DNA from: Cyclobacteriaceae bacterium
Lineage (GTDB): Bacteria > Bacteroidota > Bacteroidia > Cytophagales > Cyclobacteriaceae
Length of the DNA: 64,000 nt
Assembly: GCA_019638395.1 (NCBI GenBank)
Contig: JAHBTX010000001.1
Span: 124,001-188,000, forward strand
Reading direction: 5' to 3'
The notes below the pieces were generated by a model. That model made no database searches. It saw nothing but the letters and a program-made list of their open reading frames with translations, and was not told the DNA's origin. Below are positions 1 to 64,000 of this stretch, in pieces; position 1 is the first letter of the stretch, and the number at the start of each line of letters is the position of its first letter. The position numbers and the translations under genes were made by a program.

Positions 1-181
1 AGTAGTGCGAATAGATAAAGATGGTATTATGGGCGATGTAAAAACAATTGCTACATCTTCAGAGGCTCGCTCTAGTGGGTTTCCACAAATGACACGGGCT
101 GGAGACAAACTTGTTTTTGCATGGACGGATGATGTTCAGAAGACCGTGCTCACAACTATAATTGATAGTCATGCATTCTAA
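1..181 (+). CDS. Partial C-terminal end of a sialidase/BNR-repeat-like protein
   Basis: Open from the window edge (codons begin at base 2) to a TAA at 179-181, giving 59 residues. The piece includes SSGFPQMTRAGDKLVFAWTD, which resembles the last blade of exo-sialidase/BNR-type beta-propellers in Bacteroidota (a conserved GFP...GD.LVFAWT pattern, from memory). Only the tail is visible, so substrate and localisation cannot be judged. An ORF on the opposite strand over the same bases has no recognisable content. The next 176 bases (182-357) show no gene. Confidence 0.5.
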   Translation, partial: VVRIDKDGIMGDVKTIATSSEARSSGFPQMTRAGDKLVFAWTDDVQKTVLTTIIDSHAF

Positions 182-357
182 TTCAATCGTGAGTTTATTT
201 CCTTTTATCATTTGTAGATTCCATAATAATCCATAGACTACTTGCAAGCCCCACTGGGCGATCTGTAGAACTCGTTAATAAACGTAAATAAAAATGCGAT
301 CGGTATGGTCTTATGATTCATGGAAATTAAAATTATTCTTTGTAATTAACATCCGCT

Positions 358-1653
358 TTGAGTTCATCCAAACAAATCGGACTATGGACTACCACTTCAC
401 TGGTGGTGGGTAATATGATTGCCTCCGGTCTTTTTATGTTGCCGGCTACACTTGGGGTTTATGGAGGGATCAGTTTAATCGGTTGGGTAATTTCAGGTGC
501 TGGAGCTTTATGCCTGGCGATGGTTTATAGCTGGTTAAGTAAACTCAAACCCGTAGCCACAGGCGGCCCGTATGCTTACACACACGAGGGCATGGGCGAC
601 TTTCCGGCATTTCTGGTGGCATGGGGTTATTGGATTTCGATCTGGTGTACCAATGCGGCTATTGCAGTTGCATTTGTAAGTTATCTCACAGCCTTTATTC
701 CCGCACTGGGTACTAACCCAATTTTATCTGTGGGTACCGGGCTTGGCGCGATTTGGTTTCTTACGTGGATTAATACACGCGGCATTAGGGAAGCAGGCAT
801 TGTACAAGTAATCACTACCATTTTAAAGATTACACCACTGGTAATTATTACATTGGGTGGATTGTTCTTTTTAAACTTCGATCACTTTACGCCCTTCAAT
901 GTAAGCACTGAATCCAACCTTTCGGCCATAACAAGTTGTACAACTTTAACCTTGTTTGCTTTTCTTGGTCTGGAATGTGCAACCATTCCATCCGGAAAAG
1001 TAATTAACCCGGAGGTTACCGTACCGAAGGCAACCGTACTTGGCACACTGGTAACCACAGTTATTTATATTACCAGTACGATTGCAGTTATGGGTTTAAT
1101 ACCACCAGATAGTTTGCATCAATCGCAGGCTCCGTTTGCCGATGCTGCAGCTTCGTTGTGGGGCGATTGGGCACAGTACCTGGTTGCGGGCGGAGCAGTG
1201 GTTTCAACCTTTGGGGCTTTAAATGGTTGGATAATGGTTCAGGGACAAATGCCCTTTGCAGCCGCACGCGATAAATTATTTCCGAAACTGTTCGCAAACG
1301 AAAACAAGAACGGGGCACCAGCTACGGGTATTATTGTTTCCAGTATTTTGGTTTCAGTACTCATGAGCATGAACTTTTCCAAGAGCCTGGCCGATACCTA
1401 TACGTTTATCATTTTACTTTCTACACTCACAGTATTAGTTCCCTATCTCTTTTCCATTATTTCTTTTGTAATGATGGGAGCTCAAAGGAAGATGCTAAAC
1501 ACTACAAAATACATAGTAGCAGCACTTGCTTTTATTTATTCCATGTGGGCAGTTATTGGTTCGGGCGAAGAGATTGTGTTTTGGGGTTTTGTTTTATTGA
1601 TGGCCGGGCTACCGTTTTATGCATTCATCAAAATCAAACAAGATCAGTTGTAA
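358..1653 (+). CDS. APC-superfamily amino-acid permease, AdiC/PotE-like antiporter
   Basis: 431 residues with about 12 hydrophobic segments, the usual length for this family. The first segment carries GNMIASGLFMLPATLG (about residues 17-32), the unwound substrate-binding stretch of APC transporters, and the region FAFLGLECATIPSG with the following NPEVTVPKAT matches the TM6-TM7 part of arginine:agmatine antiporters. It should exchange arginine or a related cationic amino acid or amine across the inner membrane. The start is TTG at 358; no better ATG precedes the first membrane segment. Its TAA overlaps the ATG of the next gene (TAATG at 1651-1655), so the two are very probably co-transcribed, and that gene belongs to the arginine-modifying amidinotransferase fold. 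Substrate is inferred. Confidence 0.8.
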   Translation: MSSSKQIGLWTTTSLVVGNMIASGLFMLPATLGVYGGISLIGWVISGAGALCLAMVYSWLSKLKPVATGGPYAYTHEGMGDFPAFLVAWGYWISIWCTNAAIAVAFVSYLTAFIPALGTNPILSVGTGLGAIWFLTWINTRGIREAGIVQVITTILKITPLVIITLGGLFFLNFDHFTPFNVSTESNLSAITSCTTLTLFAFLGLECATIPSGKVINPEVTVPKATVLGTLVTTVIYITSTIAVMGLIPPDSLHQSQAPFADAAASLWGDWAQYLVAGGAVVSTFGALNGWIMVQGQMPFAAARDKLFPKLFANENKNGAPATGIIVSSILVSVLMSMNFSKSLADTYTFIILLSTLTVLVPYLFSIISFVMMGAQRKMLNTTKYIVAALAFIYSMWAVIGSGEEIVFWGFVLLMAGLPFYAFIKIKQDQL

Positions 1654-2535
1654 TGATTACGTGTCATTCTGAGTTTGGGAAACTGCTACGTGTGTTTATT
1701 AAATCGGCTGCAGCAGCTTTTGTGAGTGAGAATCAGATTGAGCAACAATGGCAGGCGTTGAATTTTTTGTCTCAACCCAATCTTGCAAAATCAATAACCG
1801 AGTATCAATCCTTTGAAAAGTTATTAAAGTTGAGTGGAGCCAAACTGGCGCATTTAGAAGAGGATAATTCACTAACACTTGATTCTATGTATTGCCGCGA
1901 TGCTTCCATTGCCACCGACTACGGAATGATACTGTGCAACATGGGCAAGCAAGCACGCATTTCAGAACCTGCCGCAAGCGAACGCATGTTCAAACAAACA
2001 AGTATTCCGATTTTGGGTTCCATCACTCCGCCCGGCACTTTAGAGGGTGGTGATGTGGCCTGGGTAGATGCCCGAACACTGGCAGTTGGGCATACCTATC
2101 GTACCAATTCCGAAGGCATTGATCAATTAAAACAACTACTCGAGCCAAAAGGAATTGAAATTTGGGTTGCAGAGATGCCACACTACAAAGGACCGACTGA
2201 TGTATTTCATTTAATGTCTGTGTTTAGTCCGATAGACAAAAATTTGGCGGTGGTATATTCACCGCTTATGCCAATCGCGTTTCGTAACGGCTTATTAGAA
2301 CGTGGTTTCAAGCTGGTAGAAGTACCCGATGCCGAATGGGATTCGATGGGGTGCAATGTATTGGCAATAGCACCCGCGCGAAGTAATTATGGTAAAAGGT
2401 AATCCGGTTACGCATCATCGCTTGGTGGAAGCCGGCTGCGTGGTTCATCAATATGATGGCGCTGAGATTAGCGTAAAAGGTGGAGGTGGACCAACGTGTC
2501 TTACCAGACCGGTTGAAAGAGAAGTAGATAATTGA
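1653..2535 (+). pseudogene. Amidinotransferase-fold hydrolase (DDAH/arginine deiminase family), frameshifted near its C-terminus
   Basis: The ATG at 1653 overlaps the permease stop. The first 240 residues look intact: MYCRDASIATDYG, the glycine-rich TLEGGDVAW and TDVFHLMSV are typical of dimethylarginine dimethylaminohydrolase/arginine-deiminase-like enzymes, which hydrolyse guanidino groups. In the frame as given, translation stops at 2402 just after AIAPARSNYGKR. Moving to the +1 frame at about 2373-2380 (one extra base in a C/G-rich run, caccCGCGCG) continues with VIMVKGNPVTHHRLVEAGC and GGGGPTCLTRP up to TGA 2533-2535. The catalytic Cys of the family lies in that tail (TGT 2497-2499). Corrected length is 293 aa. 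This is either a real inactivation or an assembly error; the tail is too well preserved to be old decay. Confidence 0.75.
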
Positions 2536-2616
2536 TTCTGTTGTATAATCCAGACCGCTGTAAATTTTACGTAATGATTAAAAATTGTACCTTTTAAAAC
2601 ACAAATCGAAAGTAGT

Positions 2617-3435
2617 ATGGAATCGTTTTTGAATTTTTTTGAGACCATGCCCACCTGGCAACGTGCGGCTTGGATAATTATCTGCCTAAGTATTTGTTGG
2701 ATACTGGAAGGAAGCTTTCCGCTATTTCAATTCAAGTATAAAAAATGGAAACATGCCGGAGTAAATTTTACCTTCCTGGTTACCACCATGATCATAAATA
2801 CTTTATTTGGTATTTCTACGGTTGGAGTTTTTGCATGGATTGCAAATCATCAGTTTGGATTAACCTATCTTATCGATTTGCCAATCTGGATTGAGCTACT
2901 AATATGCCTGCTCATATTTGAGTTGCTGGCCCAATATTCTGTTCATTATCTTTTGCATCGAGTTAAGTGGATGTGGAAGTTTCACATGATTCATCACAGC
3001 GATACCCATTTAGATGCCACCAGTGGCACGCGGCACCATCCGGGTGATTTTATCATGCGCGAACTCTTTGCCTTACTGGCAGTAATAATTACGGGCGCTC
3101 CGGTTTCATTCTATTTCTTTTATCGTATCTGCACGGTGTTCTTCACCTATTTCACCCATGCTAATATTCATTTGCCCGTTTGGCTCGATAAACCACTTAG
3201 TTATGTTTTTATAACACCCAATATGCATAAGTTTCATCACCATTACGTGCGGCCGTGGACCGATTCAAATTTCGGGAATATGTTTTCCATTTGGGATCGG
3301 TTGTTCGGAACTTTTGTGTATGACGATCCAACGAAAATACGTTACGGATTGGATGTACTGGACGATGCCAAGGCTGAGAATATAGGTTACCAATTTGGTA
3401 TTCCGTTCGATAAAACCATTAAGACGGATTATTGA
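2617..3435 (+). CDS. Sterol desaturase / fatty-acid hydroxylase family membrane protein
   Basis: 272 residues with hydrophobic segments near residues 15-35, 45-75 and 90-110, then the conserved histidine clusters of the FA_hydroxylase superfamily: HYLLHR, HMIHH with a following RHHP, and HKFHHHYVRP. These His residues hold a di-iron centre used for O2-dependent hydroxylation or desaturation of a lipid tail. The C-terminal NFGNMFSIWDRLFGTF is also a family signature. Members act in the cytoplasmic membrane; the exact lipid substrate cannot be read from sequence. Length is normal. It stands alone on the + strand, 81 bases after the frameshifted hydrolase, with no clear operon partner. Confidence 0.85.
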   Translation: MESFLNFFETMPTWQRAAWIIICLSICWILEGSFPLFQFKYKKWKHAGVNFTFLVTTMIINTLFGISTVGVFAWIANHQFGLTYLIDLPIWIELLICLLIFELLAQYSVHYLLHRVKWMWKFHMIHHSDTHLDATSGTRHHPGDFIMRELFALLAVIITGAPVSFYFFYRICTVFFTYFTHANIHLPVWLDKPLSYVFITPNMHKFHHHYVRPWTDSNFGNMFSIWDRLFGTFVYDDPTKIRYGLDVLDDAKAENIGYQFGIPFDKTIKTDY

Positions 3436-3578
3436 CCTCATGCTAAAGGTATTTTTAAGTGTACATAGGCGTAATAAGGTCAACTCAATCTGGTTGAATA
3501 TAATGGTATTCTCTATGTTACCATATTTTACTTTCTTTGTGGATAATCTTTTACTAAAAGCTTAAAATTGAACGATTT

Positions 3579-6500
3579 ATGGCTATTTTTTATCTGAAAC
3601 GCTATTTATTCATTTTTATGCTGTCAATTTCAGCTATGGCTTTTGGTCAGGCTCCCGGTAACGGCATGTTTGTAGCTTACAATTCGGATGGTAACCACGG
3701 GTTTGCCTTTGTTACGTTTGTAGATGTTCCCAACGGCACCGTAGTGCGGTTTAACGATAACGAATGGAATGGACTGGCAATTGGCAGCGGAGGAGCGTTC
3801 AATTCTGGTGAATCCGCCATTAACTGGACAAACAGTACAGGCAATACCATTTTTGCAGGAACTGTAATTACTATCACCAATCTGAATACCACACCAGCAG
3901 CATCTATCGGCACTATGTCGGGTGGCGCAATGACGCTCGAAAACGATAATGAAGTAATTTACATGTTTATCGGGACGAGTGCCACAGCCCCAACCACATT
4001 TATAACTGCAATAGCCAACAACGGATTTAGTGTAGCGAATGGTCAATTAACAAATACAGGATTAACGGCTGGAACAACGGCTACCGCCATTACAGGTGGG
4101 CAGGATATTACTGTTTACAACGGTAGTATAAATTGTACTGGTACTTTAACTACGTGTGCAACAGCCATTGCTACACCAGCAAACTGGGTTTCGCAAAATA
4201 CAGGAGGCGATGACTCTATTGGTACACCACCCAATTTTCCGAGTAGTGTACCCTGTAATTTTTATGGAGTTGCGTTTGGTACGGTAACCTATTATTCCCG
4301 TAATGCAACTTCGGGCGGCCAGTGGGACAGCAACACAGCGTGGACACTAAGCTCCGATGGATCGGGCGGGCCGTTGGCTACCGGAGTTTGGCCCAGGCGG
4401 CATGATAATGTGGTGATTCGCACTGGTCATACCATTGTGGTAAATGCCACCAACGATAATCGCAGCTGTGGTGTTTCACCCGATGGATTAGGCCAGGCTA
4501 ATATCGGTCCCTTTATTTCTTCTAACCTTGCTATGTTTTATCATACGGGCGACATTACCATAGCCGGTACCTTGAATGTAACGGGTATTGAGATGATGAC
4601 GGCTGGTTATACCCATGTGCTTGCAGGTGGTACGTTTAGCTTAGGATCTAATTTAGTACAGGTGGGTTATCTGGAAGTGGATGCAAGTTCTACCTTCAGC
4701 AGTTTGGATGATTTGATTTTAACCGGTAACAGTGTATCCATTATCAATACCAATTCTACATCTACCGATGATTTGGTTATTGATCATACAAATGCAACAC
4801 TTTGCGGAACAGGAACAGCAACCTTGCAAAACGGAGCCGGTAGCCAGGTAACGTACACTAACGGAGGAACTGTGAACCAAATATGTACATCTTTTACCAT
4901 TAATTGTACGGGAATGGGATGTATGGGCTTCCCCGTGGTGGGTACAACACCGGTTGTTACAGGAATAACTGGTCCGGCTGGTGTTGGTAGTAGTGCCGGG
5001 GATTCCTTCCTTAAGATATGGTTTAAGGTGGACAATGGTTTAAATACAACGGGAACTACAATCAACAGTTGGACCAACTCTGCCGGAGTGGCGGCATTAA
5101 ACGTAAGTGAAGCCGGAGGGCAGCGACCTACATTAGTTGCTGGTGCCATTAATGGCTTTCCGGAAGTAAGTTTCAATGGCTCAAATCGATTAAGATCAGG
5201 ATTAACATTAACAACCTCAAACTTTGTTACCAATCAGGCTTCGTCTTTTGTGGTTAATAAGGCAGATAATACCACACAAAGTAGCTCGGTTTATCTTACC
5301 GATCCGTTAGATGTAAATAGGTTTGCAAACCACATTCCGTGGTCGGGCAGTGTGTATTATGATATTGGCAATTGCTGCGGAACGGATGCACGAATTGAAG
5401 TGGGCGGCTTAACCGGGTTAACAAACTATTCTGTTTGGTCGTATGATGCAAATGCTGCTACCGGTAAACAGCTCTACCGCAATGGAACTCAATTACAAAA
5501 TAGAGCTGGTGCTTTAACTTATTCAAGCCATGCAACCCACCGTTTTAATATTGGTGGCAATACCACGGGATCAGCCGGGTTTGAGGGTGATATTACAGAA
5601 TTGATAATTTTTAATGCCCGTGTAAATCAAGCACAACGTATCATTATCCAAAATTATTTGTCGGCAAAGTATGCGATAGCTTTAAGTGCTCAAGATTTTT
5701 ACACGATGGATAATCCTGGTAATGGCAATTTTGATTTTGAAGTAGCTGGTATTGGTCAGGCGGCAGATGGCAGCCGGCATATTGATGCAAAAGGTTCCGG
5801 GGTTGTGCGCATGTGGAATCCAAACGGACTATCGAATGATGAGTTCCTGATTTGGGGCCATAACAATGCCAGCTTAACCAGTACAACAAGCGGAGTTGAT
5901 GGGGTTATCATTCAAGAGCGGGTTAATCGAACATGGCGGGTTAGCGAAACGGGTGATGTGGGTTCTGTTTCAGTTTCATTCGACATCAGCAGCTTTTCAG
6001 GTTCACCCTTAGGTGCCAATTTGCGATTGTTGATTGACCGCGATGGCGATGGCTTTGCGGATAATGATGTAACTCCAATCGGAGCCGGATCATTCGCAGG
6101 AAATATTGTTACATTCTCCGGTGTGAATTTTCAAAATGGCGACCGGTTTACATTAGGTAACACTAATTCAAATGCATCGCTCCCAATTGAGTTGCTATCG
6201 CTTCATGCTAGTGTTGTTCGTAACGAAGTATTGCTTCAATGGGCAACTGCCACTGAATTAAATAACGATTACTTCACCATTCAGCGCTCGCAATCAGGTG
6301 AAGGCTGGGAAGAAATTGGCGTAATAAAAGGAGCAGGTAACAGCCAACACCGAATTGACTATCAAACCATCGATACAAATCCGATAATTGGTATTTCCTA
6401 TTATCGACTTAAGCAAACTGATTATGATGGAACCACAACGTATTCGTCCATTAAGCGGGTACAGGTTGATGAGAGTTATCAATTGAAAGCTTATCCAAAT

Positions 6501-6713
6501 CCCACAACAGGTAAGTTAACAGTAACTACGGGCTTTAATATTGAGCCGCATGACATTCGATTGTTAAATACAGTAGGCCAACAAATACCTTTACACGTTC
6601 ACCAACACGGAAGTGAGGCCGAGATTGAAGCAATTAACCCTCCGCCCGGAATTTACATACTACAGGTACGTAAAGGTTTTTGGCAACAATCGTTACGAAT
6701 CAAGATTGATTAA
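3579..6713 (+). CDS. Large secreted protein with type IX secretion C-terminal sorting domain
   Basis: 1044 residues. An N-terminal signal peptide (hydrophobic core around residues 8-21, cleavage likely after AFG) is followed by a long Asn/Thr/Gly-rich beta region. A middle part (about 480-700) reads like a LamG/concanavalin-type sandwich (ITELIIFNARVNQAQRIIIQ), and GIGQAADGSRHIDAKGSG plus EFLIWGHNNASL resemble the DUF8202 block found in such surface proteins. The end has LPIELLSLHASVVRNEVLLQ, a fibronectin-like segment, and a final Por-type sorting domain (YPNPTTGKLTV ... PPGIYILQVRKG), which directs export through the outer membrane by the T9SS. Probably cell-surface or released; ligand unknown. 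The end converges on the next gene, and the two stop codons share the same TTAA (6710-6713). Confidence 0.85.
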   Translation: MAIFYLKRYLFIFMLSISAMAFGQAPGNGMFVAYNSDGNHGFAFVTFVDVPNGTVVRFNDNEWNGLAIGSGGAFNSGESAINWTNSTGNTIFAGTVITITNLNTTPAASIGTMSGGAMTLENDNEVIYMFIGTSATAPTTFITAIANNGFSVANGQLTNTGLTAGTTATAITGGQDITVYNGSINCTGTLTTCATAIATPANWVSQNTGGDDSIGTPPNFPSSVPCNFYGVAFGTVTYYSRNATSGGQWDSNTAWTLSSDGSGGPLATGVWPRRHDNVVIRTGHTIVVNATNDNRSCGVSPDGLGQANIGPFISSNLAMFYHTGDITIAGTLNVTGIEMMTAGYTHVLAGGTFSLGSNLVQVGYLEVDASSTFSSLDDLILTGNSVSIINTNSTSTDDLVIDHTNATLCGTGTATLQNGAGSQVTYTNGGTVNQICTSFTINCTGMGCMGFPVVGTTPVVTGITGPAGVGSSAGDSFLKIWFKVDNGLNTTGTTINSWTNSAGVAALNVSEAGGQRPTLVAGAINGFPEVSFNGSNRLRSGLTLTTSNFVTNQASSFVVNKADNTTQSSSVYLTDPLDVNRFANHIPWSGSVYYDIGNCCGTDARIEVGGLTGLTNYSVWSYDANAATGKQLYRNGTQLQNRAGALTYSSHATHRFNIGGNTTGSAGFEGDITELIIFNARVNQAQRIIIQNYLSAKYAIALSAQDFYTMDNPGNGNFDFEVAGIGQAADGSRHIDAKGSGVVRMWNPNGLSNDEFLIWGHNNASLTSTTSGVDGVIIQERVNRTWRVSETGDVGSVSVSFDISSFSGSPLGANLRLLIDRDGDGFADNDVTPIGAGSFAGNIVTFSGVNFQNGDRFTLGNTNSNASLPIELLSLHASVVRNEVLLQWATATELNNDYFTIQRSQSGEGWEEIGVIKGAGNSQHRIDYQTIDTNPIIGISYYRLKQTDYDGTTTYSSIKRVQVDESYQLKAYPNPTTGKLTVTTGFNIEPHDIRLLNTVGQQIPLHVHQHGSEAEIEAINPPPGIYILQVRKGFWQQSLRIKID

Positions 6714-9013
6714 TCGCGCATTGCAATAGGGGCAGCCAGGCAACTTTCCGGTATGTTAAATGCATCGGTAAGCGGTACTGCATCTTGCCTTACCTCCCAG
6801 CACAACTGGTTTACCAATTTGCGGATGGCTTTGGTCTTAACGCCTTCCATATAACCTTGCTCCAGGTACCAGCCTTTGTTTTTAGTTATCTGCGAAAGCG
6901 CAAACAGATCGCAGAGTTTTTTAAGTACTGCTTTACAGCCCTCGTTTTTGGTTTGAGCCACTTGTTCAATAAACTTCTCTAGTATTATTCGTTCGATGTA
7001 GGCAAATCCTACTTCTACCAGGTGATGTTGGCATACATTAAAGGCATCAAAGCTGTCCATGCCACTATCAATATGGCGCTTCAATCGTTTGGCAGCTGAG
7101 GTAAGTATATCGCGTTCGCGATACTTAAATGCATTGAGTTGAAACTCCGGATCCAACAAGTGTGCTTCATCTGTATTGCGAACGGTAATCGGATTCATTT
7201 CGGTAATGCCGGTCATTGCTTTTTCGGCTACGTAGTTTAGAATGGTGAATACATTCATGTTGGCAAACTCCTGCCTGAACTCCGTAAGTCGGCTCTTGGC
7301 TACCAATTGCATCAATACCGTGTTATCACCTTCAAAGGTGGTGTAGATATCGGTATCGTTTTTTAATACTTCAATTCTGTTTTCAGATAAATAACCTTTA
7401 CCACCACATGCTTCGCGACATTCCTGTAGTGTGGCTGTAGTATTCCACGTGGCAAATGATTTAAGGCCAGCCGCTAACGCTTCAATTTCCTGCATTTCTT
7501 CTTCCTTGCGAGTGATGAACCGATCGGTAAGGTATTGCAATGCAAAATGCAGGGCATAGGTGTTGGCAAGCAAAGGCATTAACCTGCGCTGATGCGTACG
7601 ATAATTCAAGATTGGAACTTCACTTCCGCCTTCAGGCCCGAACTGCCTGCGTTGATCGCCATAACGAATGGCAATAGTTAATCCAGATTTAGACGCAGCA
7701 TTACCCGAACGCGGAATACCAATGCGACCACCCACCAATGTACCTAACATGGTAAAAAATCTACGGTTATCGCTGGAGATCGGGCTCTCAAATTTTCCAG
7801 CATCGTTTACGGAGGCAAAGCGATCCAACATATTTTCTTTCGGAATAACCACATGGTCGAAATAGATTACACCATTATCCACACCATTCAAACCCATCTT
7901 GCGGCCACAGTCTTTTATTTTTACTCCCGGTTGCAATTTTCCATGTTTATCGCGTAGCGGCACTACAAAAGCACTTACACCATAGTCCGTACCATCGATA
8001 ATCAGTTTGGCAAACACAGTTGCCATCTGGCCATGGCAGGCCGCATTACCAATGTATTCTTTGCGGGCATATTCATTGGGAGTATGTATGTTGAATGTTT
8101 TGGTAGTGTGATCGTAGGTTGCTGTTGTTTCAATACCTTTTACATTCGAACCATGATTGGTTTCTGTCATGGCAAAGCAACCGGGTAGTTCCAGAGTTCC
8201 GATATCTTTCAGGTATTTGGTATGATGTTTTTCTGTTCCCAGAAAATAAACACTCATGCCCCACAAGCCAAACTGTACACCAAACTTAACAACCAGGCTC
8301 AGATCGTGGTAGCTTAGCGTTTCCATTATAGTAAAATAGGCCCGCATATCGCCACCGCCACCAAATGCTTTCGGGTAGGCCATAGCCCCATATCCTTGTT
8401 CGGCTAAAAACTTACACCATTGCAATACTTGCTTGCGGTACAAATCCAAATCGCCTGGGCCAACGTAGGCAAACTCCGGATCGGACAATAACGTTTTTAC
8501 CTTACGGATTATATCAGCCTGATCACCATCCAGAATTTTTGTTAGTTCGTTTACATCGAAGTTGTGTTGCGTTGCCTGCTCGGATGTTATAGTATGATGC
8601 CCCCCCTGAAAATTAAAGATGGCTTCGTGGCTGATAAAACCAAGTGTGGTTTCAATTTTGGCAAGTGCCGGGCGTATTTTTTCAAGTGTATCGTTGCTGG
8701 TTGCATTGCTATGATTGCTTGCTAATTTTATACCGAGCGATGCAAGCGTTTCGCGCGTTTTCGATCCATTGGTAACTTGTGCAATGGCAGTTTTCCATGA
8801 ACTTAATTCTTCAAACGAAGGTGGTTGCCGGGGGTCGATTTTACTTTGCAGAAATTTGCGTTCCGGTTCACTTATCCAATCTTGTGAGCTGAGCAATCCT
8901 TCTAAGGTTGAAACTTCGCTGGGCGTAAGTATTGAATCGGACCAAACTGTGTAGAACAATGGTACAAATACCAATAACTTCGGATTGTTTTTAACCACAG
9001 GTGAATCGAGCAT
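6710..9013 (-). CDS. Acyl-CoA dehydrogenase/oxidase family flavoprotein
   Basis: An FAD enzyme of fatty-acid beta-oxidation that introduces the alpha-beta double bond in acyl-CoA. Visible signatures are FAMTETNHGSNVKGIETTA (flavin/substrate loop as in acyl-CoA oxidases), RYGDQRRQFGP and EACGGKGYLSENRI. At about 767 residues it is as long as peroxisomal-type acyl-CoA oxidases rather than 380-aa dehydrogenases. The first 90 residues are an extra helical module (YTVWSDSILTPSEVSTLEGL) somewhat like TerB-type domains. I prefer the ATG at 9013 (MLDSPVV) over the in-frame ATG at 9052, whose extra 13 residues are hydrophobic and unlike the family. Electrons would pass to EtfAB (19978-21686) if it is a dehydrogenase, or to O2 if an oxidase; the sequence alone does not decide. 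Confidence 0.85.
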   Translation of the reverse strand: MLDSPVVKNNPKLLVFVPLFYTVWSDSILTPSEVSTLEGLLSSQDWISEPERKFLQSKIDPRQPPSFEELSSWKTAIAQVTNGSKTRETLASLGIKLASNHSNATSNDTLEKIRPALAKIETTLGFISHEAIFNFQGGHHTITSEQATQHNFDVNELTKILDGDQADIIRKVKTLLSDPEFAYVGPGDLDLYRKQVLQWCKFLAEQGYGAMAYPKAFGGGGDMRAYFTIMETLSYHDLSLVVKFGVQFGLWGMSVYFLGTEKHHTKYLKDIGTLELPGCFAMTETNHGSNVKGIETTATYDHTTKTFNIHTPNEYARKEYIGNAACHGQMATVFAKLIIDGTDYGVSAFVVPLRDKHGKLQPGVKIKDCGRKMGLNGVDNGVIYFDHVVIPKENMLDRFASVNDAGKFESPISSDNRRFFTMLGTLVGGRIGIPRSGNAASKSGLTIAIRYGDQRRQFGPEGGSEVPILNYRTHQRRLMPLLANTYALHFALQYLTDRFITRKEEEMQEIEALAAGLKSFATWNTTATLQECREACGGKGYLSENRIEVLKNDTDIYTTFEGDNTVLMQLVAKSRLTEFRQEFANMNVFTILNYVAEKAMTGITEMNPITVRNTDEAHLLDPEFQLNAFKYRERDILTSAAKRLKRHIDSGMDSFDAFNVCQHHLVEVGFAYIERIILEKFIEQVAQTKNEGCKAVLKKLCDLFALSQITKNKGWYLEQGYMEGVKTKAIRKLVNQLCWEVRQDAVPLTDAFNIPESCLAAPIAMRD

Positions 9014-9176
9014 AAGCAGGTAGATTTTAATGAAGCTTTTAAAAATAATCAATTTTTAATGAGCCCAGAAACAATTCTTTTTGGTTGCTAAACCAGTTTT
9101 TCGGGCTCCAAAATGGGCCGCGTTTTCAATTTAAGTTATAATTACTTACATTTCTTTAACCTAAAATCTACCAACC

Positions 9177-9650
9177 ATGAATTTCAAACCCGAAATTAAG
9201 TCTAAAGAAGAACTCAGTGGCGGCTTGCCCAAGTATGAATCCATTGTTAAGTACATGGTGCAACAACACAACCTGGTAACGGTGCGCCCCGATCAATCGA
9301 TAAACGAGGTAATCAATATTATGATTGAGAAAAGGATTTCCGGAGCTCCCGTATTGGACGAAAACCGCAAACTGGTAGGTATTATTTCAGAGCGCGATTG
9401 CCTGCGGATAATTGTTGATCAGGCATACCACAATCAGCCCCACAGCGAACCGAAAGTGGCTGATTATATGACGCGACAAGTAAAAACCATGTCGCCCGAA
9501 AATAATGTAGTGGAAGCGGCTACCGAGTTTCTGAATACTCCCATCAGAAGAATGCCCGTAGTTGAGAATGGTGTGTTAATAGGACAGATAAGCCGGATTG
9601 ATATTTTACGAGCCGCAAAATCAATAAGCCCCACTACGTGGGGTGGATAA
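9177..9650 (+). CDS. Tandem CBS-domain protein
   Basis: 157 residues made almost entirely of two CBS motifs: residues about 24-80 (VRPDQSINEVINIMIEKRIS, PVLDENRKLVGIISERDCLR) and 95-150 (DYMTRQVKTMSPENNVVEAA, PVVENGVLIGQISRIDILRA). Such Bateman modules bind adenine nucleotides or similar ligands and act as soluble sensors. With no fused enzyme or channel the regulated partner is unknown. A strong hairpin terminator follows directly, so the gene is probably transcribed alone. Confidence 0.88.
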   Translation: MNFKPEIKSKEELSGGLPKYESIVKYMVQQHNLVTVRPDQSINEVINIMIEKRISGAPVLDENRKLVGIISERDCLRIIVDQAYHNQPHSEPKVADYMTRQVKTMSPENNVVEAATEFLNTPIRRMPVVENGVLIGQISRIDILRAAKSISPTTWGG

Positions 9651-9658
9651 AGAAAAAC

Positions 9659-9690
9659 AAAAGCCGGTTTAAGCCGGCTTTTATTTTTCT
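9659..9690. terminator. Bidirectional intrinsic terminator between CBS and Band 7 genes
   Basis: Perfect 9-bp stem aaaagccgg (9659-9667) / ccggctttt (9674-9682) with loop tttaag. A T-rich run follows on the + strand (ttttatttttctt), and the mirror run cttttgtttttcttt lies on the - strand. It serves both converging genes and overlaps the stop codon of the - strand gene (9681-9683). Confidence 0.9.
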
Positions 9691-10625
9691 TCTACAATCG
9701 GTAATGTTCCTTTACTTACCGACAGCAATTCTTGCATGGTACGTTTCATACTATCCGTTGAACCATCCAAAAAGATGGTATTACCTTTTCCATGTTCGGC
9801 AAAATGGCGGATAGCTTCGGTCCACATTGAAAATAATATAAATGACGAATCAAGGTTGGCATGTTGCATTTCTTTGGCAGCGTGTGCCATACCTTTCGAT
9901 ACTTCTTCGCGGAAAAGCGCTACACCCTGGCCGCGAAGTTGAGCCGCAATCTTTTCAGCCTCAGCTGCGATTTTAATGGCGTTACCATCAGCCTCCGCTG
10001 CTTTGGTTTTGGTAATCAATAATGCGTGACCTTCGTTTTCGGCAGCCGCTCGCAAGTTGTGCGAGGCAACCACTTTAGCCATCGATTTCATAATGGTTTC
10101 ATCAAAAGCAATGTCGTTCAGTTGCAAGTCGTGCAAATGATATCCCCAGTCTTCCAGTGTATGATCTAATTGCTTTTTAACCTCCAGTACAATTTCGGTA
10201 CGCAACGATAAAATCTCACTTTGTTTTTTGGTTGCCACAAAGCTTCTGATGGAACCTTCAATAGTGCGAACAAGGGCCGTCATAAAACTTTGTTCATCCA
10301 CAAATTTAAAGGCAACATTCTTAATGGTTTCCTCCTGTTGATTCAAAACAGAAAACAGCAACATAGCCTTAAAGTTAACATTAGCCTGGTCGATGGTGGT
10401 GGCCTGAAAGGCAAGTTCAACCGATTGGTTTTGTACTGAAATCCGGGTGAGGATTTTTTCGATTACCGGAATGCGCATATTAAGACCAGGCCGCATAATA
10501 CGCCTGTACTTACCGAAAATTGTAACCACAGCAATGGAACCCTGCTTAACAGTTACAAACATGGTGAACAAGAGTAGTATGCCCAGCCCAAAGGCCAGGA
10601 AAATAATCGCTTCGAATGCTTCCAT
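9681..10625 (-). CDS. SPFH/Band 7 (stomatin/prohibitin-like) membrane protein
   Basis: 314 residues with one N-terminal membrane segment (residues about 4-26), then the Band 7/SPFH domain (QGSIAVVTIFGKYRRIMRPG, followed by RIPVIEKILTRISVQNQSVE) and a long Ala/Glu/Lys-rich helical region (about 185-250: ENEGHALLITKTKAAEADGN) typical of stomatin-like oligomers. Members form large membrane-associated rings and scaffold proteases or transporters. No NfeD or FtsH gene lies next to it, so its partner is not shown here. It reads toward the CBS gene and shares that gene's terminator. Confidence 0.88.
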   Translation of the reverse strand: MEAFEAIIFLAFGLGILLLFTMFVTVKQGSIAVVTIFGKYRRIMRPGLNMRIPVIEKILTRISVQNQSVELAFQATTIDQANVNFKAMLLFSVLNQQEETIKNVAFKFVDEQSFMTALVRTIEGSIRSFVATKKQSEILSLRTEIVLEVKKQLDHTLEDWGYHLHDLQLNDIAFDETIMKSMAKVVASHNLRAAAENEGHALLITKTKAAEADGNAIKIAAEAEKIAAQLRGQGVALFREEVSKGMAHAAKEMQHANLDSSFILFSMWTEAIRHFAEHGKGNTIFLDGSTDSMKRTMQELLSVSKGTLPIVEEK

Positions 10626-10752
10626 AATAGGATTGTTAGATTAAAGTTGAGCGTCAATACGTGTTACCACTAAAAGGTAGTTGGTTGGAGCACATTATTT
10701 TTAATTTGACAACGTGTATTTTTGAGTAATTTTAATTACCGACTAACTTTTT

Positions 10753-11490
10753 ATGCGCGTTATACTTGTACTTGTTTTGGGTTTGTTGATCAGTTCTTGT
10801 GGAAAACCAACTTATTTCCGATCACTATCGGATGCTGAAAAATCCGATCTAATTAAATATAAAAAACAATACAAGGTTGATGATACTTACCGTATATTAA
10901 TTATTACCAATTATGGTAACATGATTGTAAAATTGTTTAATGAAACACCCCTGCACCGCGATAATTTTGTAACGAAAGTAAAAGCCGGCTTTTACGATAG
11001 TTTACTCTTCCATCGGGTGATCAATAATTTTATGATACAAGGAGGCGACCCTACCAGTAAAAAAGCCACTGCGGAAGACCGGCTTGGTAGTGGCTCAGCT
11101 CCGGGCGAGCGGATTCCCGCTGAGTTCAGAACCGACCAAGGTATCTATCACAAACGCGGGGCACTGGCTGCCGCGCGCGATAACAATCCCGAAAAGGCAA
11201 GCAGCAATTGTCAGTTCTATATTGTGCAACGCCCAGCGTGGCGTACCACACAATTAGACAGCACTATGGTGCAACGCAATCTTACCTTAAACGAAACACA
11301 AAAGAAGCTTTATACAACACAAGGCGGTACTCCTCATCTGGATGGTGGCTATACAGTGTTTGGAGAGTTATTAACAGGATTTGATGTGCTGGATAAGATA
11401 GCAACCACAAAAACCAATTCAGCCGACAGGCCGATTGAAAATGTACGCATGAAGATGTTTATACTCACTGAACCTAAAAAGTTGAAATGA
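10753..11490 (+). CDS. Cyclophilin-type peptidyl-prolyl isomerase, predicted lipoprotein
   Basis: 245 residues. The signal peptide ends in a lipobox (LISSC, Cys16), so the protein should be lipid-anchored in the periplasm or outer membrane. The cyclophilin fold follows: ETPLHRDNFVTKVKAGFYDS, LLFHRVINNFMIQGGDP, then GGYTVFGELLTGFDVLDKIA. The catalytic-loop Arg of FHRV and the QGGDP substrate loop are present, so proline isomerase activity is expected in folding of exported proteins. A TATTTTTG element (10717-10724) could be a -7 box, but I do not see a well-spaced TTG. The next gene overlaps it by 4 bases (ATGA), which indicates an operon with DoxX and the AsmA-like gene. Confidence 0.9.
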   Translation: MRVILVLVLGLLISSCGKPTYFRSLSDAEKSDLIKYKKQYKVDDTYRILIITNYGNMIVKLFNETPLHRDNFVTKVKAGFYDSLLFHRVINNFMIQGGDPTSKKATAEDRLGSGSAPGERIPAEFRTDQGIYHKRGALAAARDNNPEKASSNCQFYIVQRPAWRTTQLDSTMVQRNLTLNETQKKLYTTQGGTPHLDGGYTVFGELLTGFDVLDKIATTKTNSADRPIENVRMKMFILTEPKKLK

Positions 11491-11900
11491 AAAAACTCTT
11501 TTCGTCAGCACCCATTTATCCTGAAAAGGGATTAGCCCTTATCAGAATTACTGTTGGCTTGCTGTTGGCTTATCATGGTTTTGAAGTTTTTGATAGAGCA
11601 ACCATGCAGAGTTATCTGACTTGGGATAGTTTTAAAAGTGGGGCAGGGGAGTTTTTGGTTTACTTAGGAAAATCTTCAGAGTTTATTTCGGGGGTGTTGT
11701 TAACGCTGGGCATTTTTACGCGATTTGGCGGATTGCTTGCAGTTGGTACGTTGAGTTATATTACTTTTTTTGTTGGCAATGGAAGATTCTGGTACCAGGA
11801 TCAGCATCCGTTTATGTTTGTTCTATTTGGGCTGCTTTTCTTTTTTACAGGGCCGGGCGAGTGGAGCTTAGATAAATGGTTAAACCGAACGGGAAAATAG
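11487..11900 (+). CDS. DoxX family membrane protein
   Basis: 137 residues with four hydrophobic helices: about 18-36 (RITVGLLLAYHGFEVFDR), 58-76, 82-100 and 108-125. The LxR...GL...HG pattern of helix 1, the FTRFGGLLAVGTLSYITFFV block and the final FFTGPGEWSLDKWL match DoxX/DoxD-like proteins. These are small inner-membrane proteins linked in some bacteria to quinone-dependent redox and oxidative-stress resistance; no specific reaction can be assigned. Its ATG overlaps the cyclophilin stop and the AsmA-like gene begins 6 bases after its stop, so all three are likely one transcript. Confidence 0.85.
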   Translation: MKKLFSSAPIYPEKGLALIRITVGLLLAYHGFEVFDRATMQSYLTWDSFKSGAGEFLVYLGKSSEFISGVLLTLGIFTRFGGLLAVGTLSYITFFVGNGRFWYQDQHPFMFVLFGLLFFFTGPGEWSLDKWLNRTGK

Positions 11901-11906
11901 CCACTA

Positions 11907-14900
11907 ATGAAAAAGCGATTGAACTGGAAGGGTTTGGTGGTTCTTATTTTACTGATACCTGTTTTGCTATTTGGTATTTTGGTAGGTGTGTTATATTGGA
12001 AGCAAGACAGTATTGTGCAGGAATTAATCAGCACGGCCAATCGCGATTTTACAGGCGAGATTGTAGTTACAGATAGTCATATTTCGCCCTTCGCTAATTT
12101 TCCATACATATCCATTGACCTGGATCATGTAAAAATTTACGAGGACAAAAACAAAGCCGGTATCCCGTTGCTGGAAGTGGCCGATGTTTATCTTGGATTT
12201 GATTTGATTACGGTTCTGAAAGGCAAAATGGATATTAAGGTTATCCGATTGCAGGAGGGCATCATTAAGCTCATTCAACATACGGATGGCACCTTAAATC
12301 TCATGAATGCATTATCGGGTAAGCAAGAAGTTGAAGGTACAGATTCCCCAACTGAACTTCACCTTGACATTCAGGCTATAGAAATAAATAATGTTCATCT
12401 GATTAAGATAAACGAAAGCAATAACCTTTTGGTAGATGCTTTTATACAACATGCTCAATCGCGGTTTAAGGCCAGTCCCAATCATGTATTGATTAAACTA
12501 GATACCCGGTTCGAGATGAATGTGTTAGTAAATGGAGACACCACGTTTGCCAAACACAAGCATTTTGATTTGCGTACCCAGCTTGATTTCGACCAACAAA
12601 CACAACTTCTCACGATTCAACCATCCGAATTGCAATTGGAGCGGGCATTGTTTAAAATGGATGGTACAGTCGATCTGGATGACGACTTAAACATGGATAT
12701 CCGGTTTCACGGGAATAAACCCAATTTCGATCTTTTTCTTGCTTTTGCGCCTGAAGAACTTACGCCCGTATTGCAGCGATACGATAATGCCGGTAAAATT
12801 TACTTTGAAGCCTCCATAACAGGTAAAGCAGCAAACGGAAATAACCCGGTTGTGCAAGCTGAGTTTGGATGCGAAGATGCATTCTTCAACAATAAAGTAT
12901 CTCAAAAAAAGTTAGATCAGCTTTTCTTCAAAGGGAAATTTACAACGGGTGCATTAGGCAATGCCTCTACCACTGAGTTTTCATTGTACGATTTTTCAGC
13001 CCGCCCCGAAGCTGGTACGTTTAGTGGCAACCTTACCGTGCGAAATTTTACATCTCCTGAAATTGAAATGAAAGTTCGTTCTGAGTTTGATCTCGACTTT
13101 CTGGCCAAGTTTCTGAATCTGGAAGAACTTCAGGATATAACAGGGTATTTGTCGCTTACCATGAATTTCCACGACATCATCGATATTGACAATCCTGAAA
13201 AAAGTATTGAGAAGTTAAATGAATCCTATTTCACCGAATTAGATGTAAAAAATCTTTCGTTTAAAGCTCCCGGATTCCACTTACCAGTTAAGAATGTAAA
13301 TATTAGGGCCACAATGGATGGGCATGAAGCCCGCATCGATCGCTTTGATCTGCGTGTTGGAAATTCAGACTTATCTATTTCTGCCGACATTAGCGATCTG
13401 CCGGCAATCCTGCATCATACCAAAAATCCGGTATCAGCTCATCTAAACATAAAGTCGGCATTACTCGACATTAAAGAATTAACAAGTGGCGATACCCTGC
13501 ATGCAAAGCCTGTAGATGAACAGATTCGCAATCTGAGTATGAAATTAAAGTTTAGTAGCTCCGCTCGTGCATTTACAGAATCGCCCAACCTGCCAGTAGG
13601 CGAATTTTTTATTGAAGACCTGTACGCCAAACTATCACATTACCCGCATACGTTGCACGATTTTCATGCCGATGTATTTGTGGACGATCAGGATTTCAGA
13701 GTAGTTGATTTTACCGGGATGATTGACAAGAGTGATTTTCATTTTAATGGAAAGCTCAGAAATTATGATGTATGGTTTTTAACCGAACCTGAAGGTAACA
13801 CCCGGGTTGAGTTTAATTTAACATCGGCATTGTTACAGTTGGAAGATGTGTTTGCGTATGGAGGCGAAAATTTTGTTCCGGAAGATTACCGGCATGAGGA
13901 ATTTAGAAATCTGAAGCTTCATGGTTTTGCAGACTTACATTTTAACAAAGGTTTACAATCAGCAGATGTTAACCTGGATAGGGTGGAAGCTAAAATGAAA
14001 ATACATCCGTTGCGGTTTGAGAATTTTAAAGGACGGTTGCATTATGAAGATGAGCATATCATGGTACAAAATCTGGGTGGCAAAGTTGGAAAGTCAGAAT
14101 TCAATGCCGACCTGAACTATTATTTGGGTACAGACTCCATCATTCGAAAACGCGACAATCACTTTGTACTTCGCTCACCACATTTGGATTTTGATGAGTT
14201 GTTCAACTACAACCCGCCACCAGCCGGTAAAACTGTTACTCCGCAGGATCATGAAGCCGGTTTTAATATTTACGATGTGCCCTTTACCAATATGAGCTTC
14301 GATTTTGACATCAAGCATCTGAACTACCATCGGTATCTGATTGATAATTTTTTTATGAAAGCCCGCACTACCACGAAGCACTTTATATTCGTTGATACAT
14401 TATCGTTGGCTGCTGCTGGTGGAAAGATTACGATGCATGGCTACTTTAATGGATCAGATCGCAATAAAATTTACATGAGTCCGGTAATGAAAGTTGAGGA
14501 CGTTGATCTGGACAAGTTGTTATTCAAGTTTGAAAACTTTGGCCAGGATCATCTTGTTTCAGAAAACCTGCATGGAAAACTAAGTGGAACAATTTCAGGT
14601 AAAGTGCACTTGCATGCCGATATGGTTCCTATCCTGGACGATTCTGAACTGCATTTGGATGTTCGGATAGTAAATGGAAGGCTTGATAACTACAGCGCCT
14701 TAACTGCTATGGCCGATTTTTTCAAAGATAAAAATCTAAACCGGGTTCGGTTTGATACATTGCAGAACAGATTTGATTTGGTTAATGGCAAACTTACCGT
14801 ACCGGCTATGACTATTAACTCTACGCTTGGCTTTATCGAAATTTCTGGCAAGCAAGATCTGAATATGAACATGGAGTATTTTGTGCGTGTACCCTGGAAA

Positions 14901-15074
14901 TTGGTTACTCAGGCAGCAGCACAAAAATTATTTGGTAAGCAACAAGCAGTGGATTCCTTACAAGATGATGCAATTCAATACCGCGACCCAACCAAACGGC
15001 AACGCTTCATTAACATCAAGTTATCCGGCACACCGGAAGCTTATAAAATTTCGCTGGGGAAGGATAAAAACTGA
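11907..15074 (+). CDS. AsmA-like envelope protein (lipid-bridge family)
   Basis: 1055 residues. One N-terminal membrane anchor (about residues 10-33) is followed by a very long region of alternating beta strands with repeated patterns of the AsmA/TamB type (IRLQEGIIKLIQHTDGTLNL, DLDHVKIYEDK, then the C-terminal AsmA_2-like part LDFDELFNYNPPPAG and VNGRLDNYSALTAMADFFKD). Proteins of this family span the periplasm as grooved bridges for phospholipid movement to the outer membrane, or affect outer-membrane assembly. The protein is anchored in the inner membrane with its bulk in the periplasm. Length is typical of Bacteroidota members. It is the last gene of the cyclophilin-DoxX-AsmA run. The exact role is inferred from family. 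Confidence 0.85.
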   Translation: MKKRLNWKGLVVLILLIPVLLFGILVGVLYWKQDSIVQELISTANRDFTGEIVVTDSHISPFANFPYISIDLDHVKIYEDKNKAGIPLLEVADVYLGFDLITVLKGKMDIKVIRLQEGIIKLIQHTDGTLNLMNALSGKQEVEGTDSPTELHLDIQAIEINNVHLIKINESNNLLVDAFIQHAQSRFKASPNHVLIKLDTRFEMNVLVNGDTTFAKHKHFDLRTQLDFDQQTQLLTIQPSELQLERALFKMDGTVDLDDDLNMDIRFHGNKPNFDLFLAFAPEELTPVLQRYDNAGKIYFEASITGKAANGNNPVVQAEFGCEDAFFNNKVSQKKLDQLFFKGKFTTGALGNASTTEFSLYDFSARPEAGTFSGNLTVRNFTSPEIEMKVRSEFDLDFLAKFLNLEELQDITGYLSLTMNFHDIIDIDNPEKSIEKLNESYFTELDVKNLSFKAPGFHLPVKNVNIRATMDGHEARIDRFDLRVGNSDLSISADISDLPAILHHTKNPVSAHLNIKSALLDIKELTSGDTLHAKPVDEQIRNLSMKLKFSSSARAFTESPNLPVGEFFIEDLYAKLSHYPHTLHDFHADVFVDDQDFRVVDFTGMIDKSDFHFNGKLRNYDVWFLTEPEGNTRVEFNLTSALLQLEDVFAYGGENFVPEDYRHEEFRNLKLHGFADLHFNKGLQSADVNLDRVEAKMKIHPLRFENFKGRLHYEDEHIMVQNLGGKVGKSEFNADLNYYLGTDSIIRKRDNHFVLRSPHLDFDELFNYNPPPAGKTVTPQDHEAGFNIYDVPFTNMSFDFDIKHLNYHRYLIDNFFMKARTTTKHFIFVDTLSLAAAGGKITMHGYFNGSDRNKIYMSPVMKVEDVDLDKLLFKFENFGQDHLVSENLHGKLSGTISGKVHLHADMVPILDDSELHLDVRIVNGRLDNYSALTAMADFFKDKNLNRVRFDTLQNRFDLVNGKLTVPAMTINSTLGFIEISGKQDLNMNMEYFVRVPWKLVTQAAAQKLFGKQQAVDSLQDDAIQYRDPTKRQRFINIKLSGTPEAYKISLGKDKN

Positions 15075-15143
15075 TTGGTTTAAGAATTTTCAGAAAGTTT
15101 TGTGGAATCCTGTTAAACGAAGCATCTGGTAAGAAAAAACCTA

Positions 15144-15551
15144 ATGCTTATGAAAACAAAATCTATTTTCCAAGTTGCAATTTCTGCAAAAGCGTTTTCC
15201 GGACCAGAGTTACGCCTGGTTGTAACGGTTTGTTTGCTGATTTTTTCGATCGCAACAGTTACCCAAACGAATGCCCAATCGGGTACAACTGATTTGTATA
15301 GTTTGAAGGGAATTGTGCTTGCATCCAAAGACAATACGCCTTTGGCTGGTGTTAACATCTACCTGAAAGGTACTTCTATTGGCACATTCTCTGATGCCGA
15401 TGGTAAGTTTACTTTTCCACGCAGCCTGGCTACTGGCGAAGTAGTGGTATTTAGTTTCGTTGGTTTATTGAAGCAAGAACTAATAGTTACTGCCAATTTA
15501 CCAGAGTCGGTGGAGATTCGAATGGATGAAGACCCCATTAACATTTTGTGA
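15144..15551 (+). CDS. Carboxypeptidase-regulatory-like (SusC N-terminal type) protein, short
   Basis: 135 residues (133 if the second ATG at 15150 is used). A membrane-spanning signal region (about residues 22-45, cleavage near TNAQ) precedes one beta-sandwich domain: LKGIVLASKDNTPLAGVNIY, STIGTF-like loop, DADGKFTFPRS and VEIRMDEDPINIL. This is the CarboxypepD_reg-like plug-proximal domain that opens SusC/RagA TonB-dependent transporters. The ORF ends exactly where such transporters continue with a plug beginning VVVxGY, and no barrel follows in any frame before the next gene. It may be a true stand-alone domain protein or the relic of a lost transporter. Exported; function unknown. Confidence 0.65.
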   Translation: MLMKTKSIFQVAISAKAFSGPELRLVVTVCLLIFSIATVTQTNAQSGTTDLYSLKGIVLASKDNTPLAGVNIYLKGTSIGTFSDADGKFTFPRSLATGEVVVFSFVGLLKQELIVTANLPESVEIRMDEDPINIL

Positions 15552-15616
15552 GAAGTGTGGATTGATAAACCTGAAACTAATAAACAGAAACGGAGAAGTT
15601 CTGGTTACTAAAAGTT

Positions 15617-16296
15617 ATGCGATTGCTCGCGTTAATCTTTTGGTTAATACCCTTAACCGCAAGCGCTCAGGTAAGCGATTTTAAGGAGGCGGACTTTAGC
15701 AGAGCTGATAGTGTGGCGCGATTGTACCCCAATCACTCTTTAAATAGTTTGCCTGACCTTGCGTTTAAATTAACACACTCTTTTGGCAGAGATGAGGAAA
15801 AGTTCAGGGCTATTTTTACATGGGTGTGTTTAAATATCAGCAACGATTATGAACTTTATCTGAAGAACAAGAAAGGTCGTGAGCGTTGTAATTCAAAAGC
15901 CGAGTTATCGGCATGGTATGCACATTTTGGCAGAGAGATGTTTCTAAAACTTCTACAACAATCTGTACTGGGTATGCTTACCTGGTGCGCGAGTTGGCTT
16001 TGGTTGTAGATATTGAATGCGTGATTGTAGATGGATACGGTAGAACACTGGGCTCGAAACTGAAAAAAGGTTTTCCAAACCACAACTGGAACGCTGTTAA
16101 GCTGAATGAAAAGTGGTATTTATGCGATCCTACCTGGGCGAGTGGTAAAATATCAGCTGAGAATAAACAGTTTGTTGCCAGATTTAATGACTTTTATTTC
16201 TTAACAGAGCCCTCCGTATTTGGTCGAAACCATTTTCCTTTAGAACCGAAGTGGTTATTAGGCGGCAAAACTAAATTCCGTGCAAATAAATTTTAA
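15617..16296 (+). pseudogene. Transglutaminase-like cysteine protein with a one-base frame break
   Basis: Two overlapping frames together encode one protein of about 226 aa. The first (15617 onward) gives a signal peptide (MRLLALIFWLIPLTASAQ) and the helical part FRAIFTWVCLNISNDYEL up to WYAHFGREMFLKLL. The second frame then supplies TTICTGYAYLVRELALVVDI, NHNWNAVKLNEKWYLCDPTW and the end at 16296. The catalytic triad of the transglutaminase-like fold would be Cys (TGT 15964-15966), His in NHNWN and Asp in CDPTW, all in the second frame. The join falls at about 15938-15960, in tttctaaaacttctacaaca, and needs one missing base restored. As given, the first frame ends early at 16009. Either a recent mutation or an assembly error at the A/T-rich run. 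Confidence 0.75.
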
Positions 16297-16409
16297 ACCG
16301 GGATTATTCATTCGAAAACAAGAAATACAGCTTTCAATAGCATTCAAAATCTTCTTATAGCATAATTATGGTTTAACTATTTGCATTAGATTGCACTTAA
16401 GTTTAATCG

Positions 16410-17417
16410 ATGCATACCGGAAGACGTTACTCACCACTGGAATTTTTTAAATGGACGCGTAGAGATACGTACGTCATGCTTTTGATGGCTGCAATTCCTA
16501 CAACGCTTTATGCGTTTGGATTTACGTTTATTGCATTGCCATGGCAGCCCATTGCCATTATGGGTACGGTGGTAGCCTTTATTGTGGGATTTAAGAATAA
16601 CGCAAGCTATAATCGTATTTGGGAAGCGCGCCAGATTTATGGTGCCATTATAAACAACAGTCGTAGTTTTGCCTATACACTGCGCGATGCATTGCCCGCA
16701 TCCCAGTCAGAAACAACAAAGCGAATTTTTTACCGACACTTTGCGTGGCTTACTGCTTTGCGTTTTCAACTTAGAGAACCCCGCGCATGGGAAAATATGC
16801 AGGAGTGGCGCAACAAGGAATTTCAGGAGTCGCATTACCTCATTCCGGAGCGGTCAACTAAAATTGATGAGGAGTTGAAACAATATTTATCGCCCGAAGA
16901 GCTGGCATATATGCTCTCTAAAAAGAATCGGGCTACACAACTTACGGCAAAGCAATCGGAAGAACTGGCCGCGCTTAGAAATGTTGGTGTAATAAACGAC
17001 TTTCAATGGACACAATTGCAGCAGGCACTTGTTCGGCTTACCGATGAACAAGGTAAAGCCGAACGAATTAAAAACTTTCCTTATCCCCGCAACTTTGCAT
17101 CCATCGCAACTTATTTGCTCTTGATTTTTGTAATATTCTTTCCATTCGGATTATTGCATGAATTTGATAAGCTGGGTAATGGAACTTTAGTAGAAGGTTA
17201 TACTATTTGGTTTAACATTCCTTTTTCGGCAGTGGTTACCTGGGCTTTACACACCTTAGATACTGTTGGCGAAAGTTCGGTAAATCCGTTTGAAGGTAGT
17301 GCCAACGATGTACCCATAACCCAGATAAGCCGAACCATTGAAATTGATATGCGCGATATGCTGAACGAAAAAACGTTACCCGATCCGATTGTGCCACACA
17401 ACAATATTGTGTTGTAG
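16410..17417 (+). CDS. Bestrophin-family (RFP-TM) anion channel
   Basis: 335 residues. The opening RRYSPLEFFKWTRRDTYVML, the first membrane pair (about residues 23-70, with FIVGFKNNASYNRIWEARQI), then IINNSRSFAYTLRDAL and a second membrane pair near 228-285 (YLLLIFVIFFPFGLLHEFD, WFNIPFSAVVTWALHTLDT) match prokaryotic bestrophins. The NASYNRIWEAR segment is the family hallmark. Prokaryotic members form pentameric ion channels in the cytoplasmic membrane; whether this one conducts anions or cations is not visible. Length is normal. The next gene starts 17 bases downstream. Confidence 0.9.
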   Translation: MHTGRRYSPLEFFKWTRRDTYVMLLMAAIPTTLYAFGFTFIALPWQPIAIMGTVVAFIVGFKNNASYNRIWEARQIYGAIINNSRSFAYTLRDALPASQSETTKRIFYRHFAWLTALRFQLREPRAWENMQEWRNKEFQESHYLIPERSTKIDEELKQYLSPEELAYMLSKKNRATQLTAKQSEELAALRNVGVINDFQWTQLQQALVRLTDEQGKAERIKNFPYPRNFASIATYLLLIFVIFFPFGLLHEFDKLGNGTLVEGYTIWFNIPFSAVVTWALHTLDTVGESSVNPFEGSANDVPITQISRTIEIDMRDMLNEKTLPDPIVPHNNIVL

Positions 17418-17434
17418 TGGTTATGTGTTGTTAA

Positions 17435-18568
17435 ATGATGTTGCATTCCGGCTTAGTTCACTTTCTCGTATTGCTGTTGTTAGTAGCACAAACAACAGTG
17501 GCTCAAAAACAAAAAAGGTTTTTGGGTTTTGCTCCGTTAGACGACACGCTAAATGTTGAAAAAAGGGGTTTTTTCGTTTTGCCTCTATTATATTATACAC
17601 CGGATACCCGCTGGGCTTATGGTGGTGCTGGGGTTTATTACTTTAAAGTACCACCTAAAACCGAAGACGAAGTACTTACCCGTATTTCCTATATTCAGTT
17701 TCTGGCCGACTACACACAAAATCGCCAGTTGGATTTGTGGGGTGTTTGGAATGTATTTACACGCAACGAAAATTATCTTTTAAAAGGCGAAGTGCGCTAT
17801 CGCAACTTTCCAGATCGTTTTTTTGGCATAGGCAACAATACCCCATCGGCACAAGAAGAACGTTATGAATACAGCCTGGTCAGTATTAAAAACCTGATGC
17901 TTAAAAAAATCAAACCTTCCTTATTTGTAGGATTTGATTATCATTTTGAATACGAGTTTGATTTTGGTTACACACCTGGCGGCATTTTGGAACAGGGCAG
18001 CATTACCGGTTACAAGGGTGGTGTAGGATCGGCATTAGGTGCTGTTGCTGTATATGATAGCCGCGATAACGCAATTAATTCGCAAACCGGTAAGCTTGCC
18101 GAGCTATCAACCTATGTTTACACACCTGCAATCGGAAGTACTTTTTCGTTTGTGGCTATTAATGGAATTTACCAACAGCATTGGCTCGTTAAGAAAAAGC
18201 AATCGCTTAACCTGCAAACGAAACTCCGGTTGAGTTACGGTGATGTTCCCTTTTTGGACTTATCGGTTGCCGGTGGCGATGACATGCTGCGGGGTTATCC
18301 TCGTTATCGCTATCGCGAAAATCACTTTATTGGTACACAAGTTGAGTACCGGGCACACTTATTCTGGCGTTTGGGCATGGTTGGTTTTGCAGGTGTAGGC
18401 GATGTGTTTGGCTCGCCTAACGATATTCGCTTTTCCACGCTGAAGTATTCAGTTGGTTCAGGTTTACGGTTGTTGGTAAACCCGGCCGAGCGGTTGAACA
18501 TTCGCTTTGACTATGCATTGGGCAAAGAAGGAGGTTACTTCTATTTTTCAGTAGGCGAGGCTTTTTAA
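17435..18568 (+). CDS. BamA/TamA-family outer-membrane beta-barrel (surface antigen D15 type)
   Basis: 377 residues with a signal peptide (residues 1-23, cleavage before QKQKR) and a series of amphipathic strands ending in an aromatic-rich C-terminus (GGYFYFSVGEAF), as expected of an outer-membrane barrel. The segment LSVAGGDDMLRGYPRYRYRE contains the RGY motif of the conserved L6 loop of the Omp85 family. No POTRA repeats precede the barrel, so this is the short barrel-only form common in Bacteroidota. It probably works as an outer-membrane pore or assembly factor; the cargo is unknown. I chose the ATG at 17435, which gives a clean signal peptide. Confidence 0.85.
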   Translation: MMLHSGLVHFLVLLLLVAQTTVAQKQKRFLGFAPLDDTLNVEKRGFFVLPLLYYTPDTRWAYGGAGVYYFKVPPKTEDEVLTRISYIQFLADYTQNRQLDLWGVWNVFTRNENYLLKGEVRYRNFPDRFFGIGNNTPSAQEERYEYSLVSIKNLMLKKIKPSLFVGFDYHFEYEFDFGYTPGGILEQGSITGYKGGVGSALGAVAVYDSRDNAINSQTGKLAELSTYVYTPAIGSTFSFVAINGIYQQHWLVKKKQSLNLQTKLRLSYGDVPFLDLSVAGGDDMLRGYPRYRYRENHFIGTQVEYRAHLFWRLGMVGFAGVGDVFGSPNDIRFSTLKYSVGSGLRLLVNPAERLNIRFDYALGKEGGYFYFSVGEAF

Positions 18569-18634
18569 TTTTTTTTCAAATTGATCAAACACGATGGTAA
18601 GAAGTTAACTGATACATTAGTTAAGTATCCTTAA

Positions 18635-19450
18635 TCAATACAACACCGGGTTCAATTTCGTATTTATTTCTTCGCCTACTTGTGCACCGGGGCACCAGGT
18701 TTCCCAATCTTTTATCTGATTTTGGTTGTCGGGTTGTTTCAGCTTCATGTGCCGGTCCATGTAGATGATCGTCATTACTTTTCGCATCTGGTTCGTACTG
18801 TTAGCCCCAGCGCGATGAAACACCCAACCCGAATGGAAACTGATTTCTCCCATGTCGAAGGGTTCAATAACATGTTTAAAATCAGTAACCCGTAAACGTT
18901 GTTGTATTACTGCTTCGCTTTCATCACCAATAGCCAGTTCCCGGCCTTCCACAATTACATGGCTACCTGCGCTAAACTCCAAAGGCCCCATTGATAAAGG
19001 GATGGGTTGTAAGGGTATCCATGCGGTAATGGTTTTATCGGTTTGCAATGGCCAGTAATATTGGTCGGCATGCCACGGGGTGATACCGCCACCGGCTTCC
19101 TTAAACAAGGCCTGATCGTGGTACAACCGCACGCCTTTGGTTTGCATGAGGTCGGTAGCCAGTTTTGCCAATCGTTTACTAAACACCAGTGCTTTAATGT
19201 GATCATCTTCGAGCCAGAGGTTAAACAATTGCAGGAATGCTTTTCCATACGTACCGCGCTCCTCTAATTTGGTGGTAACGGTGTTCATTTCTGCTACCTT
19301 TTTTCCAATCACTTCATTGAAGTACGAAACAGATTCGGCATCCAGAACATGTTTCAGCTTGATAAAGCGATGCTGGTCATAAAATTCAATTTGTTCCTGC
19401 GTAAGCGAGTAGGGTAGGTTCAATAGATTTTGAATGGATGTTGGAATCAT
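18635..19450 (-). CDS. Phytanoyl-CoA dioxygenase (PhyH) family Fe(II)/2-oxoglutarate oxygenase
   Basis: 271 residues. The iron site is visible: HxD at His127/Asp129 (PWHADQYYW) and a distal His near 212 (FHRAGANSTNQMRKVM), whose following Arg would hold 2-oxoglutarate. Such enzymes hydroxylate small molecules or lipids in the cytoplasm. The next-gene context (a small TPR protein on the same strand, 103 bases upstream) gives no substrate hint. Length is normal and the motif residues are all intact. It converges with the BamA-like gene; the 66-base gap shows no strong hairpin. Confidence 0.88.
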   Translation of the reverse strand: MIPTSIQNLLNLPYSLTQEQIEFYDQHRFIKLKHVLDAESVSYFNEVIGKKVAEMNTVTTKLEERGTYGKAFLQLFNLWLEDDHIKALVFSKRLAKLATDLMQTKGVRLYHDQALFKEAGGGITPWHADQYYWPLQTDKTITAWIPLQPIPLSMGPLEFSAGSHVIVEGRELAIGDESEAVIQQRLRVTDFKHVIEPFDMGEISFHSGWVFHRAGANSTNQMRKVMTIIYMDRHMKLKQPDNQNQIKDWETWCPGAQVGEEINTKLNPVLY

Positions 19451-19553
19451 AGGTAAACTGGTTGTATAAATTTAATGTCAACGTTATTTGAGCCTTCAGT
19501 TTATTTTATGGCTTTGAAACAACAAAATTAGCGGTACACAAGTCCGGTTAATT

Positions 19554-19865
19554 CTATTCCAGATTATCCAACACACCTTGTATTTCTCTTACGGTACTCG
19601 TATTGTGTTGGGCTTTAGCAATTTCAAGTCCACGCTTTAAAATACTTATACCCTGGTCGGTCTGGTTGCACTGTATAAAAAAGATCCCGGCCATGTAGTA
19701 GGTAGGTAAATAGTGCGGGTGGTTGGTTAACAGCAACTCAAACAACGCACGGGCTTTTTCTGCATCAGTTGCCTGATATTCAAGTGCAAGTGCGTAAACA
19801 GGAAAGGGATCGTCCGCATCTTCCTGCATGTACTTCTTCAACATTTCAACCCGATCCGGATTCAT
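19554..19865 (-). CDS. Small TPR-repeat protein
   Basis: 103 residues, all helical, with tetratricopeptide-type repeats: DPFPVYALALEYQATDAEKA, then LLTNHPHYLPTYYMAGIFFI and ISILKRGLEIAKAQHNTSTV. There is no signal peptide, so it is probably a cytoplasmic protein-binding adaptor. It starts at ATG 19865, divergent from etfB (19978), and the 112 bases between them must hold both promoters. Partner unknown. Confidence 0.8.
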   Translation of the reverse strand: MNPDRVEMLKKYMQEDADDPFPVYALALEYQATDAEKARALFELLLTNHPHYLPTYYMAGIFFIQCNQTDQGISILKRGLEIAKAQHNTSTVREIQGVLDNLE

Positions 19866-19977
19866 TCGTTTTTTGACAAATTTTTCGGCTTTTTTTAAGA
19901 TATAATCCTTTATCTTGAGCCCAAAATTAGGTGTAAAAACCTAAAGTTTTGATTCTCATTTTAATAAGCTTTTAACC

Positions 19978-20712
19978 ATGAAGATATTAGTTTGCATTTC
20001 GCATGTGCCGGATACCACATCCAAAATCAATTTTACCGATAATAACACCCGGTTCGATACCACCGGAGTTCAATTTATAATTGGCCCGTATGATGATTAT
20101 GCTTTGGCCCGCGCCATCGAACTGAAAGAGGCTAATCCGGGCACAACCGTTACGGTATTGAATGTAGGGCCGGCCGATACGGAGCCAACAATCCGCAAAG
20201 CGTTAGCCATCGGTGCCGATGACGCAATTCGTGTAAACGCAGAACCAACCGATTCATTTTTTGTAGCAAGCCAGATAGTGGAACATGCAAAAGGTTATGA
20301 TCTGATTTTAATGGGCCGCGAATCAATTGATTACAACAGTGGCGTAGTGCATGCTATGGTTGGCGATTTATTAGGAATACCATCCGTTTCGCCTGTTATG
20401 AAATTGGATGTGGAAGGTATCAACGTAAAAATGACCCGCGAGATTGAAGGCGGCAAGGAGCAAGTAGAAGCGAACCTGCCCTTGGTAGCGGGCTGTCAGG
20501 AACCGATTGCCGAATGGAAGATTCCGAATATGCGGGGAATTATGTCAGCTAAAACCAAACCGCTAAAAGTAGTGGAGCCGGTTACGGTTGCAGCCACCGT
20601 TGCCCTTAGTAAGTTTGAACTTCCGGCACCAAAAGGTGCAGTTAAAATGATTGCTGCCGATGCCGTGGCCGATCTCGTAACAAAACTTAAAAACGAAGCA
20701 AAAGTTATTTAA
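19978..20712 (+). CDS. etfB: Electron transfer flavoprotein beta subunit
   Basis: 244 residues, the usual size. MKILVCISHVPDTTSKI, a central AIGADDAIRVN, DLILMGRESIDYNSGVVHAM (AMP/FAD-domain loop) and LPLVAGCQEPIAEWKIPNMR are family signatures. With the alpha subunit it forms a heterodimer that carries electrons from acyl-CoA and other dehydrogenases to the quinone pool via ETF-quinone oxidoreductase, in the cytoplasm at the membrane. etfA follows after 20 bases, so the pair is an operon. A possible user is the acyl-CoA dehydrogenase/oxidase-like enzyme at 6710-9013. Confidence 0.96.
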   Translation: MKILVCISHVPDTTSKINFTDNNTRFDTTGVQFIIGPYDDYALARAIELKEANPGTTVTVLNVGPADTEPTIRKALAIGADDAIRVNAEPTDSFFVASQIVEHAKGYDLILMGRESIDYNSGVVHAMVGDLLGIPSVSPVMKLDVEGINVKMTREIEGGKEQVEANLPLVAGCQEPIAEWKIPNMRGIMSAKTKPLKVVEPVTVAATVALSKFELPAPKGAVKMIAADAVADLVTKLKNEAKVI

Positions 20713-20732
20713 ACTTTAAATCAGCACAAGCT

Positions 20733-21686
20733 ATGTCAACACTTGTATTTATAGAAACAGCAGAGGGTAAAGCAAAGAAGTCTTCGCTTGAAGCGTTGTG
20801 TTATGCGAAAGCATTGGGTAGTAATGTTACTGCTATTGTGTTAGGCACTGCCGAGGCAACATCGCTTCAGGACTTAGGTAAGTATGGAGCATCAAAAGTT
20901 TTACATGCTGCCGATGCTAAGTTAGAGAAGGGAATCATTCAGGCTTATGCCTCTGTTATTACCAAAGCCATGGCCGATGAAAATGCAGAAATATTGGTGC
21001 TTGCTAACTCTTCGCTTGCTACACCGGTAGCCGCTAAAGTAGCCATTAAAACAGGGGCCAGCTTTGCATCGAATGTTACGGAATTACCCGATGCCACCTC
21101 AGGCTTTAAAGTAAAACGAAGCATTTATACTGGTAAGGCTTTTTGCTGGCAGGAATTAAAAAATGCGAAGAAGGTTATTGCCATAAAAAAGAATGCAGCC
21201 GAAATTACTGAAAGCGGTGGTAGTGCCGTGGTAACACCTTATGCTGTTCAACTATCGGATGCCGACTTTAACACAACAATACGCTCATCAGAAAAGGCAA
21301 CAGGCGATGTGTTGTTACCCGAAGCCGAAATTGTAGTATCGGGTGGGCGCGGCATGAAAGGTCCTGAACATTGGGGTATTCTGGAAGAATTAGCCAAAAC
21401 CTTAGGCGCTGCAACAGGTTGTAGCAAACCAGTATCGGATATGAACTGGCGGCCGCACCACGAGCATGTTGGGCAGACAGGCGTTAAGGTAGCACCCCAG
21501 CTTTATATTGCGGTGGGTATTTCAGGGGCTATTCAACATTTAGCAGGTGTAAACTCATCTAAGTGCATTGTGGTTATTAACAAAGATCCGGAAGCTCCGT
21601 TTTTTAAAGCTGCCGATTACGGAATAGTAGGCGATGCATTCGATGTAGTTCCTAAGCTAACGGCAGCCTTAAAGGCAGCATTGTAA
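20733..21686 (+). CDS. etfA: Electron transfer flavoprotein alpha subunit
   Basis: 317 residues. The N-terminal half has the adenine-nucleotide-type fold (MSTLVFIETAEGKAKKSSLE). The C-terminal FAD domain shows VVSGGRGMKGPEHWGILEEL, HHEHVGQTGVKVAPQLYIAV, GISGAIQHLAGVNSSK and VVINKDPEAPFFKAADYGIV, all expected FAD contacts. It partners EtfB encoded just upstream. No frame problem or unusual feature is visible. The DUF151 gene begins 44 bases downstream on the same strand. Confidence 0.96.
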   Translation: MSTLVFIETAEGKAKKSSLEALCYAKALGSNVTAIVLGTAEATSLQDLGKYGASKVLHAADAKLEKGIIQAYASVITKAMADENAEILVLANSSLATPVAAKVAIKTGASFASNVTELPDATSGFKVKRSIYTGKAFCWQELKNAKKVIAIKKNAAEITESGGSAVVTPYAVQLSDADFNTTIRSSEKATGDVLLPEAEIVVSGGRGMKGPEHWGILEELAKTLGAATGCSKPVSDMNWRPHHEHVGQTGVKVAPQLYIAVGISGAIQHLAGVNSSKCIVVINKDPEAPFFKAADYGIVGDAFDVVPKLTAALKAAL

Positions 21687-21730
21687 TGGCGATGGTGAAG
21701 GCAGTTTGGGATTAAAGATTTTTTCATAAT

Positions 21731-22366
21731 TTGAATTTTTTAGTGGCTCAGTTGAAGAAAATAAAACTCGAAATATTAGGGCTCTCCTCCAGTCAAACAC
21801 AAACGGGATCGTTCGCGTTGGTATTGGGCGAAACAGAGGGCAACAGAAGATTGCCCATTATTATTGGTATGTTTGAAGCGCAGGCTATTGCTATCGAAAT
21901 AGAAAAGATAGTTCCGAACCGGCCAATGACGCACGATTTATTCAAGTCGTTCGCTAATAACTTTCACTTTCATATTGAAGAGATTATTATTTCCGACTTA
22001 AAGGAAGGAGTTTTCTTTGCCAAGATTGCATGTACCGATGGCTTAAAGAAAATTGAAATTGATGCCCGGCCATCCGATGCGATTGCCATCGGGCTTCGGT
22101 TCGACTCACCTATTTTTACCTACGAAAGTATTCTGGCCGAAGCCGGCATTGTGCTTACCGATCAGGAAGATGAAGAAGAACATAGCGAATCCAAACCTGA
22201 ACCCAAAGCCAAGGTAAAAAAAGAAACCACCCGTAAGCAGGCCGGTGGCGATGACTACAAGCATTACTCAATCGAAAAACTGAACGATCTGCTTAAAGAT
22301 GCAATTGAAAAAGAAGACTACGAACGTGCAGCCAAAATTCGGGATGAGTTGGGTAAGCGAAATTAA
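21731..22366 (+). CDS. Bifunctional-nuclease-like DUF151 protein with C-terminal UVR motif
   Basis: 211 residues. Residues about 8-140 form the DUF151/BFN domain (KLEILGLSSSQTQTGSFALV, RRLPIIIGMFEAQAIAIEIE, DARPSDAIAIGLRF). A charged Glu/Lys-rich linker (145-170) leads to a C-terminal UvrB/UvrC interaction motif (EKLNDLLKDAIEKEDYERAA, then KIRDEL). Members have been linked to nuclease activity and stress responses, but the biochemical role in bacteria is unsettled. The start is TTG at 21731 (shared by many Bacteroidota orthologues as a short leader MNFLVAQL); a later start at the Leu/Lys stretch is possible. It lies between etfA and a nucleoside transporter on one strand. Confidence 0.88.
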   Translation: MNFLVAQLKKIKLEILGLSSSQTQTGSFALVLGETEGNRRLPIIIGMFEAQAIAIEIEKIVPNRPMTHDLFKSFANNFHFHIEEIIISDLKEGVFFAKIACTDGLKKIEIDARPSDAIAIGLRFDSPIFTYESILAEAGIVLTDQEDEEEHSESKPEPKAKVKKETTRKQAGGDDYKHYSIEKLNDLLKDAIEKEDYERAAKIRDELGKRN

Positions 22367-22383
22367 TCTTAACTGAATTTTGA

Positions 22384-23694
22384 ATGGACTATTTGCGCGC
22401 CCTCATAGGTCTGGTTGTTATTGTAGCATTTGCATGGTTGCTATCTGGAAATAGGAGGGCAGTAGATTGGCGGTTGGTACTGGTAGGTATCTCCATTCAA
22501 TTGGTGTTTGGACTCATTATTGGTAAAGTTGAGTTTGCACAAAAGACCTTTGTTTTTATTAGCGAAAAGTTTGTTACGTTTTTAAGTTTCGCAGCAAAAG
22601 GAGCCGAGTTTCTGTATGGCGATCTTTCCAAAAACAGCAATGGAGATCCATCTATAAAGCATAACCTGGGTTTTCTATTTGCCTTTCAGGCACTGCCTAC
22701 CGTTATTTTCTTTTCAGCAATTACTGCGGGCTTGTATTACCTGGGTGTATTGCAAAAAATTGTTTATGGTTTTGCCTGGTTCATGGCGCGTACCATGCGT
22801 TTGTCGGGTGCTGAAAGTTTATCGGCCGCAGCTAATATTTTTATGGGCCAAACCGAAGCACCACTTTTGGTAAAGCCTTTTATTAAAAACATGACTAAGT
22901 CGGAGCTCAATTGTTTAATGGTGGGTGGTATGGCAACCATTGCCGGTAGTGTGTTGGGTGCCTATGTCTCTTTTCTGGGGGGTGGCGATCCGGCACAGCA
23001 AGCAAAGTTTGCAACCTATTTACTAAGTGCTTCTATCATGAATGCTCCGGCTGCAATTGTTTTGGCTAAACTCTTTATGCCCGAATCGGAACCAGAAAAA
23101 ATAGATCGCAGCCTGAATGTAAACAAAGACCAGATTGGTGTAAACCTGGTTGATGCGATGGCATCTGGCGCAGCCGATGGTTTAAAATTGGCTTTAAATA
23201 TTGGAGCTATGTTGCTTGCATTTATTGCAATTATTTATGCTGTAAACTGGGTGCTGGTTGATTTTATTGGCGCCACTACCGGACTAAACGAATTTGTAAC
23301 GAGCAGCACCAACGGAGTTTATACAGGCTTTTCTTTACAATATATTCTCGGCCAGGTTTTTAGAGTGTTTGCCTTTTGCATGGGGGTGGAGTGGAGTGAA
23401 TCGCTTTACATTGGCAGCCTGTTAGGCCAAAAGTTGGTAATCAATGAATTTGTTGCTTACCTCGACCTGGCTAACCTGAAAGCAAGTGGCGTACTAAGTG
23501 AAAAATCAATTCGCATTGCAACATACGCCTTGTGTGGATTTGCCAATTTCAGTTCCATAGCCATTCAGATTGGTGGCATTGGAGGTATGGCTCCACAACG
23601 GCAAGGCGATTTATCCAAATTGGGTTTGAAGGCAATGCTGGCTGCTTCTTTAGCAACCATGATGACAGCTACCATTGCAGGTGCTATTTTTTAA
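22384..23694 (+). CDS. Concentrative nucleoside transporter (NupC/CNT family)
   Basis: 436 residues with about 10 membrane helices. Diagnostic stretches are SLSAAANIFMGQTEAPLLVK (substrate-site helix hairpin, with QTEAP binding the nucleobase and ribose), MVGGMATIAGSVLGAY and the C-terminal YALCGFANFSSIAIQIGGIG with PQR. CNT proteins import nucleosides with Na+ or H+ across the inner membrane. The length fits bacterial NupC-type members. It starts 17 bases after the DUF151 gene and is followed 10 bases later by a small membrane protein, so a shared transcript is likely. Confidence 0.92.
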   Translation: MDYLRALIGLVVIVAFAWLLSGNRRAVDWRLVLVGISIQLVFGLIIGKVEFAQKTFVFISEKFVTFLSFAAKGAEFLYGDLSKNSNGDPSIKHNLGFLFAFQALPTVIFFSAITAGLYYLGVLQKIVYGFAWFMARTMRLSGAESLSAAANIFMGQTEAPLLVKPFIKNMTKSELNCLMVGGMATIAGSVLGAYVSFLGGGDPAQQAKFATYLLSASIMNAPAAIVLAKLFMPESEPEKIDRSLNVNKDQIGVNLVDAMASGAADGLKLALNIGAMLLAFIAIIYAVNWVLVDFIGATTGLNEFVTSSTNGVYTGFSLQYILGQVFRVFAFCMGVEWSESLYIGSLLGQKLVINEFVAYLDLANLKASGVLSEKSIRIATYALCGFANFSSIAIQIGGIGGMAPQRQGDLSKLGLKAMLAASLATMMTATIAGAIF

Positions 23695-23704
23695 AATAAG
23701 ATTT

Positions 23705-24094
23705 ATGATTTCGAAGATTATAAATATCGTACTGGCGTTTCTTTTTCTGTCATTTGTTATTGTACAATTCAACGATCCCGATCCACTATTATGGATAACT
23801 ATTTATGGAAACATGGCTGTGCTGTGTGCCTGGTCAGCCTTTCGTACCCCTAACAAATATTGGGTATTACTTGCTGCAATTGGTTATTTCGCGTATGCCC
23901 TTTTTCTTTTTCCGGGTGCTATTGAATGGTTCAAATCGCCCGATCGGTCGTTATTGTTTGATGACCTGGCCAAAATGCAATACCCGTATATTGAAGAAAC
24001 GCGCGAGTGTTTGGGGCTTTTAGTTTGTGTGCTGGTATTAGTATGGATGTTGTGGAAGCAAAAATTATCAAACAATAAACCTGCCCAGGCGTAA
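23705..24094 (+). CDS. TMEM220-like small membrane protein
   Basis: 129 residues from the ATG at 23705, which I prefer over the in-frame start at 23675 because the latter would overlap the transporter gene. Four hydrophobic stretches (about 5-24, 30-44, 50-68, 100-118) and the typical VQFNDPDPLLWITIYGNMAV loop match the transmembrane 220 family. No function is established for this family in bacteria. It is the last gene of the + strand run and converges on the acyltransferase gene with only 19 bases between the stops. Confidence 0.8.
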   Translation: MISKIINIVLAFLFLSFVIVQFNDPDPLLWITIYGNMAVLCAWSAFRTPNKYWVLLAAIGYFAYALFLFPGAIEWFKSPDRSLLFDDLAKMQYPYIEETRECLGLLVCVLVLVWMLWKQKLSNNKPAQA

Positions 24095-24113
24095 AAACTT
24101 TATTGGAATTTAG

Positions 24114-25871
24114 TTAATCCTTTAGCCAATCTAGATTGAGATTGTTGATTGTTTCTTGTGGTAATTTCGCAATATCTAAAATCATAAATCCATCTAATGC
24201 CAGATTGAAATCCGGATCGATGTTAAACCCAATTATTCTGGCATTCTGGTGAATATATTTCTTGAGCAACACAGGGGCTGATTTTATGGCGGGCTCTATA
24301 TCGTCTATTATTTTATCTAATTTTTTAATGTCGTTCCCGGTACTATCCAGTAGCGTGGCCGCTTCTGTTAGTATGGTCTTGTCAACCTTATATTTTTTTC
24401 GGGGCTTAATAAATTGGGCCAGGTTTTGATCGAAATAATGACGTTGAATAAAAGCCACAATCAGACTTTTAGAAACTTGCGAATAATAGTTGCTTATGCT
24501 TACCGGGCCTATGATGTACCGGTATTCCGGATTTTTTTTTAACACCGTTAAAATGCCGCGCCATAATAAAAATAAGGGTAAGCGTTTGTTTTGATAGGCA
24601 GGTATAATAAACGACCTACCCAATTCAACAGCCTGACCGAGTATGGGTACAAAGCCTGCTTGCATTCTAAACAAGGTGTTTGTATAAAAGCCTTTTTTTC
24701 CATGTGCATGTAAAATCTCTTTTCCCATTCCAATCCGGTAAGCTCCTACTATCTGCATGGCTACACGATCGTATAAAAACAAATGCTGATAGTATTGATC
24801 GAACGCATCCAAATCAAGTCCTTTATTTGTTCCTTCTCCCTCATGCCTGAAGGTGATCTCGCGCAAACGACCTATTTCAAAAAGCACATTGGGAATAAGT
24901 TGAGCCGGAGCCAGGTACAAATCAAAGTTTTGTTGCGAAACCAGTTTGCAGGAACCAATACGGGTTAAATCTTCGGCTAGTAATTCCGTACTAATACCAT
25001 CTTTTATTACTTCGGGTTCAGGCTTGTTCCCCACGTAAAGTTTTGGAATTGTTATTTTCTTAGTCAGAACTGATCCGAGGCTATACGTTTTAGCGCGCAG
25101 GTAATCACCTAATTGGTCGGCATTGGAAAATACGCCTTGTTCTTTTACCGAAATAGGCGAGCCAATTCTAACGCGCACAATTCGTTTATGCGTAGCTGTT
25201 AATTCTCGTGGTAAGCGCAGGGTACGGAGTAACGGATGGATTAAGCCCAGCAAGTGAAACGACCACCTGTTATGTCCATGAAAATAAATGGGGATAACGG
25301 GTACCTGTGCTTTACGGGCTAACTTAATAGCGGGCTTTTGCCACTCACGGTCTGTAATACCCTTTCTCTTTTTTTGCCACGTAGAAACTTCGCCCGCAGG
25401 AAAAATACCAATGGGGCAACCAGCGGCCAATTGTTCTTTGGCCAATTTCATACCGGTAACACTGGAAGCAACATGCTTAAAGTCTTCAAATGGATTTACA
25501 CTTATAAAATAGTGCTGAATAGGTTCTATCCGTTTTAATAAAAAGTTAGCCAAAATTTTATAATCGGCTCGTCTTTTAGCAACCAGATAAATTAACACCA
25601 AGCCATCAAGCCCACCATAAGGATGGTTGGATACCGTAATAAAAGCACCATGTTGCGGTATGCGTGCAAGTTCCGATTCATCTACTTCTAACTGTATGTG
25701 TGCCTGGCTCAAAAATTCTTCAATAAAGCTCAGGTCTTTATGCGGATAAAGTTTATTGTACAATGCATTTAACTTGTGCAGCCCGGCAAAACGCATAATA
25801 ATGCCCGCCATAAATTTATTTCGGATTCCACTTGCTTTCGAAAATTGATCAAGGCTTACAAGTTTGTGCAT
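24114..25871 (-). CDS. Two-domain acyltransferase: PlsC-like N-terminus fused to OlsB/hemolysin-type GNAT domain
   Basis: 585 residues. Residues about 40-280 are a PlsC/LPLAT domain: SNHPYGGLDGLVLIYLV (His and Asp of the HX4-5D site), FISVNPFED, GIFPAGEVSTW and PVIPIYFHGHNRW. Residues about 320-520 match the OlsB-like N-acyltransferase (hemolysin) domain: LREITFRHEGEGTNKGLDLD, QIVGAYRIGMG and GPVSISNYY. The same order is known from bifunctional OlsF/GlsF enzymes, which make ornithine or glycine lipids by N-acylating the amino acid and then O-acylating the lyso-lipid. Membrane-associated. It reads away from the alpha-glucan cluster across a 201-base divergent gap. Confidence 0.82.
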   Translation of the reverse strand: MHKLVSLDQFSKASGIRNKFMAGIIMRFAGLHKLNALYNKLYPHKDLSFIEEFLSQAHIQLEVDESELARIPQHGAFITVSNHPYGGLDGLVLIYLVAKRRADYKILANFLLKRIEPIQHYFISVNPFEDFKHVASSVTGMKLAKEQLAAGCPIGIFPAGEVSTWQKKRKGITDREWQKPAIKLARKAQVPVIPIYFHGHNRWSFHLLGLIHPLLRTLRLPRELTATHKRIVRVRIGSPISVKEQGVFSNADQLGDYLRAKTYSLGSVLTKKITIPKLYVGNKPEPEVIKDGISTELLAEDLTRIGSCKLVSQQNFDLYLAPAQLIPNVLFEIGRLREITFRHEGEGTNKGLDLDAFDQYYQHLFLYDRVAMQIVGAYRIGMGKEILHAHGKKGFYTNTLFRMQAGFVPILGQAVELGRSFIIPAYQNKRLPLFLLWRGILTVLKKNPEYRYIIGPVSISNYYSQVSKSLIVAFIQRHYFDQNLAQFIKPRKKYKVDKTILTEAATLLDSTGNDIKKLDKIIDDIEPAIKSAPVLLKKYIHQNARIIGFNIDPDFNLALDGFMILDIAKLPQETINNLNLDWLKD

Positions 25872-25915
25872 GTAACCGGTAGTTAGAAAGTTTACACGCG
25901 AGTTAACGAGTTATA

Positions 25916-25934
25916 CCTTAAGATAACCTTAAGG
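25916..25934. promoter_or_regulatory. Inverted repeat, possible operator in a divergent promoter region
   Basis: CCTTAAG (25916-25922) and CTTAAGG (25928-25934) form a perfect 7-bp inverted repeat with a 5-base spacer. It lies in the gap between the acyltransferase (-) and the alpha-glucan cluster (+), 45 bases upstream of the former's ATG. It has no T-run, so it is not an obvious terminator; a repressor or activator site is one possibility. No recognised family consensus. Confidence 0.35.
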
Positions 25935-26072
25935 ATTTAATTAAATTTCCTTTAGACTACCAATCCGGAAGCTACCAAACACTTAAATTTTATCGGATTT
26001 TGCGCTAAAAATCGCACTTTTTTCTTGCCTAAATTGGCGGCTTGTAGGCTATTTGCCTTACCTTTAAGCAGT

Positions 26073-27869
26073 ATGGAAAGAGTGTGCATCGCTATCCTGT
26101 TACTAGGTGTTTGGGCCTGCCAAACCCCTAAAGAAAAAATACCAGAACCCATGTTAGAAAAACAAGTTACCAAGCCGGTTATCTACCAAATAATGACCCG
26201 CCTCTTTGGCAATAAATTAACCACTAACAAACCCTATGGAACCTTGGTGGAAAATGGTGTGGGTAAACTAAACGACATTAACGATGCTGCTTTGCAGGGA
26301 ATTAAAGAGCTAGGCGTAACCCATGTTTGGTACACCGGCATAATTGAACATGCCCTGCTCACTGACTACACACAATATGGAATTGCACTCGATGATGCCG
26401 ATGTAGTGAAAGGCAGGGCCGGATCGCCCTATGCTATTAAAGATTATTACGACATCAATCCTGATCTTGCGGTAGATGTTAAAAACCGAATGACTGAATT
26501 CGAAGCCTTGATAAGCCGTACACACGCAGCAGGTATGAAAGTACTTATCGACTTTGTGCCCAATCATGTGGCGCGGGCCTACAAGAGCGATGCAAAACCT
26601 GCCGGTGTAAAAGATTTGGGAGAAGAAGATGATACGTCCGTTTCATTTAAAGCCTCTAACAACTTCTATTATTTGCCGGGCCAAATGTTTCAACCACCGG
26701 CTCGCTACAATCCACTGGCACAGGAAAAAGCAAATACCGAAGACAAAAAGTTTTTAGAAATACCGGCCAAAGTTACCGGCAACGATCAGTTTACAGCAAC
26801 ACCCGGTGTAAACGAATGGTTTGAAACCGTTAAACTTAACTACGGAGTTGATATTCAAAATAACCGGAGCAAGCATTTTGATCCCATTCCCAACACGTGG
26901 GTAAAAATGAAAGACATTCTGGTTTATTGGGCACAAAAAGGTGTTGATGGGTTTCGGTGCGACATGGCCGAAATGGTGCCTGTTGAATTCTGGCAGTGGG
27001 CTGTACCACAAGTAAAGGCTATAGCTCCGCATATTATTTTTATTGCTGAGATTTATAACCCACAGGAATATCGCAACTACATACACACCGGCAAGTTCGA
27101 TTTGCTTTATGATAAAGTGCAGTTGTATGACACGCTGCGCAACCTAACCAGTGGCCAGGGTAATGCCAATTACATTACAGGCATTCAGCAATGGTTAGCC
27201 GATATTAATTCGCACATGTTGCACTTTCTTGAAAACCACGATGAACAGCGTATTGCCTCACGCGATTTTGCGGGCGATCCGTGGAAGGCAGTTCCGGCAA
27301 TGGTAATCAGTGCTACAATCGACAAAGCTCCGGTTATGATTTACTTCGGGCAGGAGGTAGGCGAGCCGGGCTCCGGTGCCGAAGGTTTTGGAGGCGAAGA
27401 TGGGCGCACAACCATATTCGATTATTGGGGTGTACCCGAACATCAGAAGTGGATGAATAGCGGAAAGTTTGATGGTGGCCAGTTAAGCGACAATCAAAAA
27501 GCATTGCGTCAATTCTATGCCGACATTTTAAAGTTTGCTTCTACCAACCCGGCCATTGTGCAAGGTGCCTATTATGATTTAACAGTTTTTAATCAACAGC
27601 AGGGAAATATTCCAAACCTGGTACATGCCTTTGCGCGTGTTCAGGGCGATGAACGATTGGTAATTGTTTCCGGATTTAACGATAAACCGCTGCGTGTAAA
27701 AATTAAACTTAGTGACGAAGTAAAGCAAGCATTCAATATGCAAGCCGACCAGGTGTATGTAGGTCGCGATTTATTGCGCAGTGGTGCCGATATTGGCTTG
27801 AATGCCGAAGCTACATTTGAAGTAGATGTGCCACCTTATGTTTCCTATATTTTTAAAATCAAAAACTGA
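26073..27869 (+). CDS. GH13 alpha-amylase-family lipoprotein, first gene of the alpha-glucan cluster
   Basis: 598 residues from ATG 26073, which I choose because it gives a lipoprotein signal peptide (MERVCIAILLLGVWAC, Cys16); the upstream in-frame ATG at 26025 would bury it. Lipid anchoring places the enzyme in the periplasm or on the surface. The (beta/alpha)8 barrel has its regions intact: VLIDFVPNHV (region I), GFRCDMAE (nucleophile Asp297), FIAEIY (acid/base Glu326) and ENHDEQR (Asp390), so hydrolysis or transfer on alpha-1,4-glucans is expected. A small C-terminal beta domain ends with YVSYIFKIK. Its TGA overlaps the next ATG, so the two GH13 lipoproteins are translated together. Product (maltose or longer) cannot be told. 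Confidence 0.88.
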   Translation: MERVCIAILLLGVWACQTPKEKIPEPMLEKQVTKPVIYQIMTRLFGNKLTTNKPYGTLVENGVGKLNDINDAALQGIKELGVTHVWYTGIIEHALLTDYTQYGIALDDADVVKGRAGSPYAIKDYYDINPDLAVDVKNRMTEFEALISRTHAAGMKVLIDFVPNHVARAYKSDAKPAGVKDLGEEDDTSVSFKASNNFYYLPGQMFQPPARYNPLAQEKANTEDKKFLEIPAKVTGNDQFTATPGVNEWFETVKLNYGVDIQNNRSKHFDPIPNTWVKMKDILVYWAQKGVDGFRCDMAEMVPVEFWQWAVPQVKAIAPHIIFIAEIYNPQEYRNYIHTGKFDLLYDKVQLYDTLRNLTSGQGNANYITGIQQWLADINSHMLHFLENHDEQRIASRDFAGDPWKAVPAMVISATIDKAPVMIYFGQEVGEPGSGAEGFGGEDGRTTIFDYWGVPEHQKWMNSGKFDGGQLSDNQKALRQFYADILKFASTNPAIVQGAYYDLTVFNQQQGNIPNLVHAFARVQGDERLVIVSGFNDKPLRVKIKLSDEVKQAFNMQADQVYVGRDLLRSGADIGLNAEATFEVDVPPYVSYIFKIKN

Positions 27870-29419
27870 TGCGAAAACTAATTGGACTTTTATTAATTGT
27901 TTTTGTCTGGAGTTGTGAGCCCACTCCAAAGTCGGTAGTAAAGTGGCCGCATGGTGTTAACTACGAAGTTTTTGTGCGCTCGTATGCCGATAGCAATGGC
28001 GATGGTATTGGCGACTTCAACGGACTAACGGCTAAACTCGATTATTTGAAAGACTTGGGAGTAGGTGGTATATGGTTAATGCCGATCATGCCTTCACCCA
28101 CGTATCACAAGTACGATGTGATGGATTACAAAACTGTTGATGGCGAATACGGAACAGTAGAAGATTTTAAAAAACTGGTGGCCGAAGCGCACAAACGCAA
28201 CATCCGTATTCTGGTTGATTTGATTTTAAATCACTCAGGTTCTGATCATCCGTGGTTTCAGGAAGCGATTACAGGCAAGGATAACCCATATCGCGATTAT
28301 TACGTGTGGGCAAAAAAAGATTCAATTCGCAACCAGCTTTCCAAAAAAACAACCTCGCTCGATTCGGATAACATTACACAATGGCATGCCGTAAAGGGCG
28401 ATACATTAAGTGAACATTACTATGGATTTTTCTGGGGGGGTATGCCCGATTTAAATTTTGATAATCCTAAAGTAAGACAGGAGTTTGTGGAAATCGGTAA
28501 ATTCTGGTTGGAAGAAATGCAGGTGGACGGATTCCGGTTAGACGCTGCCAAGCATATTTATCCAACCGATCGTGCTGCTGACAATCACGCTTTCTGGATT
28601 TGGTTCCGCGATGAAATGCAAAAAATAAAACCCGATGTGTACCTGGTAGGCGAGGTGTGGAGCAGTGCGCCCGAAGTAGCACCTTACCTGAAAGGATTGC
28701 CGGCCTTGTTTAACTTCGATATGGGTTATGCTATAACCGCTGCAGTTCGGGCCGGTCAGGACACGATTCAATTGATTAATAAATACAAAAGCATTAATGA
28801 CTTTTATCTGCAAACAACGAGCGATTACATTGATGCTACTTTTTTAAAGAATCATGATCAGAATCGGATCTTGAGCGAGTTGGGTGGCGATGAAAATAAG
28901 GCCCGCGTAGCGGCAGCCATCTTGTTTACATTGCCCGGTACACCGTATGTGTATTATGGCGAAGAGATTGGAATGTTCGGTATGAAGCCCGATGAATTTA
29001 TTCGCGAACCTTTTTTGTGGAGCACTGAATCAAGAGACCCGATTATTACAAAATGGGAAGAACCGCGGTACAGCAATCTGAATACGGTAAAGCCTCTTTC
29101 CGTGCAACAAGCAGATCCTAACTCACTGTTTAACTTTTATAAAAAGTTTATTGCTTATCGCAACAGTAGCAAGGCATTAACATATGGTTCGCTGGTGGAA
29201 GCGGATCTGCATGTAAATGAGATTGTGGCTTTGATCCGCAAATATAAAGATGAAGAAAGCTATTTAATTCTGCACAACCTCTCGGATGTGGCTATTACAC
29301 TAAAGCCAGAAGGACAATTAGCAGTATATTCCAAAATAGATTTTGTATCGCAGGGTGAAGTTGTAAAGAATGAAGAAGGTTGGGTAATCCCCGCCTACAC
29401 CTCGGTAATTTTAAAATAG
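27869..29419 (+). CDS. GH13 alpha-glucosidase/alpha-amylase-like lipoprotein
   Basis: 516 residues with a lipobox (LIVFVWSC, Cys16), so probably anchored outside the cytoplasm. It has the oligo-1,6-glucosidase/trehalose-synthase style N-terminus (VNYEVFVRSYADSNGDGIGD, where DSNGDG is the Ca2+ loop), LVDLILNHSGSDHPWF, nucleophile Asp225 (GFRLDAAKHI), acid/base Glu262 (LVGEVWSS) and Asp330 (KNHDQNR). All three catalytic carboxylates are present. It should cut alpha-glucans or maltodextrins to short sugars. The first base overlaps the preceding stop (TGATG), and glgE starts 11 bases after its end. Exact specificity is open. Confidence 0.88.
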   Translation: MRKLIGLLLIVFVWSCEPTPKSVVKWPHGVNYEVFVRSYADSNGDGIGDFNGLTAKLDYLKDLGVGGIWLMPIMPSPTYHKYDVMDYKTVDGEYGTVEDFKKLVAEAHKRNIRILVDLILNHSGSDHPWFQEAITGKDNPYRDYYVWAKKDSIRNQLSKKTTSLDSDNITQWHAVKGDTLSEHYYGFFWGGMPDLNFDNPKVRQEFVEIGKFWLEEMQVDGFRLDAAKHIYPTDRAADNHAFWIWFRDEMQKIKPDVYLVGEVWSSAPEVAPYLKGLPALFNFDMGYAITAAVRAGQDTIQLINKYKSINDFYLQTTSDYIDATFLKNHDQNRILSELGGDENKARVAAAILFTLPGTPYVYYGEEIGMFGMKPDEFIREPFLWSTESRDPIITKWEEPRYSNLNTVKPLSVQQADPNSLFNFYKKFIAYRNSSKALTYGSLVEADLHVNEIVALIRKYKDEESYLILHNLSDVAITLKPEGQLAVYSKIDFVSQGEVVKNEEGWVIPAYTSVILK

Positions 29420-29430
29420 TATAAACAAGT

Positions 29431-31374
29431 ATGTTAAGTGGAAAGAAACGGGTAATTATTGAAAATGTACAACCACAGGTGGACGGTGGATTGTATCCTG
29501 CCAAGCGAACAGTAGGCGAACGAGTGGATGTAACTACAGCCATTTATGGTGATGGTCATGATCATATTCGGGGTGAAGTGTTGTACAAAAAGCATGGTGC
29601 AAAAGATTGGACGCACGTTGAGTTGGCACCAACCTACAACGATGAGTGGCAGGCTTGTTTTTACGTGCCCGAAAAAGGAAATTATGTTTTTACCGTACAA
29701 GCCTGGATCGATCACTTTGAAACATGGTACGATGGTTTTAAAAAGAAAGCGCTTGCCAAAGTAAATGTAACAGTGGAGTTGGCTGAAGGAGTTTTACTCT
29801 TGCAACGATTAGGAAAAACCAATTCATCTCTTCTAAGTATTGCCCGTAAACTAGAAGATAAAAATCAGGAAGTGGCCATTGCTTATGTGTTAAGCGATGA
29901 GTTTGCGCGTATTGTTCACCAAAATCCACTACGCGATAATGAAACAGTATATGAACAGGAGTTCGTTGTTCAGGTAGAGCATACCAAAGCAAACTTCAGT
30001 GCATGGTATGAGTTTTTTCCACGTTCGTCTTCACTCGAATCTGGCAAGCATGGAAACTTTAATGATTGCATCCGCTTGCTGCCGCGTATTGCCGCTATGG
30101 GTTTTGATGTGCTTTACTTTCCACCCATCCATCCGATAGGAAAAGTTAATCGCAAGGGTAAGAATAACAATGTAAGTTCACAACCCGGAGAACCAGGTTC
30201 GCCCTGGGCTATTGGCAGCGATGAAGGCGGGCATAAATCAATTTTATCCGCACTGGGAACACTGGAGGATTTTAAACGCCTGGTGGTGGAGGCTCGCAAG
30301 CTGGGTATTGACATTGCTATGGATATTGCATTTCAATGTGCGCCCGATCATCCCTATGTAAAAGATCATCCCGATTGGTTTAAGCAACGGCCCGATGGCT
30401 CAATTCAATATGCAGAAAATCCACCCAAAAAATACCAGGACATTTATCCGTTCAACTTTGAATCGGACGATTGGCAAAATCTTTGGGAAGAGTTGAAGTC
30501 GGTTTTCTTTTATTGGATTGAACAAGGGGTAACTATATTCAGAATTGATAATCCACATACCAAACCAATTCCTTTCTGGCAATGGGTAATTGCCGAAGTG
30601 CAAAAAGTACATCCGGATATTATCTTTTTATCAGAAGCGTTTACCCGGCCGAAGATCATGGCCTCTTTGGCAAAGGTAGGTTTTACTCAATCCTACACTT
30701 ATTTTACATGGCGTTTTACCAAACAGGAGCTAATGGAGTATATGAACGAGCTTGTGTTTGGTCAATCCAGAAATTATTTCCGTCCAAACTTCTGGCCCAA
30801 TACACCCGATATCTTACCGTATCATTTACAAAACCAGGGTGAGAATGTTTTTATTCTCAGGTATGCATTGGCGGCTACACTTTCCTCCAACTATGGTGTG
30901 TATGGCCCGCCTTACGAATTTGGTGAAAACAGACCGATAGAGGGCAAAGAAGAATATTATAATTCAGAGAAGTACGAAATACGGCATTACGACTGGAAGC
31001 GTACCAACCGACTTACGGATATTATGAGCTTGTTGAATAAAGTGCGTAAAGAAAATGCTGCGCTTCAATCAACATGGAACCTGCAATTCTGCCCGATCGA
31101 AAACAGTCAGATCATCGCCTACCTGAAAGCAACCGATGATCTTTCCAATATTATTCTGGTTGTGGTTAACCTCGATCCAAACAATACACAACACGGCTAT
31201 GTGCAATTACCAAAAGCAAAGTTGCGATTGAGTGAGAAGATCAATTTAAAACTGCACGACTTGGTTACAGACGAGCATTATACGTGGACACAGGAGTGGA
31301 ATTATGTTCACCTCAATCCACACAAAATGCCGTTTCATTTATTTAAAGTAGAAATTCACGAGTCAAACATGTAA
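29431..31374 (+). CDS. glgE: Alpha-1,4-glucan:maltose-1-phosphate maltosyltransferase
   Basis: 647 residues, the normal GlgE size. The N-terminal DUF3416 beta domain (KRVIIENVQPQVDGGLYPAK, WIDHFETW) precedes a GH13_3 barrel with FYFPPIHPIG-type region (DVLYFPPIHPIGKVNRKGKN), nucleophile Asp373 (FRIDNPHTK), acid/base Glu402 (FLSEAFTRP) and Asp460 (FWPNTPDIL). The NPHTKP after the nucleophile is typical of GlgE. It transfers maltosyl units from maltose-1-phosphate onto alpha-1,4-glucan in the cytoplasm, with retention of configuration. The fused maltokinase downstream, two bases away, should supply its donor and GlgB, also downstream, branches its product. Confidence 0.94.
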   Translation: MLSGKKRVIIENVQPQVDGGLYPAKRTVGERVDVTTAIYGDGHDHIRGEVLYKKHGAKDWTHVELAPTYNDEWQACFYVPEKGNYVFTVQAWIDHFETWYDGFKKKALAKVNVTVELAEGVLLLQRLGKTNSSLLSIARKLEDKNQEVAIAYVLSDEFARIVHQNPLRDNETVYEQEFVVQVEHTKANFSAWYEFFPRSSSLESGKHGNFNDCIRLLPRIAAMGFDVLYFPPIHPIGKVNRKGKNNNVSSQPGEPGSPWAIGSDEGGHKSILSALGTLEDFKRLVVEARKLGIDIAMDIAFQCAPDHPYVKDHPDWFKQRPDGSIQYAENPPKKYQDIYPFNFESDDWQNLWEELKSVFFYWIEQGVTIFRIDNPHTKPIPFWQWVIAEVQKVHPDIIFLSEAFTRPKIMASLAKVGFTQSYTYFTWRFTKQELMEYMNELVFGQSRNYFRPNFWPNTPDILPYHLQNQGENVFILRYALAATLSSNYGVYGPPYEFGENRPIEGKEEYYNSEKYEIRHYDWKRTNRLTDIMSLLNKVRKENAALQSTWNLQFCPIENSQIIAYLKATDDLSNIILVVVNLDPNNTQHGYVQLPKAKLRLSEKINLKLHDLVTDEHYTWTQEWNYVHLNPHKMPFHLFKVEIHESNM

Positions 31375-31376
31375 CA

Positions 31377-34300
31377 ATGGCAAGTAAGAACTCCGATGCA
31401 TTATGGTTTAAGGATGCCGTTATCTATGAGGTAAGTGTTCGGGCATTTAACGATAGCAATGCCGATGGTATTGGCGATTTTCCCGGTTTAATTCAACGCC
31501 TCGATTACCTGGAAGACCTCGGTATTAATACCATTTGGTTGCTGCCGTTTTTTCCATCGCCCCTAAAAGACGATGGGTACGATGTTACGGAATACTGCGA
31601 CATCCATCCGGATTATGGAACGTTATCAGACTTTAAACTCTTTTTAAAAGAAGCGCATCGCAGAAACATTCGGGTAATAACCGAGTTGGTGTTAAATCAT
31701 ACTTCTGATCAACACCCGTGGTTTCAGAAATCGCGTAAAGCTCGCTCAGGTTCACGCTATAAGGATTATTACGTGTGGAGCGATAATGCCGATCGGTATA
31801 AAGATGCCCGCATTATGTTTACCGAAGAAGAATCTTCTAACTGGTCGTGGGATAATGAAGCCAAGATGTATTACTGGCACCGCTACTACCGGCACCAGCC
31901 CGAATTGAATTATGAAAACCCCGAAGTGCAATTAGAGATAATTAAAGTGGTTGACTTCTGGATGAAGATGGGTGTGGATGGATTTCGGTTGGCGAACGTT
32001 CCTTTTTTGTTTGAAGAAGAAGGAACCAGTTGCGAAAACTTACCTCAAACACATGCCTTTTTGAAACGGCTTCGGGCGCACATTGATAAGCATTACGATA
32101 ACCGCGTGTTGCTGGCCGAAGCCAACATGTGGCCGGAAGATGCAGCACAATACTTTGGCCAGGGCGATGAGTGCCACATGAATTTTCATTACCCGCTTAT
32201 GCCGCGGTTATACCTGGGCCTGCGCACAGAAGATACATATCCCATCATCGACATTCTGGAACAAACTCCATCTACACCACCCAATGCCCAATGGGCACTT
32301 TTTCTGCGCAACCACGATGAGATTGGCTTGGAGATGGTAACAGAAGAAGAAAAAGATTATCTATTCAAAGCATATGCAACCGATCCGAACACCAAGCATA
32401 ACATTGGTATCCGCAGGCGGTTGGCTCCATTGCTGAACAACGATCGCAGAAAGATTGAGTTACTCTATGCCATTCTGTTTTCATTGCCCGGAACTCCGGT
32501 GCTCTATTATGGCGATGAAATCGGGATGGGTGATAACATTTACCTGGGCGATCGCTTCGGGGTGCGCACACCCATGCAGTGGAACATGAACATCAACGCT
32601 GGCTTTTCAACCGCCAATCCCCAAAAACTTTTTCTGCCGGTTATTACCGATCCGATGTATCGGCACGAATCGATTAACGTAGCCACACAAGAGGAAAATC
32701 CATCATCGTTGCTTTGGTGGATACGCAACCTGCTGAGCATGCGCAAACGCCTTGGTGTTTTTGGAAAGGGTAGTTTAAAATTTATAGAAAGCAGTAACTC
32801 CAAAGTACTCTGCTTTGCGCGGGTACATGAAAAAGAAAGCATTATTGTAGTGGCAAACCTATCGCAGTTTAGTCAGGCTACTACGCTTGATTTAAAAGCG
32901 TTTAAAGATTGTGATATCACTGAGGTATTTAGCCAGAACCGCTTTATGGGGGTGGGCGAGGGCGACTATAACATTACCATAGGCCCCTACGGTTATTATT
33001 GGTTTCAGGCCGATGTATCGGAAAAGAAAGAGCAAACTAATTCAAACGAACTGTTCTTGTTTAAATCAGAACTTTCGTGGGAGCGCATGTTTAGCAACTA
33101 CAACGATGTGCGCGTGCTGGAGCGCAAGGTGCTGCAACCGTTTATGAAGAAATGCCGCTGGTTCGGTGGCAAAGCCCGCGCCATTTCCAAGATCAGTGTT
33201 AATAAAATGATTCCGCTTAAGGTAGATGGCGAATCGCACTACCTGGTGATTGTAGAAGTACATTACGTGCAGCGCCTACCCGAACTTTATTTCTTGCCCA
33301 TGTGCTTCATGCCTTCCGATGGTATGTTCGATAAAGCAGAATATACAACACAAAGTGTAATTTGTCGTGCCGATATACAAGGCAAAGTTGGCTTTGTTGT
33401 GGATAGCAGTTACCACAAAGGCTTCCGCGATTTCTTATTTGTAAGTATGGATCGTAAAGTTCGCGTGAAGGAAGATGAAGGAACGCTGGAGTTTAATAGC
33501 AGTGTGTTTGCCAAACTCAATTCCGATAAAGTAGAATCTAAAATTTTAAAGGCAGATTCGAGCAATACGGCTATAATCTACAACGATAAGTATTTTTTTA
33601 AATTTTATCGTAAAATCGAAACAGAGATCAACCCCGACCTGGAGATTGTACGGTTCTTATCAGAGAATACTTCGTTTCGTAATGCACCGAAATATGCAGG
33701 CAGTATCGAGTTTCGGGATAATGACGGGAAGATTATAGTTTTTGGATTGTTACAGGAAAAAGTAGAGAATCAGGGCGACTCGTGGATTATGACCATTGAT
33801 TCGGTGGGTCGTTTCTACGAGCGTGTAATGGCGAAGGCCAAGAAAGAGAAACTGCCGCACTTGATTAACAATGCGGCAATTCGTTTTGAAGATGCCCCCG
33901 AATTGATTCAGGAATTTATTGGTCGCGGATTTTATGAACGTGTGGTACGCCTGGGCCAACGTACAGCCGAGATGCATTTGGCTCTTGCTTCGGATAAGTC
34001 AAACCCGGCTTTTGCAGCTGAAACGTTTACCACCAATTACCAGCGCTCGCTTTATTCGGCTATGCGCAAATTAACACGCGATCGTTTTAAGTTACTGGAG
34101 CAATCCATGGACAAACTAAATGACGAAACCCAGGCGCTGGCAAAAAAAGTGTTAGCGTTGGAAGATAAAGTGTTGGAGTGTTTCAGCGAAGTTTATCAGA
34201 CCAAGATAAACGCACTTAAAACCCGCATCCATGGCGATTATCACTTGGGCCAGGTGCTGTTTACCGGAAAAGATTTTATTATAATCGATTTTGAAGGTGA

Positions 34301-34700
34301 GCCCGGTTTTAGTTTCAGCGAGCGTAGGTTAAAAAAGAATCCGCTTAAAGATGTAGCCGGAATGATGCGGTCGTTTCACTATGCTGCTTTTGGTAAAATT
34401 TTATTGAATGAAAATTATCGCGAAAAGGATATTGAGTTTCTGGAACAGTGGGCTGAGCAATGGCAGCACTATGTAAGCAGATTTTATTTAGGTGCCTACC
34501 TGGAGCGAATGGGCTCAAAAGCTGAGCTGGGTTTGGAAGATGAAATTTTAATCAGAACGTATTTGCTGGAGAAAGCCATTTATGAATTAGGATATGAACT
34601 GAATGGCAGGCCGGATTGGGTTAACATTCCGTTGCGCGGAATTTATTATCTTATGAACCGGTATTTTCAGGCAAAAGAAGAACGGAAAAAGAAAAGCTGA
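31377..34700 (+). CDS. treS: Trehalose synthase-maltokinase fusion with altered TreS active site
   Basis: 1107 residues: a GH13_16 TreS domain (about 1-560) and a C-terminal maltokinase (about 570-1100). The kinase keeps HGDYHLGQ (Asp954) and DFEGEP, and should make maltose-1-phosphate from maltose and ATP. TreS normally interconverts maltose and trehalose. Here the overall fit is close (YEVSVRAFNDSNADGIGDFP, GTSCENLPQTH), acid/base Glu248 (LLAEANMWPED) and Asp314 (RNHDE) remain, but the nucleophile in GFRLD is changed: residues 202-209 read GFRLANVP, with Ala206 (GCG 31992-31994) at the Asp position. Loss of glucosyl transfer is therefore predicted. The last base of TGA is shared with the glgB start. 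The reading frame is clean, so this is not a frameshift effect. Confidence 0.9.
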   Translation: MASKNSDALWFKDAVIYEVSVRAFNDSNADGIGDFPGLIQRLDYLEDLGINTIWLLPFFPSPLKDDGYDVTEYCDIHPDYGTLSDFKLFLKEAHRRNIRVITELVLNHTSDQHPWFQKSRKARSGSRYKDYYVWSDNADRYKDARIMFTEEESSNWSWDNEAKMYYWHRYYRHQPELNYENPEVQLEIIKVVDFWMKMGVDGFRLANVPFLFEEEGTSCENLPQTHAFLKRLRAHIDKHYDNRVLLAEANMWPEDAAQYFGQGDECHMNFHYPLMPRLYLGLRTEDTYPIIDILEQTPSTPPNAQWALFLRNHDEIGLEMVTEEEKDYLFKAYATDPNTKHNIGIRRRLAPLLNNDRRKIELLYAILFSLPGTPVLYYGDEIGMGDNIYLGDRFGVRTPMQWNMNINAGFSTANPQKLFLPVITDPMYRHESINVATQEENPSSLLWWIRNLLSMRKRLGVFGKGSLKFIESSNSKVLCFARVHEKESIIVVANLSQFSQATTLDLKAFKDCDITEVFSQNRFMGVGEGDYNITIGPYGYYWFQADVSEKKEQTNSNELFLFKSELSWERMFSNYNDVRVLERKVLQPFMKKCRWFGGKARAISKISVNKMIPLKVDGESHYLVIVEVHYVQRLPELYFLPMCFMPSDGMFDKAEYTTQSVICRADIQGKVGFVVDSSYHKGFRDFLFVSMDRKVRVKEDEGTLEFNSSVFAKLNSDKVESKILKADSSNTAIIYNDKYFFKFYRKIETEINPDLEIVRFLSENTSFRNAPKYAGSIEFRDNDGKIIVFGLLQEKVENQGDSWIMTIDSVGRFYERVMAKAKKEKLPHLINNAAIRFEDAPELIQEFIGRGFYERVVRLGQRTAEMHLALASDKSNPAFAAETFTTNYQRSLYSAMRKLTRDRFKLLEQSMDKLNDETQALAKKVLALEDKVLECFSEVYQTKINALKTRIHGDYHLGQVLFTGKDFIIIDFEGEPGFSFSERRLKKNPLKDVAGMMRSFHYAAFGKILLNENYREKDIEFLEQWAEQWQHYVSRFYLGAYLERMGSKAELGLEDEILIRTYLLEKAIYELGYELNGRPDWVNIPLRGIYYLMNRYFQAKEERKKKS

Positions 34701-36661
34701 TGGCAAAGAAAACATCTAAAACAAAAGTTGAAGAACTGGATTCATTCAGCTTGCTCACCGACTTTGATATTCATTTGTTTAAAAGCGGTAAACACTTTAA
34801 ACTGTACGAAAAGTTAGGAGCACACCTGGCTACATTCAAGAAGCAGACGGGTACTTACTTTGCCGTGTGGGCACCCAACGCACGCAGTGTTTCTGTTATT
34901 GGTAACTTTAATCATTGGAATAGTAACGACCACAAACTCTCGCCCCGGTGGGATGAATCCGGAATCTGGGAAGGTTTCTTTCCTGGTATTGGTAAAGGCG
35001 AGGCTTACAAGTATGCTATTCATTCCAATACAGGGGAGTATCTGGAAAAAGCCGATCCATTTGCTTTTTATGCTGAAGTAGCGCCCCGTACTGCCTCTAT
35101 TGTGTGGGATCATGATTACAGTTGGAAAGACCAACTGTGGTTGAACGATCGAAAGAAAAGTGCTGGTAAACCTAAGCCCTATTCCGTTTACGAAGTGCAT
35201 GCCGGCAGTTGGCGCAGAAAGCCAGAAGATGGAAACCGTTCCCTTTCGTATAAAGAGTTAGCAACTGAACTGGTTAACTATGTAAAAGAGAATGGCTTTA
35301 CACATGTGGAGTTTCTGCCCATTATGGAACATCCTTTTTTCGGATCGTGGGGTTATCAATTAACAGGTTACTTTGCACCCACCAGTCGCTTTGGCGAGCC
35401 ACAAGACTTCATGATTTTGGTTGATGCTTTGCATGAAGCGGAGATTGGAGTAATACTGGATTGGGTACCCTCACACTTTCCGGGCGATGCACACGGACTT
35501 TATAAATTTGATGGCACGCACCTGTTTGAACATGCCGATCCCCGCAAAGGATTTCATCCCGATTGGAGCAGTTACATTTATAATTATGGCCGGCCCGAAG
35601 TGCGATCATTCCTTATCAGCAATGCTTTGTTCTGGTTAGATGTTTTTCATGCCGATGGTTTACGGGTAGATGCAGTAGCTTCCATGTTGTACCTCGATTA
35701 TTCCCGCAAGGAAGGGGAGTGGATACCCAATGAATACGGTGGCAACGAAAACATAGAAGCCATTAACTTTTTGAAAGAATTTAATGAAGTAGTGTATGGC
35801 AACTTCCCCGATGTAGTAACGATTGCAGAAGAAAGCACCGCCTGGCCCGGAGTTTCTAAGCCAACGTACCTGGGTGGGTTAGGGTTTGGGCAAAAGTGGA
35901 TGATGGGCTGGATGCATGATACGTTGCACTATTTTAAATCCGATCCGATACATCGTAAATACCACCAGGACGAAATTACGTTTAGCATTGTATATGCCTT
36001 TACCGAAAATTTTATGCTTCCGCTTTCGCACGATGAAGTGGTGCATGGTAAAGGTTCGCTGTTGGGGCGGATGCCAGGCGATGAATGGCGCAGATTTGCC
36101 AACCTCCGCTTGATGTTTACCTACATGTTTACGCATCCAGGAAGTAAACTTTTATTTATGGGCGGTGAGTTTGGCCAAACTGCCGAGTGGAATCACGATC
36201 GCAGCCTCGACTGGCACCTTTTAAATTATGCACCGCACCAGGGTATGCTTACGCTGATACGTGAGTTAAATCAATTATACAAAAACGAACCGGCCTGCTT
36301 TCAATTTCCATTTGATAACCGTGGTTTTGAGTGGGTGGATTATTCCGATCGTGAAAACAGTGTAATGGTGTTTATGCGCAAAACAGAAAACAAACATGAG
36401 TCGATTTTGATTGTTTGTAACTTTACGCCCGAAGTGCGCGAACATTATCGCATTGGTGTGCCGTTACGGGGAACGTATAAAGAAATTTTTAATTCCGATA
36501 ACATAAAGTATGGCGGCAGTGGGTTGTTAAATCAAAGTCTGCTACATACATCACCGGTAAAATATCATAATCGCGATTATTCAGTGTCCATAACGCTACC
36601 TCCGTTGGGCGCTACTGTTTTAAAACTTGTTGAAGAAAAAGCTGAATTTGAATTAGAGTAA
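34700..36661 (+). CDS. glgB: 1,4-alpha-glucan branching enzyme
   Basis: 653 residues, typical for GlgB. The CBM48 domain (residues about 35-130: FAVWAPNARSVSVIGNFNHW) is followed by the GH13_9 barrel: YEVHAGSW, FLPIMEHPFFGSWGYQLTGY, nucleophile Asp324 (LRVDAVASMLYLDYSR), acid/base Glu377 (IAEESTAWP) and Asp445 (SHDEVVHGKGSLL), and a C-terminal beta domain. It cuts alpha-1,4 chains and rejoins them as alpha-1,6 branches in the cytoplasm. It overlaps the upstream fusion gene by one base, so it should act on the linear chains that GlgE makes. All active-site residues are present. Confidence 0.96.
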   Translation: MAKKTSKTKVEELDSFSLLTDFDIHLFKSGKHFKLYEKLGAHLATFKKQTGTYFAVWAPNARSVSVIGNFNHWNSNDHKLSPRWDESGIWEGFFPGIGKGEAYKYAIHSNTGEYLEKADPFAFYAEVAPRTASIVWDHDYSWKDQLWLNDRKKSAGKPKPYSVYEVHAGSWRRKPEDGNRSLSYKELATELVNYVKENGFTHVEFLPIMEHPFFGSWGYQLTGYFAPTSRFGEPQDFMILVDALHEAEIGVILDWVPSHFPGDAHGLYKFDGTHLFEHADPRKGFHPDWSSYIYNYGRPEVRSFLISNALFWLDVFHADGLRVDAVASMLYLDYSRKEGEWIPNEYGGNENIEAINFLKEFNEVVYGNFPDVVTIAEESTAWPGVSKPTYLGGLGFGQKWMMGWMHDTLHYFKSDPIHRKYHQDEITFSIVYAFTENFMLPLSHDEVVHGKGSLLGRMPGDEWRRFANLRLMFTYMFTHPGSKLLFMGGEFGQTAEWNHDRSLDWHLLNYAPHQGMLTLIRELNQLYKNEPACFQFPFDNRGFEWVDYSDRENSVMVFMRKTENKHESILIVCNFTPEVREHYRIGVPLRGTYKEIFNSDNIKYGGSGLLNQSLLHTSPVKYHNRDYSVSITLPPLGATVLKLVEEKAEFELE

Positions 36662-36692
36662 ATTTTTTAATCTGTTGTTAAATTAGTTTGTC

Positions 36693-39104
36693 ATGTCGGG
36701 TGTAGCGCCACGCAAGTACGTTTGTATTCACGGTCATTTTTATCAACCACCACGCGAAAACGCCTGGTTGGAAGTTATCGAATTACAGGACTCTGCCCAT
36801 CCGTACCACGATTGGAATGAGCGGATAACAGCCGAATGTTATGAGCCTAATGCCACTTCGCGGATTTTAAACGAAGGGGGTGTAATCAAAAACATTGTTA
36901 ATAATTATGCACGCATCAGTTTCAACTTTGGGCCAACCTTGCTTTCGTGGATGGAACAATACACACCAGAGACTTACGAAGCCGTATTGGAAGCGGATAA
37001 ACTAAGTGCGAAAAATTTTGGTGGACATGGTTCTGCTGTGGCGCAGGTGTATAACCATATCATTATGCCGCTGGCTAATCGGGCCGATAAAGAAACGCAA
37101 ATCATCTGGGGTATTCGAGATTTTGAATATCGTTTTAAGCGCAAACCCGAAGGCATGTGGTTGGCAGAAACTGCAGTGGATACTGAAACGCTGGAGGTAT
37201 TGGCTGATAACGATATCCGCTTTACCATACTGGCACCTCGGCAAGCTAAAGCGGTTCGTAAAATTGGTACAGAAGAATGGACAGAAGTAAATGACCGTAC
37301 GGTTAACACAACCAAAGCATACACTTGTAATCTGCCCAGCGGAAAAAGTATTGTCGTTTATTTTTACGAAGGCGATATCTCGCAAGGTATAGCTTTTAAT
37401 GGTTTGCTAAACGATGGAAAACGTTTTGCCGAGCGACTGCTAAGTTCGGTTGAAGCAACCAATGAACCACAGCTTATTCATGTTGCTACCGATGGTGAAA
37501 CCTATGGACATCATCACAAACATGGTGAAATGGCGTTGTCCTATTGTTTGGACTATATTGAGAAAGGAAACCAGGCTCGGTTAACCAACTATGCACAGTT
37601 TCTGGAACTTTGTCCGCCAGAAGAAGAAGCGCAGATAATTGAGAACAGTTCGTGGAGTTGTGTGCATGGGGTAGAACGGTGGCGCTCTAACTGCGGTTGT
37701 AATTCTGGTAAGCCGGGCTGGCACCAACTTTGGCGACAACCCCTGCGCGAGTCGTTGGATTGGTTGCGTGATCAAGCCATTGAAATTTTTGAACGGGAAG
37801 GATCGAAGGTATTGCGTAATCCGTGGGCAGCCCGCAACGACTATATTCATGTAGTGTTGAAGCGTACCGATGAAAATGTAAAACGGTTTTTGAAAGATCA
37901 TGCGCTAAGCGATGCAAGCGCAAACCGGATTTTGCGCATCCTTGAAATTCAGCGCCACGCCATGCTCATGTACACCAGTTGTGGTTGGTTTTTCGATGAG
38001 ATTTCCGGTATTGAGACCACACAGGTTTTGCAATACGCTTGTCGTGTAATTCAGTTGGCCAACCAGATTGGCGATGTGGATCTGGAACCCGAATTTATTC
38101 AGCGCCTGGAAGCTGCACCCAGCAACATAGTTCAGTACGAAAATGGTGGCGGTGTTTACAAAAAGGCTGTGTTACCCTCGCGCACTAACCTGCAACGTGT
38201 GGGTATTCACTATGCGGTTTCATCTATTTTTGAAGACGAACCCGAAGCCCTTACCATATTTAATTACACCACCGCCAACGAAACGTTTGTAAAAAAAGAA
38301 GCCGGAGAACAAAAGTTAGTTCTCGGTATTACGAAAGTCAAATCGTTAGTTACCCGATCGGAAAAGAAGTTTGCCTTTGCTGTTATCTACCTCGGTAAGC
38401 ACAACATTATCGGCAATATTTCTTTGGATATGGCACCCGATAATTTTGCGGGCATGCAGGTAAGAATGGTAAAAGCATTTGAAGAAGGACGGTTAGGCGA
38501 TATTATCGGGTTAATGCAAATGTATTTTGGCCCGGAGAAATATACCATCTGGCATTTGTTTCAAGATGAGAAACGCAAAGTATTAGACAAAATTTCGCAG
38601 GAGAGCATGGCCGAACTGGAAAGCTCGTTGCGCAAAAGTTATAACCGCGATTACCCGCTTATCAATGCGCTGGCTAATAATGATATTCCAATTCCTAATA
38701 CGTACAAAACTACATTTGAATATGTATTGAATGCTGATTTGATCCGTACGTTTCAATCCGATAAAATCAATATCAAAGAGATGGAACGGATTGTGGCCGA
38801 GCTTGCCCGCTGGAATTTAAAGATTGAAGACCCGCGTAAACTCTCGCGCCTGGCGGGTGAGAGCGTGTTTAAAGAACTGAAACGCATTAGCAGCGAGCGC
38901 GAAAATGTGAAACGCATCCAACGCCTCAACCGGATGTTTCCATTGCTGGAAAAATTTCAACTCGAACCAAACTTTCATAAAAGTCAAAATCTCTATTTCG
39001 AAATTTCGATGGAGAACAAACAAAAAGGACAACCCCAACCGGAAGAAGCCTGGGTAGAACAATTTAATTTGTTGGGTAAGAATTTGGGGGTTAGGGTAGA
39101 GTAG
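36693..39104 (+). CDS. GH57-family protein with DUF3536 domain
   Basis: 803 residues. The N-terminal GH57 barrel opens with VCIHGHFYQPPRENAWLEVI and has the likely nucleophile Glu159 (GMWLAETAV) and acid/base Asp267 (HVATDGETYGHHHKHGE). The C-terminal DUF3536 part is helical and contains the conserved CSWSCVHGVERW-like stretch (here NSSWSCVHGVERWRSNCGCN). GH57 enzymes include amylases, branching enzymes and amylopullulanases. There is no signal peptide, so it is probably cytoplasmic and may trim or rearrange the glucan made by GlgE/GlgB. It is 31 bases after glgB and is the last gene of the cluster. Precise activity is not established for DUF3536 proteins as far as I know. Confidence 0.85.
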   Translation: MSGVAPRKYVCIHGHFYQPPRENAWLEVIELQDSAHPYHDWNERITAECYEPNATSRILNEGGVIKNIVNNYARISFNFGPTLLSWMEQYTPETYEAVLEADKLSAKNFGGHGSAVAQVYNHIIMPLANRADKETQIIWGIRDFEYRFKRKPEGMWLAETAVDTETLEVLADNDIRFTILAPRQAKAVRKIGTEEWTEVNDRTVNTTKAYTCNLPSGKSIVVYFYEGDISQGIAFNGLLNDGKRFAERLLSSVEATNEPQLIHVATDGETYGHHHKHGEMALSYCLDYIEKGNQARLTNYAQFLELCPPEEEAQIIENSSWSCVHGVERWRSNCGCNSGKPGWHQLWRQPLRESLDWLRDQAIEIFEREGSKVLRNPWAARNDYIHVVLKRTDENVKRFLKDHALSDASANRILRILEIQRHAMLMYTSCGWFFDEISGIETTQVLQYACRVIQLANQIGDVDLEPEFIQRLEAAPSNIVQYENGGGVYKKAVLPSRTNLQRVGIHYAVSSIFEDEPEALTIFNYTTANETFVKKEAGEQKLVLGITKVKSLVTRSEKKFAFAVIYLGKHNIIGNISLDMAPDNFAGMQVRMVKAFEEGRLGDIIGLMQMYFGPEKYTIWHLFQDEKRKVLDKISQESMAELESSLRKSYNRDYPLINALANNDIPIPNTYKTTFEYVLNADLIRTFQSDKINIKEMERIVAELARWNLKIEDPRKLSRLAGESVFKELKRISSERENVKRIQRLNRMFPLLEKFQLEPNFHKSQNLYFEISMENKQKGQPQPEEAWVEQFNLLGKNLGVRVE

Positions 39105-39216
39105 GGTTGTAAATGGTGTCGTGTAGTAATTAAAAATATTTTTTAATTTGGTTGGTGTAAGGGGACAGTGACCGGCAGGTTGGTGCAATATCTAAATGTA
39201 AGCCTGATAGTTATTT

Positions 39217-40020
39217 ATGGCAGAAGAAGAGATAGAATCCAAATCTGAAAATGTTAAACTCTCTAAGTCATGGCAAACTTATTTGTTTGAGTTTGTTTCA
39301 TTAACGCTTGCTGTTTTTATGGGCTTTTTTGCAGAAAATCTGCGAGAAGAAATGGCAGAGAGAAAACAAGCCATTGAACTTGCTCAAAACCTGTATGACG
39401 AATTACTAACTGATTCAATTGCTGTTGGCCAAACGATTAGTGGCAGGCATAGAATGAATGGTGCTTTGTTAGCATTAAAGGATTATGTGCGTGATAGTAG
39501 TTTATCAAACGTATCCAAAGGATTTATAAAAAACTTTTTTTCAGGAATTCATTATAGCAACCGATTTCAACCTACGGATGTCGTACTTGAACAACTAAAG
39601 GCATCAGGTTCATTAAGCTATTTCAAAAGCAAGGAACTGCAAAGATTAATCCATAATTTAGGTGGGGCCATTTCTCATGTAAGGCAACGAAACCAAATTG
39701 AACTGGAGTTTGGATACACTTACATTATTCCATTTAATGTTAAACATATAGATCAGGAATACTTGCCAAAAATTACTGACTTAAGACGAGTACCGTTAAA
39801 CGAGCTACTTGGCTTGATAAACAGAGATTCTATTCCTATACCTTTCGAAATAACCAATCTAAATCAATTCAAAAGGAAAGACGTGATCAATATGTTGTTA
39901 GTCTATCGCAATCTGGTGGAAAATGGAGCTTCTGCTTGCAATTATTATCGTGAAGCTAATAGCAAGTTACTTATTGAATTGCGAAAGGAATATCAAATAA
40001 AACCGCGAAGAAATAAATAA
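39217..40020 (+). CDS. Hypothetical single-span membrane protein
   Basis: 267 residues that I do not recognise by function. A charged N-terminus is followed by one hydrophobic segment (about 24-44: LFEFVSLTLAVFMGFFAENL), then a helical, charged soluble part (REEMAERKQAIELAQNLYDE, FFSGIHYSNRFQPTDVVLEQ, LKASGSLSYFKSKELQRLIH). This layout, one N-terminal span ending in an Asn or Glu-rich turn and a following helical domain with an LKASGxLxxF pattern, is like the DUF6090-type family in Bacteroidota. It is not clearly part of the glucan operon (112-base gap). Codon use looks more AT-rich than that of its upstream neighbours. Confidence 0.6.
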   Translation: MAEEEIESKSENVKLSKSWQTYLFEFVSLTLAVFMGFFAENLREEMAERKQAIELAQNLYDELLTDSIAVGQTISGRHRMNGALLALKDYVRDSSLSNVSKGFIKNFFSGIHYSNRFQPTDVVLEQLKASGSLSYFKSKELQRLIHNLGGAISHVRQRNQIELEFGYTYIIPFNVKHIDQEYLPKITDLRRVPLNELLGLINRDSIPIPFEITNLNQFKRKDVINMLLVYRNLVENGASACNYYREANSKLLIELRKEYQIKPRRNK

Positions 40021-40046
40021 ACGAATGCTTGTCGTACAGATAGTTA

Positions 40047-41030
40047 CTACGCCAACTCCGACTTCAACTGCAACTTATCCAGGTAATCCCACACCAAACT
40101 ACTGGCACCCAAGATAGGAGCAGCCTGGTTTTGCATAGCCGAGGGAAGAACTTTTATCTTTCCACGGAACAAAGGCATCAGGTTAGCTTCCATGTGTTTG
40201 ATGGTAGGGCGGAAGATCAGATCGCCCGCCATCGATAAGCCACCGAATAAAAAGATGGCTTCGGGGTCGGTGTGTACCACGGTTTCGGCTAACTTCATTC
40301 CGAGAATCCGGCCCGTATATTCAAATGCTTCTATCGCCACAACATCGCCACGGTGAGCAGCCTCCGAAATCATTTTAGTGTTCAGATCTTCGAAGCTTAT
40401 ACCGCGCAGTTCGCTGGGCTCCAGGTGATCGGCCAATAGTTTATAAACTGTGCGCTTGATACCTGTTGCCGATACATACGTTTCCAGGCAACCACGCTTG
40501 CCACAATTGCAATATCTTCCAGCAGGATTTACAGAAGTGTGGCCCACTTCGCCTGCAATTCCATGATGACCGTTTAGTAGCACACCCCCACATACAAAAC
40601 CACTACCCAATCCGGTGCCGAGGGTAATCACCACAAAGTCCTTCATGTTTTTGGCATTGCCATAAATCATTTCACCCACGGCTGCCGCGTTGGCATCGTT
40701 GGTAAGAATGCAAGGAATATCAAACTCTTCTTTAAACAATCGGGCCAACGGTAATACACCTTTCCATTTTAGATTGGTAGCGCGTTCGATGTTACCGGTA
40801 TAATAATTTCCATTGGCAGCACCTACACCAATACCCACAATGCGTGTGTCGCCTGGCAATTCCTGAATTCCCTTCCGCAGCGCATCGGCCATACCATCAA
40901 AATAATCCTGAAACTCTTCGTATTGCGTGGTGGGAATGTTGCCCTGATGCAGCACATTGCCGGCCCGATCTACAATACCATACTTTGTGTTTGTCCCGCC
41001 AATATCAATGCCGATGGTTAAATCTTTCAT
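40047..41030 (-). CDS. ROK-family sugar kinase, probable glucokinase
   Basis: 327 residues. IGIDIGGTNTKYGIVD is the ATP-binding phosphate loop, Asp112 (NDANAAAVGE) is the likely catalytic base, His164 (EVGHTSV) and Cys174/176/181 (CNCGKRGCLE) form the ROK zinc site. ROK glucokinases phosphorylate glucose to glucose-6-phosphate. The gene begins 5 bases after the pfkA stop, in an operon whose first enzymes are Pgi and PfkA, which supports glucose as substrate. No DNA-binding domain is fused to it, so it is a kinase rather than an NagC-type repressor. Converges with the + strand gene at 39217-40020. Confidence 0.88.
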   Translation of the reverse strand: MKDLTIGIDIGGTNTKYGIVDRAGNVLHQGNIPTTQYEEFQDYFDGMADALRKGIQELPGDTRIVGIGVGAANGNYYTGNIERATNLKWKGVLPLARLFKEEFDIPCILTNDANAAAVGEMIYGNAKNMKDFVVITLGTGLGSGFVCGGVLLNGHHGIAGEVGHTSVNPAGRYCNCGKRGCLETYVSATGIKRTVYKLLADHLEPSELRGISFEDLNTKMISEAAHRGDVVAIEAFEYTGRILGMKLAETVVHTDPEAIFLFGGLSMAGDLIFRPTIKHMEANLMPLFRGKIKVLPSAMQNQAAPILGASSLVWDYLDKLQLKSELA

Positions 41031-41035
41031 GATGA

Positions 41036-42019
41036 TTAGATAGATAGTATTTTGGAAATGCGAAGTGACTCGCTGTCGATTTCGTGATGATGTTTCATGA
41101 TGGTATCAAAATCGTTATACACAATATGGTTATCCCGAATGCCAACCATCACATCTCTTTCTCCTTTCAATAAACCTTCTACTGCGGCTACACCCATCTT
41201 ACTGGCCAACACCCGATCGAAGTAGGTAGGAGTGCCGCCCCGTTGCAAATGCCCCAGTATGGTTACTTTAATATCGAAGTAATTGTTGCGCTCTGAAAAC
41301 TTCTTCGCCAATTCCATAGCACCACCCAGTTTACTTCCTTCGGCAACTACTACTAAGCTTGATTTTTTATTTGTTTTTCCGCCTTCATCCAACTTGGCAA
41401 ACAATTCTTCCAAAGTCATTGATTCTTCTGGAATAATGGTTGCTACGGCACCACCGGCAATACCACAGTTAATAGCGATATAGCCAGAGTTGCGGCCCAT
41501 TACTTCAATAAAGAACAAGCGGTTGTGCGAGATGGCTGTGTCGCGGATTTTATCGATAGCTTCAACAGCGGTATTGGTGGCAGTATCGAACCCAACCGTG
41601 TAATCTGTTCCGGCAATGTCGTTATCAATTGTGCCGGGAATACACACGGCTGGGATGCCATATTCTTCTTGCAGTTTATGCAAACCCGTAAAGGTACCAT
41701 CACCACCAATGGCAACCAGTGCTTCAATGCCGTGTTTCTTTAGATTGGCGAAGGCTTTCTCACGGCCTTCTTTGGTTCTAAACTCCTGGCTGCGGGCCGA
41801 TTTTAAAATAGTACCACCGCGTTGAATGATGTTACCCACCGAACGGGCACCCAGTTTTACGATGTCGCCTTCAATCATGCCCTCATACCCTTGCATGATT
41901 CCATAAATCTCTTTTTTGTAATAGATAGCTGCGCGCACAACAGCTCTGAGTGCTGCATTCATGCCGGGTGCATCGCCACCCGAAGTGAACACACCTATTT
42001 TAGAAATTTTTGAATCCAT
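41036..42019 (-). CDS. pfkA: ATP-dependent 6-phosphofructokinase
   Basis: 327 residues. GVFTSGGDAPGMNAALRAVV is the nucleotide-binding start, GGDG at 105-108 has Gly rather than Asp after GGD, which indicates ATP rather than pyrophosphate as donor, and PGTIDNDIAGTDYTVGFDTA holds the catalytic Asp132. IEVMGRNSGYIA and ILGHLQRGGTPTYFDRV complete the substrate site. It commits fructose-6-phosphate to glycolysis in the cytoplasm. It lies 61 bases after pgi and 5 bases before the ROK kinase on the same strand. Confidence 0.96.
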   Translation of the reverse strand: MDSKISKIGVFTSGGDAPGMNAALRAVVRAAIYYKKEIYGIMQGYEGMIEGDIVKLGARSVGNIIQRGGTILKSARSQEFRTKEGREKAFANLKKHGIEALVAIGGDGTFTGLHKLQEEYGIPAVCIPGTIDNDIAGTDYTVGFDTATNTAVEAIDKIRDTAISHNRLFFIEVMGRNSGYIAINCGIAGGAVATIIPEESMTLEELFAKLDEGGKTNKKSSLVVVAEGSKLGGAMELAKKFSERNNYFDIKVTILGHLQRGGTPTYFDRVLASKMGVAAVEGLLKGERDVMVGIRDNHIVYNDFDTIMKHHHEIDSESLRISKILSI

Positions 42020-42080
42020 TAAAGCTTGAACAAGAGGCCCAAAAATACGCGTAATACCGTGTTATCCAAGCGTTAAGGTT

Positions 42081-43733
42081 TTATTCCGATTTCAATCGTT
42101 TGAAATAGTTGATCAGTCCATTCGTAGATGAATCGTGTGTTTGAATGTTATCATTTGATGATAATTCGGGCAGGATTTTCTTCGCTAAAACCTTACCCAA
42201 CTCCACACCCCACTGGTCGAAACTGAAGATGTTCCAGATAACACCTTGTACAAATATCTTATGTTCATACAATGCTATTAATAAACCCAATGTATGGGGT
42301 GTGAGTTTCTTAAACAGAATAGAGTTTGTGGGTCTGTTGCCGGTAAACACTCGATAGGGTAGGTGAAAACTTATTTCATCGCTACTCATTCCGGTTTTGC
42401 GTAATTCAGTTTCAACTTCTTCGGGAGTTTTGCCCATCATTAATGCTTCGGTTTGAGCAAAGTAGTTGGACATTAACTTTTCGTGGTGATCGCCTACCGG
42501 ATTTTGTGATTGAGCGGGTGCGATAAAATCGCACGGAATAAGTTTAGTACCCTGGTGAATAAGTTGGTAAAAAGCATGTTGCCCATTGGTACCGGGTTCG
42601 CCCCAAATAATAGGGCCGGTTTGATAATAAACCTGGTTTCCATTGCGGTCAACCGATTTGCCATTGCTTTCCATATTACCTTGCTGAAAGTAAGCAGCAA
42701 AGCGATGCAGGTATTGATCGTAAGGCAGTATGGCTTCCGAATGTGCTTCGAAAAAGTTTCCGTACCATACACCCAGTAATGCCATAATCACCGGAATGTT
42801 TTTTTCAAACGGTACGTTCTTAAAGTGATTATCGGCAGCGTGTGCACCTTCCAATAACTGAATAAAATTATCGTACCCAATGGTTGCTGCAATGGATAAC
42901 CCGATGGATGACCACAATGAATACCGGCCCCCCACCCAATCCCAAAATACAAACATGTTTTCGGGTGCAATGCCAAATGCGGTAACGGCTTTTACATTGG
43001 TAGATACGGCTACAAAGTGCTTGGCTACATCGCCTGCTCCATTCGATTTTTCCAGAAACCAACTCCGGGCACTTTCAGCGTTGGTCATGGTTTCTTGTGT
43101 GGTGAATGTTTTAGAAGCGATAATGAAGAGCGTTGTCTCAGGATTTAGATGCTTTACGGTTTCAGCCAGATGTGTACCATCTACATTCGATACAAAGTGC
43201 GGTGTAATAGTTGCGTGGTATGGCTTTAAGGCTTCTGTAACCATCAACGGCCCCAGGTCAGAACCTCCAATTCCAATATTCACAATGTCGGTAATTGCTT
43301 TGCCGGTATAACCTTTCCAGTTGCCAGACAATAATTGACCGGAAAATTGTTTGATCTGATCGAGTACTTTATTTACCAGAGGCATTACATCTTCGCCATC
43401 TACATATACCGGTGTATTGCTTCGGTTTCGTAAAGCTATGTGTAATACTGAGCGGTGCTCGGTCTGATTTATTTTATCGCCTTTGAACATGGCGTTGATT
43501 GCTTCTTTTAACTCAACCTCAGTGGCAAGTTCGTAGAGCAGTTCAAGTGTTTCGTTTGTTATAATGTTTTTGGAGTAGTCAAATAACAAGTCTCCGAGTT
43601 GCACCTGGAATTTGGAAAACCGATTCGGGTCTTCCTGAAACAAGTCGCGCATGTGTGTGGCTTGCATCAACATAAAATGAGCGCTGAGCTTTTGCCAGGC
43701 CTGGGTTTCGGTTGGGTTATGTTTGGGTAGCAT
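42081..43733 (-). CDS. pgi: Glucose-6-phosphate isomerase
   Basis: 550 residues, the usual bacterial/eukaryotic type length. Signatures include [68 protein letters not shown] and [20 protein letters not shown], and the C-terminal [16 protein letters not shown]. It interconverts glucose-6-phosphate and fructose-6-phosphate. It is in line with pfkA and a ROK kinase, giving a compact upper-glycolysis block next to the glucan cluster. No abnormal features seen. Confidence 0.97.
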
Positions 43734-43812
43734 AAAGTTTTATTAATCCGCACGAACGGAAAGCAAAAATAAGGTGCGTGGAACAGTAAAAAAATGGAAT
43801 TGTTGAAATCAG

Positions 43813-44217
43813 TTAACCACCAACAACCTTCCTCAGGTTATCGATCAGACCTTCCCACAAATCTTCAAGTTCGTCTAAATCATCAAAGTCGGAGTAATCA
43901 GTTACTTTTAGAAAAGTAGTTTGGGTAAGTTCATTCAGCTCCAATCGCAGTTCAAAGTAGCTGGGGTCTGCTTCATCCACTTTAGATTCAGGCAGATATT
44001 CGAACTTAACAAAGTGATTGATGCGGTGGGCGGCCATTACGGCTTTATGTTCTTCATGATCCCACACAAACTTGAATACCTTCTCAGGACTAATGGTTAC
44101 ATCATCGGCAAACCACTCAGAAAGTCCACTGGCTGTTTGCAAGTAGGGGTATAGCATTTTAATCGATGCATGCACCTCAAAATCGCGCGTAAATAACTTT
44201 TTATTTGCTTCGGCCAT
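43813..44217 (-). CDS. START-like / AHSA1-type small protein
   Basis: 134 residues forming a single helix-grip fold: FEVHASIKMLYPYLQTASGL, LSEWFADDVTI, VFKFVWDHEEHKAVM and a final helix DELEDLWEGLIDNLRKVVGG. It matches the START-like proteins common upstream of housekeeping genes in Bacteroidota. Members bind small hydrophobic ligands or assist chaperones, with no assigned role here. It lies 79 bases upstream of pgi on the same strand and could share its promoter. Confidence 0.82.
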   Translation of the reverse strand: MAEANKKLFTRDFEVHASIKMLYPYLQTASGLSEWFADDVTISPEKVFKFVWDHEEHKAVMAAHRINHFVKFEYLPESKVDEADPSYFELRLELNELTQTTFLKVTDYSDFDDLDELEDLWEGLIDNLRKVVGG

Positions 44218-44390
44218 AAACAGCTTTGCCTTCGGTTTTTAAGTTAGAAAGATTTTCTGTTTATCAGCAAATTAAAACTTTAATTTTCTGGAAGTACTCT
44301 TCCCGAAATAGCCAATTAAACTAACCCGCCTGCTGAGTGGTATCTTGGTTTGGGGGGCCGTAATTAAAACGAGAGAGCAAATGAAAGGAG

Positions 44391-44464
44391 TAGCGCGGGG
44401 GGGAGTTGAACCCCCGACCTTTGGGTTATGAATCCAACGCTCTAACCACCTGAGCTACCGCGCC
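44391..44464 (-). tRNA. tRNA-Met (anticodon CAT)
   Basis: 74 nt on the minus strand. The 5' acceptor strand GGCGCGG (44464 downward) pairs with CCGCGCT ending at 44392, with discriminator A at 44391. D-arm TAGCTCAGGTGGTTAGAGC, anticodon loop TTCATAA (anticodon at 44428-44430) and T-arm GGGGG-TTCAACT-CCCCC are present. CCA is not encoded. The acceptor does not have the initiator mismatch, so it is probably the elongator. Confidence 0.95.
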
Positions 44465-44750
44465 ATATTTTTATTATTTCAAACAACATCTCCGCCCTTT
44501 GGCGGACATGAACCCTATCGCTCTTCCCGCTAGCTATCAGGACACCTGAGCTATTCCAAATCAAATTTTGGGAGCGCAAACATACAAACTTTTAGACGAA
44601 ATCATCAAAATCTTTTAGGATAGATCCATGATTGAAATAATCAATACCTATTACAGAGGTTAGCCATCCACATACCAATCAAGTTAGGCCAAAGCTCGAA
44701 AAAACGAACCTTACTTATCGGCAAAGAAGTTATGGCTTCATTTTTGAAGC
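44465..44750. other. Non-coding gap with tRNA-like debris
   Basis: No gene is seen. It holds a small hairpin ccgcc-cttt-ggcgg (near 44492-44505), an imperfect palindrome TCCCGCTAGCTATCAGGA (44525-44542) that is two bases from a perfect one at 62718-62735, and next to it acacctgagctattcc, which resembles the D-arm end of the adjacent tRNA-Met (acctgagctaccgcgcc) in the same orientation. This suggests a decayed tRNA copy. Confidence 0.5.
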
Positions 44751-44758
44751 TATCTTTG
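44751..44758 (+). promoter_or_regulatory. Bacteroidota -7 promoter box TATCTTTG
   Basis: TATCTTTG fits the TAnnTTTG consensus and ends only 6 bases before the ATG at 44765, so the LptF/G-family gene may be transcribed with almost no leader. A TTG lies further upstream, but the spacing is not exact. Confidence 0.6.
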
Positions 44759-44764
44759 CCTCGC

Positions 44765-46348
44765 ATGAAAAAAATTGACAAACTGATTCTTAATTCCTTT
44801 CTGGGTCCGTTTGTGCTCACCTTTCTGGTGGTTGTGTTTATTCTCCTTAACATTCACATGTTAAAGTATTTCGATGACATCATCGGTAAAGATTTAGGTT
44901 GGGATGTAATTGGCCAATTACTTTTTTACTTTGCCATTTTCAATACTCCGGTAGCTTTACCATTAGCCGTTTTATTATCTTCATTGATTACGTTTGGAAA
45001 TCTGGGCGAGCATTTTGAACTAACAGCCATTAAGAGTTTAGGCATCTCGTTGCTTCGCAGTTTGGTTCCCATTTTTGGATTTGTCGTACTCATTACCATC
45101 GGGGCATTTATGGTTGGAAATTACTTGGTGCCCAAGGCCGCACTGGAAGCCTATAGTTTATTGTGGGACATCAAACAAAAAAAACCAGCTCTTGATCTAC
45201 GCCAGGGAGTTTTCTACAATTCAATTCCGGGTATAAGCATTAAAGTAAATCACAAAATTCCTGAAACAGAATTATTATTGGGAATCATCATTTACGATCA
45301 TCGTGGGCGCTCGGGCAACAAAGAAGTAATTGTGGCCGACTCAGGCCGCATGTACACCATATTAAACGACACTTATCTTAAACTGGAATTGTATAGTGGT
45401 TATAATTATGTAGAGGGAAATACCGGCCCCCAGCATTATACCAGTAGTAACAGGCAGGACGACACCTACCGCAAAACCAGATTTACAAAATCTCAAATTG
45501 TGTTTGACTTGTCATCATTCGGGTTGAACAGAACTGATAAGAAGTGGTTTCAAAGCAATCGCCTCATGCGCAATATGGATCAGCTACAGTCAGATATGGA
45601 CTCGGTAGATAATACCATCTCCAATGAATTGATTGCTGTTTATGGCTATTCAAAAAGTATGTTTAGTTACTATACCCGTAAGGACAATGTAACACTGCCT
45701 GAAAACATTCGAATCCAAAAATACAAAAGAGACTCAATTGCGTTTGCCAAAAACATGAGCGATCCGACCATCAGTAATGCACCTGGTTTTGTAAAACCAG
45801 TTTTGCCGCTTCCTGAACAAGAAGCACCTAAGATTATTCTTTATTCAAAATCTCACCAACTAAAATCTGATAGCATATTCAGTAAAAGCTATTCCGAAAG
45901 TGAGATTACCAGTGCCCTTGCCCAGGCACGAACAGTGAAAGCCCAATTATTAACTCACAATGCAAATGTTAGTGCATATCAAAATGAAAAAAAGATATTC
46001 TATATACAGTGGCATAAAATTCTGGCCCAGGCAATTGCATGTATTGCCATGTTTCTGATTGGTGCCCCGCTTGGCGCGATTATTAAAAAAGGTGGCTTGG
46101 GTGTACCTGTGCTTATGTCCATTCTATTCTTTATTTTGTTTTATGTGCTTTCGCTGATGGGTGAGAAGTGGGCCAAGCAATCTGTGCTTTCGGTTGAAAT
46201 GGGAATGTGGCTGGCCAATGCAACACTTTTTATTATCGGATTCATTTTTCTACGGCAGGCTCGTGCAGATGCCCGGTTGTTCGATTCGGACTTTTATAGC
46301 GTAATCTGGGATCGGTTAGCCCGTAGATTCTTCAAAAAGTCTGTTTGA
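44765..46348 (+). CDS. LptF/LptG-family permease (lipopolysaccharide export)
   Basis: 527 residues from ATG 44765. I reject the in-frame ATG at 44732 because it lies upstream of the promoter box and adds an ill-fitting leader. Membrane helices near residues 12-35, 60-80, 100-125 at the N-terminus and 415-515 at the C-terminus flank a large periplasmic domain. MKKIDKLILNSFLGPFVLTF, the following LLNIHMLKYFDDIIGKDLGW, and IFNTPVALPLAVLLSSLITF and GAPLGAIIKKGGLGVPV are family signatures. With LptB and its partner it would drive lipopolysaccharide transport to the outer membrane. At 527 residues it is longer than proteobacterial LptF/G (about 360) because of an enlarged periplasmic part. rpsO follows 75 bases later. 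Confidence 0.9.
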   Translation: MKKIDKLILNSFLGPFVLTFLVVVFILLNIHMLKYFDDIIGKDLGWDVIGQLLFYFAIFNTPVALPLAVLLSSLITFGNLGEHFELTAIKSLGISLLRSLVPIFGFVVLITIGAFMVGNYLVPKAALEAYSLLWDIKQKKPALDLRQGVFYNSIPGISIKVNHKIPETELLLGIIIYDHRGRSGNKEVIVADSGRMYTILNDTYLKLELYSGYNYVEGNTGPQHYTSSNRQDDTYRKTRFTKSQIVFDLSSFGLNRTDKKWFQSNRLMRNMDQLQSDMDSVDNTISNELIAVYGYSKSMFSYYTRKDNVTLPENIRIQKYKRDSIAFAKNMSDPTISNAPGFVKPVLPLPEQEAPKIILYSKSHQLKSDSIFSKSYSESEITSALAQARTVKAQLLTHNANVSAYQNEKKIFYIQWHKILAQAIACIAMFLIGAPLGAIIKKGGLGVPVLMSILFFILFYVLSLMGEKWAKQSVLSVEMGMWLANATLFIIGFIFLRQARADARLFDSDFYSVIWDRLARRFFKKSV

Positions 46349-46356
46349 ACCATATT

Positions 46357-46387
46357 TTGGTTATTTCGAGGCATTCTTATACTTTTG
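46357..46387 (+). promoter_or_regulatory. Promoter of rpsO (TTG ... TACTTTTG)
   Basis: TTG at 46357-46359 and TACTTTTG at 46380-46387 are separated by 20 bases, the spacing of the Bacteroidota sigma-A promoter (-33 TTG, -7 TAnnTTTG). It is 36 bases upstream of the rpsO start. Confidence 0.75.
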
Positions 46388-46423
46388 CGCGTTGAAAAAA
46401 GTAGCTAAATAAAGATTATCAAG

Positions 46424-46699
46424 ATGTACCTCAATTCAGAAAAGAAGCAGGAATTGTTCAGCAAGCACGGTTTTGGAAAGAAAAACACCGATACAGGCTC
46501 TCCGGAATCACAAATTGCCCTTTTTACGTATCGCATCAGTCATTTAACTGAGCACCTGAAAGGTCAACGTAAAGATCACTCAACCCAACAGGGTTTGTTA
46601 AAATTGGTAGGTAAGCGTAAGAAATTGCTGAATTATCTTCAACGTACTAATATCGAGCGTTACCGCGCAGTATTAGCCGACCTCGATTTAAGAAAGTAA
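46424..46699 (+). CDS. rpsO: 30S ribosomal protein S15
   Basis: 91 residues, normal for S15. FGKKNTDTGSPESQIALFTY, then RISHLTEHLKGQRKDHSTQQ and LLKLVGKRKKLLNYLQRTN are the classic 16S rRNA-binding helices. It binds the central domain of 16S rRNA early in 30S assembly. The rpsO-pnp order is widely conserved; in other bacteria S15 represses its own mRNA, which cannot be judged here. A terminator sits between it and pnp. Confidence 0.98.
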   Translation: MYLNSEKKQELFSKHGFGKKNTDTGSPESQIALFTYRISHLTEHLKGQRKDHSTQQGLLKLVGKRKKLLNYLQRTNIERYRAVLADLDLRK

Positions 46700-46720
46700 T
46701 AAAATCAACATTATACGAGT

Positions 46721-46745
46721 AGGGAACCGGACAAGGTTCCCTTTT
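46721..46745 (+). terminator. Intrinsic terminator after rpsO
   Basis: Perfect 8-bp stem agggaacc (46721-46728) / ggttccct (46735-46742) with loop ggacaa, followed by tttcgatttt. The T-run is short, so partial read-through into pnp is possible. Confidence 0.75.
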
Positions 46746-46807
46746 CGATTTTAAAATTAATACTGGTCGGGCCGTGAATTGTAGGCTGACCATTAAATTT
46801 CTATCCA

Positions 46808-48955
46808 ATGAAACCAACAGTTATATCAAAATCTTGCACCTTGCCCGATGGCCGCCAGATAACCATCGAAACGGGTAAACTCGCCCGCCAAGCCGATGGC
46901 TCCGTAGTTTTAAGAATGGGCAATACCATGTTGCTGGCTACTGCAGTAGCCGCCCCCGATGCAAAAGAAGGAACTGACTTTCTACCACTATCTGTTGACT
47001 ACCAGGAAAAATTTGCAGCAACTGGTAAAATACCGGGTGGATTTTTGAAGCGCGAAGGTAAGCTGTCTGATTATGAGATATTGATAAGTCGCTTGGTAGA
47101 TCGTGCAATACGCCCTTTATTTCCAGATGATTATCATGCAGATACTCAAGTTAATATTCAATTAATTTCGGGCGACCTAAATGCGTTGCCGGATTCGCTT
47201 GCAGCGTTTGCAGCATCTGCTGCGCTATCAGTATCAGACATTCCATTTCAGGGCCCAATCTCAGAAGTGCGCGTAGTACGGGTAGATGGTAAATTCATTA
47301 TTAACCCCTCCCATGAAGAGAAAGAAAAGTCTGATCTCGATTTTATTGTTGCTGCCTCTATCGATAACATTCTGATGGTAGAAGGTGAAGCAAAAGAGAT
47401 TTCAGAAGTGGATATGCTCGAAGCTCTTAAGTTAGCGCACGAAGTAATTAAAGGTCAGTGCCAGATTCAGATTGAATTATCACAAGCTGTTGGAAAAACT
47501 GAAAAGCGTAAATACGAACACGAAGTAAAAGACGAAGTTTTTAAGGATGAACTCTTCAAATTATTGTACGATAAGGTATATGCCGTAGCCCGCCAGCAAC
47601 TTACCAGCAAACATAAGCGCTCGGAATTGTTTGGTGCAATTGTAGATGATTACATGGCCTCTTTACCAGAAGATACAACGGTTAACAAAGACCTTGTTAA
47701 GAAATACTACAAAGACATTCAGAAGGCAGCCTGTCGTAACCTCGTGTTGAATGAGAAGGTTCGTTTGGATGGTCGCAAAACAAATGAAATTCGCCCTATC
47801 TGGACAGAAGTAGATTACCTTCCTTCTGCTCACGGCTCCTCCATATTTACCCGAGGCGAGACACAGTCCCTAAGCACAGTTACGTTAGGCACCAAACTGG
47901 ATGAGCAATTGATTGATGGTGCTATGTTCGATGGTACTAACAAATTTATTCTACACTACAACTTTCCGGGCTTTTCTACGGGCGAGGTAAAACCAAATCG
48001 TGGCCCTGGCAGGCGTGAAGTAGGTCATGGTAATTTGGCTATGCGTGCGCTCAAGCAAGTATTGCCCGATATGACTACAAGCCCTTATACCATTCGCCTG
48101 GTTTCTGATATCCTTGAATCAAATGGCTCCTCTTCAATGGCCACCGTATGTGCAGGTTCGCTTGCGCTGATGGATGCGGGTATAAAAATCTCAGCTCCGG
48201 TATCGGGTATTGCCATGGGTATGATTTCGGATAGTGCAACCGGTAAGTATGCAATCTTGTCTGATATTCTGGGCGATGAAGATCACCTGGGCGATATGGA
48301 CTTTAAAGTTACGGGTACCGAAAAAGGTATTACTGCCTGCCAGATGGATTTGAAAGTGGATGGTTTAACGTATGAAGTTTTAAGGGAAGCTTTAAACCAG
48401 GCTAAAGAGGGGCGTCTTCACATCCTTAACGAGATGAAGAAGACTATCACGCAGCCTAATGCTGACCTGAAACCACATGCGCCACGCGCAGTAACAATCA
48501 CCATCGATAAAGAGATGATCGGTGCCGTGATTGGGCCTGGTGGAAAGGTGGTTCAGGAGATTCAGAAAACAACTGGGGCAACTATTGTTATTGAAGAAGT
48601 TGGCAACAAAGGAATCGTGAACATTTTTGCCAATAACCAGGAGGTTATGGATGCTGCTGTGAAACGCGTAAAAGCAATAGTAGCGGTTCCGGAAGTTGAC
48701 CAGGTTTATGATGGTGTAGTGAAATCAATCATGCCATTTGGGGCATTTGTTGAGTTTATGCCCGGTAAGGATGGGCTGCTTCACATTTCAGAAATCAAAT
48801 GGGAGCGTTTGGAAACCATGGACGGAGTGCTGGAAGTAGGCGAACAATTAAAGGTTAAGCTTGTTGAAATAGACAAAAAAACCGGCAAATTCCGACTATC
48901 CCGTAAGGTGTTGATTCCCAGACCACCCAAAAAGGAAGAAGCACCAAGCGCTTAA
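46808..48955 (+). CDS. pnp: Polyribonucleotide nucleotidyltransferase
   Basis: 715 residues, full length. Two RNase PH-like domains ([20 protein letters not shown]; the second with [15 protein letters not shown] and [20 protein letters not shown]), a KH domain ([20 protein letters not shown]) and an S1 domain ([20 protein letters not shown]) are all present. It degrades RNA 3' to 5' with phosphate and is a core exoribonuclease of the cytoplasm. Located between rpsO and rpoD. No missing motif. Confidence 0.98.
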
Positions 48956-49031
48956 CCTCTTTGCGAATACAGGTTTTTGGAACTAAATTTTCGTTTTTAC
49001 GTGTTTGACATATAACGACCACTAAAGTTAG

Positions 49032-49895
49032 ATGAGACAGTTAAAGATCAGTAAACAGATTACCAACCGCGAGAGCCAATCGCTGGATAAGTACTTGCAA
49101 GAGATTGGTAAGGTGGATTTGCTCACACCCGATGAGGAAGTAGAGTTAGCCAAGCGAATTAAAGAAGGCGATCAGATCGCATTGGAGAAACTAACCAAAG
49201 CCAACCTACGCTTCGTGGTATCGGTGGCTAAGCAATATCAAAACCAAGGCCTTTCGTTGGGCGATTTGATTAACGAAGGAAACTTAGGTTTGATCAAAGC
49301 CGCACAGCGCTTTGATGAAACGCGCGGTTTTAAATTCATTTCCTATGCGGTGTGGTGGATTCGTCAATCCATTCTTCAGGCTTTGGCAGAACAGTCGCGC
49401 ATTGTACGCTTGCCGTTAAACCGCGTTGGCTCATTGAATAAGATTTCAAAAACATTTTCCGAACTGGAGCAGAAGTTTGAGCGTGAACCATCACCTGAAG
49501 AATTGGCCGAAGTATTGGAAGTTACAACTGCCGAAGTTGTAGATACCATGAAGATTTCAGGCCGCCATGTTTCGATGGATGCCCCGTTTGTTCAAGGCGA
49601 AGAAAACAGTTTGTTGGATGTATTGGAGAACGACAGTGAAGAGACCCCTGATTCCGGCTTGATGACAGACTCACTTCGAAGAGAAGTACAACGTGCACTC
49701 TCTACGCTTACTCAGCGCGAGTCGGACGTGATTACCCTTTACTTTGGATTAAATGGCGAGCATGCCATGACATTGGAAGAAATTGGTGAGAAGTTTAACC
49801 TTACCCGCGAACGCGTACGCCAGATTAAAGAGAAGGCTATTCGCAGGCTTCGACACACTTCCAGAAGTAAAGCATTAAAGCCTTACCTGGGTTAA
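49032..49895 (+). CDS. rpoD: Primary sigma factor RpoD/SigA, Bacteroidota type
   Basis: 287 residues. It starts at [20 protein letters not shown] with region 1.2 and lacks region 1.1, as expected for this phylum. Region 2 ([60 protein letters not shown]), region 3 and region 4 ([20 protein letters not shown]) are complete. It directs core RNA polymerase to housekeeping promoters such as the TTG/TAnnTTTG elements seen at 46357 and 54924. A strong terminator follows. Confidence 0.98.
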
Positions 49896-49921
49896 TAATG
49901 TTACAATTTTATTTAATTAAT

Positions 49922-49948
49922 GGGTCTCAAGTAGTTGAGACCCTTTTT
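49922..49948 (+). terminator. Intrinsic terminator after rpoD
   Basis: Perfect 9-bp stem gggtctcaa (49922-49930) / ttgagaccc (49935-49943) with loop gtag, followed by TTTTT. It is 27 bases after the rpoD stop. Confidence 0.92.
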
Positions 49949-49969
49949 ATTACATTTTGATTTTGTGTT

Positions 49970-50914
49970 ATGGAAAAAGAAAAAGTACTGATAATCGGTT
50001 CGGGGCCGGCAGGTTATACAGCAGCTATTTATGCTGCGCGTGCAGGACTAAAGCCCGTACTTTATACCGGTGGGCAGCCGGGCGGGCAGCTAACTACCAC
50101 CAACGATGTGGAGAACTTTCCTGGTTATCCGGAAGGAATAAATGGTCCACAAATGATGATTGATTTGCAGAAGCAAGCCGAACGTTTTGGCACCCGGGTA
50201 CACTTTGCTTTGGTAACGGGAGTAGATTTTTCTACATGGCCGTTGAAGGTAACTATTGATGAATCGAAAGTACTAGAAGCAGAAAGCGTGATTATAGCAA
50301 CCGGAGCTTCAGCAAAATACCTGGGCTTGCCTTCAGAAGAAAAGTTTGCCAACAAAGGTGTATCTGCCTGTGCCGTGTGCGATGGATTTTTCTATCGGGG
50401 TAAAGAAGTTGCCGTAGTGGGTGCGGGCGATTCTGCTGCTGAAGAATCAACATACCTTTCCAAGCTGTGTACCAAAGTGCATTTGATTGTGCGCAGAGAT
50501 GAGATGCGCGCCTCTAAAATTATGCAACAACGGGTATTAAATACACCTAACATAGAAGTGCATTGGAATTCTGAAACCGATGAAGTTTTAGGCGATGATA
50601 GTGGTGTAACCGGAGTGAGGCTGCTTAACAACAGGACAGGTGAGAAAAAGGATATTTCTGTTCAAGGCTTCTTTCTCGCCATCGGCCATAAACCTAACAC
50701 CGATATTTTTAAAGGCCAGCTAGAGATGGATGAGTCTGGATATTTAAAGGTAATTCCAGGCTCAACCAAAACAAATGTGGAAGGCGTGTTTGCCGTTGGC
50801 GATGTGGCCGACCGTGTTTACAGACAAGCTATTACAGCGGCAGGAAGTGGTTGTATGGGTGCACTCGATGCAGAGAAGTTTTTGGCTGCAAAAGAAGCGA
50901 TGCTTGTTCACTAA
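49970..50914 (+). CDS. trxB: Thioredoxin-disulfide reductase
   Basis: 314 residues. FAD site IIGSGPAGYTAAIYAARAGL, redox-active CAVC at 134-137 followed by DGFFYRGKEVAVVGAGDSAA (NADPH domain) and GVFAVGDVADRVYRQAITAA. It reduces thioredoxin with NADPH in the cytoplasm. The gene is next to a bacillithiol-pathway gene, another thiol-redox function, though no direct coupling is shown. It begins 22 bases after the rpoD terminator. Confidence 0.96.
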   Translation: MEKEKVLIIGSGPAGYTAAIYAARAGLKPVLYTGGQPGGQLTTTNDVENFPGYPEGINGPQMMIDLQKQAERFGTRVHFALVTGVDFSTWPLKVTIDESKVLEAESVIIATGASAKYLGLPSEEKFANKGVSACAVCDGFFYRGKEVAVVGAGDSAAEESTYLSKLCTKVHLIVRRDEMRASKIMQQRVLNTPNIEVHWNSETDEVLGDDSGVTGVRLLNNRTGEKKDISVQGFFLAIGHKPNTDIFKGQLEMDESGYLKVIPGSTKTNVEGVFAVGDVADRVYRQAITAAGSGCMGALDAEKFLAAKEAMLVH

Positions 50915-50994
50915 ACAAGTTACCACTTTCCAGTGGCCTGTTTTTAACAGACAGTAAACCGGTAACTTACAAACTGGTGACTAATAAACTCGAA

Positions 50995-51711
50995 ATGAAA
51001 TTAGACATACTGGTACTTGCTGCACACCCCGATGATGCCGAATTAGGCTGCGGAGCTACGATTGCCAAGCATGCAGCACTCGGACAAAAAGTAGGTATTG
51101 TTGATTTTACCCGAGGCGAATTAGGCACGCGGGGTTCAGTACCAGAGCGTGATCAGGAAGCCAGCGAAGCTTCTCGGATTTTGGGAGTTGCCATTCGGGA
51201 AAACCTTAATTTTAGAGATGGATTTTTTCAGAATGATGAAGCCCATCAACGCGAAGTAATCCGCATCATTAGAAAGTATAAGCCGGAGATAGTAATTGCC
51301 AATGCTGTTTATGATCGCCATCCCGATCATGGCAAAGGTTCGGGCTTAAGTTTTGATTCGTGTTTTTATTCAGGTCTTACCAAAATAGAAACTACCGATG
51401 CTGGCGTAAAACAAGCTGCATGGAGACCGAAGCATTTATATCACTTTATCCAAAGCCAGTTTATCATGCCCGATTTTATAGTAGATGTATCGGACTATTG
51501 GGAAAAAAAAATGAATGCAGTGCGCGCTTTCAAATCGCAGTTTTATAGTGCCGATAGTACAGAACCTGAAACGTTTATCTCTAGCCCGGGCTTTATGAAA
51601 CTGTTGGAAGCGAGAGGACAGGAATTAGGCTTTTCAATTGGTGCAACCTATGGCGAAGGGTTTACTGTTCGGAAAACTATTGGCGTTAATACGTTAAATG
51701 ATATTCGTTAG
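50995..51711 (+). CDS. bshB1: Bacillithiol biosynthesis deacetylase BshB1
   Basis: 238 residues from ATG 50995. The in-frame start at 50851 would overlap trxB and add 48 residues unlike the family. It is a LmbE/PIG-L fold zinc enzyme: AAHPDDAELGCGATIAKHAA (zinc-binding HPDD at 11-14), DFTRGELGTRGS, and DRHPDHGKG (His109, His112). Such proteins remove acetyl from GlcNAc-malate on the way to bacillithiol, a low-molecular-weight thiol used by many Bacteroidota. LmbE-family members can act on other GlcNAc conjugates, but the TRGELGTRG pattern is typical of BshB1. It converges with pdxH after 3 bases. Confidence 0.92.
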   Translation: MKLDILVLAAHPDDAELGCGATIAKHAALGQKVGIVDFTRGELGTRGSVPERDQEASEASRILGVAIRENLNFRDGFFQNDEAHQREVIRIIRKYKPEIVIANAVYDRHPDHGKGSGLSFDSCFYSGLTKIETTDAGVKQAAWRPKHLYHFIQSQFIMPDFIVDVSDYWEKKMNAVRAFKSQFYSADSTEPETFISSPGFMKLLEARGQELGFSIGATYGEGFTVRKTIGVNTLNDIR

Positions 51712-51714
51712 TAT

Positions 51715-52356
51715 TTAAGGGGCAAGCCGGTGAATAATCCATTTGCCATCCTGTAGGTAATACACAATTCTATCATGCAGTCGGCTTGAACGCCCTTGCC
51801 AGAACTCTACCTCAAAAGGTGTAACTTCATAGCCACCCCACTGGTGCGGTTTGGGTAATAACTGCTGACCTTCAAATCGTTTCTCTATTTCTTTAACGCG
51901 TTGCTCAAGCAACTCACGGTTTTTGATGACAGAACTTTGAGGCGAAGCCCATGCGCTTACCTGGCTACCCCGTGGACGGCTTTGAAAGTAGTTTTCGGAA
52001 GCTTTTGAATCAACTCTTGCGCTTATGCCACTTATTCGAACCTGCCGCTCAAGTTCAGGCCAAAAAAAGGTTAACGCACATGCCGGGTTGGCCTCCAGTT
52101 CTTTACCTTTTTGACTTTGATAATTTGTGTAGAACAAAAATTTATTTCGTTCAACACCTTTTAACAGCACGACCCGAGCCGATGGTTTTCCATACTGATC
52201 TACAGTAGATAAAGTCATGGCATTAGGTTCAGGCACCTCGGCCTTTAAAGCTTCGGCAAACCAGTTCTTAAATTGGTCAACTGGATTTTTGGTAACCCCA
52301 GCCACATCTAAAGTTGCCTGGGTGTAGTCTTTACGAATTTCTGAAATCGATGGCAT
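51715..52356 (-). CDS. pdxH: Pyridoxamine 5'-phosphate oxidase
   Basis: 213 residues, normal size. MTLSTVDQYGKPSARVVLLK, GVERNKFLFYTNYQSQKGKE, RQVRISGISARVDS, SRPRGSQVSAWASPQSSVI and a C-terminal EFWQGRSSRLHDRIVYYLQD are the FMN and PLP contact signatures. It oxidises pyridoxamine or pyridoxine phosphate to pyridoxal phosphate with O2. Single-gene transcription is likely, divergent from yqgE (start 52474). Confidence 0.97.
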   Translation of the reverse strand: MPSISEIRKDYTQATLDVAGVTKNPVDQFKNWFAEALKAEVPEPNAMTLSTVDQYGKPSARVVLLKGVERNKFLFYTNYQSQKGKELEANPACALTFFWPELERQVRISGISARVDSKASENYFQSRPRGSQVSAWASPQSSVIKNRELLEQRVKEIEKRFEGQQLLPKPHQWGGYEVTPFEVEFWQGRSSRLHDRIVYYLQDGKWIIHRLAP

Positions 52357-52473
52357 GTATTTTTTCGAAAAATTAACAATTCGTGAGTTTGCAGAGTATG
52401 ATTTCCTTTCTTTTATTAAGAATTATTTTCAGAATCAAACAGAAGCCTATACTACTTCGTTATACATTTAGCT

Positions 52474-53049
52474 ATGGATTTTTTTAAATATGCCAATAAA
52501 ATTTTACCACAACGGGGCCGGCTGCTCTTATCGGAGCCATACCTTGCCGATCCAAATTTTGAACGTACTGCGGTTCTTTTAACCGAACATAACGACACCG
52601 GATCTGTAGGCTTTATTCTTAACAAACCCTCGGAAAGTCGTGTGGGCGAAATTATGGGCGATCTGAAGGGAATTGATTCGCGCATTTTTATTGGGGGCCC
52701 GGTAGAACAAGATACCTTGCATTACATTCATCGGTTAAATTCGCTCGAAGACGCGATTGAAATTCAGCCGGGTTTATTTTGGGGTGGTAATTTTGATCAA
52801 CTTATAACCCTTGTGGATACACAACAAGTATTAACCACCGATGTAAAATTTTTCCTAGGCTATAGTGGTTGGAGCCCCGGCCAGTTAGAAGATGAACTAA
52901 AGCTGGAATCGTGGATTGTTAGTGATTTGGCATCAGAGCAATTGATCTTTGAAACAGATCCTGAACAAATGTGGAAGCAAGCTATGCGCGGATTAGGTGG
53001 CCGATTTACCATTTACTCCAATTACCCGGCTGACCCCCGTATGAATTAA
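52474..53049 (+). CDS. YqgE/AlgH family protein
   Basis: 191 residues. RGRLLLSEPYLADPNFERTA, VLLTEHNDTGSVGFILNKPS, IFIGGPVEQDTLHYIHRLN and VKFFLGYSGWSPGQLEDELK are the UPF0301 family motifs. The family is widespread; an effect on alginate gene regulation was reported in Pseudomonas, but no biochemical function is known. No signal peptide or membrane segment is present, so it should be cytoplasmic. It precedes the DUF349 gene by 50 bases. Confidence 0.93.
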   Translation: MDFFKYANKILPQRGRLLLSEPYLADPNFERTAVLLTEHNDTGSVGFILNKPSESRVGEIMGDLKGIDSRIFIGGPVEQDTLHYIHRLNSLEDAIEIQPGLFWGGNFDQLITLVDTQQVLTTDVKFFLGYSGWSPGQLEDELKLESWIVSDLASEQLIFETDPEQMWKQAMRGLGGRFTIYSNYPADPRMN

Positions 53050-53099
53050 AGGATTTTACTATTTTTACCAGTCCTCGGGTATTTGAAAGAGGAGAGACG

Positions 53100-54917
53100 A
53101 TGATAGAAAACGACAAAGAGGTGCAGGAAGTGGGGCAGGAGGAATCGATACTTATGCAAACCACAAACCACGAAGAAGAGCACGAAGTGGATTCTGAAGA
53201 CCACCACGAGGTTGATTATTCGGGCTTCACCAAAAGTGAGCTGGTTGGCGTTGTAAAAGAGTTGGTTAAAGACGATAACTTTAAAAGAATTGATCAAGCC
53301 CTTAAGGATATCAAGCCTTTGTTCGATGAAATTCGGGCCAATGAAAGAAGGGAAGCACTTGATCGGTTTAAAGCCGATGGTGGTATTGAGGAAGATTTTG
53401 AATACCGGTTAGATGAACTTGATCATACCTTCGATGCAACTGTTAAATTAATTCGCGATCGCAGGAACGAATATTTTAAGAACCTGGAAAACCGGAAGAA
53501 TGAAAACCTTCGAAAGAAGAATGAAATTCTTGAAAACCTGCGCACACTAATTGATGGTGAAGATAGTGCTCATTCATTTGCTACCTTCAAAGAACTTCAG
53601 CATGCGTGGAAGCAAGTGGGGCCAGTTCCACCAGCTCAAGTAAAAACACTGTGGGCAAACTACAATGCATTAGTAGATCGTTTCTATGATCACCGGAATA
53701 TTTATTTCGAGCTGAAAGAACTGGATAGAAAGAAGAACCTGGAAGCCAAGGTGGAACTATGTATTCGTGCCGAACAACTCGTTACGCGCAATCTTATCAA
53801 AGATGCCGTTAAAGAGCTGAATGAATTACATAATGAATTCAAACACATTGGCCCTGTACCGAAAGAAGATCAGGAAATTGTTTGGCAGCGGTTTAAGGCT
53901 GCATCGGATGCGGTTTACGCGAAGCGCGATGAGTTTGTAGCCGGCATGCAAGCTGAGCTGAAAGCAAATTTCGAAGCTAAATCCAAAATTGCAGACGAGG
54001 TACAAACGTATCTCGGGTTTGCTTCTGATCGCATTAAAGACTGGAATCAGAAAACAAAAGAAATTCTTGAGTTACAGAAGCGTTGGGATGCGGTGGGTGG
54101 AACTCCGCGTGCCAAATCGAAAGACTTGAACAAAAAATTCTGGTCAGCTTTCAAGCAGTTCTTTCATAATAAGAGTCAGTTTTTTAAAAAATTAGATGAA
54201 GAACGTGATAAAAATTTGAAAGCCAAGCAGCAATTGGTAGCTCGTGCAATTGAATTAAAAGCGAGTGATGATTGGAATAAGACCTCGCAGGAATTAAAGC
54301 AACTGCAATTGCAGTGGAAGGAGATTGGCCCCGTACCCGAAAAGCAACGCGACAAAATCTATAAAGAGTTTAAAGAGGCCTGCGATTTCTTTTTTAACCA
54401 ACGCAGAGGTTCGCAGGCAAAAGCCGATCAGGAACAGGAAGTTAACCTGAAACAAAAGGAGGCCATTATTGATGAGTTAATTGCGGCAACCGTTGCCGGA
54501 AATACTTCTGTGGAGCAATTAGATGAATTGCAGGGACGTTTTAATGACATTGGATTTGTCCCCAAAAATTCAATTGCTTCCATAAAACAACGCTTCTCCG
54601 ATGCTGTCGCCAAGTACGTACAATCTATTTCGGGGTTATCAGAAGCAGACCGCGAGCAAACATTGTTACAATCGCATCTGTATGGATTGAAAAATGATCC
54701 GCAGGCCGATCGTAAATTGTATCAAAAGGAACAAACACTCCGAAAACAGATTCAGAAAGCCGAAAACGATCTTTCAACTTTACGGAATAACCTTGAGTTT
54801 TTTGGGAGATCAAAAAATGCAGAAAAACTTAAAGGTGAGTTCAATGATAAAATTGAAGAGGCGAATCAGCACCTGATTCAATTAAAAAAACAGCTTAAAA
54901 TGCTGAAATCAGTGTGA
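53100..54917 (+). CDS. DUF349 repeat protein
   Basis: 605 residues of mostly charged helix with an acidic N-terminus (about 1-45). At least five DUF349 repeats occur, each with the pattern W(K/R)x(I/V)GPVPxxxxxxLWxxFxxxxDxFY: for example LQHAWKQVGPVPPAQVKTLW, HNEFKHIGPVPKEDQEIVWQ and LQWKEIGPVPEKQRDKIYK. A C-terminal coiled coil (about 540-605) ends it. The repeats are of unknown function. No membrane segment. The tRNA-Thr promoter lies just after the stop. Confidence 0.9.
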   Translation: MIENDKEVQEVGQEESILMQTTNHEEEHEVDSEDHHEVDYSGFTKSELVGVVKELVKDDNFKRIDQALKDIKPLFDEIRANERREALDRFKADGGIEEDFEYRLDELDHTFDATVKLIRDRRNEYFKNLENRKNENLRKKNEILENLRTLIDGEDSAHSFATFKELQHAWKQVGPVPPAQVKTLWANYNALVDRFYDHRNIYFELKELDRKKNLEAKVELCIRAEQLVTRNLIKDAVKELNELHNEFKHIGPVPKEDQEIVWQRFKAASDAVYAKRDEFVAGMQAELKANFEAKSKIADEVQTYLGFASDRIKDWNQKTKEILELQKRWDAVGGTPRAKSKDLNKKFWSAFKQFFHNKSQFFKKLDEERDKNLKAKQQLVARAIELKASDDWNKTSQELKQLQLQWKEIGPVPEKQRDKIYKEFKEACDFFFNQRRGSQAKADQEQEVNLKQKEAIIDELIAATVAGNTSVEQLDELQGRFNDIGFVPKNSIASIKQRFSDAVAKYVQSISGLSEADREQTLLQSHLYGLKNDPQADRKLYQKEQTLRKQIQKAENDLSTLRNNLEFFGRSKNAEKLKGEFNDKIEEANQHLIQLKKQLKMLKSV

Positions 54918-54923
54918 TCGGAC

Positions 54924-54953
54924 TTGTTTAAATCAATCGTTCCGTTATTTTTG
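54924..54953 (+). promoter_or_regulatory. Promoter of tRNA-Thr (TTG ... TATTTTTG)
   Basis: TTG at 54924-54926 and TATTTTTG at 54946-54953, 19 bases apart, match the Bacteroidota -33/-7 pattern. It is 13 bases upstream of the tRNA, consistent with a short leader. Confidence 0.8.
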
Positions 54954-54966
54954 CACCCTCTTTAAA

Positions 54967-55039
<73 letters not shown>

Positions 55040-55042
55040 CTG

Positions 55043-55073
55043 AAACCAAATCGAAAAAGATTTGGTTTTTTTG
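55043..55073 (+). terminator. Intrinsic terminator after tRNA-Thr
   Basis: Perfect 10-bp stem aaaccaaatc (55043-55052) / gatttggttt (55059-55068) with loop gaaaaa, then a T-run. It lies between the tRNA and the GIY-YIG gene (start 55078). Confidence 0.9.
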
Positions 55074-55077
55074 TTTA

Positions 55078-55368
55078 ATGACGGTTTACATCCTGTACTC
55101 GTCCAAAGCAGACCGATATTATGTTGGCCAGACGGAGGATTTGAGCGTTCGGCTCGATCAACATAACAGTAAAGAACTGCCTTCCAGTTATTCAAAGATT
55201 TCGAATGATTGGATAATCTATTACACCTTGGAATGCACTTCAAGGAAGCAAGCTGTAAACATTGAGAATCATATCAAGCGTATGAAATCAAGGAAGTATA
55301 TCGAGAACCTAAAAAGACATCCGGAAATAGCTGAAAATAGTTATATAATGTTTATGGCGTTATGTTAA
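55078..55368 (+). CDS. Small GIY-YIG domain protein
   Basis: 96 residues. VYILYSSKADRYYVGQT carries the GIY-YIG active-site motif (here VYI ... YVG), followed by LSVRLDQHN (Arg of the catalytic helix) and a later Glu region (NIENHIKRMKSRKYIENLKR). Small single-domain members are common in Bacteroidota, and many lie right after tRNA genes as here. The enzymatic substrate is not known; the fold is a structure- or sequence-specific nuclease. It comes 9 bases after the tRNA terminator stem, so its own promoter must sit in or before it, or it relies on read-through. Confidence 0.85.
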   Translation: MTVYILYSSKADRYYVGQTEDLSVRLDQHNSKELPSSYSKISNDWIIYYTLECTSRKQAVNIENHIKRMKSRKYIENLKRHPEIAENSYIMFMALC

Positions 55369-55714
55369 CATAGCTTTGGCTCCGGGCTTACCGGAATCTT
55401 CATAGAAAGTTTTTTAAGCGAGGGCTTTCAATAATTCAATCTTAATCATTTATCACCGGGCTGGGGCAGCGGCACTCTTTGGCGGGCTTTGGAAGGGGGA
55501 GGGAAGTGCAGCACAATGAGTGTTGCGGGATGGCACGGGATTTCATTCTTCTCCTTTATCCTTAAAACTTTGCATTTCAAGCCATCCAACCGGTAGATGA
55601 TCAACTTAATTTTTTATCGATTTAAACAGTCCCTACTTTTCAAATGCAAAGTCGAAGCCGTGAAATTGGAATTCACAATTTACTAAGATCATTATCTCTT
55701 GCCCTAAAATTACG
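55369..55714. other. Non-coding gap of 346 bases
   Basis: No credible gene on either strand. It opens with a palindromic tatgttaacata (55362-55373, overlapping the GIY-YIG end), similar to TTATGTTAA motifs at 61386 and 62764. A G-rich stretch at about 55455-55545 (ccgggctggggcagc, ggaagggggaggg) contrasts with the AT-rich flanks. The promoter of the esterase-like operon should be in the last 100 bases. Confidence 0.5.
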
Positions 55715-56797
55715 ATGATGTTTAAACCGTACAAACTCAAGGTGTTTTGTCTCTTAATCATGTTCGTTGGTATTGAAGGGCAAGCCCAGTCACCATCAAA
55801 ACATAAAGGAATGATGGTTACGGAATTTATTACCTCGGAGATTCTGAAGGAAAACAGCGTGGGTCTGGATTTGAGACGAACTATTAAAATTTATCTACCT
55901 CCGGGGTATGCGAAGTCAGGCAAATCGTATCCTGTTGTTTACTACTGTCACAGTATTTTTCATAATCCTGATAAAGTATTGGAAGAGCGCAACCTGATCG
56001 GTTTGTTGGAAGAAAGTTTTGATCAGAAGGTATTGAAAGAATTGATTCTGGTAATGGCCGACTACAGCACCACCACCACCGGAAGTATCTATGAAAACAC
56101 AAAAACCACCGGCCGCTGGCTTGACTATACCGTTGATGAGGTAGTGCCCTTTATCGACTCGCATTATCGCACGTTGGCACAACCAGCAAGCCGAGCCTTG
56201 GTAGGAGATGTAATGGGTGGGCGTGGTGTTTTTATGCTGGTGATGACGCATCCTGAAATCTTCAGTGTGGCCTATGCTCTGAATCCGGTTGCTACTGCGT
56301 TGGGTGTGCTACCGATGCCGGCCTATCCTAAATGGGATAAAATTCATGATGCGAAATCATTTGCTGACTTAAACGATGAACCTATCTCCCAAATATTTGT
56401 CACGGTGAGCCAGGCCTATCTTCCGAACACTACGCGACCACCGTTTTATTGCGACTTCCTGATGGAAAAAAATGAAGCTGGTAAATTTGAACTTCATGCT
56501 GAGCATGCAAAAAAATTAATGGATGGATTTATGGTTAGTCGGCAGGCTGAAAAGTATTTTGAGAACTTATCAAGACTGCGGGCACTAGCCTTCGATTGGT
56601 CTCGGTACGATCCCATCCAGGATCATGTTTACGGAAGTCAGTCGTTAAGTCGCACGCTGGATAGTTTTGGAATAACCCACGAAGCCGAAGAATATCGTGG
56701 CGTATATTGGGAAGAAAACTGGAAAGAGAATGGTCGCTTTTATACCCGTGTGCTCCCATTCCTGAACCGACATCTTGTATTTGATTTCGGCAGGTAA
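55715..56797 (+). CDS. Esterase-fold (PF00756-like) secreted protein lacking the catalytic serine
   Basis: 360 residues with a signal peptide (residues 1-25, cleavage after GQAQ). The fold is that of Esterase D/feruloyl-esterase-type alpha/beta hydrolases: RRTIKIYLPPGYAKSGKSYP, PVVYYCHSIFHNPD, VDEVVPFIDSHYRTLAQPAS, then the nucleophile elbow. The elbow, normally GxSMGG, reads GDVMGG, with Val166 (56210-56212) at the Ser position. The C-terminal His loop (normally GGH) reads EYRGVYWEENW. So it looks like a pseudoenzyme, possibly a binding protein. A paralogue follows 11 bases later with the same substitutions. Exported to periplasm or beyond. Confidence 0.8.
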   Translation: MMFKPYKLKVFCLLIMFVGIEGQAQSPSKHKGMMVTEFITSEILKENSVGLDLRRTIKIYLPPGYAKSGKSYPVVYYCHSIFHNPDKVLEERNLIGLLEESFDQKVLKELILVMADYSTTTTGSIYENTKTTGRWLDYTVDEVVPFIDSHYRTLAQPASRALVGDVMGGRGVFMLVMTHPEIFSVAYALNPVATALGVLPMPAYPKWDKIHDAKSFADLNDEPISQIFVTVSQAYLPNTTRPPFYCDFLMEKNEAGKFELHAEHAKKLMDGFMVSRQAEKYFENLSRLRALAFDWSRYDPIQDHVYGSQSLSRTLDSFGITHEAEEYRGVYWEENWKENGRFYTRVLPFLNRHLVFDFGR

Positions 56798-56808
56798 TTA
56801 TAAAAGCT

Positions 56809-57873
56809 ATGAAGCAAATAAAGTTCACCTTTACGGTATTTCTCCTGATTATTTACTTCGCGGCAGGGGCGCAGCAGAAACATGGGAGTGTTGTTACAGA
56901 GACGCTATCATCAACCGTGTTGCGCGACAACAAAATCGGGCTCGATTACAATCGTACCGTCAAGGTGTATTTGCCTCCTGGTTATTCCACTTCCGGCAAG
57001 TCTTATCCCGTTGTTTTTTATTTGCATAATATTTTTTCAAGTGCGGAAAAGACATTAGCCGATGGACAATTGGTGAAGATACTAGAGAAAGGTTTCGAAA
57101 ATGGGATTGTGAAAGAGCTTATCGTTGTAATAGCTGATTTTAGTAGTCCGACTACAGGTAGTCTGTATGAAAATTCGACCACCAGCGGTCGTTGGTTGGA
57201 TTTTATTGCCGATGAACTTGTTCCGTTTGTTGACAACAAGTTTCGAACCATTCGCCATCGCAATAGTCGCGCCATTGCAGGTGACTTTATGGGTGGGCGA
57301 GGGGCGCTTAAAATTTCGATGACCCATCCAAGGTTATTCAGTACAGTATATGCGTTGCATCCTGTGGCAACCGGTGTGGGTTATATTCCCTGGGCTGCAA
57401 ATGAAGTGAACTGGAAAAAAATTCTTACGGCTAAAACATTTTCTGAACTGGCAGGTGAGGGTCGTGCGCAAATGTTTGTAGCAATCGCTCAGGCCTTTCT
57501 TCCCAACCCGCAACGACCGCCCTTTTATTGTGATTTTTGGATGGAGCTGGAAGACGGACAACCAAAAATCAATGTAAAGAATACGATCAAAGCACAAATC
57601 GGCTTTTTGTTAGATCAGAAGTTGGATGAATATGCTGATAATTTAAAAAGTATGCATGGGATAGCCTTCGATTGGGCGCGTTATGATCCCACGCAAACGC
57701 ACGTCTATACCAACCAGGCTTTTACGCGAAAGCTGGAAGACCTGGGTATCGACCATGAAGCAGAAGAGTATCGCGGCACTCCCTGGGATAAAAACTGGAT
57801 TGACAACGGTCGTGTGTATTCACGCATGCTTCCATTCCTGAACCAACATCTTGTATTTGATATTAAGAATTAA
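56809..57873 (+). CDS. Second esterase-fold secreted protein lacking the catalytic serine
   Basis: 354 residues, a close paralogue of the gene before it. Signal peptide MKQIKFTFTVFLLIIYFAAG (about 21 residues, cleavage near AGAQ). Shared blocks include NRTVKVYLPPGYSTSGKSYP, VTETLSSTVLRDNKIGLDY and FDWARYDPTQTHVYTNQAF. The nucleophile elbow is GDFMGG, with Phe160 (57286-57288) where Ser is expected, and the His region reads EYRGTPWDKNW without His. Both copies keep GD-x-MGGRG, so the elbow is under constraint although the Ser is gone. It ends 19 bases before the next ATG (57893). A non-catalytic or altered role is inferred. Confidence 0.8.
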   Translation: MKQIKFTFTVFLLIIYFAAGAQQKHGSVVTETLSSTVLRDNKIGLDYNRTVKVYLPPGYSTSGKSYPVVFYLHNIFSSAEKTLADGQLVKILEKGFENGIVKELIVVIADFSSPTTGSLYENSTTSGRWLDFIADELVPFVDNKFRTIRHRNSRAIAGDFMGGRGALKISMTHPRLFSTVYALHPVATGVGYIPWAANEVNWKKILTAKTFSELAGEGRAQMFVAIAQAFLPNPQRPPFYCDFWMELEDGQPKINVKNTIKAQIGFLLDQKLDEYADNLKSMHGIAFDWARYDPTQTHVYTNQAFTRKLEDLGIDHEAEEYRGTPWDKNWIDNGRVYSRMLPFLNQHLVFDIKN

Positions 57874-57892
57874 TTTTGAACCTTGTTTTGCT

Positions 57893-58624
57893 ATGAGCCA
57901 ACTCACATTAATTCGATTATCGCTTTTTATACTCATCTTTATTTCGCTTCAGCCACTGCAAGCCCAACTGTCGAAGAAGTATGACTACTCACAACACTAT
58001 TATCAATCGCTTCGCTATGGCTGGTTTAAGCCTGCGAATTATGATAAGACAAAATTATATCCACTGATTGTCTATCTGCATGGCAGTCGCGATACGGTTT
58101 CGCGCGACAATCAGTGGTATCAGGAAGCCATTCAAAAAGAACATCCTGCGTTTGTGATAACACCCAAGTGCGAAGAAGGCAATCAGGGCTGGGGCAATAC
58201 GTGGACTGCGGAACACACGCTCACCACTGCACAAACATTAAAACTCATCGACTCGTTGGTAGCGATTTATCCTATCGATAAAAGGCGATTGTATGTATAT
58301 GGCATCTCAATGGGTGGCTTCGGTGTGTTTTCCATACTCGCCAAAGAGCCGGGAAAATTTGCTGCCGCGTATGCCGTGTGTGGTGGCTCCGATGCCAAGG
58401 CAGCACCAAAACTTCTCACCACACCGCTATGGATATTTCATGGTGATGCCGATGATGTGGTGCCCGTACGACTATCGCGGGAAGTATATCAGGAGATGAT
58501 CCGCTTAGGCGGTACAAAAGTGAAGTACACGGAATACCCGGGTGCAAAACATAACAGTTGGGAGAATGTAGCACAAGAGAAATCGTTACCTTCATGGCTC
58601 TTCGCGCAACACAACAAAAAATAA
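57893..58624 (+). CDS. Secreted serine hydrolase (prolyl oligopeptidase/dienelactone hydrolase-like)
   Basis: 243 residues from ATG 57893; the in-frame start at 57851 overlaps the previous gene and would displace the signal peptide (MSQLTLIRLSLFILIFISLQ, cleavage after LQAQ). It has an alpha/beta hydrolase fold with the intact nucleophile elbow GISMGGFGVF, Asp in HGDADDVVPVR and His in GAKHNSWENV. This triad is complete, unlike the two upstream genes. Carboxylesterase or peptidase activity on an unknown substrate is expected in the periplasm. The histidine kinase gene begins about 2 bases after its stop. Confidence 0.88.
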   Translation: MSQLTLIRLSLFILIFISLQPLQAQLSKKYDYSQHYYQSLRYGWFKPANYDKTKLYPLIVYLHGSRDTVSRDNQWYQEAIQKEHPAFVITPKCEEGNQGWGNTWTAEHTLTTAQTLKLIDSLVAIYPIDKRRLYVYGISMGGFGVFSILAKEPGKFAAAYAVCGGSDAKAAPKLLTTPLWIFHGDADDVVPVRLSREVYQEMIRLGGTKVKYTEYPGAKHNSWENVAQEKSLPSWLFAQHNKK

Positions 58625-58625
58625 A

Positions 58626-59741
58626 GTGCCCTTCGGCCGCATGAGTGTAACCTCGCATTGGTTTTTTAAATACAAGCTCTATCATATTCCACTTTGGGCT
58701 GCCTATCATTTTATGTGGTGGGCGCTGCGACTGGGTGGTCCGATGGCCGTAATCACCAGCCTCACTCATCCACAAGCTATTTTCAAATTCACGTTTTATC
58801 TTGTATTTCAGGCTGCGGGTGTTTACTTCAATCTCTACTTTTTAATTCCCCGCTTCCTCGAAAGAGGCCGATACTTACCGTATGTGAGTCTGCTGCTGAT
58901 CACCATTGTGTCAACAGCTAGTCTTATCACAGGCGGGTATTATTTAGGGGCATGGATTTTAGACAAACCCTTTCAGGAGCTATGGCACCACGATCCGGCC
59001 AATTACTTTTCGCTGTTCGAAAGTGGCTCGTTGCCTTCCACCGCTGCCAGCATGACGTTGGCCATGAGCATCAAGCTCACCAAAAACTGGATTCAAACAA
59101 AACGCAGAGAACAACTGCTGGAAAAAGAAAAACTGGAAACCGAGTTGAAGTTTTTGCGCGCGCAGTTCAATCCGCATTTTCTGTTCAATAGCATCAACTC
59201 CATTTTTGTATTGATAAACAAAAACCCAAAGATGGCTTCCGAATCGTTAGCTAAATTTTCGGAATTGCTACGGTATCAATTGTATGAATGTAACGAGCAC
59301 CAGATTCCACTGGCGAAAGAACTGACCTACCTCCAAAACTTTATTGAATTGCAAAAATTACGGCAAGATGGAAATGTGGAGACAAAAGTTCATATTGAAA
59401 GATCAATCCAGCAAGACCTTTTCATAGCCCCGTTTATTATTATGCCTTTTGTAGAGAACGCTTTCAAACATGTATCGCAGCATAAAAACAGAGCCAATTG
59501 GATTTCTATGAATTTTAATGTTGAGCACACGAAATTGCAAATGGAAGTGATCAATACCGTGCCGCTCAAAAATCAGGTACCGAACGATGCCGTGGCTTAC
59601 CAGGGTATCGGGCTGAACAATGTAAAGCGCAGACTGGAACTCCTCTATGCCAACCGCTATGAATTAACGATCCGGCACGACTCTGATCAGTTTGCAGTGA
59701 AGTTGTTGTTAGACCTGACTGAACCAATGGGAAAAGCATAG
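58626..59741 (+). CDS. LytS/YehU-type sensor histidine kinase
   Basis: 371 residues from GTG 58626; the ATG at 58641 is an alternative five codons later. Four membrane segments (about residues 18-36, 42-65, 78-100, 130-150) are followed by the His_kinase domain (PF06580): FLRAQFNPHFLFNSINSIFV (the His is the phosphate acceptor), LIKNPKMASESLAKFSELLR-like helix, and the ATPase part FIIMPFVENAFKH and GIGLNNVKRRLELLYANRYE (N and G boxes). It senses an unknown signal at the membrane and passes phosphate to the LytTR regulator encoded 2 bases downstream. It follows the esterase-like genes directly. Confidence 0.92.
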   Translation: MPFGRMSVTSHWFFKYKLYHIPLWAAYHFMWWALRLGGPMAVITSLTHPQAIFKFTFYLVFQAAGVYFNLYFLIPRFLERGRYLPYVSLLLITIVSTASLITGGYYLGAWILDKPFQELWHHDPANYFSLFESGSLPSTAASMTLAMSIKLTKNWIQTKRREQLLEKEKLETELKFLRAQFNPHFLFNSINSIFVLINKNPKMASESLAKFSELLRYQLYECNEHQIPLAKELTYLQNFIELQKLRQDGNVETKVHIERSIQQDLFIAPFIIMPFVENAFKHVSQHKNRANWISMNFNVEHTKLQMEVINTVPLKNQVPNDAVAYQGIGLNNVKRRLELLYANRYELTIRHDSDQFAVKLLLDLTEPMGKA

Positions 59742-59743
59742 CC

Positions 59744-60469
59744 ATGAGTAAATTAACGTGTGTAATCATTGATGATGAACCGCTCGCACGCGAGTGCATT
59801 GCCAACTATGTTAAGGAAGTTGAATTTCTGAAGTTGGCAGGAGAGGGCAACAACCCGCTCGACCTGATTCAACTGATCGAAACGCATGCACCCGATTTGA
59901 TTTTCCTCGACATCCAGATGCCTATAATGAATGGCATTGATTTTCTGAAAGCCAACAACCGCGTGCCGATGGTGATCATCACCACAGCATACCCCAGCTA
60001 TGCCCTGGAGAGTTTTCAACTGGATGTGATGGACTATCTGGTGAAGCCCATTGTATTCAACCGGTTCTTTCAGGCTGTTTGTAAAGCCAGGGATTATCAT
60101 CAGTTAATCCATCGCGCGGGCCATGCATCCGGAACACCTGCAGCGGATTATATTTTTCTGAAATGCGGGCATAAGTTTGAACGTATCGACCTGCATGAAA
60201 TTCTCTACATCGAAGCCTTGCAAAATTATGTAACGGTTTATACCACGCGGGGAAAATTTATTACACAATTGCCCTTGAAGAACGTAGAGCAAAACCTGAC
60301 CGGCAAACCATTTATGCGCGTACACAAATCATTCATTGTATCGATTGGTAAAATTGAAGCCATTGAAAACAATGAGATCATACTGGCAAAAAACCGGATT
60401 CCCATTAGTCGGCTTTACCGCGATGAAGTGATGGAGAAGGTGGTGAATGCGAAGCTTTGGAAGAAGTAG
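59744..60469 (+). CDS. LytR/AlgR-type response regulator
   Basis: 241 residues. The receiver domain has DDEPLARECI (acidic pair), phospho-acceptor Asp in LIFLDIQMPIMNG, Thr in IITTAYPSYALESF and Lys in YLVKPI. A LytTR DNA-binding domain follows (about 140-240: EILYIEALQNYVTVYTTRGK, MRVHKSFIVSIGKIEAIENN, RIPISRLYRDEVMEKV). It forms a two-component pair with the upstream kinase and probably regulates the esterase-like genes or itself, which would need a direct-repeat target that I did not find clearly. The last gene before the repeat-rich island. Confidence 0.95.
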   Translation: MSKLTCVIIDDEPLARECIANYVKEVEFLKLAGEGNNPLDLIQLIETHAPDLIFLDIQMPIMNGIDFLKANNRVPMVIITTAYPSYALESFQLDVMDYLVKPIVFNRFFQAVCKARDYHQLIHRAGHASGTPAADYIFLKCGHKFERIDLHEILYIEALQNYVTVYTTRGKFITQLPLKNVEQNLTGKPFMRVHKSFIVSIGKIEAIENNEIILAKNRIPISRLYRDEVMEKVVNAKLWKK

Positions 60470-60484
60470 GTTCAGACAAGGCGG

Positions 60485-60576
60485 ACGTCAAATTATAAAA
60501 CTGTGCGATGGCATGTGCGCAAATCCCTAACTTCAATTACGATGCCTGAAACCCCCAGACCAGCGTTGGCAAAGGC
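60485..60576 (+). repeat. Dispersed non-coding repeat, copy 1
   Basis: This 92-base element matches 62566-62657 in the same orientation and at the same length. By eye roughly four fifths of positions agree, with near-identical ends: acgtcaaattata ... aactgtgcgatggcatgtg and acccccagaccagcgt ... ggcaaaggc. Short and non-coding; function unknown. Confidence 0.8.
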
Positions 60577-60782
60577 CCGGGATCGGATAGAAAGATACAA
60601 GGGCTGCCATAAAAAAATACTACCCGAGGCATGCGGGTTGGCAGGAGGGAAGGGTGGAGATTTTTTTTTATGAGCAGGCCCCGCTGTAAAAGCGGGATAA
60701 ACTCCGCGAACCCTTGCGTCTTTCTATTCCGCAAGCCCGTAACTTTGTGCTATGTTTAAGTATCTCTAAATCACAATCAACC
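60577..60782. other. Non-coding gap, part of the repeat-rich island
   Basis: Follows repeat copy 1. A T8-9 run (60661-60669) stands next to a small hairpin cccgct-gtaaa-agcggg (60680-60696). No credible gene; the ORF at 60714 has no coding-like start before the ATG at 60783, which I use for the next gene. Confidence 0.5.
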
Positions 60783-61361
60783 ATGACCTTTGAAGAAGAA
60801 ATCTACTTTTCCAGAAACCATGAGTGGAAGTCAATCGATCTGAACAAGCCACTTGAATTGGTTGCAAAATTTGATGATCGGGTACGAACTATTTATTTGG
60901 ACCAGGCGTCAATGCTTCTAAATAATGACAATAGCTTTTACAATTCATTTTCAGCAGGTGTAATTCTGTTTAGCGCTATTGAGTGGGTAGGGGGTTTCCT
61001 GACAAAGCACAATGGCTTTAAAAATAAACTTGATGAGTTCTTAAAGTACTCCAATGACTATACGGCATTAGAATTAAATGAGAGAGAACAACTATCAAAA
61101 AAAATTACTGAGTGCTTTCGAAACGGTATCATTCACAATGGTAGGGTAAAGGATGCATGTCAGTTTGATTATAACTTTGATGAGAAGGTTTTTGCTTCAA
61201 AAGAAGATTTCCTAATAGTCAATACCAAACCGTTGCATGATCTGGTTGTAACCGTATTAAATCACTATATCGAAATACTGAATAAGGACGAGTTGATATT
61301 GCAGCAGTTTTTGGATCGGTTCAAGACTGAGTTCGATGTGGAGCTTAAGAGACTTGTCTAA
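60783..61361 (+). CDS. Hypothetical helical protein with HEPN-like RX4H motif
   Basis: 192 residues from ATG 60783; the in-frame start at 60714 adds a leader that comes from the repeat/hairpin gap. I do not recognise a named family. The protein is largely helical, with SFSAGVILFSAIEWVGGFLT (about 55-75) and FRNGIIHNG around residue 118. RNGIIH fits the RX4H signature of HEPN domains, which is often part of a metal-free RNase site or a nucleic-acid-linked scaffold. Not enough to claim catalysis. The coding strand is AT-rich compared with housekeeping genes, consistent with an accessory gene. No partner on the same strand. Confidence 0.6.
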   Translation: MTFEEEIYFSRNHEWKSIDLNKPLELVAKFDDRVRTIYLDQASMLLNNDNSFYNSFSAGVILFSAIEWVGGFLTKHNGFKNKLDEFLKYSNDYTALELNEREQLSKKITECFRNGIIHNGRVKDACQFDYNFDEKVFASKEDFLIVNTKPLHDLVVTVLNHYIEILNKDELILQQFLDRFKTEFDVELKRLV

Positions 61362-61614
61362 TTAGTTGTCTAATTAGTCACTAAATTATGTTAAGTACAC
61401 TGCGCGGTGGCCTGAGCCAAATGCGGGGTGGTGTGCCGGCATGTGCGTGGAAGCATATTTGGCTCTTGATTTTTTTCGTTCTTTTTGCATCAAGTGTTTC
61501 ATCCCGCAAGGCGGGGGCAAAAAGGACAAAAGAAAACATCTGTGCGAACACTGCTGAAGTTCCGGTGAGCGTTTTGCGAACCAATAAGTAAACTAGTGGG
61601 AGAGGGCTGTGATT
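61362..61614. other. Non-coding gap with hairpins and the GGCATGTGCG motif
   Basis: No credible gene. It holds a long imperfect inverted repeat agccaaatgc (61415-61424) / gcatatttggct (61453-61464), a second one gttctttttgc (61478-61488) / gcaaaaaggac (61517-61527) enclosing cccgc-aag-gcggg, and GGCATGTGCG at 61438-61447, the same 10-mer found in both 92-base repeats. A TTATGTTAA motif at 61386-61394 marks its left edge. Confidence 0.5.
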
Positions 61615-62124
61615 TTACCTCGCAAAGCCCTTGTAAGAATTCTTCTTTAGATTTTCTAAATCTGCTAAGTCCTTGTCTCCGGCCAACTTCTCTTTGTCCT
61701 GAAGTAAGTCATTTTTTGAAATGACATTGAATTTAACACCGTCAATTTCCCCAACTTCTCTATTCGCAAAACACCTTTTGAAATCCTTGTGATAAAATGC
61801 AACAAGTTCTGGGAGAAAGTCGAAATGAAATCTATCTAGATCAAATTTTATAAATGTCCTTTTAGGATCAAATACTATCTTATCCAGTTCGGTCTTTAAT
61901 TCTGGGCTAATCTCAGATATTCCACCAATGAGCTTAATGAAGTTGTCATTAGTGGCTTGATACCACACGTCAATGTCATATTCAACATCTTTTGGAAGAT
62001 TCAAGGAAGGTCTTGGGTTTCCATAGAAGCTGATAGCAACGCCACCTACAAACATGTACTCTACATCATGCTTATTGAGTGCTTTGGCAACGCGTATTAT
62101 TCCTTCGGATAAATCTTCTTTCAT
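61615..62124 (-). CDS. Nucleotidyltransferase-fold protein (DUF6036/AbiEii-like)
   Basis: 169 residues. EYMFVGGVAISFYGNPRPSL and DVEYDIDVWYQATNDNFIKL hold the GG and DxD (Asp-Ile-Asp) signature of DNA polymerase beta-type nucleotidyltransferases; a third acidic site is not clear. The region after (FDLDRFHFDFLPELVAFYHK) is typical of DUF6036-like antitoxin/toxin enzymes. A small protein (62133-62273) is encoded 8 bases upstream on the same strand, so they are probably translated as a unit. This layout resembles nucleotidyltransferase toxin-antitoxin or mobile defence cassettes. No HEPN gene is in the same operon, although a HEPN-like protein lies across the gap on the other strand. Confidence 0.7.
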   Translation of the reverse strand: MKEDLSEGIIRVAKALNKHDVEYMFVGGVAISFYGNPRPSLNLPKDVEYDIDVWYQATNDNFIKLIGGISEISPELKTELDKIVFDPKRTFIKFDLDRFHFDFLPELVAFYHKDFKRCFANREVGEIDGVKFNVISKNDLLQDKEKLAGDKDLADLENLKKNSYKGFAR

Positions 62125-62132
62125 CGTAGCAA

Positions 62133-62273
62133 CTATGCTCGTGCTACTTTCTTGATCTTACTAAGAGATTGAACAGCTTTCTCTTGACGCAACTTTTCCT
62201 TTTGAGTCAGAGGTCGCTCTACTCGATCCTGCTTTAATTCGCTGTAAGAACTATATAGTTGCAAAGAAGCCAT
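62133..62273 (-). CDS. Small basic protein upstream of the nucleotidyltransferase
   Basis: 46 residues from ATG 62273 (MASLQLYSSYSELKQDRVER). The in-frame ATG at 62339 would add a hydrophobic, Cys-containing 22-residue leader and is less likely. The remainder is rich in Lys, Glu and Gln (LTQKEKLRQEKAVQSLSKIK), so a short coiled-coil or basic helix is likely. No family recognised. Its tight spacing (8 bases) to the nucleotidyltransferase suggests a pair such as toxin and antitoxin, or an accessory small subunit. Confidence 0.55.
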   Translation of the reverse strand: MASLQLYSSYSELKQDRVERPLTQKEKLRQEKAVQSLSKIKKVARA

Positions 62274-62339
62274 GCACAAATATAATACTGACCACTTGAT
62301 AATCAAACGCTTACAAGGGTATAAAAGTTTAAAACGCAT

Positions 62340-62565
62340 ATAAGTCCGGCTAGCAGGCTTTTAAAGCGCTGGAAACAAGCATGTGTGCCGCTGGCTTTGG
62401 CTGGCGCCTGGCTTGTGCGGCTGGTGCACTCATCGCGTGGGCAAAAAACTTTCTTGCTCAAACTTTATCGCTTACATAGACACTCAAGGACGTGGTTGCA
62501 CTGGGCCCGGAGAGCGCGGCTCCCGCTGGAATGCGGGACAGGCTTTGAGCGGCTATTTACACATA
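62340..62565. other. Non-coding gap, GC-rich repeat-like sequence
   Basis: No credible gene on either strand; ORFs here overlap one another and lack coding features. It includes a gcatgtgtg near-copy of the 10-mer GGCATGTGCG (62374-62382) and a region (62385-62440) built from ggctttggctggcgcctggc-type short repeats. The second 92-base repeat starts at 62566. Confidence 0.45.
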
Positions 62566-62657
62566 ACGTCAAATTATATAACTGTGCGATGGCATGTGCG
62601 GAACAAACCCGAACTTCAATACGAAGCTTAAAACCCCCAGACCAGCGTAGCAAAGGC
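62566..62657 (+). repeat. Dispersed non-coding repeat, copy 2
   Basis: Matches 60485-60576 in orientation and length (see that entry), separated from it by about 2 kb. GGCATGTGCG recurs within it (62591-62600) and again partly past its end at 62655-62664. It directly precedes the inverted-repeat element at 62684-62773. Confidence 0.8.
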
Positions 62658-62683
62658 ATGTGCGCAATGGCACGCTGGGATGG

Positions 62684-62773
62684 TTAACATAATATAATTA
62701 TAGAACTGTGCGTCAGGTCCCGATAGCTATCGGGATTAGCTCGGCAAGAGTTATATAATTTATATTATGTTAA
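62684..62773. repeat. Inverted-repeat element with central palindrome
   Basis: Left arm 62684-62707 (ttaacataatataattatagaact) and right arm 62749-62773 form an inverted repeat of 24-25 bases with one bulge and one mismatch. Between them lies a perfect 18-base palindrome TCCCGATAGCTATCGGGA (62718-62735). Parts of the left arm (aattatagaactgtgcg) resemble the start of the 92-base repeats. It could form a long cruciform or RNA hairpin; no ORF or transposase is linked. Confidence 0.75.
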
Positions 62774-62869
62774 ATAACGGTGGTAATATCCTAACCCGCA
62801 TGTAATTCAACGGGCGTTCTAGTGGTATCTTAGCTAAACATTCAAGTCAGGTAATAAGTACAAACTGGA
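62774..62869. other. Short gap before the efflux gene
   Basis: Contains no recognisable gene or hairpin. It is the 3' flank of the TolC-like gene on the minus strand. Confidence 0.4.
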
Positions 62870-64000
62870 TTAGTTAAAACTCACGCTCAAATAATTCCTA
62901 ACCGGTTGCTTTTGGAGCAAATCCTGTTGGCTTAGCAAATCAATATAGGTCAGGTAAATTTCCTGCTTTAGTCGCGCTGTTGTTAGTTTAATCTTTATCA
63001 TACTAAGTTTAACACGCAAGGCCACAGCAGGATTATTTTCTTGAATGGCCATCAGTCGGGCGTTTAAATCATCGGGTTGAAGTTCCTGAAGCATGGCTTT
63101 CATTTCAGTGTGTCGTTCAATCAGGTTTTTGATTTTTTCAAGCGCTACAACCCAATTTATACGTTGTTCCAGTTTACTTTCTTCAAGTTCGCCCTCGGCT
63201 TGTATCATTTGCAATTTACGGAATGCCATATCACCCTTATTGGGATTAAACAAAGGTATGGTAACTCCTACTGAAACATTCCAGGGTCTGCGATTAGCTT
63301 CAATCCGAAACGGTTGATACTCAGTTTGCACATAGCCCAGGTTGATGTTCGATTTTTCCAATAGCATACGGTAGTTGGCCAACTCAACTTGTTTTGCGCG
63401 GTACAAAGTTTCATCGGTTTGATTTAAAGTTTCGGGCAACGCAAGGCGGTTGGTAATTTCAGAGGCATCAATCAGTTCCTCTCCTTTCCAGTTTAATTCG
63501 CGGTGTTTTACTCCTGTTACTTGTTCAATGCTTGTACGTAGTGTATTAATTTCAGCACGCACCTTTTCAAGCTCTAAAGTTTTATTAACCAGCTCAAGCC
63601 GGGCTTCTACATAATCATCAGGTTTGGCGTAAGCTGTACTTAGTTGAGCCTGCAGAACTGAAATCAATTTTTCAGTTAACAGTTTATCTTCCTGCCGCAA
63701 TGTCAACACCTCCTGTAAATAAACCCAATTAATTACAGTGAGGTACCGGTCTTTAATTAAATCGCGCAAAACCCGTTCGCGGTCAAGCCGGATAATATCC
63801 TGATATGTTCTGAAGTATCGGTTTGTGTATTGCATTTGCCACGGGTTAGCGGGCAGCACTCTAAACGAATAATCTTGGCGGGTACGATCTAATTGATTGC
63901 TTTCGGTAGCTAAAGCCACTTTACGTATGGGCGATAATTGATAAGGTTTTGTGCTCAGGTAAACTTCCTGATTGTTGAGGGCTTTAATTTCGGGTGCATT
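62870..64000 (-). CDS. Partial outer-membrane efflux protein, TolC family
   Basis: The frame stays open from the right window edge to the stop at 62870, so the N-terminus is outside. At least 376 residues are seen. Long helices with Glu/Gln-rich heptad character (LRQEDKLLTEKLISVLQAQL, RLELVNKTLELEKVRAEINT) and two beta stretches (NINLGYVQTEYQPF; RRPWNVSVGVTIPLFNPNKG) match the alpha-barrel and beta-barrel strands of the TolC/OEP fold. GVTIPLFNPNKG resembles the TIPLF strand of efflux channels. It would be the outer-membrane channel of an efflux pump; partners must lie beyond the edge. An internal GTG at 63919 is not a real start because the reading frame continues upstream. Confidence 0.85.
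   Translation of the reverse strand, partial: NAPEIKALNNQEVYLSTKPYQLSPIRKVALATESNQLDRTRQDYSFRVLPANPWQMQYTNRYFRTYQDIIRLDRERVLRDLIKDRYLTVINWVYLQEVLTLRQEDKLLTEKLISVLQAQLSTAYAKPDDYVEARLELVNKTLELEKVRAEINTLRTSIEQVTGVKHRELNWKGEELIDASEITNRLALPETLNQTDETLYRAKQVELANYRMLLEKSNINLGYVQTEYQPFRIEANRRPWNVSVGVTIPLFNPNKGDMAFRKLQMIQAEGELEESKLEQRINWVVALEKIKNLIERHTEMKAMLQELQPDDLNARLMAIQENNPAVALRVKLSMIKIKLTTARLKQEIYLTYIDLLSQQDLLQKQPVRNYLSVSFN

Follow-up and report, generated by a model that had tools for sequence, protein, structure and literature searches.

In trehalose synthase (TreS) the catalytic nucleophile forms a glycosyl-enzyme intermediate, and the report describing this (PMC4257617) also records that alanine variants of the DrTS +1 residues Tyr213, Glu320 and Glu324 are inactive and that Glu/Asp and pocket residues of TreS build structural networks as well. 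The M. tuberculosis TreS variant D238A is described as catalytically inactive and folded, and as crystallising like the wild type (PMC11019547). In mycobacteria the TreS tetramer carries Pep2; by the same account (PMC6509496) Pep2 is more active with M. tuberculosis TreS, to an extent later described as modest, and stimulation of the kinase by TreS is essentially absent in the M. smegmatis pair. The chlamydial fusion of TreS with maltokinase (TreS-Mak) is reported to be a dimer, not a tetramer (PMC7935935). The precedent for TreS as a scaffold is thus mixed, given the absent stimulation in M. smegmatis and the dimeric chlamydial fusion. As regards the maltokinase, HGD is assigned the catalytic base, Gln310 and Asp322 are the Mg ligands and Lys413, Tyr416 and Tyr420 the maltose residues, and replacement of Asp by Asn at the Mg ligand abolished M. 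tuberculosis maltokinase activity (PMC4306142).

The window analysed here, a stretch of 64,000 nucleotides from a Cyclobacteriaceae bacterium (GenBank assembly GCA_019638395.1, contig JAHBTX010000001.1), encodes at 31377..34700 (+) a TreS-maltokinase fusion whose TreS half has no nucleophile. The ORF of 1107 aa has an intact frame, and scores 838 bits on TIGR02456 (cut-off 678) and 443 bits on TIGR02457 (cut-off 375). A profile match, an AlphaFold model and a match to the solved TreS 5x7u (Thermobaculum) delimit a GH13_16-like pseudo-TreS domain, residues 10-544 (31404..33008, +). The model of this domain (pLDDT 93.5, pTM 0.92) has 5x7u as its best solved match (TM 0.97, 1.5 A) and matches 8uqv with a TM of 0.95; a full-length model of the fusion built with 17 close relatives reached a pLDDT of 52 and was not used. 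By overall sequence and fold the domain therefore belongs to GH13_16, and alignment shows that the general acid/base Glu248 (32118..32120, +) and the transition-state stabiliser Asp314 (32316..32318, +) are retained, whereas the catalytic nucleophile Asp is replaced by Ala206. The codons at 31980-32003 (GGA TTT CGG TTG GCG AAC GTT CCT) encode residues 202-209, GFRLANVP, in which GCG at 31992..31994 (+) is Ala206, and the Asp of 5x7u aligns opposite this residue. A preliminary description of this DNA had placed Ala206 at the position of the nucleophilic Asp, which the codons confirm; the residues it gave for the segment are correct, but its span, 31983..32003, opens on the first base of Phe203 and so leaves out Gly202 at 31980-31982. 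It had also stated that Glu248, Asp314 and the kinase motif HGDYHLGQ (residues 952-959) are kept and that the frame is clean, with no indel artefact. Both points hold, since all of these residues were found in the window protein, the 1107-codon ORF is intact and the loss is common to the lineage. A sequencing error, an indel or a base-call error of one assembly is ruled out, as relatives in the lineage also lack the Asp.

The alignment of the window protein with 5x7u contains one gap of one residue, about 80 residues before Ala206, and shows no other Asp among the residues neighbouring Ala206; alignment with relatives, a check proposed in the preliminary description, likewise placed no other Asp at the nucleophile position. 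Below, copies whose TreS half lacks the nucleophile Asp are called dead, and those that have it live. The other active-site residues of TreS are almost all in place, which would suit an isomerase still working with another acidic residue as its nucleophile, but we regard this as extremely improbable since no Asp or Glu lies near position 206 in the alignment and 103/103 live rows use Asp. Loss of isomerase activity in the TreS half is instead strongly supported by inference: the half would be unable to interconvert trehalose and maltose because no glycosyl-enzyme intermediate can form. The preliminary description had drawn this conclusion too, and the inactivity reported for the engineered Asp-to-Ala variant D238A (PMC11019547) agrees with it.

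The Asp was found to be absent from position 206 in 29/29 copies in the family (67-100% identity, window included), which carry Ala, Ser, Pro or Gly there; these come from 29 of the 196 genomes in the family survey, each with a dead copy that is a close orthologue. Among named copies at no less than 59% identity it was absent in 35/35, and the closest relative, L125, is 97% identical and also has Ala at position 206. Named dead loci include Chryseolinea serpens, Chryseosolibacter indicus, Chryseotalea sanaruensis and many Cyclobacteriaceae MAGs, and dead copies from Saprospiraceae, such as that of Phaeodactylibacter luteus, carry Thr or Asn. For the two dead groups we use the order names that we take to apply, Cytophagales and Saprospirales. 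Other TreS-Mak matches in the family, at about 46-53% identity, had Asp in 30/30 of those read out of 40 matches, as had kinase-less TreS in 11/11 of those read out of 22. Surveying the order (291 genomes, 49 with a match) gave 8 dead copies, all from the window's own family, 22 read with Asp and 19 not read; the class (395 genomes, 11 with a match) gave 4 dead and 7 with Asp; and the order of P. luteus (198 genomes, 20 matches in 19) gave 5 dead and 15 with Asp.

A set of 170 distinct full-length fusions was gathered by similarity to the window protein, dropping rows identical over 450 residues and leaving out rows shorter than 900 residues. It held 67 without Asp and 103 with it, a split sorted by the residue itself, so that the question of how many homologues share the Ala is answered by a loss that is lineage-wide. 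At position 206 the dead rows carry Pro (19), Ser (16), Thr (14), Ala (13), Gly (4) or Asn (1), and the codons in rows without Asp are GCN, TCN, CCN, ACN, GGN and AAT. In a tree of 111 rows, on which 55 of the 67 dead rows were placed, both dead groups were free of Asp rows, and the live fusions, which come from several phyla, formed one side with a support of 99; position 206 must have changed no fewer than 16 times within the 55 dead rows, and not at all within 51 live rows. In a free tree of 38 rows the Saprospirales dead copies grouped with live ones (support 90), which would mean two losses, and one dead clade was not rejected for the same 38 rows (AU p 0.50). Either one or two losses of the nucleophile would agree with these trees. 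As read from these sequences, the loss is a conserved state of an ancient lineage, not a local or private mutation.

The diversity at position 206 also bears on the proposal that the TreS half runs some other reaction that needs no nucleophile from the enzyme, in the manner of an inverting phosphorylase-like GH13 in which phosphate, say, or a different anion fills the gap left by the Asp. The general acid/base and the stabiliser are retained in nearly all rows, and positions 207 (Ser/Asn) and 210 (Phe) are shifted in nearly all members, which would favour it. However, six chemically different residues at position 206, Pro included, arising through no fewer than 16 changes, are unlike a working catalytic site, and we consider such a reaction very unlikely.

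Selection nevertheless acts on the TreS half. Nineteen pairs were tried for dN/dS, of which ten had saturated TreS-half dS and one is lacking, and the values quoted are for the four dead pairs with dS <1.3: 0.013 (window vs L125), 0.020 (L103 vs L104), 0.027 (L111, from C. serpens DSM 24574, vs L010) and 0.059 (L132 vs L135). In a paired comparison of the nine genomes in which both a dead and a live copy were read, out of 12 two-copy genomes, divergence of the TreS half was equal in dead and live copies (median 0.165 vs 0.165; of 36 genome pairs, the dead copy was the more divergent in 15), and the kinase half diverged by 0.185 in the dead copy vs 0.372 in the live copy (dead lower in 36/36 pairs). 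Each of the 29 family orthologues, which were taken with no requirement of full length, has an alignment spanning at least residues 5-1104. That the TreS half is decaying and awaiting deletion could be argued from position 206, whose rate of change puts it in the top 9% for the domain, but the dN/dS of the first two pairs, a divergence equal to that of live paralogues and the end-to-end alignment of the family copies all speak against it; decay is rejected by the dN/dS and the paired-genome comparison, and seems to us a most improbable account. A catalytic residue lost lineage-wide and purifying selection on the domain together mark the TreS half as a probable GH13 pseudoenzyme of the ISA2 kind.

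The residues around the vacated position are largely in place. Equivalents of DrTS Asp63, His106, Asn253, His318, Asp319 and Arg398 were unchanged in 63/63 dead rows, and in the 52 Cytophagales rows these six, together with Arg148 and Arg207, were kept in 52/52, and those of Glu251 and Glu320 in 51/52. The Glu251 equivalent is Asp in L123, L141 and L200. The main shifts in the Cytophagales rows are of DrTS Tyr213 to Phe (48/52; Phe210 in the window) and of Ala210 to Ser or Asn (51/52; window position 207), so that the +1 subsite of the window protein keeps Glu315 and Glu319 (DrTS Glu320 and Glu324) and has Phe210 for Tyr213. An intact -1 pocket of this kind could make the TreS half a maltose or trehalose sensor, in which binding of the disaccharide and closure would switch the kinase on or off; the nucleophile would then have been lost to let the half detect its ligand and not convert it. 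The near-complete retention of these pocket residues in Cytophagales fits this proposal, as does the reported change of conformation in D238A TreS, to which a trehalose analogue binds (PMC11019547). Against it, the pocket was no better kept than other live-invariant sites (13/17 vs 142/192, Fisher p = 1, Cytophagales), and the Saprospirales copies have lost the gate residue Arg145 and the +1 residues Glu315 (now Asp) and Glu319, with pocket sites if anything worse kept (9/17 vs 136/192, p 0.17). Special retention of the active-site pocket was thus borne out in neither group, and we hold the sensor proposal to be unlikely.

The kinase half, in contrast to the TreS half, looks from its motifs like a working maltokinase. 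Its domain (residues 576-1091; 33102..34649, +) was found by a profile match and matches the solved structures 4o7o, 5jy7 and 4u94. The catalytic loop HGDYHLGQ (34230..34253, +), with Asp954 and Gln959, and the DFE motif (34287..34295, +), with the Mg ligand Asp971, are present with the roles assigned in PMC4306142, and Lys1066, Tyr1069 and Tyr1073 complete the key Mak/Pep2 residues in the window protein. The kinase core (Asp954, Gln959, Asp971) was intact in 65/67 dead-TreS rows vs 74/103 live-TreS rows. The two dead rows with an altered core are L146:2404-5709, from a Fulvivirga MAG, which reads HGN, and L123:10001-13336, from the SKYG22 MAG, in which Gln959 is Arg and Glu248 is Asp; no GlgE was found in either genome, although both genes remain in an amylase-GlgB-GH57 cluster. 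L134, whose 3.5 Mb genome likewise gave no GlgE match, combines a dead TreS with an intact kinase core. For the named loci with flanks, taken from lists drawn by hand that leave out loci with short flanks, rows whose locus includes GlgE had an intact core in 34/34 dead and 21/21 live cases, and rows without it in 6/7 dead and 3/10 live cases. For live rows the association has a Fisher p of 5e-5, on rows that are not independent. The genomes of the seven altered live copies in this table do carry GlgE elsewhere; kinase integrity is thus tied to GlgE in the neighbourhood, not in the genome.

Those altered copies belong to a set of mirror pseudoenzymes, in which the TreS Asp is intact and the kinase residues are altered, making up 29/103 distinct live rows (L203-L216, L159-L162, L165, L168, L176, L057, L060, L061, L063, L064 and L192-L196). 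Coverage was at least 99.6% for TreS and at least 91% for the kinase in dead rows, and at least 97% for the kinase in the 29 live rows with an altered core, although these rows were picked as full-length, and the keeping of both domains is partly due to that choice. Kinase-less TreS occurs in the family, and the survey took in fusions and such TreS. It could be envisaged that the two tasks of a bifunctional TreS-maltokinase ancestor were divided between lineages by mutual inactivation with the domains still fused, one lineage keeping the kinase with the TreS barrel as a sugar-sensing pocket for a trehalose-free GlgE pathway, and another the isomerase with a ruined kinase. Phaeodactylibacter luteus has one copy of each kind, L197 with Thr206, HGDYHLGQ and DFE, and L216 with Asp, HGDLQLEK and NFE. 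In two-copy Cytophagales genomes, however, the kinase core of the live copy was intact in 9/9 read, so that mutual loss is not general, and we put this scenario forward as a doubtful one.

The gene order in the window is AmyA, AmyB, GlgE, fusion, GlgB and GH57, with spacings from one-base overlaps to a 31-base gap. AmyA (26025..27869, +) and AmyB (27869..29419, +) are GH13 amylases (PF00128) with catalytic motifs present and lipoprotein-like N-termini, and on the latter ground look like exported lipoproteins; the true start of AmyA is perhaps an internal ATG, and AmyB matches SusG_C at 26.3 bits, slightly below the cut-off of 27. GlgE maltosyltransferase (29431..31374, +) lies 2 bp upstream of the fusion, scores over the cut-offs of PF11896 and PF21702 and has the catalytic motifs RIDN, LSEAF and NTPDIL. 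The start of the branching enzyme GlgB (34700..36661, +), found as an ORF with a profile match, overlaps the stop of the fusion by one base. GlgE and GlgB, with their catalytic residues, thus stand in one operon with the fusion, as in the GlgE pathway. A profile search identified the last gene (36693..39104, +) as a GH57 plus DUF3536 protein; DUF3536 (PF12055), a domain of unknown function, occupies its residues 343-623. This GH57 is 44-48% identical to the GH57 of seven Pontibacter loci, SGAir0037 not being among the comparisons. The operon order recurs in relatives, some without AmyB, and L123 and L146 without GlgE. Catalytic motifs of GlgE, GlgB and AmyA were present wherever covered in 34 loci; for AmyB the motif columns are mixed with TreS matches in loci without the gene, and only rows with the Asp motif represent AmyB. 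In 29/29 family genomes GlgE is single and beside the dead copy, as judged by comparing coordinates by eye. An Rfam search of 24-43 kb gave no match.

Two neighbouring sets of genes were also noted. On the minus strand at 24114-25871 lies a fusion of an acyltransferase with a GNAT-type acetyltransferase domain (PF19576/PF01553 plus PF13444), which presumably resembles bifunctional ornithine-lipid enzymes. Adjoining the glycogen operon at 40047-43733 (-) are what look by sequence like a ROK-type sugar kinase and a 6-phosphofructokinase, together with a phosphoglucose isomerase (PF00342); relatives of the ROK-type gene, the first of this set, lie near the operon in 16/35 named lineage loci.

The genome from which the window comes (99.12% complete) gave no match for TreY (E <= 1e-40), OtsA (1e-20), MalQ or GlgC, with thresholds from 1e-20 to 1e-40, and no second TreS was matched. 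L002, the next best match, was rejected as a second live TreS, as it scores 336.6 bits on TIGR02456 against the cut-off of 678, and belongs to the phosphotrehalase/alpha-glucosidase type of GH13. Thus, among the genes surveyed (TreY, OtsA, MalQ, GlgC and TreS), neither the trehalose supply nor the active TreS of the TreS-Pep2 route was found. The 17 dead-only family genomes, the window's included, had TreY in 0, MalQ in 0, OtsA in 2 and GlgC in 4, dead-only meaning that, of up to three candidates scored, none but the dead copy matched at E 1e-100. The 12 with a second copy, which was read in nine, had TreY in 12, MalQ in 11, OtsA in 12 and GlgC in 0. Of 29 live-only genomes, 12 were chosen, with TreY in 9/12, and seven of these, five being left out, were searched for MalQ (7/7), OtsA (7/7) and GlgC (0/7). 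Eight further dead-copy genomes (L123, L146 and six from Saprospirales) had TreY in 0/8, MalQ in 1/8, OtsA in 6/8 and GlgC in 3/7, G456 being left out of the GlgC search; the OtsA count indicates that freedom from trehalose is not universal. As a separate observation, a GT5 match occurred in 43/43 genomes searched, the best one mostly a short frame, and the sole one in the window's genome is a short GlgA-like frame of 292 codons (G000:C23:204510-205178). GlgA-GT5 fragments have been described in Bacteroidetes (PMC11046441).

The nearly unchanged TreS half beside a working-looking kinase suggests a support or sensor in a trehalose-independent glycogen pathway. We consider it probable that the TreS half, no longer an isomerase, is retained as a scaffold, which may also bind sugar, for a maltokinase that supplies GlgE with maltose-1-phosphate independently of trehalose. 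The TreS half would fold as a trehalose synthase unable to make the glycosyl-enzyme intermediate, and the fused maltokinase would need it as an oligomeric platform and activator, perhaps with a maltose-binding regulatory pocket. Maltose may come from the breakdown of imported or internal alpha-glucan by the operon amylases and GH57; the kinase would convert it to maltose-1-phosphate, which the adjacent GlgE would add to glycogen for branching by GlgB, leaving the GlgE pathway uncoupled from trehalose. Since the amylases look exported, cytosolic maltose would need uptake or the GH57 of the operon. MalQ can supply maltose for the pathway in P. aeruginosa (PMC11046441); as MalQ was not found in the window's genome and a Pontibacter GH57 from a similar locus behaves as a 4-alpha-glucanotransferase (PMC11206854), the GH57 is a candidate source. 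Where trehalose metabolism is lacking, a working TreS might divert maltose, which may explain the loss of the nucleophile. The scaffold role and the amylolytic maltose source, both of which we infer and both raised in the preliminary description, agree with the gene content of the operon and with the lack of matches for trehalose genes. Conservation of Glu248, Asp314 and the -1 pocket, however, is not strictly needed by a pure scaffold and would count against one.

As the dead proteins pass TIGR02456 by score, their annotation would lead one to expect a route from trehalose to glycogen that is probably not there. The lineage is also a natural experiment that bears on the reason for keeping TreS and maltokinase bound together: in the fusions read, each half has lost catalytic residues in some lineage with both halves still present, and the effect of TreS on the kinase could be tested directly, without isomerase activity interfering. 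Searches of open-licence PMC full texts found no report of a nucleophile-less TreS-Mak or of mutual inactivation.

The TreS-Mak fusions of Estrella lausannensis and Pseudomonas aeruginosa are described with the same two-domain order and an active kinase, and Chlamydiae share the glgE-treSmak-glgB operon company with the window. However, the former two are reported to convert trehalose to maltose-1-phosphate, whereas the window lineage is without the TreS nucleophile. The Pontibacter sp. SGAir0037 GlgE locus shares, by its description (PMC11206854), the amylases, GlgE, GH13_16, GlgB and GH57, and also has TreY, TreZ and GH77; the Pontibacter TreS copies L138, L143, L144, L152, L156, L167 and L170 keep the Asp, unlike those of the window lineage. 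In the mycobacterial TreS:Pep2 complex (5jy7, PMC6509496) TreS is a platform for the maltokinase, and the window TreS model matches its TreS chains with a TM of 0.93-0.94. There the two are separate proteins and TreS is active, whereas in the window they form one polypeptide in which the platform is presumably catalytically void. The same Asp-to-Ala lesion in M. tuberculosis TreS-D238A (8uqv, PMC11019547) was engineered, and that of the window lineage is natural and its loss of Asp conserved. GH13 pseudoenzymes in glucan synthesis are already known from plant ISA2, a natural pseudoenzyme of alpha-glucan synthesis described as having lost its nucleophile, being kept by selection and working with a partner (PMC12510319). 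ISA2 is, however, a separate plant subunit in which at least 4 of 5 catalytic residues are varied (PMC12510319), whereas the main losses of the window-type fused domain are the nucleophile and one +1 Tyr.
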